Position numbers and translations under genes: made by a program | Shown here: positions 1-35,009 of the stretch, in pieces | Layout of the letters: each line of letters starts with the position of its first letter | Position numbering within the stretch: the stretch's first letter is position 1 | Origin: a virus | Reading direction: 5' to 3' (one strand) | DNA: 35,009 nt | IMG/VR virus record: IMGVR_UViG_3300032053_008651 | Coordinates: 1 to 35,009 of that record | The notes under the pieces: generated by a model | What the model saw: the letters and a program-made list of their open reading frames with translations, nothing else | What the model was told of the DNA's origin: nothing | Database searches by the model: none

Positions 1-150
1 ACGCTTCTTTTCTGCACGTTTAAAGTACCAATCGAGGAGACGGATGATCTGTTTGTCACCCATGTCTGCGATTCCCGTTGTCTTAAAAATGAAGTTTGCG
101 AGACGCCTGATGTCTTCAGGTTTCGCTCTCCTCATCTCTGCTTTCGTCAT
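1..150 (-). CDS. Hypothetical protein, C-terminus beyond window edge
   Basis: Fifty codons are readable from the ATG at 150 to the left edge of the window. The N-terminus begins MTKAEMRRAKPED and is rich in Lys, Arg and Glu, with no recognisable motif. The start lies one base after the TAG of the upstream gene, which suggests translational coupling. Function is not recognisable. Confidence 0.7.
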   Translation of the reverse strand, partial: MTKAEMRRAKPEDIRRLANFIFKTTGIADMGDKQIIRLLDWYFKRAEKKR

Positions 151-151
151 T

Positions 152-346
152 CTACTTCTTGGCGGCGGCCTTCAGGTACGCACCAAGCTCCTGGTGAAGT
201 TTCTCTGCATCAGACGGAATCAGCGCGAACTTGACCGTCCTCGCATCATTGTAGCGTGCCTGCATCTCGAAGGTGAAATCACCGTCTTCTGCAGTTGCGC
301 CCGGGTGAACCACACACATCGGAACCGTCTTTGCTTTGTCGCTCAT
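152..346 (-). CDS. Small hypothetical protein, 64 aa, leaderless start
   Basis: Product begins MSDKAKTVPMCVV. The ATG at 346 is chosen because a TATAAT box ends 7 bases upstream, leaving no room for a ribosome-binding site. An in-frame ATG further upstream lies outside the transcript this promoter would make. The C-terminal part looks like one amphipathic helix ending in lysines. No family recognised. Confidence 0.75.
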   Translation of the reverse strand: MSDKAKTVPMCVVHPGATAEDGDFTFEMQARYNDARTVKFALIPSDAEKLHQELGAYLKAAAKK

Positions 347-353
347 GAGTTCT

Positions 354-382
354 ATTATACCCCATGACGGCACTGTTTTTCA
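354..382 (-). promoter_or_regulatory. Promoter TGAAAA-N17-TATAAT
   Basis: The -10 box (354-359) ends 7 bases before the ATG at 346; the -35-like box is 377-382. Member of the leaderless family, but without TGn before the -10. Confidence 0.6.
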
Positions 383-393
383 CTGTGCCAAAT

Positions 394-519
394 TCAGCGT
401 ATGTCGTACATGTACCACGGCATGTATGACTTGAACTTGCGCCGCTCTTCAAGCGTCCATTTGATGATGTCGACAACAACCGCAGCTGCGTTGACATACT
501 GTTTGATGCGGCTCAGCAT
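394..519 (-). CDS. Small basic protein, 41 aa
   Basis: Starts MLSRIKQYVNAA and ends in an aromatic tail (MPWYMYDIR). The N-terminal half forms a plausible amphipathic helix. A GGTGAG lies 12 bases upstream of the ATG, a weak ribosome-binding site, and the gene follows the TGA at 533 of its upstream neighbour closely. Composition fits coding better than other frames. Function unknown. Confidence 0.6.
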   Translation of the reverse strand: MLSRIKQYVNAAAVVVDIIKWTLEERRKFKSYMPWYMYDIR

Positions 520-532
520 GATGTTATGTATC

Positions 533-748
533 TCACCAAAGGTCCCAAGAACTCAAAGACGGCGCATTGAAGCCCTCGTCATAGAAGAGTTCGGGGTCAT
601 TGATGAACTTGCGGGTGATGCGGTTCAGCGCTCGACGGTAGCGTCGATTAGCAATGCGCTTCGTGGCGCGGAGATTTTCTGCGCTGAGGCAGACGTAACG
701 ATGAACGTGACTGCAGTTCGCTTGAACTGCGGGCAAAGAAGTAATCAT
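533..748 (-). CDS. Hypothetical protein, 71 aa
   Basis: The ATG at 748 (MITSLPAVQANC) is preceded by AAGGA at good spacing, so it is preferred over an upstream in-frame start. The middle is strongly basic (ANRRYRRALNRITR), so nucleic-acid contact is possible but not shown. The C-terminus is acidic and aromatic. No family recognised. Confidence 0.7.
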   Translation of the reverse strand: MITSLPAVQANCSHVHRYVCLSAENLRATKRIANRRYRRALNRITRKFINDPELFYDEGFNAPSLSSWDLW

Positions 749-821
749 GTTGCAGTGTCCTTTCAAGGCACTTACAACATCGCAGCCCTGCCTTTGAACA
801 TCAGCTTCATGTCAGTAACTA

Positions 822-1133
822 TCAGTACGGGTAACCGTGAAATTCGACTTCTTCGCTCGGGAGCCTGAATCTGTTGGCGTCAGCATTCCAGCTCCTGTCG
901 TCCGTGACGTTGAACTCGAAGTACACCCACCACAAGTCGATGTGAAATCTGAGACCCGCCTTGTCACCACACGTCGTGAAATGGAAGTAGACGTCGACAC
1001 CTTGATTCTCTTCAAGGAACTGTACGCCTGTCTCTAGCGTCTTGTGAAACAGTGGACCGGCGAAAAGGTACGTCGACCATGACGTCTTCCAAGGAGTGAT
1101 ATCTTTGGTCGTGAGGAGCCTGAAGAAGGACAT
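822..1133 (-). CDS. Conserved-looking phage protein, 103 aa
   Basis: Begins MSFFRLLTTKDITPW with AGGATAAGGT just upstream. It is rich in Trp, Phe and His and has alternating strand-like segments (VDVYFHFTTC, LRFHIDLWWVYFEF), suggesting a small beta-sheet fold. No transmembrane segment or catalytic motif is visible. The style resembles uncharacterised phage proteins found near lysis or replication genes, but I cannot name a family. Confidence 0.7.
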   Translation of the reverse strand: MSFFRLLTTKDITPWKTSWSTYLFAGPLFHKTLETGVQFLEENQGVDVYFHFTTCGDKAGLRFHIDLWWVYFEFNVTDDRSWNADANRFRLPSEEVEFHGYPY

Positions 1134-1149
1134 ACCTTATCCTACACCA

Positions 1150-1478
1150 TCACTGGATGAAGTGATGCCAACACCAGCCGGTGAAAAGCGCGAGCGGCAT
1201 CAGGAACATCGTCACCGTAAAGTTCTGCACGATGCCCTTCGTTGCGGTATCGTAATTGCTGTCCTTGAACACTTCTTTTGCAGCACTCTGCATGTAAAGA
1301 CCCAGCAGGAAAAGCCCAGACGTCATCAGAACGCCGACCGCCTGCATGTACGTCAGTGGCTTCACGTCAAAACGTGGCACGATGAACCAACCCCAGAACT
1401 TCGACAAACAAGGCCCGTCATGAGTGTCGCGGGAATACCCGTGAGGATCTGAAACACGAACTTGAAAAACCAACTCAT
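1150..1478 (-). pseudogene. Small membrane protein interrupted by a one-base shift
   Basis: The ATG at 1478 has a good ribosome-binding site (AGGAG, 6 bases upstream) and opens MSWFFKFVFQILTGIPA, a hydrophobic N-terminus. That frame reaches a stop after 38 codons. The natural continuation (LSKFWGWFIVPRF, then two more membrane-like segments to WCWHHFIQ) lies in the -1 frame and runs to 1150. One extra T in the run of three (1406-1408) would join the frames. This may be a real deletion, a sequencing error or recoding; no classical slippery heptamer is present. Confidence 0.7.
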
Positions 1479-1487
1479 TGAAAACTC

Positions 1488-2315
1488 CTATTTGCAGCAG
1501 CGATAGCCCTGTTGATAAAAACTGTGCGTCGGGCCATGGACGTCAGTCATTGGCCTGCAGCGAGTTCGCACAGGCCCCCAATACCCACCCTTGAGACCAC
1601 TGCGAAACGGTGCTTTTTCCATGCTTCCGCCGACGTTATCGACGAACTCATCGATGTTGCCTGTCATGTCATGGACGCCTGCCCAACTCACGCAATTCGG
1701 CATCGCACCCGATGCAACACTTCTGTTGTGCTTGGGCCACTCACTTCTTGGCGTCGAGGGATCCATCGACGGGTGATCGATGTTGCATGCGTCTGCGTCA
1801 CGGTGCAGACCGTCGCCGTACGGGTAAGGAAGACCATCCGGACCCTCGCATGCAAACGTCCACTCGTCAGCGGTGCACAGTCGCTTTCCGTCAGCCTCAC
1901 ACCGAGCCCTCGATTCAAACCAGTCGATCGTGATCGTTGGCATCTCACCTTCGACGTTCTGCGATTCGTACGTGTTCATGCAGAACGACATGTGCTTGCG
2001 AGCCTTAGACAGGCACTTTGGCGTGGCGAATTCTGCACAGCGCATGGGACCAATTCCACTGTTTGCCTCAGGTCGCGTGTCAGTGTCGAGCCAGCGCAAG
2101 CATTTTTGCTCAACGTTGGGACACCAGTCACCGGTGACCTCTTTCATGTCGCTGGGACACTTTGAGGGCTCGTGAGCAGACACTAGAGAATCTCCCGTGA
2201 CGGTCACGGTGGTTACATCAGGTGCTACGCTCGCATCTTTTGCAGGGTCACGGTGTGCCGCCGTAGTCGCACATGCGGAAAGGCAGATAAAGACAGGTAC
2301 AACGTATTTCTTCAC
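1488..2315 (-). CDS. Lipoprotein with formylglycine-generating-enzyme-like (FGE-sulfatase) domain
   Basis: GTG at 2315 is chosen because AAGGA lies 9 bases upstream and it follows the previous stop by 5 bases. A type II signal peptide ends in the lipobox LSAC (Cys15). After a Thr/Val-rich linker, the C-terminal two thirds carries the FGE-sulfatase signature: GKRLCTADEW, then YPYGDG, then VHDMTGNIDEFV, then KGGYWG and a final GYRCC. Many cysteines (at least 12) suggest disulphides and export to the periplasmic face of a membrane. Family members include true FGE enzymes and C-lectin-like binding folds, so enzyme activity is not assured. In a phage, a surface-lipoprotein role such as superinfection exclusion is possible but inferred. 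Confidence 0.85.
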   Translation of the reverse strand: MKKYVVPVFICLSACATTAAHRDPAKDASVAPDVTTVTVTGDSLVSAHEPSKCPSDMKEVTGDWCPNVEQKCLRWLDTDTRPEANSGIGPMRCAEFATPKCLSKARKHMSFCMNTYESQNVEGEMPTITIDWFESRARCEADGKRLCTADEWTFACEGPDGLPYPYGDGLHRDADACNIDHPSMDPSTPRSEWPKHNRSVASGAMPNCVSWAGVHDMTGNIDEFVDNVGGSMEKAPFRSGLKGGYWGPVRTRCRPMTDVHGPTHSFYQQGYRCCK

Positions 2316-2320
2316 GAACT

Positions 2321-2599
2321 TCAGTCCTTTGGTCGAACAATCATGCATCGCGCCGAGCAGCCGATGGTTGTCGGCGTTGCTTGGACGGGCTCATTGTGAC
2401 CGGTCTGTGTGGCGGCGTCCCAACACCACTTTTGTGTGATGCCGTTTAAAACGCCAGGCGCATGCGTTCTATCAATCCTTGCAGAACGTTCATTGACTGA
2501 AACGACCTTTCCAAATGTCAGCCGCGGCGATCCGTACGGCGAAGAAGCGTATACGAGCCAATCACCAACCTCAATTGCGTTGCCAAACATGTCCTTCAC
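2321..2599 (-). CDS. Hypothetical protein, 92 aa
   Basis: Starts at GTG 2599 (VKDMFGNAIEVGDWLVY), overlapping the upstream TGA in a GTGA pair. The N-terminal half (NAIEVGDWLVYA...TFGKVVSV) looks like a small SH3-like or KOW-like barrel, as in several short phage proteins here. The C-terminus contains three cysteines. Specific function not recognised. Confidence 0.75.
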   Translation of the reverse strand: MKDMFGNAIEVGDWLVYASSPYGSPRLTFGKVVSVNERSARIDRTHAPGVLNGITQKWCWDAATQTGHNEPVQATPTTIGCSARCMIVRPKD

Positions 2600-2814
2600 A
2601 GGTCACTGATCTTTCTGTTCGCCGTGCATTGTTTGCATAGCCACGTTGCTGGTTGACTCGCGGTCGTCATGATGGTCGTGTAACCCGCGATGCGGGCACG
2701 TTCTGCGGCCTGACCGATGTCGTAGTTGCCACACTTGTTTGCGTGCGTACCGCACTTGTCGCATGCGACAGTGTAGCAATCACAGATGTTGCAACACGAT
2801 GAAACGATGGGCAT
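2596..2814 (-). CDS. Cys-rich putative zinc-binding protein, 72 aa
   Basis: ATG at 2814 overlaps the upstream stop as TGATG. Nine cysteines are arranged as CCNICDC, CDKC, a single Cys near residue 28 and a C-terminal CKQC, which suggests one or two structural zinc sites. The middle is a short Ala/Arg-rich helix. Likely a small zinc-ribbon protein; partner unknown. Confidence 0.7.
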   Translation of the reverse strand: MPIVSSCCNICDCYTVACDKCGTHANKCGNYDIGQAAERARIAGYTTIMTTASQPATWLCKQCTANRKISDL

Positions 2815-3065
2815 CAGCGGTACTCCGAACGCATCTGAAGAGCGGCCAACTTACCTTCGAGTTCGGTGATGCGTGCTGAGCTGACACGCTGCTCTTCTGC
2901 ACGCTTGAGCTTAAGTTCGGCATGCCAGCGCTCCAGATCCTTATGATTACGCATCTCTTTGACTTCTTTGTAGAAATCGTGCATGCTGTCGCAACACTTG
3001 GCGAAAACAATCACTGTGCCGATGACAGTGACGATGATTCCCACCCACGCGAATACTGTCATCAT
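2814..3065 (-). CDS. Single-pass membrane protein with coiled coil, 83 aa
   Basis: Starts MMTVFAWVGIIVTVIG: the first ~24 residues form one transmembrane helix, followed by a charged region (residues ~45-75, AELKLKRAEEQRV...ELEGKLAALQ) typical of a coiled coil. The ATG at 3065 overlaps the ligase TGA. Similar small Rz- or holin-like architectures occur in phages, but none can be assigned here. Confidence 0.7.
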   Translation of the reverse strand: MMTVFAWVGIIVTVIGTVIVFAKCCDSMHDFYKEVKEMRNHKDLERWHAELKLKRAEEQRVSSARITELEGKLAALQMRSEYR

Positions 3066-4426
3066 CACTCGGCCTCACCGGGAAGCTCTTCGAAGAACTT
3101 CACGCCTGCGTCGATGACCTTGGGATCCACGTCGCCCTCGTCGCGGAAGCGACAGAAGACAGGGAACCGAGCCTTCCCATCGACAGTGAGCCCGTCAGAG
3201 GTGAGCGGATCGGGCTGAGCCTCGAGCTCGACGATCTTGCCGAGGTACGTGTCAGGACCTTCGAGCTGAACCTGAGCCTTGAGTGCATCGTTGAACCCAC
3301 CACCGAGGCGGGTGATCTTTCCATTGGGAAGGACAACCTCGAACCCGCCGAAGAGACCTTCGCGCTTGGTGCCGTGACGTCCCTCATAGTGACCGACGAT
3401 GATTCCCTCGTAGGTGACACAGGGCTTCAGCTTCAGGATGTTCTCCGAACGCTTGAAGATGTACGGCGTGTCGAGTGTCTTCAGCATGACGCCTTCGAAA
3501 CCCTCGTCCATGCACTTGGAGAAGTACGCCTTGAGTTCGCTCTCGTTCTTCGCCATGATGTGTGGCACCTGCTTGACAGGTGCCTTGGGTGACATAGATC
3601 CGATAATTCCTTCCGCGTATACCGTGCGTGCTTCGTACGGAACGCAACATTCCTGGGCAACCCAGTCAGCGAGTGACATTGCATCGAAGACGTTGTAAAC
3701 AAGTCCGCTGTCGTCCTTCTGCGTCTTCGACATCATGACCGACGAACTTTCGTTCCAATCAGCCGCCATGCCCTCGCCGTCGAGGACGAAATTGTCAGCC
3801 GGTGTATCTTCCAATGCCGCCTTGATCTTCGGCATGGACTCGAGAATGGTCCCGTTGCGCGTGAAGAAAGTGACCACACCGTCTTTCTTCACGGCGATGC
3901 AGCGAAGCCCGTCGAGCTTCGGTTCGACGCGGACCGGGTACGTAACCTTGTCGAGAATCTTGATGCCTTCACCCTTGATGAAGTCACTCTTGAGCGTACA
4001 AGCGAGGGCAACGGTGAAACTCTTCATCGTTCCCGGCCAGATCTTGTTGACAGACGATTCCTGCAGGCCACAGCGAAGGTTCTTCAGGATGATTCGCTGG
4101 AACCACTTCTGCTGGAGCTCGTTGCACTCCGAGAACATCTCCGTGACAGCGTCCTTCGCCGCGTTGCCTGTCAGCTTGCGCTTCGACAGGAGGTTCAGAA
4201 GCGACATGAACACCTCGAGTGCCTCGTCGTCTTCGTTGACGGGCTCATCGAGGGGAGCCGGCATCTTGAACTTGTTGACGTAGTAAACCGTGTACGGATC
4301 CTGTGCCGCGACGAACGCGCGCTTCAGGAGATCGTTTTTGCGGTTTACCTCGAGGATCTCGAGGCGGGCATTCTTGCCCTGCGTGGACTCGAGTTCTTCG
4401 AGCAACTGAATGACGGTGTTGGCCAT
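3065..4426 (-). CDS. ATP-dependent DNA ligase, 453 aa
   Basis: Seals nicks in phage DNA through a lysine-AMP intermediate. Visible nucleotidyltransferase motifs: I (EPKLDG, Lys170 as the adenylated residue), III/IIIa (FVLDGEG with Glu218), IV (EGVMLK, 311-316) and V (LKLKP, 331-335). An OB-fold domain follows from ~340 to 440. The N-terminal ~155 residues are helical, like T4-type phage ligases, and the length is normal for that group. The start is leaderless: the ATG follows a -10 box by 6 bases. It heads a run of closely coupled genes down to 1488. Confidence 0.95.
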   Translation of the reverse strand: MANTVIQLLEELESTQGKNARLEILEVNRKNDLLKRAFVAAQDPYTVYYVNKFKMPAPLDEPVNEDDEALEVFMSLLNLLSKRKLTGNAAKDAVTEMFSECNELQQKWFQRIILKNLRCGLQESSVNKIWPGTMKSFTVALACTLKSDFIKGEGIKILDKVTYPVRVEPKLDGLRCIAVKKDGVVTFFTRNGTILESMPKIKAALEDTPADNFVLDGEGMAADWNESSSVMMSKTQKDDSGLVYNVFDAMSLADWVAQECCVPYEARTVYAEGIIGSMSPKAPVKQVPHIMAKNESELKAYFSKCMDEGFEGVMLKTLDTPYIFKRSENILKLKPCVTYEGIIVGHYEGRHGTKREGLFGGFEVVLPNGKITRLGGGFNDALKAQVQLEGPDTYLGKIVELEAQPDPLTSDGLTVDGKARFPVFCRFRDEGDVDPKVIDAGVKFFEELPGEAE

Positions 4427-4432
4427 AGATCT

Positions 4433-4461
4433 AATCTATCATGTGAGGCTGTGGTGTTGCA
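4433..4461 (-). promoter_or_regulatory. Promoter TGCAAC-N17-TAGATT of the ligase operon
   Basis: TGA precedes the -10 (4433-4438); AGATCT then separates it from the ligase ATG. -35-like box at 4456-4461. Confidence 0.7.
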
Positions 4462-4471
4462 CAGCGGGGTT

Positions 4472-4696
4472 TCAGGTGAAATCGCTTGGGACTACGACGG
4501 CGAGCGTTGACATGCAGCGCTTGCAGTTTCTGAGTTCGAGGTCGGGAATACCGAGCTCGCGAGGGACCTTCTGAACGCCCACGTACGGCAGGCTCTCCCA
4601 CTGTTCCTCAGTGATTGAACAACCGCATGCGCAGACTTTCGGCCACGATTCGACGTACTCGTTTTGAGACTCTTCGTCTGTGTCTACGTGTGGCAT
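4472..4696 (-). CDS. Small acidic protein with Cys pairs, 74 aa
   Basis: Begins MPHVDTDEESQNEY. Cysteines in CACGC and NCKRC spaced about 30 residues apart suggest one zinc site. ATG is three bases after the upstream TAG. No family recognised. Confidence 0.7.
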   Translation of the reverse strand: MPHVDTDEESQNEYVESWPKVCACGCSITEEQWESLPYVGVQKVPRELGIPDLELRNCKRCMSTLAVVVPSDFT

Positions 4697-4699
4697 GTG

Positions 4700-4906
4700 C
4701 TACTCGTCGCTGTCGTCAGCGTACTGACGACCGATTCGATTGTCGAGAGCCTCACGAAATTCGAGGAGTTCATCATAGCCCATGCCTTTTGTGATCTCGA
4801 AAACCATTCGATTGTGGCGCTCCCGGCGCTCAGCGGTCTCGAGTCGTTCGAGGTCGAGCGCCTCAGCGCGGAGCCTTGCGATCTGAATCAGTCTGTTGTT
4901 ACTCAC
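4700..4906 (-). CDS. Helical hypothetical protein, 68 aa
   Basis: GTG at 4906 forms a GTGA overlap with the upstream stop, so it is preferred to longer in-frame starts that would lie inside that gene. The protein (VSNNRLIQIARLRAEAL...) is Leu/Arg/Glu-rich and likely all helix, possibly a coiled coil. Function unknown. Confidence 0.65.
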   Translation of the reverse strand: MSNNRLIQIARLRAEALDLERLETAERRERHNRMVFEITKGMGYDELLEFREALDNRIGRQYADDSDE

Positions 4907-5130
4907 TTTGCCTTCGCCTTCTTGATCGCCGTGAGAACGACCGCAATCTGCGCGGCGTCTTCGGCATCGACACACGTGCGGATGCTCGTGTCGTCATCGT
5001 TCATCTGGACGATCTCGGCCTCACCCGTGTGATCGTTCACGTAGATCTGGAGCGTCGATGCGGGGCCGTCCGTCGAGAACACCTCGCGCCACGGGAACTT
5101 GTAGTCTTCGAGCTTGATCAGGTCACCCAT
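4903..5130 (-). CDS. Hypothetical protein, 75 aa
   Basis: MGDLIKLEDYKFPWREVF... with AAGGAG upstream of the ATG at 5130. Beta-strand-like first half, then an Ala-rich helix (EDAAQIAVVLTAIKKAKAK). The pattern 'strands then a helix starting after an acidic turn' recurs in several short genes here. No named family. Confidence 0.75.
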   Translation of the reverse strand: MGDLIKLEDYKFPWREVFSTDGPASTLQIYVNDHTGEAEIVQMNDDDTSIRTCVDAEDAAQIAVVLTAIKKAKAK

Positions 5131-5371
5131 CTTCGTTCTCCTTGTACGCTACCGAAAGTGCCTCGCCGAGACGGGCCATCTGTTCCATCGTGAGAATAGA
5201 CCACACTGGGATTGCGTACCCGCCGTCGCTCGGAGGCTCTGGGAACCCGGATTCGTGCTTGAACTGAACGAATCGAACTTGACCCTTCGTGGAAACGTCG
5301 ACGCGAATGCCCGACTCTTCGAAGACGCCGACGATCCACCGTTCGGCGTGCAGACTGATGACTTCACCCAT
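5123..5371 (-). CDS. Hypothetical protein, 82 aa
   Basis: MGEVISLHAERWIVG...; the same strands-then-helix layout as the next gene downstream, ending LTMEQMARLGEALSVAY, so the two may be distant paralogues. Overlaps the next start by 8 bases. Function unknown. Confidence 0.7.
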   Translation of the reverse strand: MGEVISLHAERWIVGVFEESGIRVDVSTKGQVRFVQFKHESGFPEPPSDGGYAIPVWSILTMEQMARLGEALSVAYKENEDG

Positions 5372-5377
5372 GATGCA

Positions 5378-5662
5378 TCACTCGATCGTCAGCTTCAGGA
5401 ACTGCGGCGAGACGCGCCACTTCGTTCCACTCGTTGACGTCACGTGAATTGACATCCGATTGACCTTCGTCACCACACCGGCGACCTTCTGTCCGTACTT
5501 CGAGGTGAACTCGACGTCGTCACCGCGCTCGAACTTTCGAGACGCTTGCGATGAAGCGATCTTGCGCTGCGAGTTCAGTGCCTGAACGATTTCCTGCCGC
5601 GCCGCCGCGTTACAAGCGGGAGACCAGATGAAGTCGACGATGTCTTTGGTAGTGATTGCCAT
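5378..5662 (-). CDS. Hypothetical protein with SH3/KOW-like C-terminal half, 94 aa
   Basis: The N-terminus is helical (MAITTKDIVDFIW). Residues ~42-90 (FERGDDVEFTSKYGQKVAG, then VVTKVNRMSIHV and WRVSPQFLK) look like a small beta barrel of the KOW/SH3 type, common in phage and ribosomal proteins. The start is two bases after the upstream TGA. RNA or protein binding is plausible but not shown. Confidence 0.75.
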   Translation of the reverse strand: MAITTKDIVDFIWSPACNAAARQEIVQALNSQRKIASSQASRKFERGDDVEFTSKYGQKVAGVVTKVNRMSIHVTSTSGTKWRVSPQFLKLTIE

Positions 5663-5664
5663 GT

Positions 5665-5895
5665 TCAGTTCTCGTGTGATGTGTTGAGGAGTACGTTCGC
5701 GGCCTTGACCGCAAGGAATGCTTCTTGGTTGCTCGCGCCCTGTGAGCCTTCGAGATATGCGATCGCCGCCGGCTCATCGTTGGTGAACGCAAGCATGTGC
5801 GCGGCGACCTTCATGAGGCGAAGCGGACGATCCTCAACTTCTTCGTGATACTCGGGACGAAGGCTGCAGCGTGAGATATTTGAAAAGTTTCTCAT
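5665..5895 (-). CDS. Hypothetical protein, 76 aa
   Basis: MRNFSNISRCSLRPEY...; C-terminal two thirds is an Ala-rich helical segment. The ATG at 5895 lies 12 bases after a TATGAT box, so the leader is only a few bases long and has no ribosome-binding site. Confidence 0.7.
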   Translation of the reverse strand: MRNFSNISRCSLRPEYHEEVEDRPLRLMKVAAHMLAFTNDEPAAIAYLEGSQGASNQEAFLAVKAANVLLNTSHEN

Positions 5896-5907
5896 GGTCT
5901 TTGATCA

Positions 5908-5936
5908 ATCATACCAGGTGCGGACCGCGAGTTTCA
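5908..5936 (-). promoter_or_regulatory. Promoter TGAAAC-N17-TATGAT
   Basis: TGG precedes the -10 (5908-5913); -35-like box 5931-5936. Twelve bases separate the -10 from the ATG at 5895, slightly longer than in most members. Confidence 0.65.
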
Positions 5937-5941
5937 CAGGC

Positions 5942-6481
5942 TCAGTACGCCGTCCGAGCGACCGTCTTCATCGCCGACTTGATCATCTTGATGTCCGCGC
6001 GCAGGTCCTTCAGCGTGTACGTCGTTGCGTAGAACACCGCCGCTAGCGCGTGGGTGACATCGTTCATGTGACGGGCGACGAAGTCGTAGGGCCACTTGCC
6101 CATGGCCTTGCAGTTTTCGAAGTCGCTGAGCGTCGTGGGCATGTATTCACCTGCGCTGACGATCTCACGGTTGGCGGGATCCAGTCCGAGGTTCGACATC
6201 GCCTTCGCCATGCGACCGTTCGCCAACATGCGATCGCCGACGATCGGGATGAGCGCAGCGAAGTTGTACCCGTTCTTCTTGCACAGGCCGTTGACGTCCT
6301 TCATCTCCGACCTCACGCCGAGTTCCACGTTCACGTGGCACCAGAACTTCCAGTGATCGCGAGGCCCAGAGTTCTCCCACATGCCGTCGGAGATCTGCCC
6401 GCAGAACTCGTTGACGAAGAGTGCAACGGCGGTGGGCGACGCAAGCGTCATCGTGGCGGAATAATTTCTGTCGTTCTTCAT
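5942..6481 (-). CDS. Conserved-looking phage protein, 179 aa
   Basis: Leaderless ATG 6 bases after the -10 box. The central sequence FVNEFCGQISDGMWENSGP followed by DHWKFWCHVNVELG is distinctive and Trp-rich, and the C-terminal third is helical (DLRADIKMIKSAMKTV). I believe related proteins occur in other phages, but no function is known to me. Confidence 0.75.
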   Translation of the reverse strand: MKNDRNYSATMTLASPTAVALFVNEFCGQISDGMWENSGPRDHWKFWCHVNVELGVRSEMKDVNGLCKKNGYNFAALIPIVGDRMLANGRMAKAMSNLGLDPANREIVSAGEYMPTTLSDFENCKAMGKWPYDFVARHMNDVTHALAAVFYATTYTLKDLRADIKMIKSAMKTVARTAY

Positions 6482-6487
6482 GATCTA

Positions 6488-6516
6488 ATTTTACCAGGTT
6501 TCAGGGTCGACTTACA
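6488..6516 (-). promoter_or_regulatory. Promoter TGTAAG-N17-TAAAAT
   Basis: TGG before the -10; TAGATC then separates it from the ATG at 6481. Leaderless. Confidence 0.7.
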
Positions 6517-6531
6517 CCACGTCGACGGAAT

Positions 6532-6732
6532 TTAGCGCTTGCTCCAGTTTTCGACCTTGACGCAGAGAACCTCGTACACGCGCTTGCACAGCGCGCAGGG
6601 ACACTCGCCCCAGTTGTCGTTCGCATGATCACGAGCGCTCGCAGCGGAGGGCATGTTCCTGTACGTCGCGAGGACGATCTTTCCCATGTTCACCGCGTAA
6701 CCCGCGCCGACCGTTTCCACTGTCACCATCAT
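6532..6732 (-). CDS. Hypothetical protein, 66 aa
   Basis: MMVTVETVGAGYAVNMGKIV...; leaderless start at the first of two ATGs. A CPCALC motif near residue 45 and a later Cys could bind metal. The basic, aromatic tail ends NWSKR. No family recognised. Confidence 0.7.
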   Translation of the reverse strand: MMVTVETVGAGYAVNMGKIVLATYRNMPSAASARDHANDNWGECPCALCKRVYEVLCVKVENWSKR

Positions 6733-6738
6733 GATCTA

Positions 6739-6767
6739 ATCCTATCACATGCCTCGGCGAACTTGCA
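6739..6767 (-). promoter_or_regulatory. Promoter TGCAAG-N17-TAGGAT
   Basis: TGA before the -10; TAGATC then the ATG at 6732. Leaderless. Confidence 0.7.
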
Positions 6768-6969
6768 CCGTTTCGATGACAATCGCCGTGCCGTTCGTCG
6801 CGAGTGCCTTCACGCGCATGTTCTGCAGGTGATCGTACGCGGCACCGTGCACCACGTCCTCATCGGTGTTTTCGACGATGAGGCCCGCGTCCGTGAGTGC
6901 CTTCGCGATGAGTAGCGCGAGCGTGGTCTTTCCCGCCGCCGCGCTGCCAGAAACCGTCACCTTCAACAT
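6745..6969 (-). CDS. Mini P-loop protein, 74 aa
   Basis: The N-terminus contains a good Walker A (VSGSAAAGKTT, residues ~6-16) followed by a helix. The chain ends after 74 residues without an obvious Walker B aspartate (IVIETVQV is the only candidate strand). Small P-loop proteins like this occur in phages; the fold resembles the start of nucleoside-monophosphate kinases. It could bind ATP without acting alone. Leaderless start. Confidence 0.75.
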   Translation of the reverse strand: MLKVTVSGSAAAGKTTLALLIAKALTDAGLIVENTDEDVVHGAAYDHLQNMRVKALATNGTAIVIETVQVRRGM

Positions 6970-6975
6970 GATCTA

Positions 6976-7004
6976 ATCCTATCATGGAACGGCCAGGATT
7001 TGCA
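6976..7004 (-). promoter_or_regulatory. Promoter TGCAAA-N17-TAGGAT
   Basis: TGA before the -10; TAGATC then the ATG at 6969. Leaderless. Confidence 0.7.
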
Positions 7005-7034
7005 CCGTTTCACTAATGAAAGTGCTTTTCAATA

Positions 7035-7124
7035 AGAATGCCCACGTGACCCTCTCGAGGGCCCGCGCGGGGACAGGGTAACCAGTTTGGGCCCTCGCGT
7101 GAGGGCACGTGGGTCACTCGAGGG
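7035..7124 (-). terminator. GC-rich nested hairpins, candidate terminator
   Basis: The ~110-base gap between the 7125 stop and the next promoter holds inverted repeats: CACGTGACCCT near 7042 pairs with AGGGTCACGTG at 7122-7132, and GAGGGCCC pairs with GGGCCCTC inside it. A competing stem CCCACGTG/CACGTGGG also exists. A T-rich stretch (ATTCTTATT) follows on the minus strand. It could end transcription, but the mutually exclusive stems leave other roles open. Confidence 0.45.
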
Positions 7125-7568
7125 TCACGTGACAGGCCCGACGAGTGCAAGGTCATGGACAATGCACCGTCCCACGGGGGTCACGAAGGTATGTTTGATG
7201 ACCTGCACATCACAGGTTTTGCCGTTGATACGCCCACGCTCCGTTGCGCGGATTGTACCTGCATACATCAGAAGCGAACCCTTCGGAACGGGTGCCATTC
7301 CGGGCTCACCCCAAAAACGCTCGATCGGTGCGAACTTATACGTGCCTCGCTCCTGTGAAACCTGAAGGTCGATCATTGCGATCACTGGCATTCCGAGCGT
7401 CAGTTTCGTGTTCGCCCATATGCCTTCGTTCGGCGTTGCAACGTACCCTGCGGGTGCCACACGGGCCACGCTGGCTGCACCAAGCAACGGGTCTTTCCAC
7501 ACGATCTGGCGTTTGGGAGCGACCTTGCGAACCGGGCGATTCCTTGCGAACCTTGCGTTCCTAGCCAT
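7125..7568 (-). CDS. Hypothetical protein, 147 aa
   Basis: A very basic N-terminus (MARNARFARNRPVRKVAPKR) precedes a mostly beta-strand body (MPVIAMIDLQVSQERGTYKF, LMYAGTIRATER). Leaderless start. Resembles small nucleic-acid-binding barrels, but no motif allows a name. Confidence 0.75.
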   Translation of the reverse strand: MARNARFARNRPVRKVAPKRQIVWKDPLLGAASVARVAPAGYVATPNEGIWANTKLTLGMPVIAMIDLQVSQERGTYKFAPIERFWGEPGMAPVPKGSLLMYAGTIRATERGRINGKTCDVQVIKHTFVTPVGRCIVHDLALVGPVT

Positions 7569-7570
7569 GA

Positions 7571-7858
7571 TTAAATCATACCACTATCAGTGGTGAGCTT
7601 ACACAACCTTTTGAGGTTGGGCTCCCTGTGAATAACGTGACAGTGTGACAACTCAGACGCGCTCTTGAAGAACACGTTATAACCGTGGCGTCCTCGCCAT
7701 GCATCGATCGTGTGAAGTTTGCACATGCCCGTCGCCTCGTTATATTCGACGAGAACTGACATCGAGTGTTTGAAATAGACGCTGTTGATCGGATAGTTCG
7801 AGTACGTGTACCCGACTACGATCGGGCTTGGGCCCTGTTCGCGATAGTGCGTTCCCAC
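7571..7858 (-). CDS. Hypothetical protein, 95 aa
   Basis: GTG start at 7858, one base after the upstream TAA and with no ribosome-binding site, so probably translated by coupling. Contains MSVLVEYNEATGMCKLHTI and a Tyr/His-rich composition suggesting beta strands. No family recognised. Confidence 0.65.
   Translation of the reverse strand: MGTHYREQGPSPIVVGYTYSNYPINSVYFKHSMSVLVEYNEATGMCKLHTIDAWRGRHGYNVFFKSASELSHCHVIHREPNLKRLCKLTTDSGMI
7575..7603 (-). promoter_or_regulatory. Promoter TGTAAG-N17-TATGAT
   Basis: TGG before the -10; TTAATC then the ATG at 7568. Lies at the 3' end of the upstream gene. Leaderless. Confidence 0.7.
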
Positions 7859-7859
7859 G

Positions 7860-8126
7860 TTACGCCCGAAACTGATCGAGTGCGAGGCGGAACTGAACGT
7901 TCGTCGTCTGAACGAAGAGCTTTGCGTGGTTCGTCAGCCCACCAGCGAAATCCTGAGCGAGCATGCTCGCGGGCCAGTCGCGGTACGACCTGAACTTGAC
8001 GAACACTGTTCCGTCCTGTTTGACGTCAGACACCTCGAACGCCCCTGACGGGATACCAACGTTGTCAGTGATGAACGCCGCGAGCGCCTTCGTGAGCGCC
8101 TTGCTGTTGTGGACCATCGTCTTCAT
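7860..8126 (-). CDS. Hypothetical protein, 88 aa
   Basis: MKTMVHNSKALTKALAAFI...; leaderless ATG. Helical N-terminus, then a strand region (DGTVFVKFRSY) and a helical tail. Function unknown. Confidence 0.7.
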   Translation of the reverse strand: MKTMVHNSKALTKALAAFITDNVGIPSGAFEVSDVKQDGTVFVKFRSYRDWPASMLAQDFAGGLTNHAKLFVQTTNVQFRLALDQFRA

Positions 8127-8132
8127 GATCTA

Positions 8133-8161
8133 ATCCTACCACGAACCGTCGGTGTCTTGCA
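8133..8161 (-). promoter_or_regulatory. Promoter TGCAAG-N17-TAGGAT
   Basis: TGG before the -10; TAGATC then the ATG at 8126. Lies within the last codons of the 8136-8429 gene. Leaderless. Confidence 0.7.
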
Positions 8162-8429
8162 CCTTCGCGAGATACGGCGCGTTCACGGGCGTTTCCTCGT
8201 AGAACTTACGCTCCTCGTCGGTGAACTTCGTGAGGTAGTCGTTCCACTCCTCGAAGATCTCATCGACCTCGGCGACCTCGATCGCCGAATCGAGGCGACG
8301 GCGAGCGCGGACGGTGATGTCCTTCGCGTAGCGTCCGACGGAGCTACGAGCGCCGTTGACAACGTCGAAATCGTGGCCGCGGTAGCTGAAGCATGCGCGG
8401 AGATTCTGATGTGCTTTTCGAAGTCCCAT
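8136..8429 (-). CDS. Hypothetical protein, 97 aa
   Basis: MGLRKAHQNLRACF...; has a clear ribosome-binding site (GAGGA, 6 bases before the ATG), unlike its leaderless neighbours, so it is read from the 8699 transcript. Rich in Glu/Asp and Arg; likely helical. Function unknown. Confidence 0.75.
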   Translation of the reverse strand: MGLRKAHQNLRACFSYRGHDFDVVNGARSSVGRYAKDITVRARRRLDSAIEVAEVDEIFEEWNDYLTKFTDEERKFYEETPVNAPYLAKVQDTDGSW

Positions 8430-8441
8430 GTTTTCCTCGGC

Positions 8442-8699
8442 TCAGGCGCGTACCATGATCACGTCTGTCTCATACTCGTCCGGGAAACCCGGGCGTCCTC
8501 GAACTGTTCGCGAGATTCGCACCTGCGCAGGTTTCGTGAGATCGTAATGATACACCCACTCATTCCCGTACCAGTGCCCGGCGTCGGGTACGATCGCGGG
8601 CGAGATTTTTTGCACACGCCAGAGCTCGCCATCAACGACGATCTCTTCATTGTACTTGAGGTCTTTCCAGGACAAGCGCGGCTTTTGTACGTCCGACAT
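8442..8699 (-). CDS. Hypothetical protein, 85 aa
   Basis: MSDVQKPRLSWKDLKYNEEI...; strand-rich (EEIVVDGELWRVQKI) with several Trp and Tyr residues. Leaderless start; first gene of a two-gene unit with 8136-8429. Confidence 0.7.
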   Translation of the reverse strand: MSDVQKPRLSWKDLKYNEEIVVDGELWRVQKISPAIVPDAGHWYGNEWVYHYDLTKPAQVRISRTVRGRPGFPDEYETDVIMVRA

Positions 8700-8705
8700 G
8701 ATCTC

Positions 8706-8734
8706 AATATATCAGGTTCAGCGTGGAACTTGCA
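8706..8734 (-). promoter_or_regulatory. Promoter TGCAAG-N17-TATATT
   Basis: TGA before the -10; GAGATC then the ATG at 8699. Leaderless. Confidence 0.7.
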
Positions 8735-8738
8735 CCGT

Positions 8739-9029
8739 TCAGAACCGATCGGTCGCCTTCAACGAAGCCCACGGCTTCGCACCATGAGCAAGCTTCGTAC
8801 GCCAGAGTCCGTCGGCACCCTTTTCGCAGTAGAAGTTGAGAATGCCCGGGTGATAGTAAAACCCGCCACAGAGATTGGTGCACCAATACCCACGCTCCGC
8901 ACGGGTGAAAGGGCGCGTATGCGACATTTCCCACAGCGCGCGCTGAATGTCCGTGAAACGCATCCCGTCAATCGACGCGATGAGGTCAAGGATTCGAACC
9001 GTCTTGCTAACCTGCTTCATCTCCACCAT
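8739..9029 (-). CDS. Winged-helix-like phage protein, 96 aa
   Basis: Residues ~8-35 (KTVRILDLIASIDG, MRFTDIQRALWEM) fit a helix-turn-helix or winged-helix start, and the second half is aromatic (RGYWCTNLCGGFYYH). A similar layout is seen in the 18912-19427 protein. DNA binding is a reasonable inference, not shown. Leaderless start. Confidence 0.65.
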   Translation of the reverse strand: MVEMKQVSKTVRILDLIASIDGMRFTDIQRALWEMSHTRPFTRAERGYWCTNLCGGFYYHPGILNFYCEKGADGLWRTKLAHGAKPWASLKATDRF

Positions 9030-9035
9030 GATCTA

Positions 9036-9064
9036 ATCCTATCATTGATCCACCTGGACTTACA
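9036..9064 (-). promoter_or_regulatory. Promoter TGTAAG-N17-TAGGAT
   Basis: TGA before the -10; TAGATC then the ATG at 9029. A palindrome (9071-9090) lies just upstream of the -35-like box. Confidence 0.7.
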
Positions 9065-9100
9065 CAATCCTTATTGAAAAGAGCTTTCAACAGGAAATAA

Positions 9101-9148
9101 GGCAAAAAGAAGGCCCGGCACCCACGTTGCTCACGTTCGGTCCGGGCC
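9101..9148 (-). terminator. Intrinsic terminator
   Basis: On the minus strand GGCCCGG pairs with CCGGGCC (9112-9118 with 9142-9148) around a 23-base loop, followed at once by TTCTTTTT. It lies after the 9154 stop and before the promoter at 9036-9064, and would end the MoxR/peptidase transcript. Confidence 0.75.
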
Positions 9149-9153
9149 AAAGG

Positions 9154-9266
9154 TTACTGGCGGCAGTGAGGTTGAACCTTCACGTTGGTGGGTTCCGCTG
9201 TCACGTTCTTAAACATTTTGCCGCGTGCTGCGTACTCGCCGCCACCCGGACTTCAATCACTGTCAC
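9154..9266 (-). pseudogene. Small protein gene split by a one-base shift
   Basis: One frame reads VTVIEVRVAA from the GTG at 9266 and soon stops. The -1 frame from about 9240 reads EYAARGKMFKNVTAEPTNV and ends VQPHCRQ at 9154. Joined, they give a sensible ~37-residue protein. Length is one base short of a whole frame, as in the 1150-1478 gene. The shift maps to 9235-9244. Start and functional status are uncertain. Confidence 0.5.
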
Positions 9267-9316
9267 CCGACAGTGTGCTGACGTAGGGCCATGGTACGCT
9301 AGCCCTCAGACATCCT

Positions 9317-9724
9317 TCATGATTTCTTGCCTCCGGGCATTGTGGGTCCACCAGCGTTCTCGAACTTCTCGATGAGAGGTCCGATGACAGTATTCCAGAG
9401 CTCATCAAAAACGAGCTGCTTGCGCGCATTGCGCTCTGCACGGCTGGGAACGTGCTTGCCGACGCCAAGCTTTGCGTGCTCGCGCTCTTCCTTGCCGTTA
9501 CGCGTCTTGCCATTGCCGATCGTCGCTCGCATGGCCTTGCGCCAGAGCTTGCGGAACTTGCGCTTGAGAATACGGGCCTCTTCGGGAGAGAGTTGCTGAA
9601 GCGCTCGACGCATATCGAGATCGGTCTTCTCCATGGGAAGGATGCCGCTCTGGAACATCACGGTCTGGATGACCGCACGGTCAACGTCCCGCAGTTCTTT
9701 TCTAGGTTTCTTTACCGATGCCAA
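9317..9724 (-). CDS. Hypothetical helical basic protein, 135 aa
   Basis: TTG start at 9724 with GGAGG 8 bases upstream, overlapping the end of the peptidase gene by 23 bases. Long charged helical stretches (LSPEEARILKRKFRKLWRK) and a basic, glycine-containing middle. A nucleic-acid or structural role is possible. No family recognised. Confidence 0.7.
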   Translation of the reverse strand: MASVKKPRKELRDVDRAVIQTVMFQSGILPMEKTDLDMRRALQQLSPEEARILKRKFRKLWRKAMRATIGNGKTRNGKEEREHAKLGVGKHVPSRAERNARKQLVFDELWNTVIGPLIEKFENAGGPTMPGGKKS

Positions 9725-10253
9725 TGCCGTATCCTCCTTGTCTCAAGACCCATTTCATGTATGTGCGAAGAAAACCAGCGCGTGTTTTGTTCCACACGTC
9801 GTCGTCTAACTTGATCTTTAATCTTTTTGCGAGGCGACGACCTCTGTGCCATGCCTCAAATTCTTCGTCAAGCACATCAATGCGATGGTGAGTCGTCTTA
9901 CTTGCGCCTGATTTCGCTGACGAATAACCTCCGCCAAAGCGTTGGTGGATCCCACGTTCTCCCACCAGAAAGTGACCGCACTCGTGAAGAAGAACGTACA
10001 GCTGTAACTCAGGTGCGAGTCGTCCGCTAATCTTGATCGACTTGTCGTTCGCGTCATAGAGACCGTTGGATTCCTTGACGAACGTCACGCCAATTTTTCT
10101 AGCAGCACACCAGGTCAACACGGTGACAAGTGAGTCGATCGACCTTATGTCTTTATGCAGTACGGCCCCGGCAGTCGGTTTCCCAGCTGCCGAGGCTCGT
10201 GCAAAGCGGCTACACGCTCGAGTCTTCCACGTCTCTTGATTAAACGTAGTCAC
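9702..10253 (-). CDS. Putative zinc metallopeptidase (HExxH), 183 aa
   Basis: The motif LLHECGHFLVG (His90, Glu91, His94) is a gluzincin/IrrE-ImmA-type active site. A downstream acidic segment DEEFEAWHRG (~129-138) is a candidate for the third zinc ligand. Starts at GTG 10253. It sits directly after a MoxR ATPase; MoxR genes are often paired with metallopeptidase/VWA proteins, but no VWA domain is visible here. Substrate unknown; metal-dependent proteolysis is inferred from the motif. Confidence 0.75.
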   Translation of the reverse strand: MTTFNQETWKTRACSRFARASAAGKPTAGAVLHKDIRSIDSLVTVLTWCAARKIGVTFVKESNGLYDANDKSIKISGRLAPELQLYVLLHECGHFLVGERGIHQRFGGGYSSAKSGASKTTHHRIDVLDEEFEAWHRGRRLAKRLKIKLDDDVWNKTRAGFLRTYMKWVLRQGGYGIGIGKET

Positions 10254-10288
10254 TGTTTAAGTAAGCTACTCGGCCCCTGCCCGCACTA

Positions 10289-11476
10289 TCACTTCTTTGC
10301 AGGCGCTTTGAAAATGCCTGGGATATTCGGAATTACCCCAATCCCAGCCTCACCCATCGGCACTCCGAAGACGCCGAGGACGACCTCGGCACAGTGCTTG
10401 TGAATGCTCTTCGCCAGTTCGATCTTGTCGATGCCCTGGCTCGTGAGCTTGCTCCACAGAGAGATTCGAAGCTCATCGGGAAGGTCCTTCATGAACTCCT
10501 TGACGTTCGCACCCTGCGCATCGCTGAGCTTGTCGACGCTCTTCACGACGTACTCTGCGACCTTGTCGACAAGGTCATTCTGGCGACCCTGACCCGCGCG
10601 CTTCGCCTTGGACTTGATGCCCGCCTGGTTGTACTTGTTGACGATGTCCTCACCGGTGATTCGGCTGTCGACCGTCTTGCAGTAGTCTCGGAATGCAATC
10701 GACGCTTCCACGCCGACGAAGCCGAGGCACATGTGGTAGAAGAGCTCGTCATCGGGCTTCTCCATGATCCCTGCCGCAACGAGAGTCTCGTTGAGCGACT
10801 CCCAGGAGCGAGGGCTCGGCTGGTTCGAACCCGCCTCTGCGTTCTTCGCAGGCTTGAGCCACTTCTCACCCGTCTGAATGAAATCCGGGACGTACGGGTG
10901 AAGGTTTCCACCCTGCTCCGGGTCCGTGTCACGGGCCCAGTAGAGGAAGTCCGCGACCGTCGCATCGAGGTCGATTGCCCAGAAGCGGTCAAGAAGCGCA
11001 GGGTCCATCTCGTTCACCGAGTATGCCGCGCTCGAGTTGATTGCGCTGTAGACACGCGTTTCGGGGTGAAGCTTCCACCCGTTGAGCTCACGATCCAGAA
11101 CAATCTGGAACGCAGCCTGCATGACCTCGGGCGTTGCTCGGTTGAGCTCGTCGAGGAAGAGCGCACAAGGCTCATTGCACGCCCTCTTGTACCAATCGGG
11201 CGGGTTGAACCGCGTGGTCTCGCCGTCGGTGCTCGGAAGACCAACGATATCGCCTTCGCTCATCTGACTGAGGCGACGGTCGATGAGCGGGTACCCGTTC
11301 TTCATGTCCTTGATGATGCCGCGCTCGAAGAGCATCCGACGCACAGTGCAGGACACCTGCCTGACGACGCGGCTCTTACCTACGCCGTGATCAGCGCGAA
11401 GAAGAATTGACTTCTTCGGCAGCATGCGCTCCGCACAGCGCTTGAAGGTCTTAATCGACATGGACGTCAGAGACAT
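10289..11476 (-). CDS. MoxR-type AAA+ ATPase, 395 aa
   Basis: Walker A is ADHGVGKS (residues 28-35), Walker B is FLDELNRA (107-114), and AINSS downstream fits sensor 1. MoxR ATPases act as chaperones that remodel or load cofactors on partner proteins, often with VWA or metallopeptidase partners. The neighbouring HExxH gene fits that pattern. The C-terminal ~130 residues are helical and family-specific. Unlike most genes here, it has a 30-base leader with AGGA 9 bases before the ATG. Confidence 0.9.
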   Translation of the reverse strand: MSLTSMSIKTFKRCAERMLPKKSILLRADHGVGKSRVVRQVSCTVRRMLFERGIIKDMKNGYPLIDRRLSQMSEGDIVGLPSTDGETTRFNPPDWYKRACNEPCALFLDELNRATPEVMQAAFQIVLDRELNGWKLHPETRVYSAINSSAAYSVNEMDPALLDRFWAIDLDATVADFLYWARDTDPEQGGNLHPYVPDFIQTGEKWLKPAKNAEAGSNQPSPRSWESLNETLVAAGIMEKPDDELFYHMCLGFVGVEASIAFRDYCKTVDSRITGEDIVNKYNQAGIKSKAKRAGQGRQNDLVDKVAEYVVKSVDKLSDAQGANVKEFMKDLPDELRISLWSKLTSQGIDKIELAKSIHKHCAEVVLGVFGVPMGEAGIGVIPNIPGIFKAPAKK

Positions 11477-11506
11477 GAGTTCGTTTCCTGGTTGGGTGGT
11501 AGATCA

Positions 11507-11535
11507 ATCTTACATCAACGTGACCATGACTTGCA
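11507..11535 (-). promoter_or_regulatory. Promoter TGCAAG-N17-TAAGAT of the MoxR operon
   Basis: Same boxes and 17-base spacer as the leaderless promoters, but followed by a 30-base stretch carrying a Shine-Dalgarno sequence. ATG, not TGn, precedes the -10. Confidence 0.7.
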
Positions 11536-11709
11536 TCACGGACAAACGCTAAAAGCTTTTCGATGCTTCACAGTGAGTTTCTTACACGACTTACACGTTG
11601 CGGAGGTGCTATCATCGGCACTGAAACCGAAGAGGCGAAACACACGACGAATGAACACACTCTTCGCACAAACAGGAAGTCCGTCGGACGAAAGGAGGTG
11701 CACCTTCAT
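11536..11709 (-). CDS. Short Cys-containing basic protein, 57 aa
   Basis: MKVHLLSSDGLPVCAKS...; CKSCKK near residue 40 plus two other cysteines may bind zinc. Net basic. The start codon lies six bases after a -10 box (leaderless). The stop overlaps the -35 region of the MoxR promoter. Confidence 0.65.
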   Translation of the reverse strand: MKVHLLSSDGLPVCAKSVFIRRVFRLFGFSADDSTSATCKSCKKLTVKHRKAFSVCP

Positions 11710-11715
11710 GATCTA

Positions 11716-11744
11716 AATCTACCATGGTGGGCAGCCGTGTTACA
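11716..11744 (-). promoter_or_regulatory. Promoter TGTAAC-N17-TAGATT
   Basis: TGG before the -10; TAGATC then the ATG at 11709. Leaderless. Confidence 0.65.
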
Positions 11745-11961
11745 CAGCTTTGACCCAAGTTTCTGGTTCAAAGATTCGCTTGGGATCGCTTGGGTCAGCA
11801 GCGCGAATGGCGAAAGTGTTCCCACGCTGGTACGTGAGTTCGATACGAGATCCCGCACTGAAGCGCGAGATGCACCGCGGGACGACGGGAACGTTATCGA
11901 TTGTGACATACGCAAGGTGTTCGATGCCGCTACAAATAGTGCGAGTGACTGTTGTTGCCAT
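11740..11961 (-). CDS. Hypothetical protein, 73 aa
   Basis: MATTVTRTICSGIEHLAYV...; strand-rich, ending EPETWVKAV, a style like a small Sm- or SH3-like fold. The ATG at 11961 is preferred; a GTG 45 bases upstream is also open. No ribosome-binding site is seen before either. TATTTA lies 4 bases before the ATG, a possible but non-standard -10. Confidence 0.6.
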   Translation of the reverse strand: MATTVTRTICSGIEHLAYVTIDNVPVVPRCISRFSAGSRIELTYQRGNTFAIRAADPSDPKRIFEPETWVKAV

Positions 11962-12033
11962 GTCATAAATAGGTCGCTCGCGCGCGCGATACACCCGCGC
12001 GTACACGAATGAAACTATTTCGCTGTGGCGATG

Positions 12034-12432
12034 TCAGATGAGGCGGACGCGTGTGGCCGCAGAGATCGCAGGGAGTTGATCAGCAAGCTCTTCATAGACG
12101 GGCCACGATGAACGCATGATGCGGTAGCACGTGTAGTACGACAAGCGACCGATCGACTCGATGATCTCTCTATCACGTGCGATCGATTCAGGAACGATTG
12201 CTCCTGTCCATAAGACCCAGTCACCGATGCGCTGGAACTTTGCGAAGTCTCCAGACTTACGAGCGTCGTAGTAAGAAAGCACGATTGACCTGTCGCTGAA
12301 GTCGTCATCAATACTCGGCCTTGCGAGCGTTTTCAATACGCTAGTGACATACGCCACTGTTTCAGGTCGATAGTGAAGGCCCTTGAGCCGATCAACAAAC
12401 CAGGCGTCAAGTCCTTCAATGATGTCCATCAT
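12034..12432 (-). CDS. Hypothetical helical protein, 132 aa
   Basis: MMDIIEGLDAWFVDRLKGL...; mostly helical, with IGDWVLWTGAIVPES and YYTCYRIM segments. No catalytic motif. Either of two adjacent ATGs could start it; TAGTTA lies six bases before the second, which would again be leaderless, but no TGNAAG box is present. Confidence 0.7.
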   Translation of the reverse strand: MMDIIEGLDAWFVDRLKGLHYRPETVAYVTSVLKTLARPSIDDDFSDRSIVLSYYDARKSGDFAKFQRIGDWVLWTGAIVPESIARDREIIESIGRLSYYTCYRIMRSSWPVYEELADQLPAISAATRVRLI

Positions 12433-12508
12433 CTCTAACTAGTCGTCTTTCATGGGACTACGTAAAGGTCCACGAGAGAAACAAGTCATTCAGCGACAGA
12501 TTAGCCTT

Positions 12509-12934
12509 CTACTTCTTCGTACTCTTTTTCTGTGTGTCTTCCGTGGGCGCTGACAGCTTCACGAGGGCAGGTTTGACGCCCGGTTTGTCTGTCACCACCA
12601 CAACACCGGGTGCAGCAACGGGTGCCTCAGGATCAATTTCCTTGCCGCTGATCTCGTCAATGACGGGCGGTGCCTCGAGGACAATGACGCCCTCTTGCGG
12701 AGAATTGACACGTTCAGTAATCGGACGTGCGGCGTCAAACTCTTCTTGAGTTGGTGCCATGACGCCCAAACGTCCACACATGATGTCTAACGCACCGTAG
12801 GTTGTGAGACCCAGGCTGTCAATGAATGCACGTAGCGTCGTCTTTCGACGCCTCAGCACGTCGGCTAGACGTAGGCGTGGTTCACTAACCTTCGAAACGA
12901 TTCTACCAGGAGTGCCGCGGCGTTCTCTGCTCAT
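12509..12934 (-). CDS. Protein with possible N-terminal HTH and Pro/Val-rich tail, 141 aa
   Basis: Residues ~20-55 (LRLADVLRRRKTTLRAF, then GLTTYGALDIM) could form a helix-turn-helix. The remainder is low-complexity, rich in Pro, Val, Ala and Lys, ending KKSTKK, and is probably disordered. The start follows an extended -10. Function unknown. Confidence 0.65.
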   Translation of the reverse strand: MSRERRGTPGRIVSKVSEPRLRLADVLRRRKTTLRAFIDSLGLTTYGALDIMCGRLGVMAPTQEEFDAARPITERVNSPQEGVIVLEAPPVIDEISGKEIDPEAPVAAPGVVVVTDKPGVKPALVKLSAPTEDTQKKSTKK

Positions 12935-12941
12935 GTATCTA

Positions 12942-12947
12942 ACTATA
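12942..12947 (-). promoter_or_regulatory. Extended -10 (TGG-TATAGT), no clear -35
   Basis: Seven bases before the ATG at 12934. No TGNAAG at the 17-base position, so weaker than the main family. Lies inside the end of the region-4-like gene. Confidence 0.45.
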
Positions 12948-13254
12948 CCATTCGCTCACGCCGCTGGGCCTCGACGATATGCAGAAGGTCAGCAATTCCG
13001 TGCTGGAAGCCGGGATCCTTCGCAATCTGATCGATGCGCTTCTCGTCGAGTTCGAGCTTCCACTGCTTCGAAAGGCTCTTGGCGAACTTCCGCATCACCC
13101 TGAGCACGTAGTTGCGTGCAGACGAGTGGTTCATATTGAACCCGAGCTCGGTCATCGTGTCAGCGATTTCACGATAGTTGACGCCCTCATCGTCAGCGAC
13201 GGTTGCGTAACCTCGGTCAACACGTGTGCCTCTACGAAGTGCCATCTCATTCAT
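12943..13254 (-). CDS. HTH protein resembling free sigma-70 region 4.2, 103 aa
   Basis: Residues 25-60 align by eye with sigma region 4.2: NYREIADTM matches the first HTH helix (consensus LEEVGKxF), and NHSSARNYVLRVMRKFAK matches the recognition helix and tail (consensus TRERIRQIEAKALRKLR), with a 4-residue longer turn. Arg, Met/Leu and Arg-Lys positions coincide. The C-terminal ~40 residues are helical and charged. It lies in the same operon as a sigma factor that lacks exactly this part, so the two may work together; that is inference. It could also be an unrelated DNA-binding regulator. Confidence 0.65.
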   Translation of the reverse strand: MNEMALRRGTRVDRGYATVADDEGVNYREIADTMTELGFNMNHSSARNYVLRVMRKFAKSLSKQWKLELDEKRIDQIAKDPGFQHGIADLLHIVEAQRRERMV

Positions 13255-13693
13255 CTTTCTTGGGTGCGTCTGTCTTTTGTTTGATAGGAAGCTGTACGAC
13301 TACGTTTCGTTCTTTGACTGCAGGAACGGTTCGCAATGCGGCGCGGGGAGGTAGTTTAACCTGTGTCGGCCCGGGAGCTCGAGGCACAAAGTCATGCTCG
13401 GGTTGATGCGGTCGTGAGTACGGTCTGGTCTGAGGACCCATATCAGGTGTGAGCTGACGTGTAGTGATGGGAGCACCAAAACGAGTATTTTGGAGCGCTT
13501 TTATGCGCGCTCCGAGTCCCTCCTCGATGGGATCAGGAAGTTGAACAGACTGGGACAATGGCGTCGGTCGAGGCACAGGTTTTTGTGTAACGAGCGGTTC
13601 AAGGGCCTTGACAACGATCTTGAACGCAGCCGCACTTGAGATCGTGATGATCCCACCGCCGGCGCAGTACAGTACAAAATCTACAGCGTTCAT
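13247..13693 (-). CDS. Membrane-anchored proline-rich protein, 148 aa
   Basis: One N-terminal membrane segment (MNAVDFVLYCAGGGIITIS...), then a long Pro/Gln/Arg-rich region without secondary-structure signals, ending in a charged tail. Likely a tethered, disordered protein. Function unknown; overlaps the next start by 8 bases. Confidence 0.7.
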   Translation of the reverse strand: MNAVDFVLYCAGGGIITISSAAAFKIVVKALEPLVTQKPVPRPTPLSQSVQLPDPIEEGLGARIKALQNTRFGAPITTRQLTPDMGPQTRPYSRPHQPEHDFVPRAPGPTQVKLPPRAALRTVPAVKERNVVVQLPIKQKTDAPKKDE

Positions 13694-13696
13694 TGT

Positions 13697-13810
13697 CTAC
13701 TTTTCGTTGAAGACCTTCATGAATCGATTCATGCGGACCTTCGCAATGATGTAGCCCGTGATGACACCAACACCCGCGAGCGTGCTCATGACAATCATCG
13801 TCCATAGCAT
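13697..13810 (-). CDS. Small transmembrane protein, 37 aa
   Basis: MLWTMIVMSTLAGVGVITGY... then a basic tail (AKVRMNRFMKVFNEK): one membrane helix with positive-inside signal. CAGG lies ~7 bases upstream of the ATG. Holin- or spanin-like size, but no assignment possible. Confidence 0.6.
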   Translation of the reverse strand: MLWTMIVMSTLAGVGVITGYIIAKVRMNRFMKVFNEK

Positions 13811-13823
13811 GATTGCGCCTGCG

Positions 13824-13961
13824 TTAGCCAACACTTCCGGCCTTCTTCCTTGCGTATACGCTGTCAGTGATCTTGAGTGTCGTCTTCCAACCGACATACG
13901 CACCCGCGGCGAAAGCAAGTCCGATGCCGACCGTCACACCCATGGTAACCCACTTGATCAT
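13824..13961 (-). CDS. Small transmembrane protein, 45 aa
   Basis: MIKWVTMGVTVGIGLAFAAG... forms one Gly/Ala-rich membrane helix followed by a basic tail. The ATG overlaps the sigma-factor stop (ATGA), so translation is probably coupled. Followed by a second small membrane protein gene. Confidence 0.65.
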   Translation of the reverse strand: MIKWVTMGVTVGIGLAFAAGAYVGWKTTLKITDSVYARKKAGSVG

Positions 13962-14854
13962 GTGAGACCTTTCCCAGACATCACCTGATTGACTTCCTCT
14001 TCTGTGATCGGATAGTCGGTGGAGTTCTTGCTGTCCTCGCAGAGGCCGAAGCGCAGGCGTAGGATCGCTGCTTCCTTCGCGGACAGGCTTCCAAGCACGT
14101 CTCGAGTGAGCTCAAGAAGCTGCTTCTCAGCAACATTCTCGAAAGGATCGCAGCCAGGACGCTGGTCCTCGACCTTGTCCTCGATGGTGTCGCCCTCGCC
14201 GCTCGAGGAGAGCGGCTGCTGGAGCGAGATCGTTCCGCGACCAGAGTGAACAGTCGCCTTGACAACAGTGTCGCTTGCACCGATGAGAACGCGCAGCTCT
14301 TCAGTCGTGGGCTCGCAACCCATCGTCTCGCGGTATTCCTCCGCGGCCTGCATCATCTTGCGCTGGACTGTCGCGGCGTGCGCCGGGAGACGAATCATGC
14401 GCTTGCGCTTTAGAACGTGCTGTCCGATCGCCTGCTTGATCCACCACGTAGAGTACGTGGAGAACCGAAAGCCCTTCTCCCACTTGAAGCGATCGATGGA
14501 CTTCATAAGCCCGATGTTTCCCTCCTGAATGAGATCTTCGATCGGGAGGTTGTGTCCCTTGTATTGCTTCGCGATCGAGACCACGAGACGCAGGTTGCAC
14601 TCAACGAGCTTCTTGCGGACAGCGATCGCTTCAGGCGTCGATTCCGCGACGATGATGTCACCGTTCTCATCAACCTTACGCCCAGCACAGTACGCCTTGA
14701 AGAGCTCGACGACCTCGGGGTGCTTCAACTGCGGAAAGCGATGAAGCGCATTGAGATACGAGCCGACGATGTTCTGCTGCAGGTCAGAGCCGACCTCTTT
14801 CTTCAAAGCAACAGCGTTTCGCTTCCTCGAAGGTTCCCAGTTTGTCGTAGTCAT
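13958..14854 (-). CDS. Phage sigma-70-family factor lacking region 4.2, 298 aa
   Basis: Regions 1.2-2 are strong: NLRLVVSIAKQY (87-98), IEDLIQEGNIGLMKSIDRF (105-123, core binding), FRFSTYSTWWIKQAI (129-143, -10 melting and recognition). Region 3 follows (~150-215). Region 4.1 (LGSLSAKEAAILRLRFG, 254-270) is present. The protein then ends 18 residues after YPITEEEVNQ, so the -35 recognition helix of region 4.2 is missing. The stop overlaps the next start, so a simple late frameshift is not evident. ATG 14854 has GAGGTGG upstream and overlaps the preceding stop. Confidence 0.9.
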   Translation of the reverse strand: MTTTNWEPSRKRNAVALKKEVGSDLQQNIVGSYLNALHRFPQLKHPEVVELFKAYCAGRKVDENGDIIVAESTPEAIAVRKKLVECNLRLVVSIAKQYKGHNLPIEDLIQEGNIGLMKSIDRFKWEKGFRFSTYSTWWIKQAIGQHVLKRKRMIRLPAHAATVQRKMMQAAEEYRETMGCEPTTEELRVLIGASDTVVKATVHSGRGTISLQQPLSSSGEGDTIEDKVEDQRPGCDPFENVAEKQLLELTRDVLGSLSAKEAAILRLRFGLCEDSKNSTDYPITEEEVNQVMSGKGLT

Positions 14855-15237
14855 CAGTTCCACCTCGGGCGGCCGCCAGTTGCGGCGTATACGAACGCCG
14901 AGTTGTCGAAGTCACCCGCAGGAAGGCCCGCCTCGGAGTCGTTGTAGTTGCCTTCCGTACGACGCAAGTAGTCCATGTGGTTGTCACGTCGGACGCGTCG
15001 CAGCTGCTGCTCACGTCGAACGTAAGCAATCTCCTCCTCCCAGGGACGAGAATCCTGGTGCGCTTCGTATGCCTTTCCCCTCTCATCCTCGAGAGTGCGA
15101 AGCCTGACGATCAGATCCTCATCGAGCATGGTCCCAAGCGTGTCGATGTCGACCTGCTCAGGCGCCTGAAGGGCGAATCGGTTGGGTCGCGTGGCGTTGT
15201 TGAAAGAAGCGTCAGTACGGTTGCGAGTCTTTTGCAC
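14854..15237 (-). CDS. Hypothetical charged protein, 127 aa
   Basis: GTG at 15237 with GAGGA 6 bases upstream. Mostly charged helix (LIVRLRTLEDERGKAYEAHQ, EEIAYVRREQQLRRVRRD) suggesting a coiled coil, then a Gly/Asn-rich tail. Encoded directly before the sigma factor and coupled to it. Could be a structural or sigma-associated protein; no evidence decides. Confidence 0.7.
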   Translation of the reverse strand: MQKTRNRTDASFNNATRPNRFALQAPEQVDIDTLGTMLDEDLIVRLRTLEDERGKAYEAHQDSRPWEEEIAYVRREQQLRRVRRDNHMDYLRRTEGNYNDSEAGLPAGDFDNSAFVYAATGGRPRWN

Positions 15238-15303
15238 TTATGTCCTCGTGTCGTTGGGCCCGTTACCGGGCATGTAAGCAGAATCCACACCAGAGTTAGC
15301 CAT
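15238..15303 (-). CDS. Possible 21-aa leader peptide
   Basis: ATG 15303 to TAA 15238 encodes MANSGVDSAYMPGNGP..., ending one base before the next GTG. There is no ribosome-binding site, but the tight junction to the next gene suggests it may be translated. Could be chance. Confidence 0.3.
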   Translation of the reverse strand: MANSGVDSAYMPGNGPNDTRT

Positions 15304-15332
15304 GAGGCTACAGAGAATCAGAGCGTGTGTAG

Positions 15333-15710
15333 TTACTTTACCTCATTAGGAATCAGTTGTACATTGTGTTTTGGCGCGCCAAAACACTGAAGAACTCGTG
15401 GAGCAAGCAGTTTCATTGCGAGCTTCTGAAACTGCTTGTTGTCTCGAAGCAAGAGAGTATTTTTGTCCGGATGAAACATCTCTAGCCATGCAATAACAAC
15501 TTCAGCGTCTGACATATTGTTGAACGCCTGAATGACCGCCGCGCGTCGGTCTTCGTCAACTAGTCTCGTTGGGATGCTACGGATAAAGTCGAACAGCTCG
15601 GGTTCGAGTTCAAGAAGTCGCTCACGAATCTCGCCGCAGGCATCTGACAGAGATTGTCCCGTAAGGGCGCGAAGCCCCTCGAGCTCCATTTTCATGACGT
15701 CAAGCATCAT
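15333..15710 (-). CDS. Hypothetical helical protein, 125 aa
   Basis: MMLDVMKMELEGLRALTG...; mostly acidic helices in the first half, more basic at the end. ATG overlaps the upstream TGA (ATGA). No recognised domain. Confidence 0.75.
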   Translation of the reverse strand: MMLDVMKMELEGLRALTGQSLSDACGEIRERLLELEPELFDFIRSIPTRLVDEDRRAAVIQAFNNMSDAEVVIAWLEMFHPDKNTLLLRDNKQFQKLAMKLLAPRVLQCFGAPKHNVQLIPNEVK

Positions 15711-15898
15711 CGCTCCGTCGACAGGACCTTGTTGCGCTTGATCGCGCTGAGGGCCCGAGCGAAGTCGAGTGCCACGCGTTGCTGGCCCGTTCGGCCAGAG
15801 ATCACCATCGAGACGAGCCCGTCTGCGAGGTCCAGTGCCTCTCGCACCTGAGCGAGCTGATCCTCATCCAACGTAACCACACTTGCCTTCGTCGTCAT
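15707..15898 (-). CDS. Small hypothetical protein, 63 aa
   Basis: ATG 15898 (MTTKASVVTLDEDQLAQV...) is chosen because GGAGGA lies 6 bases upstream; an upstream in-frame start would lie inside the promoter leader. Helical, Ala/Leu-rich. First gene of the sigma operon. Confidence 0.75.
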   Translation of the reverse strand: MTTKASVVTLDEDQLAQVREALDLADGLVSMVISGRTGQQRVALDFARALSAIKRNKVLSTER

Positions 15899-15927
15899 GC
15901 GTTCCTCCGTCCCTGTTGCCTGATCTA

Positions 15928-15956
15928 AGAGTATCACGGTTCGTTCGAACCTTGCA
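15928..15956 (-). promoter_or_regulatory. Promoter TGCAAG-N17-TACTCT of the sigma operon
   Basis: TGA before the -10; a 29-base leader with GGAGGA follows. Likely transcribes 15898 down through the sigma factor and the region-4.2-like gene. Confidence 0.7.
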
Positions 15957-16146
15957 CTCTACGTTCGTTGTTGGCTTTCGCCACCGGGTTGTGTTCGTAG
16001 TAGTTCGAGAGCGTGAGATAAGCGAGCGTCCACTTCAGGTCGCGTTCAGCCTTCCACGCAGCCTTGTAAATTTCGACATCGCAAAGTGCTTTGTCGAGCA
16101 TGCGCTCGATGCAATCGAGTTGAGAGGGCGTGTAGCGTTCAGCCAC
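15934..16146 (-). CDS. Hypothetical protein, 70 aa
   Basis: GTG 16146 (VAERYTPSQLDCIERM...) overlaps the upstream gene by 8 bases. All-helical appearance, Ala/Trp/Tyr-rich in the middle. Its last codons contain the -35-like box of the sigma-operon promoter. Confidence 0.65.
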   Translation of the reverse strand: MAERYTPSQLDCIERMLDKALCDVEIYKAAWKAERDLKWTLAYLTLSNYYEHNPVAKANNERRVQGSNEP

Positions 16147-16372
16147 GTGTCACCGTGTAACCGGCGTTACGCATCAGAACGACCATGATCTCCATCGGAA
16201 TGTACGCCGTGGTGCGCTGGCTCAGGTAGCCCGAGCCCTCTTCCACGTTGATCTCGACGGACTCCGCTTCGACGCTGACCTCGATCTCGCGGCCACGTCG
16301 CGAGCAGTTCGCGAAGTTCATGAACTCCGTTGCTTCGATGCGCCATCCTTGTTCGTTGCGTTCCTCAGACAT
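16139..16372 (-). CDS. Hypothetical protein, 77 aa
   Basis: MSEERNEQGWRIEATEF...; strands with alternating Glu/Val (REIEVSVEAESVEINV) then a helix (IPMEIMVVLMRNAGY). GAGGT lies close upstream of the ATG. Same strands-then-helix layout as 4903-5130. Function unknown. Confidence 0.7.
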   Translation of the reverse strand: MSEERNEQGWRIEATEFMNFANCSRRGREIEVSVEAESVEINVEEGSGYLSQRTTAYIPMEIMVVLMRNAGYTVTRG

Positions 16373-16375
16373 GCG

Positions 16376-16597
16376 CTACCTCACGATCACGAGTTCGTCT
16401 TCTGCAAGATCCATCCACTCGGAATCACCGACGACATAGTCAGTGTCGAGATTTGCCTGAACGACGGCGCCCAGGACGTCGATGATCCCGTTCTTCGCCG
16501 GCTTGAGTTCCTCGGCGCGGAACCACACTTCACCTTGGTCTGCCTGCGTGGTGAACTCATCGCCGACTGCGATGTCCTTTGCCTTGAACTCAATCAC
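16376..16597 (-). CDS. Hypothetical protein, 73 aa
   Basis: GTG 16597 (VIEFKAKDIAVGDEF...) with GAGG upstream, overlapping the previous stop. Strand-rich and acidic; FKAKDIAVGDEF is typical of small barrel domains. Function unknown. Confidence 0.7.
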   Translation of the reverse strand: MIEFKAKDIAVGDEFTTQADQGEVWFRAEELKPAKNGIIDVLGAVVQANLDTDYVVGDSEWMDLAEDELVIVR

Positions 16598-16812
16598 GGT
16601 GAAACCTCGATGCGGGGACTGATGACGTTGACGTGCTCATAGAACCTGGGACCACGACGCCCACCTTTTCCGGCGGTGAACTGTCGAATCCATGCCCACG
16701 CTTCACGAGTACACGGACCACACACGATGAAAGTGGGGGAGTAAACACACCCTGTCGCAGGATGAGCGCACCCGCCGCAAGTGCGGCATCTATGTGAAAC
16801 AAACTCTTCCAT
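16594..16812 (-). CDS. Small zinc-ribbon-like protein, 72 aa
   Basis: MEEFVSHRCRTCGGCAHP...; Cys pairs CRTCGGC and CGPC, plus one Cys between them, suggest a zinc ribbon. GAGGAG lies 6 bases before the ATG. Basic C-terminal half. Likely protein- or nucleic-acid-binding, by family style only. Confidence 0.75.
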   Translation of the reverse strand: MEEFVSHRCRTCGGCAHPATGCVYSPTFIVCGPCTREAWAWIRQFTAGKGGRRGPRFYEHVNVISPRIEVSP

Positions 16813-17064
16813 GATGAACTCCTCGATGATTGCTGAGCGGCTCTCAGCACCCGGCTGGCTATTCTCCAGCGACCCTCAACAGCACACTCGTGATCAAGTG
16901 AGCGCTCCATTGAGGCACGTGAACTATCCCTCTGAATCACCGTCGGGGTTGACACGTTGAATTTGGCATGCCAGAATCGTCTCCGGGTGATAACGCCGGC
17001 GCGTAAACTGACCGTCCCATCCTTCTACAGGTGCTGAGAGCCGTTCAACTCTCCATCTAGACTA
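16813..17064 (-). other. Gene-poor stretch with decayed small ORFs
   Basis: About 250 bases follow a strong promoter (17065-17093) but have no clear gene. The ATG eight bases after its -10 meets TGA after three codons. Another frame without a start codon reads WDGQFTRRRYHPETILACQI and ends DSEG; a one-base change near the ATG would open it. A short ORF VPQWSAHLITSVLL... and a GCTGAG/CTCAGC hairpin (16833-16849) lie downstream. Probably one broken small gene. Confidence 0.4.
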
Positions 17065-17093
17065 ATCTTACCAGGATTCTCCGTTGACTTACA
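17065..17093 (-). promoter_or_regulatory. Promoter TGTAAG-N17-TAAGAT
   Basis: TGG before the -10. The nearest ATG, 8 bases downstream, starts only a 3-codon frame, so the intended gene is probably broken or further downstream (16812). Confidence 0.65.
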
Positions 17094-17097
17094 CTTT

Positions 17098-17214
17098 TCA
17101 GTGTGATTCGCTTCGGAGCCGACATGCATCGCGAAGCGCTCGAACACGACGTCCGCCGCACTTGTGAGAGCGACCGCGCCAGGAGCGTCGTTCGGAATTG
17201 TGGTGTCTGCTCAT
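17098..17214 (-). CDS. Short Arg-rich protein, 38 aa
   Basis: MSRHHNSERRSWRGRSHKC... with about a third arginine and two cysteines. Supported mainly by its strong leaderless promoter, as the reading frame alone is short. Could bind nucleic acid. Confidence 0.5.
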   Translation of the reverse strand: MSRHHNSERRSWRGRSHKCGGRRVRALRDACRLRSESH

Positions 17215-17220
17215 GATCTA

Positions 17221-17249
17221 ATCTTACCAGGTTTCGCTGAGGACTTTCA
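17221..17249 (-). promoter_or_regulatory. Promoter TGAAAG-N17-TAAGAT
   Basis: TGG before the -10; TAGATC then the ATG at 17214. Overlaps the stop of the next gene. Leaderless. Confidence 0.65.
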
Positions 17250-17423
17250 CCGAGTTGCGAGAAGAAACTCGACGCCGATGTCGACGTACACGTCGTCCTT
17301 CACATCGTGACGTTCGTCACGGACGTGTTTTGCGCCCTTGACCACGAGGGCTCGGATGACACCAAGCTCCTGCTCCGTGAGGGTCACGGTGACAGTGCCG
17401 TCCTTTTTGCTTTTCTTGATCAT
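17247..17423 (-). CDS. Small protein, 58 aa
   Basis: MIKKSKKDGTVTVTLTEQE... then a helix and a VYVDIGVEFLL strand. Similar to its upstream neighbour (17433-17633): both share 'DGxVxVxxTExE/D' followed by a helix and a final strand, so they are probably paralogues. Leaderless start. Confidence 0.7.
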   Translation of the reverse strand: MIKKSKKDGTVTVTLTEQELGVIRALVVKGAKHVRDERHDVKDDVYVDIGVEFLLATR

Positions 17424-17429
17424 GATCTA

Positions 17430-17458
17430 ATCTTACCTGGTTTCGCCGACGTCTTGCA
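17430..17458 (-). promoter_or_regulatory. Promoter TGCAAG-N17-TAAGAT
   Basis: AGG rather than TGn before the -10; TAGATC then the ATG at 17423. Leaderless. Confidence 0.65.
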
Positions 17459-17633
17459 CAGATTCGAGGAACTTTGCGCCGACCTCGGCGCGGATGACGA
17501 CGAGCTTGTTGTGCGTATGCAGTTGCGCGGCGTTTACGTCGAGACCCGACGACACAAGTTCCTTCAGAAACTCGAAATCATTCTCGGTAAACGAGACCAT
17601 CACGACACCGTCTGCATTCGTAATCTTGACCAT
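17433..17633 (-). CDS. Small protein, 66 aa
   Basis: MVKITNADGVVMVSFTEND...; paralogue-like to 17247-17423 (see there). Leaderless start; function unknown. Confidence 0.7.
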   Translation of the reverse strand: MVKITNADGVVMVSFTENDFEFLKELVSSGLDVNAAQLHTHNKLVVIRAEVGAKFLESVQDVGETR

Positions 17634-17639
17634 GATCTA

Positions 17640-17668
17640 ATCCTATCATGGATCCACCAGGACTTACA
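17640..17668 (-). promoter_or_regulatory. Promoter TGTAAG-N17-TAGGAT
   Basis: TGA before the -10; TAGATC then the ATG at 17633. Lies in the last codons of the next gene. Leaderless. Confidence 0.7.
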
Positions 17669-17882
17669 CTTTTTTCGCACAAATAGGATTTACCTGCGGG
17701 GTGAGGCACTGTGCAACTTTCAAGACAGGTTGAACCTCCCAGTGACCTTCGTACGCAAGGGCGTCACGTACGTCAGATGGCATTTCCCACTTGCCGTTCT
17801 TGTCATTTTTGTCCATCTGTCCAAGTGCACGGAGCACTCTTTCGAGGAACTCATCGACCTTTTGCAGCTCTTCTTTTGTCAT
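17664..17882 (-). CDS. Hypothetical protein, 72 aa
   Basis: MTKEELQKVDEFLERVL... helical N-terminal half, then a Trp/Val-rich segment. ATG 17882 forms a TGATG overlap with the upstream stop; an ATG 12 bases earlier is also in frame. Confidence 0.65.
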   Translation of the reverse strand: MTKEELQKVDEFLERVLRALGQMDKNDKNGKWEMPSDVRDALAYEGHWEVQPVLKVAQCLTPQVNPICAKKV

Positions 17883-18211
17883 CAGTTCGTGCATGCCTTC
17901 GCTGCTTCGGGCGCAAGCTTGGTGTTCTGCGACATCACGGTCTTGAACGCGCTGATCTCAAGCGCAAGCTCGATGACCTGATCGTGTGCAGCGTTCAAAC
18001 GAGCGATGACATCGGGTGGCTGGACGACTCCGCGGCGCTCGGCAGCAACGACGATTCGAAGCAGGTCTCCGAGGATGTCACTCGTCTCGTGGGTGTACGC
18101 TTCCGCGTGGATGAGGTTGGGCTTCACAGCATTGACCTCCTTCACTGCGAGGTTTCGAAAATGATCCATCTTCGTGAGAAGGGTGTTGATCGACACGTGT
18201 AGGGCTGACAT
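17882..18211 (-). CDS. Helical hypothetical protein, 109 aa
   Basis: MSALHVSINTLLTKMDHF...; all-helical, Ala/Ile/Leu-rich. AAGGA lies 9 bases upstream of the ATG at 18211. Possible helical bundle, for example a structural or chaperone-like protein, but no family is recognised. Confidence 0.7.
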   Translation of the reverse strand: MSALHVSINTLLTKMDHFRNLAVKEVNAVKPNLIHAEAYTHETSDILGDLLRIVVAAERRGVVQPPDVIARLNAAHDQVIELALEISAFKTVMSQNTKLAPEAAKACTN

Positions 18212-18228
18212 GATCTTCGTTCCTTGGT

Positions 18229-18609
18229 TCAGAGAGAAAGTTCGTCTTCGTAGAATACGGTGCTTCCACCCGACGGGAGCTTCACCATGAAGCCCTGATT
18301 GCTGTCGTTCCACCGAAGGTGCATGTTCGTTCCACGAGCCGTGAGCACGTTCACGTTGAGTTCGAACATGCCGTCGAACCAGCCAGATTCGGCGATCCAC
18401 GGGATGTTCTGGATCGTCACGCCGAAGCTCAGTTCCAACCGATCGATCTCTTCACGAGCGAGATTCTCGTGGAACTTGATGTACGACTCGGGACAAGGCC
18501 CCCAACATCCGTCCGCACGCCACTTGTTCATGTCGCTGGTGATGTTTTCGGGAAGTTCTGCGCGGACAGGCCTGCGTACCATGTGCTTAGGAGAGGTGTT
18601 CATCAACAT
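18229..18609 (-). CDS. Hypothetical protein, 126 aa
   Basis: MLMNTSPKHMVRRPVRAEL...; the middle is rich in Trp, Cys and Glu (GCWGPCPES), and the C-terminal half is strand-rich (DGMFELNVNVLTARGTN). ATG 18609 is the first after the -10 box (leaderless); an ATG 6 bases later is also possible. Confidence 0.7.
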   Translation of the reverse strand: MLMNTSPKHMVRRPVRAELPENITSDMNKWRADGCWGPCPESYIKFHENLAREEIDRLELSFGVTIQNIPWIAESGWFDGMFELNVNVLTARGTNMHLRWNDSNQGFMVKLPSGGSTVFYEDELSL

Positions 18610-18615
18610 GATCAA

Positions 18616-18644
18616 ATCATACCAGGTCTTGGTTTGCTATTACA
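18616..18644 (-). promoter_or_regulatory. Promoter TGTAAT-N17-TATGAT
   Basis: TGG before the -10; TTGATC then the ATG at 18609. Lies in the 3' end of the next gene. Leaderless. Confidence 0.7.
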
Positions 18645-18910
18645 CTTCTGCATATCGACAATCGATTGCGATGTCGTTTGAAGTCTTCGACGACAATGTC
18701 GAGCTCTTCTTCCCACTCATTCTCATCGAAAGGAGGAGACCAACGACCAACGATGTGATCGTTTAGTTGAAGTTCAGCACGACATGCTAACGGAGCCCAC
18801 TTGAGCATGCGAGTGACCCGCTCGACCGCGAGAACCACCCACGTGAATCCCGATTTACCGTTGGGATACGACACCATGTCGCCCGGGCGTAGGTCTGCTA
18901 ATCGCGGCAT
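18617..18910 (-). CDS. Hypothetical protein, 97 aa
   Basis: ATG 18910 (MPRLADLRPGDMVSYPNG...) is one base after the upstream stop. DLRPGDMVSY...FTWVVLAVER suggests a small beta barrel; the C-terminus is acidic then basic. No family recognised. Confidence 0.7.
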   Translation of the reverse strand: MPRLADLRPGDMVSYPNGKSGFTWVVLAVERVTRMLKWAPLACRAELQLNDHIVGRWSPPFDENEWEEELDIVVEDFKRHRNRLSICRSVIANQDLV

Positions 18911-18911
18911 T

Positions 18912-19427
18912 TCATTCGAAGAAGTGTGCGATCTCCGACATGCGCTTGGCGCACTCGAGGGTGGGCGCGTAGAGGCCCGGTGCACTGCGATACCAGTACG
19001 TGCGGCGCAGGTAGTTCTCACCGGGAACATGATGCTTCAGGTGGGAGAACCCCGACCATTCACTGGCCATGTAAATTCCCTTGGTGAAGGCGTTCGCGCC
19101 GACGCACCCGTACCCGCCCGAACGGGACGAGTTGAACATGTACGTGAAGCCCATTTTCGGAACAGACTTCGTGCCACGGCGCATGACAGTGCGCTCGTGA
19201 TCGTGCGGATCGGTGACCCATCGCCGGCATTCGGCCTTCGACCGGGAAGTTGACCCGTTGCGCCAAACGTTCATGACATCGACGATCTCACGCATCTTCA
19301 TCGGCCCGCAGGAGAACAGGAGGAACGCAACGGCATCCCGGTTGTTCAGCGTACGCTTGGTGAGGTCCGACTTGACGCCGAAGTTGAACGCAAGGAGGTG
19401 AGAGAGTGCTTCAGTGACCTTGTTCAT
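18912..19427 (-). CDS. Winged-helix-like phage protein, 171 aa
   Basis: Residues ~28-70 (DAVAFLLFSCGPMKMREIV, DVMNVWRNG) look like a helix-turn-helix start, as in 8739-9029. The C-terminal half is Tyr/Trp/His/Cys-rich. May be a DNA-binding protein. Leaderless start; heads a short unit with 18617-18910. Confidence 0.6.
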   Translation of the reverse strand: MNKVTEALSHLLAFNFGVKSDLTKRTLNNRDAVAFLLFSCGPMKMREIVDVMNVWRNGSTSRSKAECRRWVTDPHDHERTVMRRGTKSVPKMGFTYMFNSSRSGGYGCVGANAFTKGIYMASEWSGFSHLKHHVPGENYLRRTYWYRSAPGLYAPTLECAKRMSEIAHFFE

Positions 19428-19433
19428 GATCTA

Positions 19434-19462
19434 ATCTTACCAGGTTTCAGGGTTGACTTGCA
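19434..19462 (-). promoter_or_regulatory. Promoter TGCAAG-N17-TAAGAT
   Basis: TGG before the -10; TAGATC then the ATG at 19427. Close to the consensus. Leaderless. Confidence 0.75.
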
Positions 19463-19469
19463 CACTCTC

Positions 19470-19784
19470 TCACGTCATCCACTTGCTGCGTGCCTCGGCG
19501 AACCCGGGCGTCATGAACGCGGCTTTCGTCGAAGCGTACGAGTGCACGAGATCGAAAGACGACCAGTCAGCGCGACGACCACCTGAAGCGACGAGCTTTG
19601 TCATCGCCACCTTTTCGACAGCGATGAAGAACTCCCGATCGCGCGACTTTCCGAAGACTTCGTCGAGAACCCGATCGAACCTCCAGCACCCGTCAGCACC
19701 GGTCACGGGCTTGCGTTCCTTGTCCTTGGCGATTGCGTCAGCCGCGGCGTCCACGAGCGTTTCGATGTTGTCCACGTTGATCAC
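19470..19784 (-). CDS. Hypothetical protein, 104 aa
   Basis: GTG 19784 (VINVDNIETLVDAAADAIAK) overlaps the upstream TGA as GTGA. Two helical halves around a Cys/Trp-containing loop. Function unknown. Confidence 0.7.
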   Translation of the reverse strand: MINVDNIETLVDAAADAIAKDKERKPVTGADGCWRFDRVLDEVFGKSRDREFFIAVEKVAMTKLVASGGRRADWSSFDLVHSYASTKAAFMTPGFAEARSKWMT

Positions 19785-20023
19785 CGTTCCCAGAGGTGTG
19801 CAGAAGCGAGGAAACCTTCGGCGAATGCGATCATCTTGACGTTCAGCTCGCCGTCACACAGACCGGAGACCTCCACAGTGAACTGCTTTCCGCTGCGTAC
19901 GGCCGCGAAGGTCCACGTGGGGAAACGCTTAGCGAGCGCATCGCGGAGTTGGTACGCATCACGGGCGACCTCCTCGGCCGGGTAGTTTGCGCGGATTGCG
20001 AGAGTAGCGAGTACCTTGTTCAT
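19781..20023 (-). CDS. Hypothetical protein, 80 aa
   Basis: MNKVLATLAIRANYPAEEVA...; helix, then strands (FAAVRSGKQFTVEVS), then helix. Leaderless start, first of a pair with 19470-19784. Confidence 0.7.
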   Translation of the reverse strand: MNKVLATLAIRANYPAEEVARDAYQLRDALAKRFPTWTFAAVRSGKQFTVEVSGLCDGELNVKMIAFAEGFLASAHLWER

Positions 20024-20029
20024 GATCTA

Positions 20030-20058
20030 ATCTTACCAGGTTTCCTTGGTGACTTACA
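20030..20058 (-). promoter_or_regulatory. Promoter TGTAAG-N17-TAAGAT
   Basis: TGG before the -10; TAGATC then the ATG at 20023. Leaderless. Confidence 0.75.
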
Positions 20059-20263
20059 CTGCGCTCGTGATCGATGCGTTGTTTTCGCCCATCTTCGCCC
20101 ACTCCTTCACAAGGAAATCGGCGTCAGATTCGGACATCACGACGGGATCCAGGCCCACTCGAATGGACGGTTCGTCGGGATGAAACGCAGACCCGGGCGC
20201 AGTCACCAGGTATTGGAGGTAGAGAGTACGCCCGTTTGCGTCCTTGATAGTGACATTGACCAT
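20054..20263 (-). CDS. Hypothetical protein, 69 aa
   Basis: MVNVTIKDANGRTLYLQYL...; strands followed by a helix (SDADFLVKEWAKMG). Same layout as 17247-17633. Leaderless start; function unknown. Confidence 0.7.
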   Translation of the reverse strand: MVNVTIKDANGRTLYLQYLVTAPGSAFHPDEPSIRVGLDPVVMSESDADFLVKEWAKMGENNASITSAV

Positions 20264-20269
20264 GATCTA

Positions 20270-20298
20270 ATCCTATCAGGATTCGCCGTGGACTTACA
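20270..20298 (-). promoter_or_regulatory. Promoter TGTAAG-N17-TAGGAT
   Basis: TGA before the -10; TAGATC then the ATG at 20263. Leaderless. Confidence 0.75.
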
Positions 20299-20328
20299 CC
20301 GTTTTCGAGACTATTTTTCGCCGTTCTT

Positions 20329-20724
20329 TTAGAGGGGCTTGATGCGTGAGGGGTACACGTGACCTATCTCGCCATCACGTGATTTGATGCACGTGTACGT
20401 TCCCGCGATCTGATCGTAGGACCAGGCACGATCAGCTGAAAACATCAAAATGGAAGGACCGTTACGGTACGTATTCAGAATAGGCGAATTCGTCGGCGCA
20501 TCGGGCTTTCCTCGCTCACCTTTCACACGTGTGTACGTGACATGAAGAAGTCCCTCCTCGTCCACACCGACCCACGACCGCGGAATTAATAGCGCGTTGG
20601 CCGTGGAGACCAACTCATTAAGCCGTGCCCGATTTTTCTGTGGGTCACCCTTGAGCCTCGAAAGTTCCTGGACGCAGTACGTGATGTACCGTGCCTTCTC
20701 ACCCATTAACGGAACATCGGCCAT
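20329..20724 (-). CDS. Hypothetical protein, 131 aa
   Basis: MADVPLMGEKARYITYCV...; helical N-terminus, then strand-rich segments (EEGLLHVTYTRVKG). First gene after the tRNA array in the direction of transcription, with its own leaderless promoter. No family recognised. Confidence 0.75.
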   Translation of the reverse strand: MADVPLMGEKARYITYCVQELSRLKGDPQKNRARLNELVSTANALLIPRSWVGVDEEGLLHVTYTRVKGERGKPDAPTNSPILNTYRNGPSILMFSADRAWSYDQIAGTYTCIKSRDGEIGHVYPSRIKPL

Positions 20725-20730
20725 GGTTTC

Positions 20731-20759
20731 ATTGTACCATGGCCGGTTCTATGTTTGCA
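20731..20759 (-). promoter_or_regulatory. Promoter TGCAAA-N17-TACAAT
   Basis: TGG before the -10; GAAACC then the ATG at 20724. Sits directly after the last tRNA. Leaderless. Confidence 0.7.
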
Positions 20760-20766
20760 CTGCTTT

Positions 20767-20840
20767 TGGTTGGCGCAGCTGGAGTCGAACCAGCATCATG
20801 AGGGTCAAAGTCTCAGGTCCTGCCTTTGGACGATGCGCCA
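20767..20840 (-). tRNA. tRNA-Gln(TTG)
   Basis: Complete acceptor (TGGCGCA/TGCGCCA), anticodon loop CTTTGAC, T-loop TTCGACT, encoded CCA. Confidence 0.85.
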
Positions 20841-20867
20841 ATGAAATGAAAACTTGCGTTCCTAGAG

Positions 20868-20938
20868 ATGGCCCGGAGGGATTCGAACCCCCATCATTTG
20901 CGTCAGAAGCAAAGGTACTGCCTTTGTACGACGGGCCA
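20868..20938 (-). tRNA. tRNA-Gln(CTG)
   Basis: Acceptor TGGCCCG/CGGGCCA; 5-bp anticodon stem with loop TTCTGAC; no encoded CCA. Confidence 0.85.
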
Positions 20939-20943
20939 GAGAA

Positions 20944-20965
20944 ATCGCCGATCGAAATCGGCGAT
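20944..20965 (-). other. Perfect hairpin with TTCG loop between tRNAs
   Basis: Nine base pairs (ATCGCCGAT/ATCGGCGAT) around TTCG on the minus strand. Probably an RNA spacer hairpin or processing signal in the array transcript. Confidence 0.6.
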
Positions 20966-20968
20966 CAG

Positions 20969-21040
20969 CAGGAGCTACGGGACTCGAACCCGTGTGTTTC
21001 GTTTTGGAGACGAACATCCTAGCCGCTGAATGAAACTCCT
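20969..21040 (-). tRNA. tRNA-Trp(CCA)
   Basis: Acceptor AGGAGTT/AGCTCCT; anticodon stem TTCGT/ACGAA with loop CTCCAAA; T-loop TTCGAGT. No encoded CCA. Confidence 0.85.
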
Positions 21041-21094
21041 GTGATGCACTGATGATTTTGAGAGGATCCAACAACCTCGGGTTTTCACACCCAG

Positions 21095-21167
21095 CGATCG
21101 TAGCCGGAATCGAACCGAGCCTCACACCATAGACAGTGGTGCTGCATCACCTGATGCACATACGACC
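21095..21167 (-). tRNA. tRNA-Asp(GTC), U37
   Basis: Acceptor GGTCGTA/TACGATC; anticodon stem CACCA/TGGTG with loop CTGTCTA, so position 37 is U instead of a purine. The T-stem has one mismatch. Abuts the 5'-half element at 21168. Confidence 0.65.
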
Positions 21168-21244
21168 ATATCCGGCTGCTCTAGCCAATTGAGCTACGTC
21201 GCGGTATTAGCGCGCCGGTGGGACTCGAACCCACATCTACCGGG
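21168..21244 (-). tRNA. tRNA-like element with halves in permuted order
   Basis: Read 5' to 3', this is first a 3' half (CCCGG, variable bases, T-arm GTGGG-TTCGAGT-CCCAC, acceptor strand CGGCGCG), then TAATAC, then a 5' half (acceptor strand CGCGACG, TA, D-arm GCTC-loop-GAGC, A, anticodon stem GCCGG). The acceptor strands pair 6 of 7, and GCCGG pairs with CCGGT. The 77-base element exactly fills the space between two tRNA-Asp genes. It may be a circularly permuted tRNA or two recombination remnants. Confidence 0.45.
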
Positions 21245-21315
21245 CGAAGACGACGGGAATCGAACCCGCATAAGGCTGATAGACAATCAGCTGACCTCCA
21301 ATGGTCCACGTCTCC
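21245..21315 (-). tRNA. tRNA-Asp(GTC), U37, second copy
   Basis: Acceptor GGAGACG/CGTCTTC; D-arm GACC/GGTC; anticodon stem GCTGA/TCAGC with loop TTGTCTA (U37); T-loop TTCGATT. All arms pair. Confidence 0.75.
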
Positions 21316-21327
21316 AAAGTTTCTCTG

Positions 21328-21462
21328 TGCCAACCCGTGGTATCGAGCCACGCTGTCTCTCCTGTTTGACAGCATTACAGCGATGAATGATGCTGGACGT
21401 TGATGTCTCGGTGTGAGCCCGGCGCATGAAGCCGGCGGGTTCCCTGTGCTCCCTCGGTTGGC
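21328..21462 (-). tRNA. Aberrant tRNA-like element with CAT anticodon arm
   Basis: GCCAACC at the 5' end pairs perfectly with GGTTGGC at the 3' end, and CCGGC-TTCATGC-GCCGG forms an anticodon arm. About 66 bases lie between it and the T-arm (CGTGG-CTCGATA-CCACG). Either the variable region carries an insertion, or a broken 5' fragment precedes a degenerate second tRNA (possible CAA anticodon). Function doubtful. Confidence 0.35.
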
Positions 21463-21581
21463 GTAATTCGACGTTTCACTTTCTATCTCATTCGTTTCAA
21501 GGGCGTTAGCCCGTTGTGGTCCGCTGCTGGATGCTTGGTCTTACGACTCCGGCTCGATAGTTACCACGTCTCAAAGACCAG
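21463..21581. other. Spacer within tRNA array
   Basis: No tRNA or convincing ORF seen. Contains a short GGGC-TAAC-GCCC hairpin on the minus strand. Confidence 0.5.
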
Positions 21582-21654
21582 TGGAGCACATGGGACTCGA
21601 ACCCACCACCTCTACGATGCGAACGTAGCGCTCTCCCAGATGAGCTAGTGCCCC
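21582..21654 (-). tRNA. tRNA-Ala(CGC)
   Basis: Acceptor GGGGCAC/GTGCTCC; stem CTACG/CGTAG with loop TTCGCAT; standard D- and T-arms. Confidence 0.9.
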
Positions 21655-21802
21655 AGATTCGAGGGGCTCTTTTCGCAGAGCGCAGTGGGGGTTCACATTC
21701 CTGTGAACTGCTTGCGTTACGATCAGTCTTCCTCGTGCGATCGGTACCGATCACATTTGTACGCCTGTGAAACTGACTTTCCGATGTCAGCCACGGCGTT
21801 AG

Positions 21803-21878
21803 CAGGGTCAGTTGGAGTCGAACCAACATACTGGCGTGCTTGATGCCCGCTTGCTCTGACCAATTGAGCTACAGCCCT
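21803..21878 (-). tRNA. tRNA-like gene, anticodon ambiguous
   Basis: D-arm and T-arm (GTTGG-TTCGACT-CCAAC) are normal, but the anticodon region has two extra bases. It folds best as GCGGGC-ATCAA-GCACGC, so the anticodon could be CAA (Leu) or TCA, and position 33 is unclear. The acceptor has one C-A mismatch. Confidence 0.45.
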
Positions 21879-21947
21879 GTATTTCGATCTCTCTCGAACT
21901 GCCACACCATTATGGTAGGTGTCACCCCGTTTATGCCACGGAAGCGG

Positions 21948-22020
21948 TGGAGCTTACGGGATTCGAACCCGTCGCCTCCTGCGTGCAAAGCAGGCGCTCT
22001 CCCAAATGAGCTAAAGCCCC
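21948..22020 (-). tRNA. tRNA-Ala(TGC)
   Basis: Acceptor GGGGCTT/AAGCTCC; stem CCTGC/GCAGG with loop TTTGCAC; standard arms. Confidence 0.9.
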
Positions 22021-22138
22021 AAAATCAGCATTCAACGGTTGTATGAAACCTCGGTTAGACCGCCAAATACCTCGACACTTCACCTTCAAAAACCCAGGCT
22101 CCCGGGCTCAGCACCTGAGGTGCAGTTACCGTGTCTTG

Positions 22139-22211
22139 TGGAGCAGAAGGGATTCGAACCCTCGACCTCTTCGCAGCCAGCGAAGCGCTCTCCCAGTTGA
22201 GCTACTGCCCC
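22139..22211 (-). tRNA. tRNA-Ala(GGC), U37
   Basis: Acceptor GGGGCAG/CTGCTCC; stem CTTCG/CGAAG with loop CTGGCTG, so position 37 is U. Otherwise canonical. Confidence 0.8.
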
Positions 22212-22357
22212 AAACGATTGGTTACTGAGATCCCTGCAATCAAGCTGGACGTCTTGTCACCTACTTATCCTATTGGTTGGCGCTCACAACGCCCAGTCAA
22301 AACAAAATTGGTTGTAGAATCACAGTTTCTTATCACCGTTCACAGATGTGAATTGGG

Positions 22358-22433
22358 TGGTCGACCCGGAGGGACTCGAACCCTCGCTCTCTAGCGAGTC
22401 ATGCTAGCATCCTTGCCGCTGGACGACAGGTCG
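22358..22433 (-). tRNA. tRNA-Val(GAC), U37
   Basis: Acceptor CGACCTG/CGGGTCG; stem CTAGC/GCTAG with loop ATGACTC (U37); encoded CCA. Confidence 0.75.
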
Positions 22434-22454
22434 TTGGCCGGACTTTCCCGGCTG

Positions 22455-22514
22455 TCAAAGCGCTGATCGAGCGCGCTCTCCCCATTGTTTCACATGTTCG
22501 TGGGTAAGGGCCAT
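22455..22514 (-). CDS. Possible 19-aa peptide
   Basis: MALTHEHVKQWGERARSAL, with GGGGA ten bases upstream. Follows the zinc-finger gene inside the tRNA array. Too short to be sure. Confidence 0.3.
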   Translation of the reverse strand: MALTHEHVKQWGERARSAL

Positions 22515-22538
22515 CTTGTTGTGTCCCCACCCATCTCG

Positions 22539-22640
22539 TCACTTCCCTGGCCGCTTGTTGCGGTAGTGCCTGCGCCAGCAGGGTCGGCACATATAGAGCC
22601 TTCCCAACAGGTCAGACGCAATCTTACAGAACTTGCACAT
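22539..22640 (-). CDS. 33-aa zinc-finger mini-protein in the tRNA array
   Basis: An excellent ribosome-binding site (AAAGGAGG, 6 bases before the ATG) precedes MCKFCKIASDLLGRLYMCRP. Two Cys pairs (CKFC and CRPC) spaced about 12 residues apart form a plausible zinc site, and the C-terminus is strongly basic. Located between tRNA-Val and tRNA-fMet, so it is co-transcribed with tRNAs. RNA binding is a reasonable guess only. Confidence 0.7.
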   Translation of the reverse strand: MCKFCKIASDLLGRLYMCRPCWRRHYRNKRPGK

Positions 22641-22737
22641 TGCGAACCTCCTTTCTTACGATTGGAGGGTCGTTACGGCGGGTGTCCTTCGTTGATCATG
22701 GGTTGAATTCCTTTGCGTGTCGGTTAGGTCCGTGTCG

Positions 22738-22814
22738 TGGTTGCAGGTGTAGGATTCGCGCCTACTGATTTCCGGATTATGGGCCCGGCGAGCCTCTTTT
22801 GCTCCATTACTGCG
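22738..22814 (-). tRNA. Initiator-type tRNA-Met(CAT), divergent
   Basis: Shows the initiator hallmarks: C1-A72 mismatch (5' CGCAG, 3' CTGCA-ACCA), TG before D-stem GAGC/GCTC, and a GC-rich anticodon stem. Length is 77 with CCA. Oddities: C at position 33 (loop CCCATAA) and two unpaired acceptor positions. Confidence 0.65.
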
Positions 22815-22815
22815 G

Positions 22816-22887
22816 TAGCGGGTACCTGATTTGAACAGGGTCTTAAGGTTATGAGCCTTACGAGTTGCCAGATTACTCCAACCCGCT
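22816..22887 (-). tRNA. tRNA-Met or tRNA-Ile2(CAT)
   Basis: Acceptor AGCGGGT/ACCCGCT; stem TAAGG/CCTTA with loop CTCATAA; T-loop TTCAAAT. Ends one base before the initiator tRNA. Whether C34 is modified to read ATA cannot be told. Confidence 0.8.
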
Positions 22888-22905
22888 ATGTCTAAATATA
22901 TTCCG

Positions 22906-22980
22906 TGGTGGGTTCGGCGGTAGTCGAAACCGCGTCTCTGCGCTTAAAAGGCGTGACTCTGCCACTTGAGTTACGAACCC
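22906..22980 (-). tRNA. tRNA-Lys(TTT)
   Basis: Acceptor GGGTTCG/CGAACCC; loop CTTTTAA; T-arm GCGGT-TTCGACT-ACCGC; encoded CCA. Two upper anticodon-stem pairs are mismatched. Confidence 0.7.
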
Positions 22981-23064
22981 GTATCGTTTTCACTTTCCAC
23001 GCTCTGGGTGCATCCGCACTCAGGCTACGTTTTACACTCGGCACACCGAGATTGAGTTACTAAC

Positions 23065-23138
23065 TGGAGCGCGAAGGAGGAGTTGAACCACCGACCTGAC
23101 AACTAAAAGCCGCCTGCTCTGCACTGAGCTACTCGCGC
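23065..23138 (-). tRNA. tRNA-Lys(TTT), second copy
   Basis: Acceptor GCGCGAG/TTCGCGC; loop CTTTTAG in a G-T-rich stem; D-loop only six bases and lacking GG; encoded CCA. Confidence 0.65.
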
Positions 23139-23259
23139 ATAATCGGAATACGTCCGATCTCGTCATTTTCACTTCCGCCGCGGTATTGCGCCGCGTCTTT
23201 CCGATTCTAGGTCGGACGTGCAACTTTTACACTTGCCTCATGAGTTACTCAATTCAAGG

Positions 23260-23333
23260 TGGGGAAGGAGGGAATTAAACCCCCGACCTGTCGGCGTATT
23301 ATGCCGACTGCTCTTTCTCTGAGCTACTTCCCC
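23260..23333 (-). tRNA. tRNA-like gene with 19-base anticodon arm
   Basis: Acceptor GGGGAAG/CTTCCCC. The anticodon arm is GTCGGC-ATAATAC-GCCGAC: a 6-bp stem (or 5-bp stem with 9-base loop). Reading U33 gives AAT (Ile), an unusual A34 anticodon in bacteria. T-loop TTTAATT lacks C56. Confidence 0.45.
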
Positions 23334-23393
23334 ATGATGTGGCAGGATACCCGCTGCCTACCCGGTTCTGCGAAGGACTAGTACGTTTTCGCA

Positions 23394-23471
23394 TGGTGGG
23401 GGAGGATGGGATTGAACCACCGACCTTCGGGCTTTTTACACCCGCTGCTCTAGTCTCTGAGCTACTCCCCC
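23394..23471 (-). tRNA. tRNA-like gene with 19-base anticodon arm
   Basis: Acceptor GGGGGAG/CTCCCCC, encoded CCA. Anticodon region CGGGT-GTAAAAA-GCCCG: AAA (Phe) if U33 is taken inside a 7-base loop, GTA (Tyr) if the loop is nine bases. Cannot be settled by eye. Confidence 0.45.
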
Positions 23472-23555
23472 GTGATGTATCAGTTTCACTTTCACGCCCC
23501 TCTGGGCGACTGACTTTCCAATAGTCCACCAAGGCATGTGTTTGTATAAGCTAAG

Positions 23556-23633
23556 TGCCTCGGGCAGGAATCGAACCTGCATCTGTTTTCGCATGTTTTC
23601 TAAGAACACGTTTGAGTTACTGACGATACTTCG
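23556..23633 (-). tRNA. Degenerate tRNA, possibly Leu(TAG)
   Basis: Clear anticodon arm (GTGTT-CTTAGAA-AACAT), 12-base variable region, T-arm GCAGG-TTCGATT-CCTGC and 3' acceptor strand CCGAGGC. No matching 5' acceptor strand (GCCTCGG) or D-arm is found before the next tRNA begins, so the 5' half is lost or very diverged. Confidence 0.4.
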
Positions 23634-23706
23634 TGAGTCGCACGGGAGTCGAACCCGCAACGTCCTGGGTAAGAACCAGGTGCTCTGCCAATTGAGCTAA
23701 CGACTC
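23634..23706 (-). tRNA. tRNA-Lys(CTT)
   Basis: Acceptor GAGTCGT/GCGACTC; stem CCTGG/CCAGG with loop TTCTTAC; canonical D- and T-arms. Confidence 0.9.
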
Positions 23707-23733
23707 ATATACGATATGATTTTGTTCTTTCAG

Positions 23734-23806
23734 TCGGTTCAACGGGATTCGAACCCGCACCTTTCTCCTTAAGAGGGAGCTATGCAACCAGTAACACCTT
23801 GAACCG
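23734..23806 (-). tRNA. tRNA-Lys(CTT), second copy
   Basis: Acceptor CGGTTCA/TGAACCG; anticodon arm CTCC-CTCTTAA-GGAG; T-loop TTCGAAT. The D-arm is irregular. Confidence 0.65.
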
Positions 23807-23972
23807 TTGAGGGGAAAGATTTTAGCGTGGTTACCTCCCAACTCCACGCGATGATAAGCTTCTGCTGAAAGTTTCGACCCATCGAAGTCTTTGCTTTCAT
23901 GTTGGCGAGACTCTCAGAGCAAGTAGCTTTTGGGCCTCACGACCCGTACGCCTTTTCGTCTTTGAATCTCAG
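23807..23972. other. Spacer with a possible small ORF
   Basis: A minus-strand frame from an ATG near 23900 reads MKAKTSMGRNFQQKLIIAW but continues into the adjacent tRNA and has no ribosome-binding site. I do not call it a gene. Confidence 0.3.
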
Positions 23973-24056
23973 CTCACACGGTAGGAATCGAACCTACGTT
24001 AGGATTTCTCCGTTACTGGTTAACAGCCAGCTGCCTGTCCTCTAGGCTACATGTGA
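23973..24056 (-). tRNA. tRNA-Asn(GTT) with long variable arm
   Basis: Acceptor TCACATG/CGTGTGA; stem GCTGG/CCAGT with loop CTGTTAA; discriminator G. The variable region is 17 bases and contains GGA-GAAA-TCC, a small hairpin with a GNRA loop, as in class II tRNAs (Ser, Leu, Tyr). Asn tRNAs are normally class I. Confidence 0.7.
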
Positions 24057-24065
24057 ATGTCGAAA

Positions 24066-24141
24066 GAGATGTTCGAGTGAATGAAGCACGAATGATATCA
24101 ACGATCTTTGCTTGTAGGCTTCATTCTGATGAACATCTCAG
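24066..24141 (-). repeat. Long imperfect inverted repeat between tRNAs
   Basis: GAGATGTTC pairs with GAACATCTC and, inside it, AATGAAGC pairs with GCTTCATT, separated by a 5x5 internal loop. The stem would be ~17 bp around a ~30-base loop. May be a processing hairpin or a decayed element. Confidence 0.55.
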
Positions 24142-24223
24142 CTGCCGCGGCAGGAGTCGAACCTGCATCATCCTGATTAACAGTCAGGCGAATTACCTTA
24201 GCTTACGCTTATCCGACACGGCA
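24142..24223 (-). tRNA. tRNA-Asn(GTT) with enlarged D-loop
   Basis: Acceptor TGCCGTG/CGCGGCA; stem CCTGA/TCAGG with loop CTGTTAA; T-loop TTCGACT. About nine extra bases in the D-arm include a mini hairpin GCG-TAA-GC. Discriminator G. Confidence 0.65.
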
Positions 24224-24231
24224 ATGTCGAG

Positions 24232-24301
24232 CTCTCGGGGAAGGGATTGAACCTTCATCTCCCGCGTGAAGCCGCGGTGCTCTAACTTAAGCTACCCAAG
24301 A
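24232..24301 (-). tRNA. tRNA, possibly Glu(TTC)
   Basis: Acceptor TCTTGGG/CCCGAGA; T-arm GAAGG-TTCAATC-CCTTC. The anticodon stem pairs as CCGC/GCGG around an 8-base loop GGCTTCAC. TTC (Glu) fits if position 33 is C; TCA is the alternative. Confidence 0.45.
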
Positions 24302-24376
24302 ATGAACGAGTGCTTCTCTGCACACGTTTTGGAACGCAAATTTTCAAGGATCGTAGAGAACGATTGTTCTCTTCGG

Positions 24377-24460
24377 TGATGCGCCAGGGAATCGAACCCT
24401 GCTGGCCCTAAGGGCGCGTGGGTTACAACCACGCCCGTCTCCATACCGGTCTAGCACACC
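24377..24460 (-). tRNA. tRNA-Tyr(GTA)
   Basis: Acceptor GGTGTGC/GCGCATC; stem CGTGG/CCACG with loop TTGTAAC; class II variable arm GCCC-TTA-GGGC; T-loop TTCGATT. Confidence 0.85.
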
Positions 24461-24642
24461 ATGAGTTTAAACGAAAGATGCCGAAGAAGTTTCCTTCCTC
24501 GGCGACTGCTGATGGCATCCCATCCTTCTCAGTCACTCCGGAAGCCGGAGCGACGAGGCGCTCCAGTTCACGTATCGATATTTGCAACAGCGGCATCTTG
24601 CCACTGCTTTTGACGATAATTTTTCTGTGCGTAAGTGTTCAT
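24423..24642 (-). other. Two short frames, possible broken small gene
   Basis: ATG 24642 opens MNTYAQKNYRQKQWQDAAV and stops after 24 codons. A second frame from 24596 (MPLLQISIRELERLVAPA...) runs 57 codons but ends inside tRNA-Tyr. A one-base shift near 24580 would join the basic start to the helical segment. No ribosome-binding site for either. Confidence 0.35.
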
Positions 24643-24669
24643 TTGAATTTTCTTGTTTGAGAATCTTCG

Positions 24670-24742
24670 TCGGACCGGAGGGAGTCGAACCCCCGTAACA
24701 TGTGTATCAGACATGCGCTCTAACCGTCTAAGCTACGGTCCG
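24670..24742 (-). tRNA. tRNA-Ile(GAT)
   Basis: Acceptor CGGACCG/CGGTCCG; stem CATGT/ACATG with loop CTGATAC; standard arms. First tRNA of the array. Confidence 0.9.
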
Positions 24743-24778
24743 ATGTTGTGGTGCTTGCCTGTTTCGGCTGATAGACTA

Positions 24779-24807
24779 ACTATATCCTTACCCGCCGTCC
24801 TGTTTCA
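24779..24807 (-). promoter_or_regulatory. Promoter TGAAAC-N17-TATAGT of the tRNA array
   Basis: Same boxes and spacer as the protein-gene promoters, without TGn. It overlaps the end of the 24788-24958 gene and lies ~37 bases before tRNA-Ile. Confidence 0.65.
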
Positions 24808-24958
24808 CACTTTTTCTCTTTTTCTTCACTTTTGTTTTTTGCTGATTCAGGATTTCGTTTGGGAACATTTGTTTTTCGACGTCAAACCATGCTTCAGCAT
24901 CATCGTGTGTGGTTCGATACTGTTTGAACCAAGGATGCTCGTGTTGCTTTTGCGTCAC
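24788..24958 (-). CDS. Small basic protein, 56 aa
   Basis: GTG 24958 overlaps the dNMP-kinase TGA (GTGA). The product opens VTQKQHEHPWFKQYRTTHDD and ends in a Lys/Arg-rich tail (KVKKKRKSVKQ). Supported by the overlap and clean frame. Possibly RNA- or DNA-binding. Confidence 0.65.
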   Translation of the reverse strand: MTQKQHEHPWFKQYRTTHDDAEAWFDVEKQMFPNEILNQQKTKVKKKRKSVKQDGG

Positions 24959-25626
24959 GCAGCGGCCGGGTAGAGCGAGTTGATCATCAGTTGCACCTTG
25001 ACGTCCAAGTTCGGGAACGGATAGTCCTCGTCGTTGGTCAGCACGTATTCGAGATTGGTGCGAGAAGGCCTCGACATTTCACTACCATGGAGTCTCCACG
25101 CAGCGCCGTCCTTTTTCTTGTTGGGCGTCTGGATGTCCACGCGGTCTGCGCCGAGCCAGTCGTGTAGGTTGGTGCGATCGTTTTCGAACCGAGCGTCATT
25201 GATGACGATGCGCTTTCCTGCACCGAGCAAGCGCTCGAGGTGCGGACGTGCCGCCATCGTCCAGATGTCTGGGTGGATCATCTGCCTCGCCCACTCGTCG
25301 CCGAGGAGCTGAAGAATACGTCTGGGTGAATTGTCGTTGAGTTTTCCTGTTCCGGCGCACGTATCACAACAATGTGTGAAACAGTTTCCCGGACGTGTTG
25401 CATCGCAGTTCGGACATGGGCGCGCCCATCGAGGATCTGGCTCATTTCGAGAACGAGACGGGCCGTACAACTGATCATCGGTGAAGCCGAAGACCTCGCC
25501 TGCGAACGCCTTCATTGAGGTGCTCAGCGAGTACATGAAGAAGCCGTGATGCTCCTCGAGCACCTTTGCGACGGAATCCTTCCCAGCTCCGGCCTCACCG
25601 GACAACACGATGAATTGTCGAGTCAC
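24955..25626 (-). CDS. Deoxynucleoside monophosphate kinase with zinc-finger insertion, 223 aa
   Basis: Phosphorylates dNMPs for phage DNA synthesis, as T4 gp1-type enzymes do. P-loop GEAGAGKD (10-17); the family segment SPRRILQLLGDEWARQ near 100-115; PDIW just after. Between them, residues 71-94 hold CPNC, three further Cys and CCDTCAGTG, similar to a DnaJ-type zinc finger. GTG 25626 is chosen because AAGGAG lies 6 bases upstream; the promoter leader is about 44 bases. Confidence 0.85.
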   Translation of the reverse strand: MTRQFIVLSGEAGAGKDSVAKVLEEHHGFFMYSLSTSMKAFAGEVFGFTDDQLYGPSRSRNEPDPRWARPCPNCDATRPGNCFTHCCDTCAGTGKLNDNSPRRILQLLGDEWARQMIHPDIWTMAARPHLERLLGAGKRIVINDARFENDRTNLHDWLGADRVDIQTPNKKKDGAAWRLHGSEMSRPSRTNLEYVLTNDEDYPFPNLDVKVQLMINSLYPAAA

Positions 25627-25669
25627 GTCAAGCTCCTTCGGCAAAAGGCTTTCCCTTCCACCTGATCTA

Positions 25670-25698
25670 ATCCTACCACGTTAATGGTGAGGCTTTCA
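25670..25698 (-). promoter_or_regulatory. Promoter TGAAAG-N17-TAGGAT of the dNMP kinase
   Basis: TGG before the -10, then TAGATC as in leaderless members, but a longer leader with AAGGAG follows. Confidence 0.7.
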
Positions 25699-25741
25699 CT
25701 GTTTTTCTCACAATGATTCACGAGCTCACAGACAGGATAAA

Positions 25742-27088
25742 TTGAACGTAGAACCAATGTACGTCCCGAAAATTCACGTTCACACGCAGGCTGACAAAAA
25801 TACGATTGGGTACGCAACCTTCATGTGGGAAACGATGCAATTGCTCGCGAGCAGACCTGACGCGTTGAAGCTCAGCGTGCACTGCATGGGTCCGACTGCA
25901 CGAGATCGCTTAGCAAAACTCCCGGGCGTCGATGCATACCACGTTCCAAACATCGTGTCAGGAGAAGGCTTGGTCGGTTCAACCGGTCACGCAGTCTGCG
26001 TCGAACATGCGTTGCGCAGAACTGATGATGGCGACATTCACATCATTGCCGATTCAGACACCGTCGTTCTAGCAAAGGGTTGGGACGACTACGTCAGGAT
26101 CAAGACACTCGATCAGAAGGTCGGAACGTTCGGAACAACGTATGAAGACATCGGCGGGTTCACTTCAGGTGAAGGCCTCGTGCAGACATACAAGAAGTGT
26201 CCAAACGTCGTATGGATGGCTTTGTCGCCATTACATCGCTGGCGCGATCTCAAGGCAATGCCCAAAAAGGTGAAAAACGTCCTGATTGAAAATGAAGGAA
26301 TGTCAAAGATCTATGGGCTTCCAGTCGGTCATGAGGTCCTACGTGACGTTGCATGGCAGATCCCTGAATACCTGTCAAGCAGGGGGATTTCATATGAAGG
26401 GTGGAAGCAACTCAAGCCCACGAGCCCAGAAGCCATCATCCTGAAAGGTCTCATCGAATACCACGAAGAGTATCAGGTCGAGAACGGCGTTCCATTTGTT
26501 GTCCATCATCGTGGAAGCATGCGCAACGTCTACCGCGGAACACGTGTTTCAAATGCGTTCTATGACGAAGTTGACAGATGGCTCATTACTGAAACTGCCG
26601 GACATGCACGATGGGTGTGGACGCCCAATGAAAACAATGCCGCAGCTCTTGAATCACTTCAAGTACTTGCAACTGAAGCTGCCGCGAGACCACCGATCAC
26701 CGACGAGGAAGGTCCTCGATCGGTAAGCGTTCCTGTTACAAACGTTGTCTCTGCCGTTCTTGACGGTGAGTTTACTGATGGTTGGGTGAAGGTCACCGTC
26801 GATGGAACGTGCATCATGCCGCGTAATAACACGCCCACGCCCAAGACATTGGACATCAGCTTCACGCCTGACTCAACCTGCAAGCACGTGCGCATTGAAG
26901 GAAGCGTGACAGACATCAACGTGACGCTGCCTCCATGTACGCTAGTTCCATACCTCTTGGTTGTTCGTAACCTAACGGCAGGAAACATCACGCTCAAGTC
27001 TGAAGGAAAGCGAACGCTCAGCGTTCCTGCAAACTTCAACTATCAGATCGTTGTTGACGTCGATGGCGTTTCGCTTGTGGGTGCCTGA
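25742..27088 (+). CDS. Glycosyltransferase-like protein with beta-rich C-terminal domain, 448 aa
   Basis: The only clear plus-strand gene. Residues ~10-115 look like a GT-A nucleotide-sugar domain with a DSD motif (IIADSDTVV, 104-106) for metal/sugar-nucleotide binding; the domain seems to run to ~300. From ~325 the chain is Thr/Val-rich beta structure (LTAGNITLKSEGKRTLSVPA), like an accessory or virion-binding domain. TTG 25742 or ATG 25757 could start it; neither has a good ribosome-binding site. It overlaps the convergent 27043 gene by 46 bases. May glycosylate a virion or host-surface component. Confidence 0.75.
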   Translation: MNVEPMYVPKIHVHTQADKNTIGYATFMWETMQLLASRPDALKLSVHCMGPTARDRLAKLPGVDAYHVPNIVSGEGLVGSTGHAVCVEHALRRTDDGDIHIIADSDTVVLAKGWDDYVRIKTLDQKVGTFGTTYEDIGGFTSGEGLVQTYKKCPNVVWMALSPLHRWRDLKAMPKKVKNVLIENEGMSKIYGLPVGHEVLRDVAWQIPEYLSSRGISYEGWKQLKPTSPEAIILKGLIEYHEEYQVENGVPFVVHHRGSMRNVYRGTRVSNAFYDEVDRWLITETAGHARWVWTPNENNAAALESLQVLATEAAARPPITDEEGPRSVSVPVTNVVSAVLDGEFTDGWVKVTVDGTCIMPRNNTPTPKTLDISFTPDSTCKHVRIEGSVTDINVTLPPCTLVPYLLVVRNLTAGNITLKSEGKRTLSVPANFNYQIVVDVDGVSLVGA

Positions 27089-27474
27089 GCAGTCAACTGC
27101 GCTAGCAACAAGCGATCGATCTTTTCCTCGAGCCTGATGCGGCGCTCCATCGCCTGCAACCTGATCTCCATCGCATACTTTTCATCATCGGCGATGCCGT
27201 GAAGAACTTTGCGATCCTGCGCGCCGATCCGGCGCTGTGCCATCAGGATGAGAGGAGCTGTGTAGACCGACTGGAAACCAAGCATCAGGCGCAGTGTATC
27301 GTATCGCTCGTTGTCGAATCGCCCTGTTGGTGAATTGTGTGCGACGTTAAGGTAGAACCACGTGCCGATCGCGATCGTCTGAAAGACGATCATCCACCAC
27401 GAACCGATGATGTTACTAGCGATGGCTGTGATGTGTTCTACGAACGAAAGTTTTTCTTCAATGATGGGCGCCAT
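27043..27474 (-). CDS. DUF1003-like membrane protein, 143 aa
   Basis: MAPIIEEKLSFVEHITA... with two membrane segments (NIIGSWWMIVFQTIAIGTW, then the region around LRLMLGFQSVYTAPLILMA) and a charged coiled-coil tail (AMERRIRLEEKIDRLL). Order and spacing match DUF1003 proteins, whose role is unknown. ATG 27474 is chosen because the frame upstream runs into the previous gene. Confidence 0.75.
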   Translation of the reverse strand: MAPIIEEKLSFVEHITAIASNIIGSWWMIVFQTIAIGTWFYLNVAHNSPTGRFDNERYDTLRLMLGFQSVYTAPLILMAQRRIGAQDRKVLHGIADDEKYAMEIRLQAMERRIRLEEKIDRLLLAQLTAQAPTSETPSTSTTI

Positions 27475-27496
27475 TTTTACTTCTACGACAACTGCG

Positions 27497-28066
27497 TCAC
27501 ATCGAAGGAAAACCGTCTTCGACCCACTGTCCCAGGTCACCGTAGTTCGGATCGCGGGGAAGCACGCCTGCCCAGTAAGCATGCGTAAAGATTTCACGCT
27601 CACGCTCGTCAGGACGTCCGCCGTTGCGATATCTCTGCCAGATGTCTGATGCTGCGCTGCGAAGTTCCTGATTGCTCATGTCCGCCGTTGAATGATTGTT
27701 TGAAACGTTCACTGCTTCGTGCATGTCATCGATGTCACGTGGAAAGTAACCCTTAGCCTTGCTGCCAGGCACGACTTGGTTCAACGAGAACACCAGCGTG
27801 CCAGATTCACCTGACTCGGGATCAATCTCGCCGACAAAACCCGGTCCCGTAAAATCACCCGGGTTGCGCGGATCAGGTTCACCAGCATGTGCATTTACGT
27901 CATCGACTAGTTCAATGACGCGGACGGACACGGTTCCCATCTCGTCTGAATCGACGTCGACTACATCACCAACCTCGATGCTATTCAGATCGTCTTCGCT
28001 GTCGAGCGCTTCCGTGATGAGCTTTCGAATCACCTTCAACGCTGCGTGCTCATTGAGCTTTTTCAT
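27497..28066 (-). CDS. Acidic hypothetical protein with LRxxIRExL-like N-terminus, 189 aa
   Basis: The N-terminus (EHAALKVIRKLITEAL) is an amphipathic helix similar to that of 29535-30134. The rest is Asp/Gly/Glu-rich and largely without predicted fold. Such N-terminal helices are common in marine and jumbo-phage proteins, perhaps as targeting or assembly tags. Start follows an extended -10. Confidence 0.7.
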   Translation of the reverse strand: MKKLNEHAALKVIRKLITEALDSEDDLNSIEVGDVVDVDSDEMGTVSVRVIELVDDVNAHAGEPDPRNPGDFTGPGFVGEIDPESGESGTLVFSLNQVVPGSKAKGYFPRDIDDMHEAVNVSNNHSTADMSNQELRSAASDIWQRYRNGGRPDEREREIFTHAYWAGVLPRDPNYGDLGQWVEDGFPSM

Positions 28067-28073
28067 GTTAGTA

Positions 28074-28079
28074 ACTATA
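28074..28079 (-). promoter_or_regulatory. Extended -10 (TGC-TATAGT), no TGNAAG
   Basis: Seven bases before the ATG at 28066, so leaderless. No -35-like box at the 17-base position. Confidence 0.45.
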
Positions 28080-28305
28080 GCAGCGTCCCATCACAGTCAT
28101 ACATGTCAGCGTACGCGTCTTCGAGCATACGCATCCTGAAATATTCTTCTGTTTCAAATTTGATCTCACCATTGTGGTTCCACATGACGTAGCACTTTAG
28201 CACAGCGTCGGTCGGGACGCCGATGACCAGCCCGGAGAAATTTCGAATGCGTCCCTTCGCAACGTAGACGAGAGAGCCAGGAACGAAGTTCCAGTTCAGA
28301 TTCAT
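28075..28305 (-). CDS. Hypothetical protein, 76 aa
   Basis: ATG 28305 (MNLNWNFVPGSLVYVAKG...) overlaps the upstream TGA (ATGA). Strand-rich, with FVPGSLVYV typical of a small barrel. Function unknown. Confidence 0.7.
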   Translation of the reverse strand: MNLNWNFVPGSLVYVAKGRIRNFSGLVIGVPTDAVLKCYVMWNHNGEIKFETEEYFRMRMLEDAYADMYDCDGTLL

Positions 28306-28688
28306 CGTCCTGTTGGGAACCCTCTCACCCAATCACCCAGACGCTCATGCAGGTCATCAACAATGTCTTGCGCTTCTTCCTGCTCGGGCCAACTGGGTTC
28401 GAAGACATCGAATTCGTACACCTTCGTTCCATCCTTCAAAGAATCAATCTCGTCGCCGAAGTTGACCTTACACCCGTACTCTTCTTCGAAGTCTTCAATG
28501 AGAAAATCGAGCGTATAGTAAGAGGCAACCGGGTCCTCGATACCAACAACTGTTTCGTTGCTTGGATCATTGACGATCTCTGCTTTGGGCACAGGCTTGT
28601 CGGTGCTGATTCCGGCGCGGGTGTAAAGATTGCCAACGAGAACGGGCTCGCCATGATACGCGGTAACTCTAACGATGAAGCCATCCAT
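28302..28688 (-). CDS. Acidic hypothetical protein, 128 aa
   Basis: MDGFIVRVTAYHGEPVLV... strand-rich N-terminal half, acidic C-terminal half. Leaderless start. Confidence 0.7.
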   Translation of the reverse strand: MDGFIVRVTAYHGEPVLVGNLYTRAGISTDKPVPKAEIVNDPSNETVVGIEDPVASYYTLDFLIEDFEEEYGCKVNFGDEIDSLKDGTKVYEFDVFEPSWPEQEEAQDIVDDLHERLGDWVRGFPTGR

Positions 28689-28694
28689 TAGTCT

Positions 28695-28723
28695 AACGTA
28701 TCACATGCAGCCGACGATTTGCA
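28695..28723 (-). promoter_or_regulatory. Promoter TGCAAA-N17-TACGTT
   Basis: TGA before the -10; AGACTA then the ATG at 28688. Leaderless. Confidence 0.65.
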
Positions 28724-28727
28724 CTGC

Positions 28728-29147
28728 TCAGTACAGGTCACGTGTCAGATCAACACGGTCTGCAAGCGCAGGTGGCGTGGTGGACTGGCCGACTTCGAGA
28801 TTCTCGAGATCGCTGACACGAATGTCGCGACACATGTGTGCACCTTCGGGCGTTCCCCATGCCGCCTCCCACTCACTGCGCAGGATGATGCGAACCGGCA
28901 ACATCATGTTGATGTTCATCGCAGCGAGGTGACGATGCGTACCAGAGAGAAGCTGAATGCGCCCGTTCAACGGGTAACCCACGAGTGCAGGCTCGCCAGG
29001 ATCGAACCCCCATTCACGGAAGCACTGCTCGAGATGACGAACCTTCAGCCAATCACGTCCGCCTTCGGTCATGTCTAGACCGTGAGGAGGATCGCAGTCA
29101 GAAGGATGAGCCAACACATATCCACGTGCAAATCGAACGTCACTCAC
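28728..29147 (-). CDS. ParB/sulfiredoxin-fold-like protein, 139 aa
   Basis: GTG 29147 forms a GTGA overlap and has GGAGATGG upstream. LLSGTHRHLAA (66-76) is a ParB-N-like motif, with VGYPLNGRIQ just before it. ParB-fold phage proteins include nucleases and regulators; which this is cannot be told. Confidence 0.65.
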   Translation of the reverse strand: MSDVRFARGYVLAHPSDCDPPHGLDMTEGGRDWLKVRHLEQCFREWGFDPGEPALVGYPLNGRIQLLSGTHRHLAAMNINMMLPVRIILRSEWEAAWGTPEGAHMCRDIRVSDLENLEVGQSTTPPALADRVDLTRDLY

Positions 29148-29560
29148 AGTACCATCTCCGGTGGTGGCTTTCGCCACCGTTCTGAACGTTTCTCGAGAAG
29201 CTTTCCGATGACCTCACAGGCGCGCTTGTCGCGTGGATAGTTTTGGTCATGTCGCACGCCCTTTTCGTTGTTGCACTCCTTGCAAGCAAGTGCCAGGTTC
29301 ATCAGGTCTGTTCCTGACCCACCCTTGCTCGTCGGAACGATATGTTCAACTGTCGCGTCGGTGCCACCATTCGTCCGAACGTACATCGCAGTGTTGCAGT
29401 GCAGGCAACGCCCGATCCACAACGGTCCAGCACTGTCGAACCCGAGGTTGAACGTGTTGTCAGTCGCAACAATTTCTAGCGCTTGTCGACACCGCGCAGC
29501 ACCTTTTGCGTGCGGATCGGGAAGTTCACGCTTCTTACGGCTTTTCTTTTTGAGACCCAT
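29144..29560 (-). CDS. HNH endonuclease, 138 aa
   Basis: Cys pairs CLHC (52-55) and CKEC (93-96) frame EHIVP (72-76) and NLALACKECNNEKG. This is the HNH/zinc-finger fold of homing and packaging nucleases, which cut DNA. Very basic N-terminus. The ATG follows a -10 box by 6 bases, inside the end of the previous gene. Confidence 0.85.
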   Translation of the reverse strand: MGLKKKSRKKRELPDPHAKGAARCRQALEIVATDNTFNLGFDSAGPLWIGRCLHCNTAMYVRTNGGTDATVEHIVPTSKGGSGTDLMNLALACKECNNEKGVRHDQNYPRDKRACEVIGKLLEKRSERWRKPPPEMVL

Positions 29561-30134
29561 TGCTTAACTGTACACTGGACCCGGACTTATTTGCACCGAG
29601 GTCAGCTGTATCATCTGTCTTCAGCGAGTCATCTTCAGGAGCGTCAAGAGCCGCGGTGCCGTCCTCGCCGTCAGCGGCTGGTGGCGAAGCAGTGGGATCT
29701 TCTGGGCCTTTTGGCGGGTGAAATCCTAGTTGTGCGTACGGGTCAGCATCGCGGAAAGGGTCACCGTCCCCACCTGCAGGTCGTCCTGGCGATCGGTACC
29801 ACGTGCCTTGAATGTTGTCAGTGCCGGTGTGATCTCTGACCATGTCGAATGGTGTGTAGAACCCATTGATCTCCGGAGTCTCACCAGGTGTGGGTGTTTC
29901 AGGTTCGCCGTCTGCTTCTTGAAGAAAGTATTTTCTGATCTCTTTGACGAGGTCTTCGTCTGGATCGCCGAGCGCAGGACGATCCTCGGCATCAGTCAAA
30001 TGATCAGCGATCTTTTCTGGATCGCCGAGCGAATCGATGCCGTTCCCAGCGTCGTCGCCCACCATCCGATCGTCGGTCTCAAAGGCCAACACCTCGCGGA
30101 TGACACGACGTAGCGAGCTAAGTTTTAGTTTCAC
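29535..30134 (-). CDS. Acidic low-complexity protein with LRxxIRExL N-terminus, 199 aa
   Basis: N-terminus SSLRRVIREVL forms an amphipathic helix; the remainder is rich in Asp, Gly, Pro and Glu and likely disordered. GTG 30134 follows a -10 box by 5 bases (leaderless GTG). Resembles structural or scaffold-associated phage proteins in style only. Confidence 0.65.
   Translation of the reverse strand: MKLKLSSLRRVIREVLAFETDDRMVGDDAGNGIDSLGDPEKIADHLTDAEDRPALGDPDEDLVKEIRKYFLQEADGEPETPTPGETPEINGFYTPFDMVRDHTGTDNIQGTWYRSPGRPAGGDGDPFRDADPYAQLGFHPPKGPEDPTASPPAADGEDGTAALDAPEDDSLKTDDTADLGANKSGSSVQLSNGSQKEKP
29567..29595 (-). promoter_or_regulatory. Promoter TGCAAA-N17-TACAGT
   Basis: No TGn, but exact spacing; TAAGCA then the HNH ATG at 29560. 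Lies within the 29535-30134 coding region. Confidence 0.6.
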
Positions 30135-30139
30135 AGTAG

Positions 30140-30168
30140 TAAGTATCAGCCGTGTCTGACCACTTGGA
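30140..30168 (-). promoter_or_regulatory. Promoter TCCAAG-N17-TACTTA
   Basis: TGA before the -10; CTACT then the GTG at 30134. The -35-like box differs from TGCAAG by one base. Confidence 0.6.
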
Positions 30169-30460
30169 GATTCAGTTCATACACATTGTAATGACAAATG
30201 CGTTGCTTGCATCCTTCATCCCACATAACGACGATCTCTTTGAGGCCATCGTTTGAAACGACGATGCCTCGACCTGTATGTGCCTCAGGAAGTTGACCGT
30301 TCACGCGCATGAGCATGTAGCGTTCAGTTTCAGTCAACATGTCTATCTGCGACTGATTGTCGAAAATCATCACAGCACCGGGAGGCCATGCTTTGATGTC
30401 ACGGATCGATCCGCTCAGCTGACCCAGCGTCATTTTGCGTTTTTGTTTTTTGATTTCCAT
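30146..30460 (-). CDS. Hypothetical protein, 104 aa
   Basis: MEIKKQKRKMTLGQLSG...; basic start, then helix and strands (KEIVVMWDEGCKQRI). Overlaps the HNH gene upstream by 31 bases. No family recognised. Confidence 0.65.
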   Translation of the reverse strand: MEIKKQKRKMTLGQLSGSIRDIKAWPPGAVMIFDNQSQIDMLTETERYMLMRVNGQLPEAHTGRGIVVSNDGLKEIVVMWDEGCKQRICHYNVYELNLQVVRHG

Positions 30461-30858
30461 TTTGCTGTCATTCCGGCGACACGGTCAGGAAGCTCGAGGC
30501 AGCGACGCTTGCGTAGAGCGATTGTCGCGTGGTGAGGCACGTGTCGATGAGGAACGGGCTTGTTCAGCCACGCAACGAACTCATCGGGGCGCATGCTTTC
30601 ACGCTTGACCACGATCAGCTTGCTAGCAACGATGAGGCTCTCAGCACCCTTTAACTGGTTGCAGCGATAGTGAGCAGGTGCCTTGTTGTAGTTTCCATTC
30701 TTGCCGCCGCGCGATTTCGGAATGATGTGATCGGTTGTCACACATGCAATGTTCGCGAACTCATGTCCACAGACAATACAGATTCCATCCCACTCCCAGA
30801 CGAGCTTCCACTTCTGCTGGAAGTCGTGGATCGACATTTGCATCGGAGGACACTTCAC
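30430..30858 (-). CDS. HNH endonuclease, 142 aa
   Basis: CIVC (27-30), TTDHIIPKSRGG (41-52) and AHYRCNQLKG give the HNH signature; it belongs to the same broad family as 29144-29560. GTG 30858 overlaps the upstream stop (GTGA). DNA cleavage is predicted. Confidence 0.85.
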   Translation of the reverse strand: MKCPPMQMSIHDFQQKWKLVWEWDGICIVCGHEFANIACVTTDHIIPKSRGGKNGNYNKAPAHYRCNQLKGAESLIVASKLIVVKRESMRPDEFVAWLNKPVPHRHVPHHATIALRKRRCLELPDRVAGMTAKWKSKNKNAK

Positions 30859-31274
30859 GGCTTCTTGCTCGAGATTCCGGCGCGCTTGAGGGCGTCAGCG
30901 AGGGGCGCCGGATCGGCGCCGTTCTTGGTCAACATCGGCGACATGCTCAGGATGTCATCGAACGTGCGAACACGAGCACCGAACTCTCGCTCATGGTTGT
31001 CAAGTTCGAACTGTCGAGTGTTCATCGCTGCCTGATTCTTGTCGATCAGCGCCTGCCAGTCGTCGAAGTGTCGCTTTGAGACGGCGTCGACGTCATCGAT
31101 CTTACGATCAGTTGTTGCACATGTCACCGCATTGAAGAACGAGAAAATTCCACCCACGATCAACATGAACGTCGTAGGTCCGCCGACACGTCGCCAGAAG
31201 CTACGCAATCGGGCTCGACGTCGAGCGAGTTTACGAGCGGCGGCGGGCTTGTCTGCGATGCGATAAGGACTCAT
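30855..31274 (-). CDS. Membrane protein with coiled coil, 139 aa
   Basis: A very basic start (RKLARRRARLRSFWRR) precedes one membrane helix (FMLIVGGIFSFFNAVTC), then a helical, charged domain (FELDNHEREFGARVRTF). TGATG overlap with the lipoprotein gene; could anchor or organise it. No family recognised. Confidence 0.75.
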   Translation of the reverse strand: MSPYRIADKPAAARKLARRRARLRSFWRRVGGPTTFMLIVGGIFSFFNAVTCATTDRKIDDVDAVSKRHFDDWQALIDKNQAAMNTRQFELDNHEREFGARVRTFDDILSMSPMLTKNGADPAPLADALKRAGISSKKP

Positions 31275-31804
31275 CAGTACGTACCCCCGTCAGAAGGTAT
31301 GGTGTCGATGAACGTTCCTCCGGCACTGTCACACTGGATCTTCGCGCCCGCTCGAGACACGTCATCGGGTGGGTACCCGCCGAGTCGGTACGAATAGGAA
31401 ACATCACATCCGATGATGCAACCTCCCGTAGAACGGGTGGTCTCACACGAACCCTCATGCCAGCCGCTGGACATCCCGGACGCGTCGCATGCAACAGTAT
31501 CATCGAATGATGTCTCGTAGCAACGGGTCGCCATGTGGGTGAGACAGTGACCGATTCGAGTTGGACACATCGCCGGCGCATCAGGAACAGATGCATCGTG
31601 CTCTGCGGCTGCACAGTCGAACCCAGCGTCTTTCTTTGACGTCAAATCGACAACAATCTCGTCACTGCCGGCGTCAGGAGTGAACGTGAGGTGCTCGGGT
31701 GGAGTGTGATCTCGTCGAGGAACACTCTCGTTCGGAGCGTTGGCGCCTCCACCACATCCCACAAGAACGATCAGCGCCAGATATGCGATTGAATGACTTG
31801 CCAT
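31274..31804 (-). CDS. Cys-rich lipoprotein, 176 aa
   Basis: Signal peptide MASHSIAYLALIVLVGC ends in the lipobox LVGC (Cys17). The mature part is rich in Asp/Ala/Gly and has about 10 cysteines, suggesting disulphides outside the cytoplasm. The DAGxD-style linker resembles Myxococcota lipoproteins, a weak host hint. May act at the host surface. Leaderless start. Confidence 0.8.
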   Translation of the reverse strand: MASHSIAYLALIVLVGCGGGANAPNESVPRRDHTPPEHLTFTPDAGSDEIVVDLTSKKDAGFDCAAAEHDASVPDAPAMCPTRIGHCLTHMATRCYETSFDDTVACDASGMSSGWHEGSCETTRSTGGCIIGCDVSYSYRLGGYPPDDVSRAGAKIQCDSAGGTFIDTIPSDGGTY

Positions 31805-31810
31805 ACTATC

Positions 31811-31839
31811 ATTCTACCACGTCTCACCGCACCATTTCA
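31811..31839 (-). promoter_or_regulatory. Promoter TGAAAT-N17-TAGAAT
   Basis: TGG before the -10; GATAGT then the ATG at 31804. Overlaps the end of the glycosyltransferase gene. Leaderless. Confidence 0.7.
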
Positions 31840-33141
31840 CTCGTCCCCAGTGCCCTCAAAAAGTTTTACGTGACGAAGTGCGATCTTTTCCCACGTGTTT
31901 TCGCTGAGGTATTCGACTTGTTTTTCGACCTGCGCTTTTCGTGCAAGCGTGTTTGAAAACATCTGGTCAAGAGCATCAGCGATTTCTTCTGGGCTGTCAG
32001 CTTTCAACGTGGGAAGGTCGGAGAAGTGATTGACGGTCGTCGTGATCACAGGCGACATCTTCGACATTGCGAGCCGCGCTGCACCAGATGCGCCAAAGAC
32101 CTCGTGTGCCGGGTGCGAGACATACGGAAAGACAACGACTTGATTCGTTCTCATGTATGAATCTAGTGCTGTGTCAGACTGGTAGCCTCTGATGATCGCA
32201 ACGTTGTCCTTGACGCCCAACTCATCGACAAGCCTCATGAGCTCATCATAGTAGACCTGATGGTCGACCGCGCTGAATGCAGACTCACTGAAGAGCCCGG
32301 TGAAAAATACGTCGGGGTATTTGTCTCGTAGGATCGCAACTGCACGAATGCACTTCTCCCATCCCTTGTACCTGAACCCAAAGCCGAATTGCATGAAGGT
32401 ATGTCCACTCTTGTAGAAATTCCACAACCTCGAAGTATCTGTTACGGGCGCACAGCCGTGAGGCATGACATGGACAGGAGATGAAATTCCTTTTTCTACT
32501 TGCAGAACTGTTTTCGCTCCCTCAAGATGAACGATGATCTCTGGCATGCATGCTTCGACGATCGTCTTGTCACGGTGATGAAACACTGAGTGCATTGTGA
32601 CGATGACGTGGTAGTCGTCAAGCTGGCTCATGAGCGCAAGCCAGTGACGAGCGTTCGGCCAGATTCCAAACTCGTGTTGGATCCAAACGACGTCGGGGTC
32701 GTACTCTTTGATAGCGTCTGCAAGTTCAGTCAACGGTCCGCCACGCTGCCAACACGAAACGATCTTCTCTGGGGGAACCAACGTGTCACCGACAATGTTG
32801 ATGGGGCTCGTGGGCGCACCATTCTTCTCGATGAACATCTTGAAGTCACCAAAGTGTTTCGCAACATGTGGGAATAGATTCTCACTGTATGTTGCGATAC
32901 CACACTGCATCTTCCAGTTGCCAACGAACGCTAGCTTGAGCTTGTTTGCGGCCGCGCGCTTTTGTCGTGGACGAAGCTTTCCGTTCTTTACACGAAAGTC
33001 AGTGATGAGAGCAGCATTGGAGACAGCGCTGTATTCTGTTGGAACTTCGACTACTTCAACGTGTGAACCGCTAGCGGCCATGAGCGCTGAAGAGACGACA
33101 AAAATGTTTCCCTTTTTTGATCCGACGTATCTGTTGCCCAC
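31837..33141 (-). CDS. GT4-family glycosyltransferase, 434 aa
   Basis: Transfers a sugar from a nucleotide sugar to a glycan or lipid. The GT-B fold is visible: KLKLAFVGNWKMQCGIATY (67-85) as the first Rossmann strand and glycine loop, and the C-terminal HEVFGASGAARLAMSKMSP with the catalytic-type Glu. The first ~65 residues are an extra N-terminal extension. GTG 33141 (VGNRYVGSKKG) has GGAAGTGAG upstream and follows the previous stop by 4 bases. Paired with a pyruvyltransferase. Confidence 0.85.
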   Translation of the reverse strand: MGNRYVGSKKGNIFVVSSALMAASGSHVEVVEVPTEYSAVSNAALITDFRVKNGKLRPRQKRAAANKLKLAFVGNWKMQCGIATYSENLFPHVAKHFGDFKMFIEKNGAPTSPINIVGDTLVPPEKIVSCWQRGGPLTELADAIKEYDPDVVWIQHEFGIWPNARHWLALMSQLDDYHVIVTMHSVFHHRDKTIVEACMPEIIVHLEGAKTVLQVEKGISSPVHVMPHGCAPVTDTSRLWNFYKSGHTFMQFGFGFRYKGWEKCIRAVAILRDKYPDVFFTGLFSESAFSAVDHQVYYDELMRLVDELGVKDNVAIIRGYQSDTALDSYMRTNQVVVFPYVSHPAHEVFGASGAARLAMSKMSPVITTTVNHFSDLPTLKADSPEEIADALDQMFSNTLARKAQVEKQVEYLSENTWEKIALRHVKLFEGTGDE

Positions 33142-33145
33142 GTTC

Positions 33146-34114
33146 TCACTTCCGTCCCATGATGTCAACGACCCGATCGGCTAGGTCGTCAAACACTTGT
33201 TTCGGAGCGCGATGCGGTTCAATGCTTGTGCTCATTGAATCTTCAATCGCCGCGATCATCTGAGCCTTGTAAGAACCATAGAATGAAATGTGCGTGCCAC
33301 GAGAGGGCGTTGCATTCTTCAGCTTGTCATGGTGATCGATAGAAATGTACGGAACACCAGCAAGTTCCGACAGGATGATTCCGTGGTAGCGTTGAGTGAC
33401 AACGACCTGGTGAAACTGCATCAACTTGAGCGTCTCAGACGCGTCTTCGAGCGAACACCTGAAGATGTTGCGTGCTAGGTTACCACGTCGAGCCATCCTG
33501 CTGAGGATCTCGCCCGCTGCCCATGCATCTTCCTGGCTTGAATTGCTGCAAGACAGAAGAAACGTCGTCGGAATCTTGAGGTCAACGAAGTAGTCAAGGA
33601 CTTGCGAGAACTCATCCTTGAAGTGTTCCCACGCAACGTGCTTCCAGTGTGGATCTTTCCACGTCGGAACAGTCTCAACGTTCGGAACGACGAGAATGCC
33701 ATTTGGCGTAACGTCTGGGTGTCGTTCAACGCCAGGAAGCGAAAGGACCAGGTCGGGCATGTCCTGCTCACGGATTGCAACGACCTGTGCGATCGCCATC
33801 AGTTTTCTGTGGATCGGGTGAACTTCGGTTTCAGCTCCCACGCCGATGTAAAAGACTGGGATTTGGCCTGATAGAAGCACATCAAGTGCCTCAGGAGTAA
33901 TCGCAGGCTCGCCGTACAGGATACTACCGCCACCAAAGATGACGCCATTCACGTATTCACCGGTCTCTACATCGGTCAAATAACCTTCCGTGATGTGACC
34001 GACGAAACTCAGAGTGACGCCGCGAGGCTTAAACATACCGACGAGAGCTTGTCTCATCAGTTCATCTCCAATGTTTCCTCGCCCGTACCAACCATATACT
34101 AGCGCAGTTGTCAT
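33146..34114 (-). CDS. Polysaccharide pyruvyl transferase family protein, 322 aa
   Basis: Family signature: GWYGRGNIGDE (8-18) at the N-terminus, FGGGS (60-64) and QRYHGIILSELAGVP (241-255) near the C-terminus. Members (CsaB, WcaK type) add pyruvate ketals to surface polysaccharides, or belong to related glycan enzymes. AAGGA lies 8 bases before the ATG. Forms a two-gene unit with the GT4 enzyme, suggesting glycan modification of host surface or virion. Confidence 0.85.
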   Translation of the reverse strand: MTTALVYGWYGRGNIGDELMRQALVGMFKPRGVTLSFVGHITEGYLTDVETGEYVNGVIFGGGSILYGEPAITPEALDVLLSGQIPVFYIGVGAETEVHPIHRKLMAIAQVVAIREQDMPDLVLSLPGVERHPDVTPNGILVVPNVETVPTWKDPHWKHVAWEHFKDEFSQVLDYFVDLKIPTTFLLSCSNSSQEDAWAAGEILSRMARRGNLARNIFRCSLEDASETLKLMQFHQVVVTQRYHGIILSELAGVPYISIDHHDKLKNATPSRGTHISFYGSYKAQMIAAIEDSMSTSIEPHRAPKQVFDDLADRVVDIMGRK

Positions 34115-34124
34115 GGAGTGTTCC

Positions 34125-34547
34125 TTATCTTGGCAGTTTGACCATCCACTTAATCGTCCGTGCACCACTAACGTGCCAGGTGATCCTAAGTTTCAGTTCA
34201 TCTTCGTGATGTTCGTGATTGCGACCATGACCAGCATGATCATGCTTCTTGAAGAACAGTTCCCATTTGAGTTCCTCGGGCTCGCCGTCGCCGGCGCATG
34301 GTGGAGGCGTACAGTCATCGACTGCAAACTCAACGCTCACAAATTTTTCAGGGCAGTGAAGCAATTCTTGATTTCTTGGAAGCACTTCGTCAACGACGAT
34401 TTCGCCGTCATCGGTGACTAGCAGCTCGCCCGCCGCGAGCACAATGTGCGGATGTTCGTGGTGTTTCTTTGACATAAGTTTTCTCAGGACAAGCACCAAA
34501 CCAAGGCCTGCCGCGAAGGCAACAAGAAGGAAAAGTGAGGCGTCCAT
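34125..34547 (-). CDS. Membrane protein with His-rich segment, 140 aa
   Basis: One N-terminal membrane helix (LFLLVAFAAGLGLVLVL), then KKHHEHPHI and later KKHDHAGHGRNHEHHED. Histidine clusters could bind Ni, Zn or Cu, or act as linkers. Between them is a strand-rich domain. Starts at ATG 34547 next to a duplicated promoter. Confidence 0.7.
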   Translation of the reverse strand: MDASLFLLVAFAAGLGLVLVLRKLMSKKHHEHPHIVLAAGELLVTDDGEIVVDEVLPRNQELLHCPEKFVSVEFAVDDCTPPPCAGDGEPEELKWELFFKKHDHAGHGRNHEHHEDELKLRITWHVSGARTIKWMVKLPR

Positions 34548-34604
34548 GGATCTTAAGTATCAAAGTCTAGACATCATGGATCTTAAGTATCAAAGTCTAG
34601 ACAT
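34545..34604 (-). repeat. Perfect 30-bp tandem duplication of a start region
   Basis: Two identical 30-base copies (34545-34574 and 34575-34604). Each contains TGA-TACTTA-AGATCC-ATG on the minus strand: an extended -10 and start codon. The right copy overlaps the TAG of the next gene. Confidence 0.85.
34554..34559 (-). promoter_or_regulatory. Extended -10 (TGA-TACTTA)
   Basis: Six bases before the ATG at 34547; a second copy lies 30 bases upstream (34584-34589). No clear TGNAAG at the 17-base position. Confidence 0.5.
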
Positions 34605-35009
34605 CAACCTTGACTTCAAGGGAAATAAATTCGACAGGAAAGAACGGCTGAAATCTGCAGCGCACAATGATTTCACCGCCGCATGCATCAGGCGGCGTAA
34701 GTATGGTCCCACCCCCTTCACCGTCTGTTGAAATCACAATGCCGCGGAACTCATCTCGCTTTGAACCATCGTCATTGTAACCTTCCGCGATGAACGAATC
34801 ACCTGGGCACGTAGTGATCGGAAGACAGTCAACCTCGCGTAGCGGTTTTCCCTCGACAAACTCGACACGATCAAACGTAAATGATCTAATTGTTCCCTGA
34901 TGTTCGAACGCATTGAACATCGTTTGAAGATCAAGTTCGAGCTTTTTACTTGACCATGACCCAACAGGACTAACGCAGTTCAGTATGACGTTTTTGATGC
35001 GCTTCTGAA
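34597..35009 (-). CDS. Hypothetical protein, N-terminus beyond window edge
   Basis: The frame is open to the right edge (…RIKNVILNCVSPVGSWSSKK), and the ATG at 34920 has no ribosome-binding site or -10 box, so the real start is probably outside. At least 136 residues. Strand-rich, with CGGEIIVRCRFQPFFPVEF near the end. Function unknown. Confidence 0.65.
   Translation of the reverse strand, partial: QKRIKNVILNCVSPVGSWSSKKLELDLQTMFNAFEHQGTIRSFTFDRVEFVEGKPLREVDCLPITTCPGDSFIAEGYNDDGSKRDEFRGIVISTDGEGGGTILTPPDACGGEIIVRCRFQPFFPVEFISLEVKVDV

Follow-up and report, generated by a model that had tools for sequence, protein, structure and literature searches.

Sigma regions 2 and 4 are normally parts of a single chain, and this tether helps to set the geometry between the -35 and -10 elements of a promoter. 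The locus described here is a phage sigma-70 gene that stops before region 4.2. The gene is found on the minus strand (13958..14854, with an alternative start GTG at 14863) of a 35,009-nucleotide stretch of viral DNA, IMG/VR record IMGVR_UViG_3300032053_008651, which is called the window below, and its translation has 298 aa and terminates in LRLRFGLCEDSKNSTDYPITEEEVNQVMSGKGLT. Region 2 (PF04542) was matched at residues 83-152 (14399..14608, minus strand) with 78.6 bits and 3e-22, which confirms the assignment as a phage sigma-70 protein made in a preliminary description of this DNA. Region 3 (PF04539) corresponds to residues 166-230 (14165..14359, minus strand) with 21.4 bits, under the curated cut-off of 25.3, and this region is conserved in the alignment of relatives. 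The chain has no complete region 4. As had been described, it stops short of region 4.2, with a stub of region 4.1 (14036..14098, minus strand) that matches Sigma70_r4 at positions 1-18 of 50 only, as it does in the relatives, and a search of the other frames and the rest of the 35-kb window gave no Sigma70_r4 match past position 18. In the place of region 4.2 there is a conserved C-terminal tail, YPITEEE...GxGLT (13958..14014, minus strand), recognized from the alignment of relatives and the survey of end points. The last eight residues, VMSGKGLT, directly follow YPITEEEVNQ, where the preliminary description had counted 18. The stop TGA and the next ATG overlap as ATGA (13958-13961), also as described, and the ORF that starts there (13824..13961, minus strand) encodes, as read from the sequence, 45 aa with a hydrophobic N-terminus.

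The end point is old and is shared by the relatives of this sigma. A search for homologues ending at the same point, which the preliminary description had asked for, showed that the chain ends 29-35 residues past the start of RLRFG in all 90 related IMG/VR loci (65 distinct), and a sigma profile search added 78 further loci. A start codon overlaps or abuts the sigma stop in 47 of the 65 distinct loci. The nearest IMG/VR relatives, L001 and L002 (76% identical), have the terminus YPITEEEARMVLEAGTGLT, the same stop/start overlap and the same end; most of the relatives' sigmas terminate in a short conserved tail, GxGLT/R/K; and the sigmas of G044 and G048, which are 35-36% identical to that of the window, stop at the same point. 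Because the end point is kept in the relatives, including L001 and L002, a sequencing error or a recent truncation is ruled out, in agreement with the earlier reading of the stop, and no homologue was found with a full region 4.2 from which the present copy would differ only by an error near 13960, all 90 loci stopping short of it. In G048 and G044 (L102, L103), GroEL-like chaperonin genes were seen by eye directly upstream of the truncated sigma.

The predicted promoters of the window contain both a -10 and a -35 element. Of the 12-mers that recur in the window, the commonest, CATGATCTAATC, corresponds in reverse complement to the stretch leading into minus-strand ATGs. On the gene strand the pattern consists of GTGNAA (with C, T or A as the fourth base), an 18-nt spacer, TAnnnT with TGn directly before it, and then an ATG, usually after 6 nt. 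With an ATG 4-8 nt downstream, GTGNAA-N18-TAnnnT has 22 exact occurrences in the window against 0.02 expected, and 28 against 0.46 expected when the start-codon condition is dropped; the N17 spacer occurs once and N16, N19 and N20 do not occur. Taking the A of the ATG as +1 puts both boxes at the usual -35 and -10 positions, and with the start codon at +1 the mRNAs made from these promoters look leaderless. The two elements that a cognate promoter would be predicted to have, -35 and -10, are therefore both present, and at the spacing of a sigma factor.

Predicted promoters of this form were found on the minus strand as GTGCAA-N18-TAGATT at 4433..4462 (ATG at 4426, of an ATP-dependent DNA ligase gene), GTGTAA-N18-TAAAAT at 6488..6517 (ATG at 6481), GTGCAA-N18-TAGGAT at 6739..6768, 6976..7005 and 8133..8162 (ATG at 6732, 6969 and 8126, respectively), GTGTAA-N18-TATGAT at 7575..7604 and 18616..18645 (ATG at 7568 and 18609), GTGCAA-N18-TATATT at 8706..8735 (ATG at 8699), GTGTAA-N18-TAGGAT at 9036..9065, 17640..17669 and 20270..20299 (ATG at 9029, 17633 and 20263) and GTGTAA-N18-TAGATT at 11716..11745 (ATG at 11709), as well as GTGAAA-N18-TAAGAT at 17221..17250 (ATG at 17214), GTGCAA-N18-TAAGAT at 17430..17459 and 19434..19463 (ATG at 17423 and 19427), GTGTAA-N18-TAAGAT at 20030..20059 (ATG at 20023), GTGCAA-N18-TACAAT at 20731..20760 (ATG at 20724), GTGCAA-N18-TACGTT at 28695..28724 (ATG at 28688), GTGCAA-N18-TACAGT at 29567..29596 (ATG at 29560) and GTGAAA-N18-TAGAAT at 31811..31840 (ATG at 31804). 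The nearest such site upstream of the sigma gene, GTGCAA-N18-TACTCT (15928..15957, minus strand), is promoter-like and has no start codon at +1.

When start codons served as the anchor and no motif was given in advance, a scan recovered GTGNAA at -36 and TAnnnT at -12, both in the window and in G001, G009, G017, G020 and G043, as well as a form with a spacer one base shorter in G029, so that the GTGNAA -35 box is common to six of the nine relatives tested, counting G029. The same scan detected no GTGNAA promoters in G022, G034 and G044, though these have both the truncated sigma and the region 4.2 protein described below. The fourth base of the -35 box varies by phage, being mostly C or T in the window and G001 and mostly A in G009 and G017, and the box recurs in phages of 41% to 59% G+C, a range which implies that they probably have different hosts.

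A separate protein carrying region 4.2 was found in the larger relatives. In G001, a 145-kb relative found from the sigma alone, a Sigma70_r4 search returned P0005, a protein of 94 aa encoded next to a PhoH-like gene and about 104 kb from the sigma. P0005 matches Sigma70_r4 (PF04545) at positions 12-50 with 35.5 bits, and has a cysteine-rich N-terminus followed by the HTH TLQKIGQIYDLTRMRICQIEKAIFEKIRK. Relatives of this protein, called here the Cys4-HTH family, are encoded in 182 IMG/VR stretches matching the search patterns. Their alignment (n=42) has as invariant positions four cysteines, a fifth Cys in the helix, N52, T64, L65, G69 and RMRICQIEK, the invariance of the last being inflated because part of this motif served as a search pattern. 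The recognition segment is TRMRICQIEK where RpoD has TRERIRQIEA; the two changed positions of the recognition helix, E to M and R to C, would fit a -35 box other than TTGACA. The family profile matches principal-sigma region 4 chains in the PDB (2.6e-7). RpoD models are the best match for the sigma in regions 2, 3 and 4.1, and primary-sigma models are matched by the Cys4-HTH protein in region 4.2; along the RpoD model NF004208 the sigma extends over 385-590 and P0005 over 586-617, and by this coverage the two read as halves of one molecule. In an AlphaFold model of P0005, residues 65-72 and 76-93 are helical, in the position of the HTH of region 4.2; the model has moderate confidence (mean pLDDT 73) and gave no useful PDB fold match with Foldseek or VIA-align.

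The Cys4-HTH gene may be under a different promoter class from the genes that it would serve. Upstream of it (L012-L041) no GTGNAA promoter was seen, and TTGTACA or GTATACC-like motifs are often present, which suggests another promoter class and a separate timing. Within the reach of tblastn, no stand-alone Cys4-HTH copy was found in 50,697 phage records; the weak matches in cultured phages correspond to region 4.2 of longer sigmas and were rejected as stand-alone partners, and two cultured jumbo phages with full-length sigmas have no stand-alone copy. The four Cys4-HTH loci in bacterial genomes are probably phage contigs binned with bacteria, since at least one of them is on a contig exactly as long as an IMG/VR phage contig.

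The truncated sigma is carried by 12 of the 50 records that have a Cys4-HTH protein, nearly all 12 being among the largest. When 23 large records were tested with Pfam models, the split pattern was found in all 12 that have an above-threshold region 2: the sigma spans Sigma70_r4 from 1 to about 18-22 (in one case to 31), and a separate frame of 84-190 codons spans it from 6-21 to 46-50. Regions 2 and 4.2 are thus on separate chains of one genome in 12 large relatives, and the separate gene, of about 90 aa, sits 40-270 kb from the sigma. In the list obtained with the sigma profile, all eight contigs of at least 130 kb also have the Cys4-HTH protein, an agreement not wholly independent, since part of the profile derives from those contigs. 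None of the 17 sigma-bearing contigs of 26-114 kb has it, which is expected from the distance between the two genes. The link between the two proteins rests on about a dozen large contigs. Three other large contigs, G026, G039 and G040, have the Cys4-HTH protein and no clear truncated sigma; these may be fragments.

Taken with the promoters, these observations bear on the view in the preliminary description that extended -10 promoters need less -35 contact. The extended -10 was borne out, as TGnTAnnnT is present; however, little need for -35 contact is not supported, given that GTGNAA is strict and keeps one spacing and that the large relatives encode region 4.2 in a gene of its own. So strict a -35 box calls for a protein that reads it, and with a region 4.2 gene present in the large relatives, the most likely reading is that the missing part is provided in trans and has not been dispensed with.

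Here it is proposed, with a probability of about 0.72, that the product of the gene is the larger of two chains that make up a sigma factor of the RpoD type, belonging to a clade of uncultured jumbo phages, with region 4.2 provided in trans. The larger chain, with regions 2, 3 and 4.1, would bind the core of the host RNA polymerase and read the extended -10. Region 4.2 would be contributed by the separate protein of about 90 aa, with its four-cysteine and probably metal-binding N-terminal part and its RpoD-like HTH, which would dock on region 4.1 of the sigma and/or on the beta flap and read the GTGNAA box. At many phage genes the two chains would then place the first transcribed base on the A of the ATG, and the resulting mRNAs would have no leader. 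We infer from the sequences that the sigma and the Cys4-HTH protein form one factor and that this factor reads the GTGNAA promoters; the partner gene of the window phage would lie outside the 35-kb fragment. This proposal has sequence-level support in the conserved end point, in the separate region 4.2 gene of large relatives and in the bipartite promoter of the window and most of the relatives tested. Counted against it are the absence of the partner gene from the window, together with its distance from the sigma in the relatives, and the lack of detectable GTGNAA promoters in G022, G034 and G044 alongside both proteins, as well as the three large contigs that have the Cys4-HTH protein and no clear sigma, and the closer linkage to the sigma of P0002, described next.

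The main rival to the Cys4-HTH protein as the -35 reader is a neighbour of the sigma gene, P0002, an HTH-like protein of 103 aa (12943..13254, minus strand), which is a candidate third component or rival region 4. Its family is found 0-0.7 kb downstream of the sigma and on the same strand in all 64 distinct loci with enough sequence, the most divergent included, and all 12 large genomes have it downstream of the sigma as well; its linkage to the sigma is far closer than that of the Cys4-HTH protein. In G026, G039 and G040 there is no confident match to P0002, with a weak short match in G039 only. Besides this linkage, the segment NYREIAD...MNHSSARNYVLRVMRKF resembles a helix-turn-helix by eye. 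However, family, structure and profile comparisons gave no confident match of P0002 to any sigma region 4 or HTH family, nor has it any profile similarity to the Cys4-HTH family, which, unlike P0002, matches RpoD region 4.2 directly. P0002 was therefore not accepted as a region 4 homologue, which has no database or profile support, and it is unlikely that P0002 is the missing -35 reader in place of the distant Cys4-HTH protein, or that both act together as that reader. It is somewhat easier to envisage, as a tentative extension of the two-chain factor against which the odds still lie, a three-component factor of truncated sigma, unlinked Cys4 region 4.2 protein and linked P0002 that would drive leaderless promoters genome-wide. 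If this were so, the recognition of -10 and -35 would have evolved and be regulated as separate genes, and -35 recognition could be controlled separately, by metal, redox state or timing.

A different role for the Cys4-HTH protein is suggested by bacteriophage T4, whose sigma gp55 acts together with gp33, a separate protein that binds the flap. The protein would be, accordingly, an independent activator or a gp33-like beta-flap coactivator and not a sigma subunit, and the truncated sigma would be gp55-like; the sigma and Cys4-HTH genes are also unlinked in the genome. The two systems are alike in having a phage sigma without region 4.2 and a separate small protein proposed to sit on the beta flap. 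However, gp33 holds the beta flap in the manner of sigma region 4 without being structurally related to that region, and on its own it does not bind DNA (PMC7892883). The small protein of the jumbo phages, in contrast, is a homologue of RpoD region 4.2, matching PF04545 and RpoD region 4 chains, and their promoters, unlike those of gp55/gp33, carry a -35 box, at sigma spacing. Either of these roles, independent activator or coactivator, is thus doubtful.

It is improbable, too, that a host sigma reads the GTGNAA promoters and that the truncated phage sigma acts otherwise, for example in core sequestration or at other promoters. In favour of this, G022, G034 and G044 have both proteins without such promoters; yet the same unusual -35 box is present in phages spread over the G+C range given above. 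Least probable is a reading along the lines of the preliminary description, in which extended -10 promoters are served by the truncated sigma alone and region 4.2 is dispensable; it agrees with the lack of region 4.2 in the sigma of all relatives examined and with TGnTAnnnT, but not with a -35 box at fixed spacing nor with a separate region 4.2 gene in large relatives.

Among known systems, the proposed two-chain factor can be compared with SigO-RsoA of Bacillus subtilis, a sigma made of two subunits, neither of which suffices alone; one carries sigma region 4 and the other region 2, and the two must cooperate at the same promoter (PMC10028694), as is proposed here. The chains of SigO-RsoA are sigma-4 and sigma-2 parts, whereas in the jumbo phages the cut is inside region 4, between 4.1 and 4.2; by its description, SigO-RsoA also differs from the jumbo phage system in that the latter has an RpoD-type sigma with region 3 and a Cys4 N-terminus on the region 4.2 chain. 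The accessible part of a survey of 224 jumbo phages reports single-HTH sigmas, RpoD-like sigmas and gp33 orthologues; its group 2 phages likewise carry sigma factors and have no RNA polymerase of their own, but the group 2 sigmas described in that part are complete RpoD-like or single-HTH proteins, with no mention there of a split within region 4 (PMC7824862). A 2026 jumbo phage review speaks, in its accessible part, of sigma homologues only (PMC13282480). As for bacterial RpoD/SigA (group 1), the resemblance lies in the matches of both chains to RpoD and primary-sigma models given above, but there are two genes and not one, the recognition helix is altered and the box is GTGNAA and not TTGACA. 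What sets the jumbo phage system apart from those compared is an RpoD-type sigma cut inside region 4 with the -35 box kept. A literature search that had most subscription journals beyond its reach found no paper on split phage sigma factors.

If the sigma is split inside region 4 with the geometry kept, the tether between the two parts would be dispensable. The split factor would be a natural two-key transcription switch, as well as an orthogonal promoter system with leaderless transcripts. With this proposal, two protein families that lack annotation also acquire a function that can be tested, and uncultured phages a promoter code that can be read.

Some other features were observed in these genomes. 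G001 has a second sigma, P0006, of 229 aa (L008 1483-2172; G001 near 132.9-133.6 kb), whose region 4 appears to be without the first HTH helix (RFGVPAQARVTSDDGVRERIMAIEAKALAKLK). In the window, 21 predicted tRNA genes are clustered at 20767-24742, one of them called SeC (anticodon TCA). Genes resembling those for glycosyltransferase, polysaccharide pyruvyl transferase and sulfatase-modifying factor are found in the window at 31837-34168 and 1488-2348.
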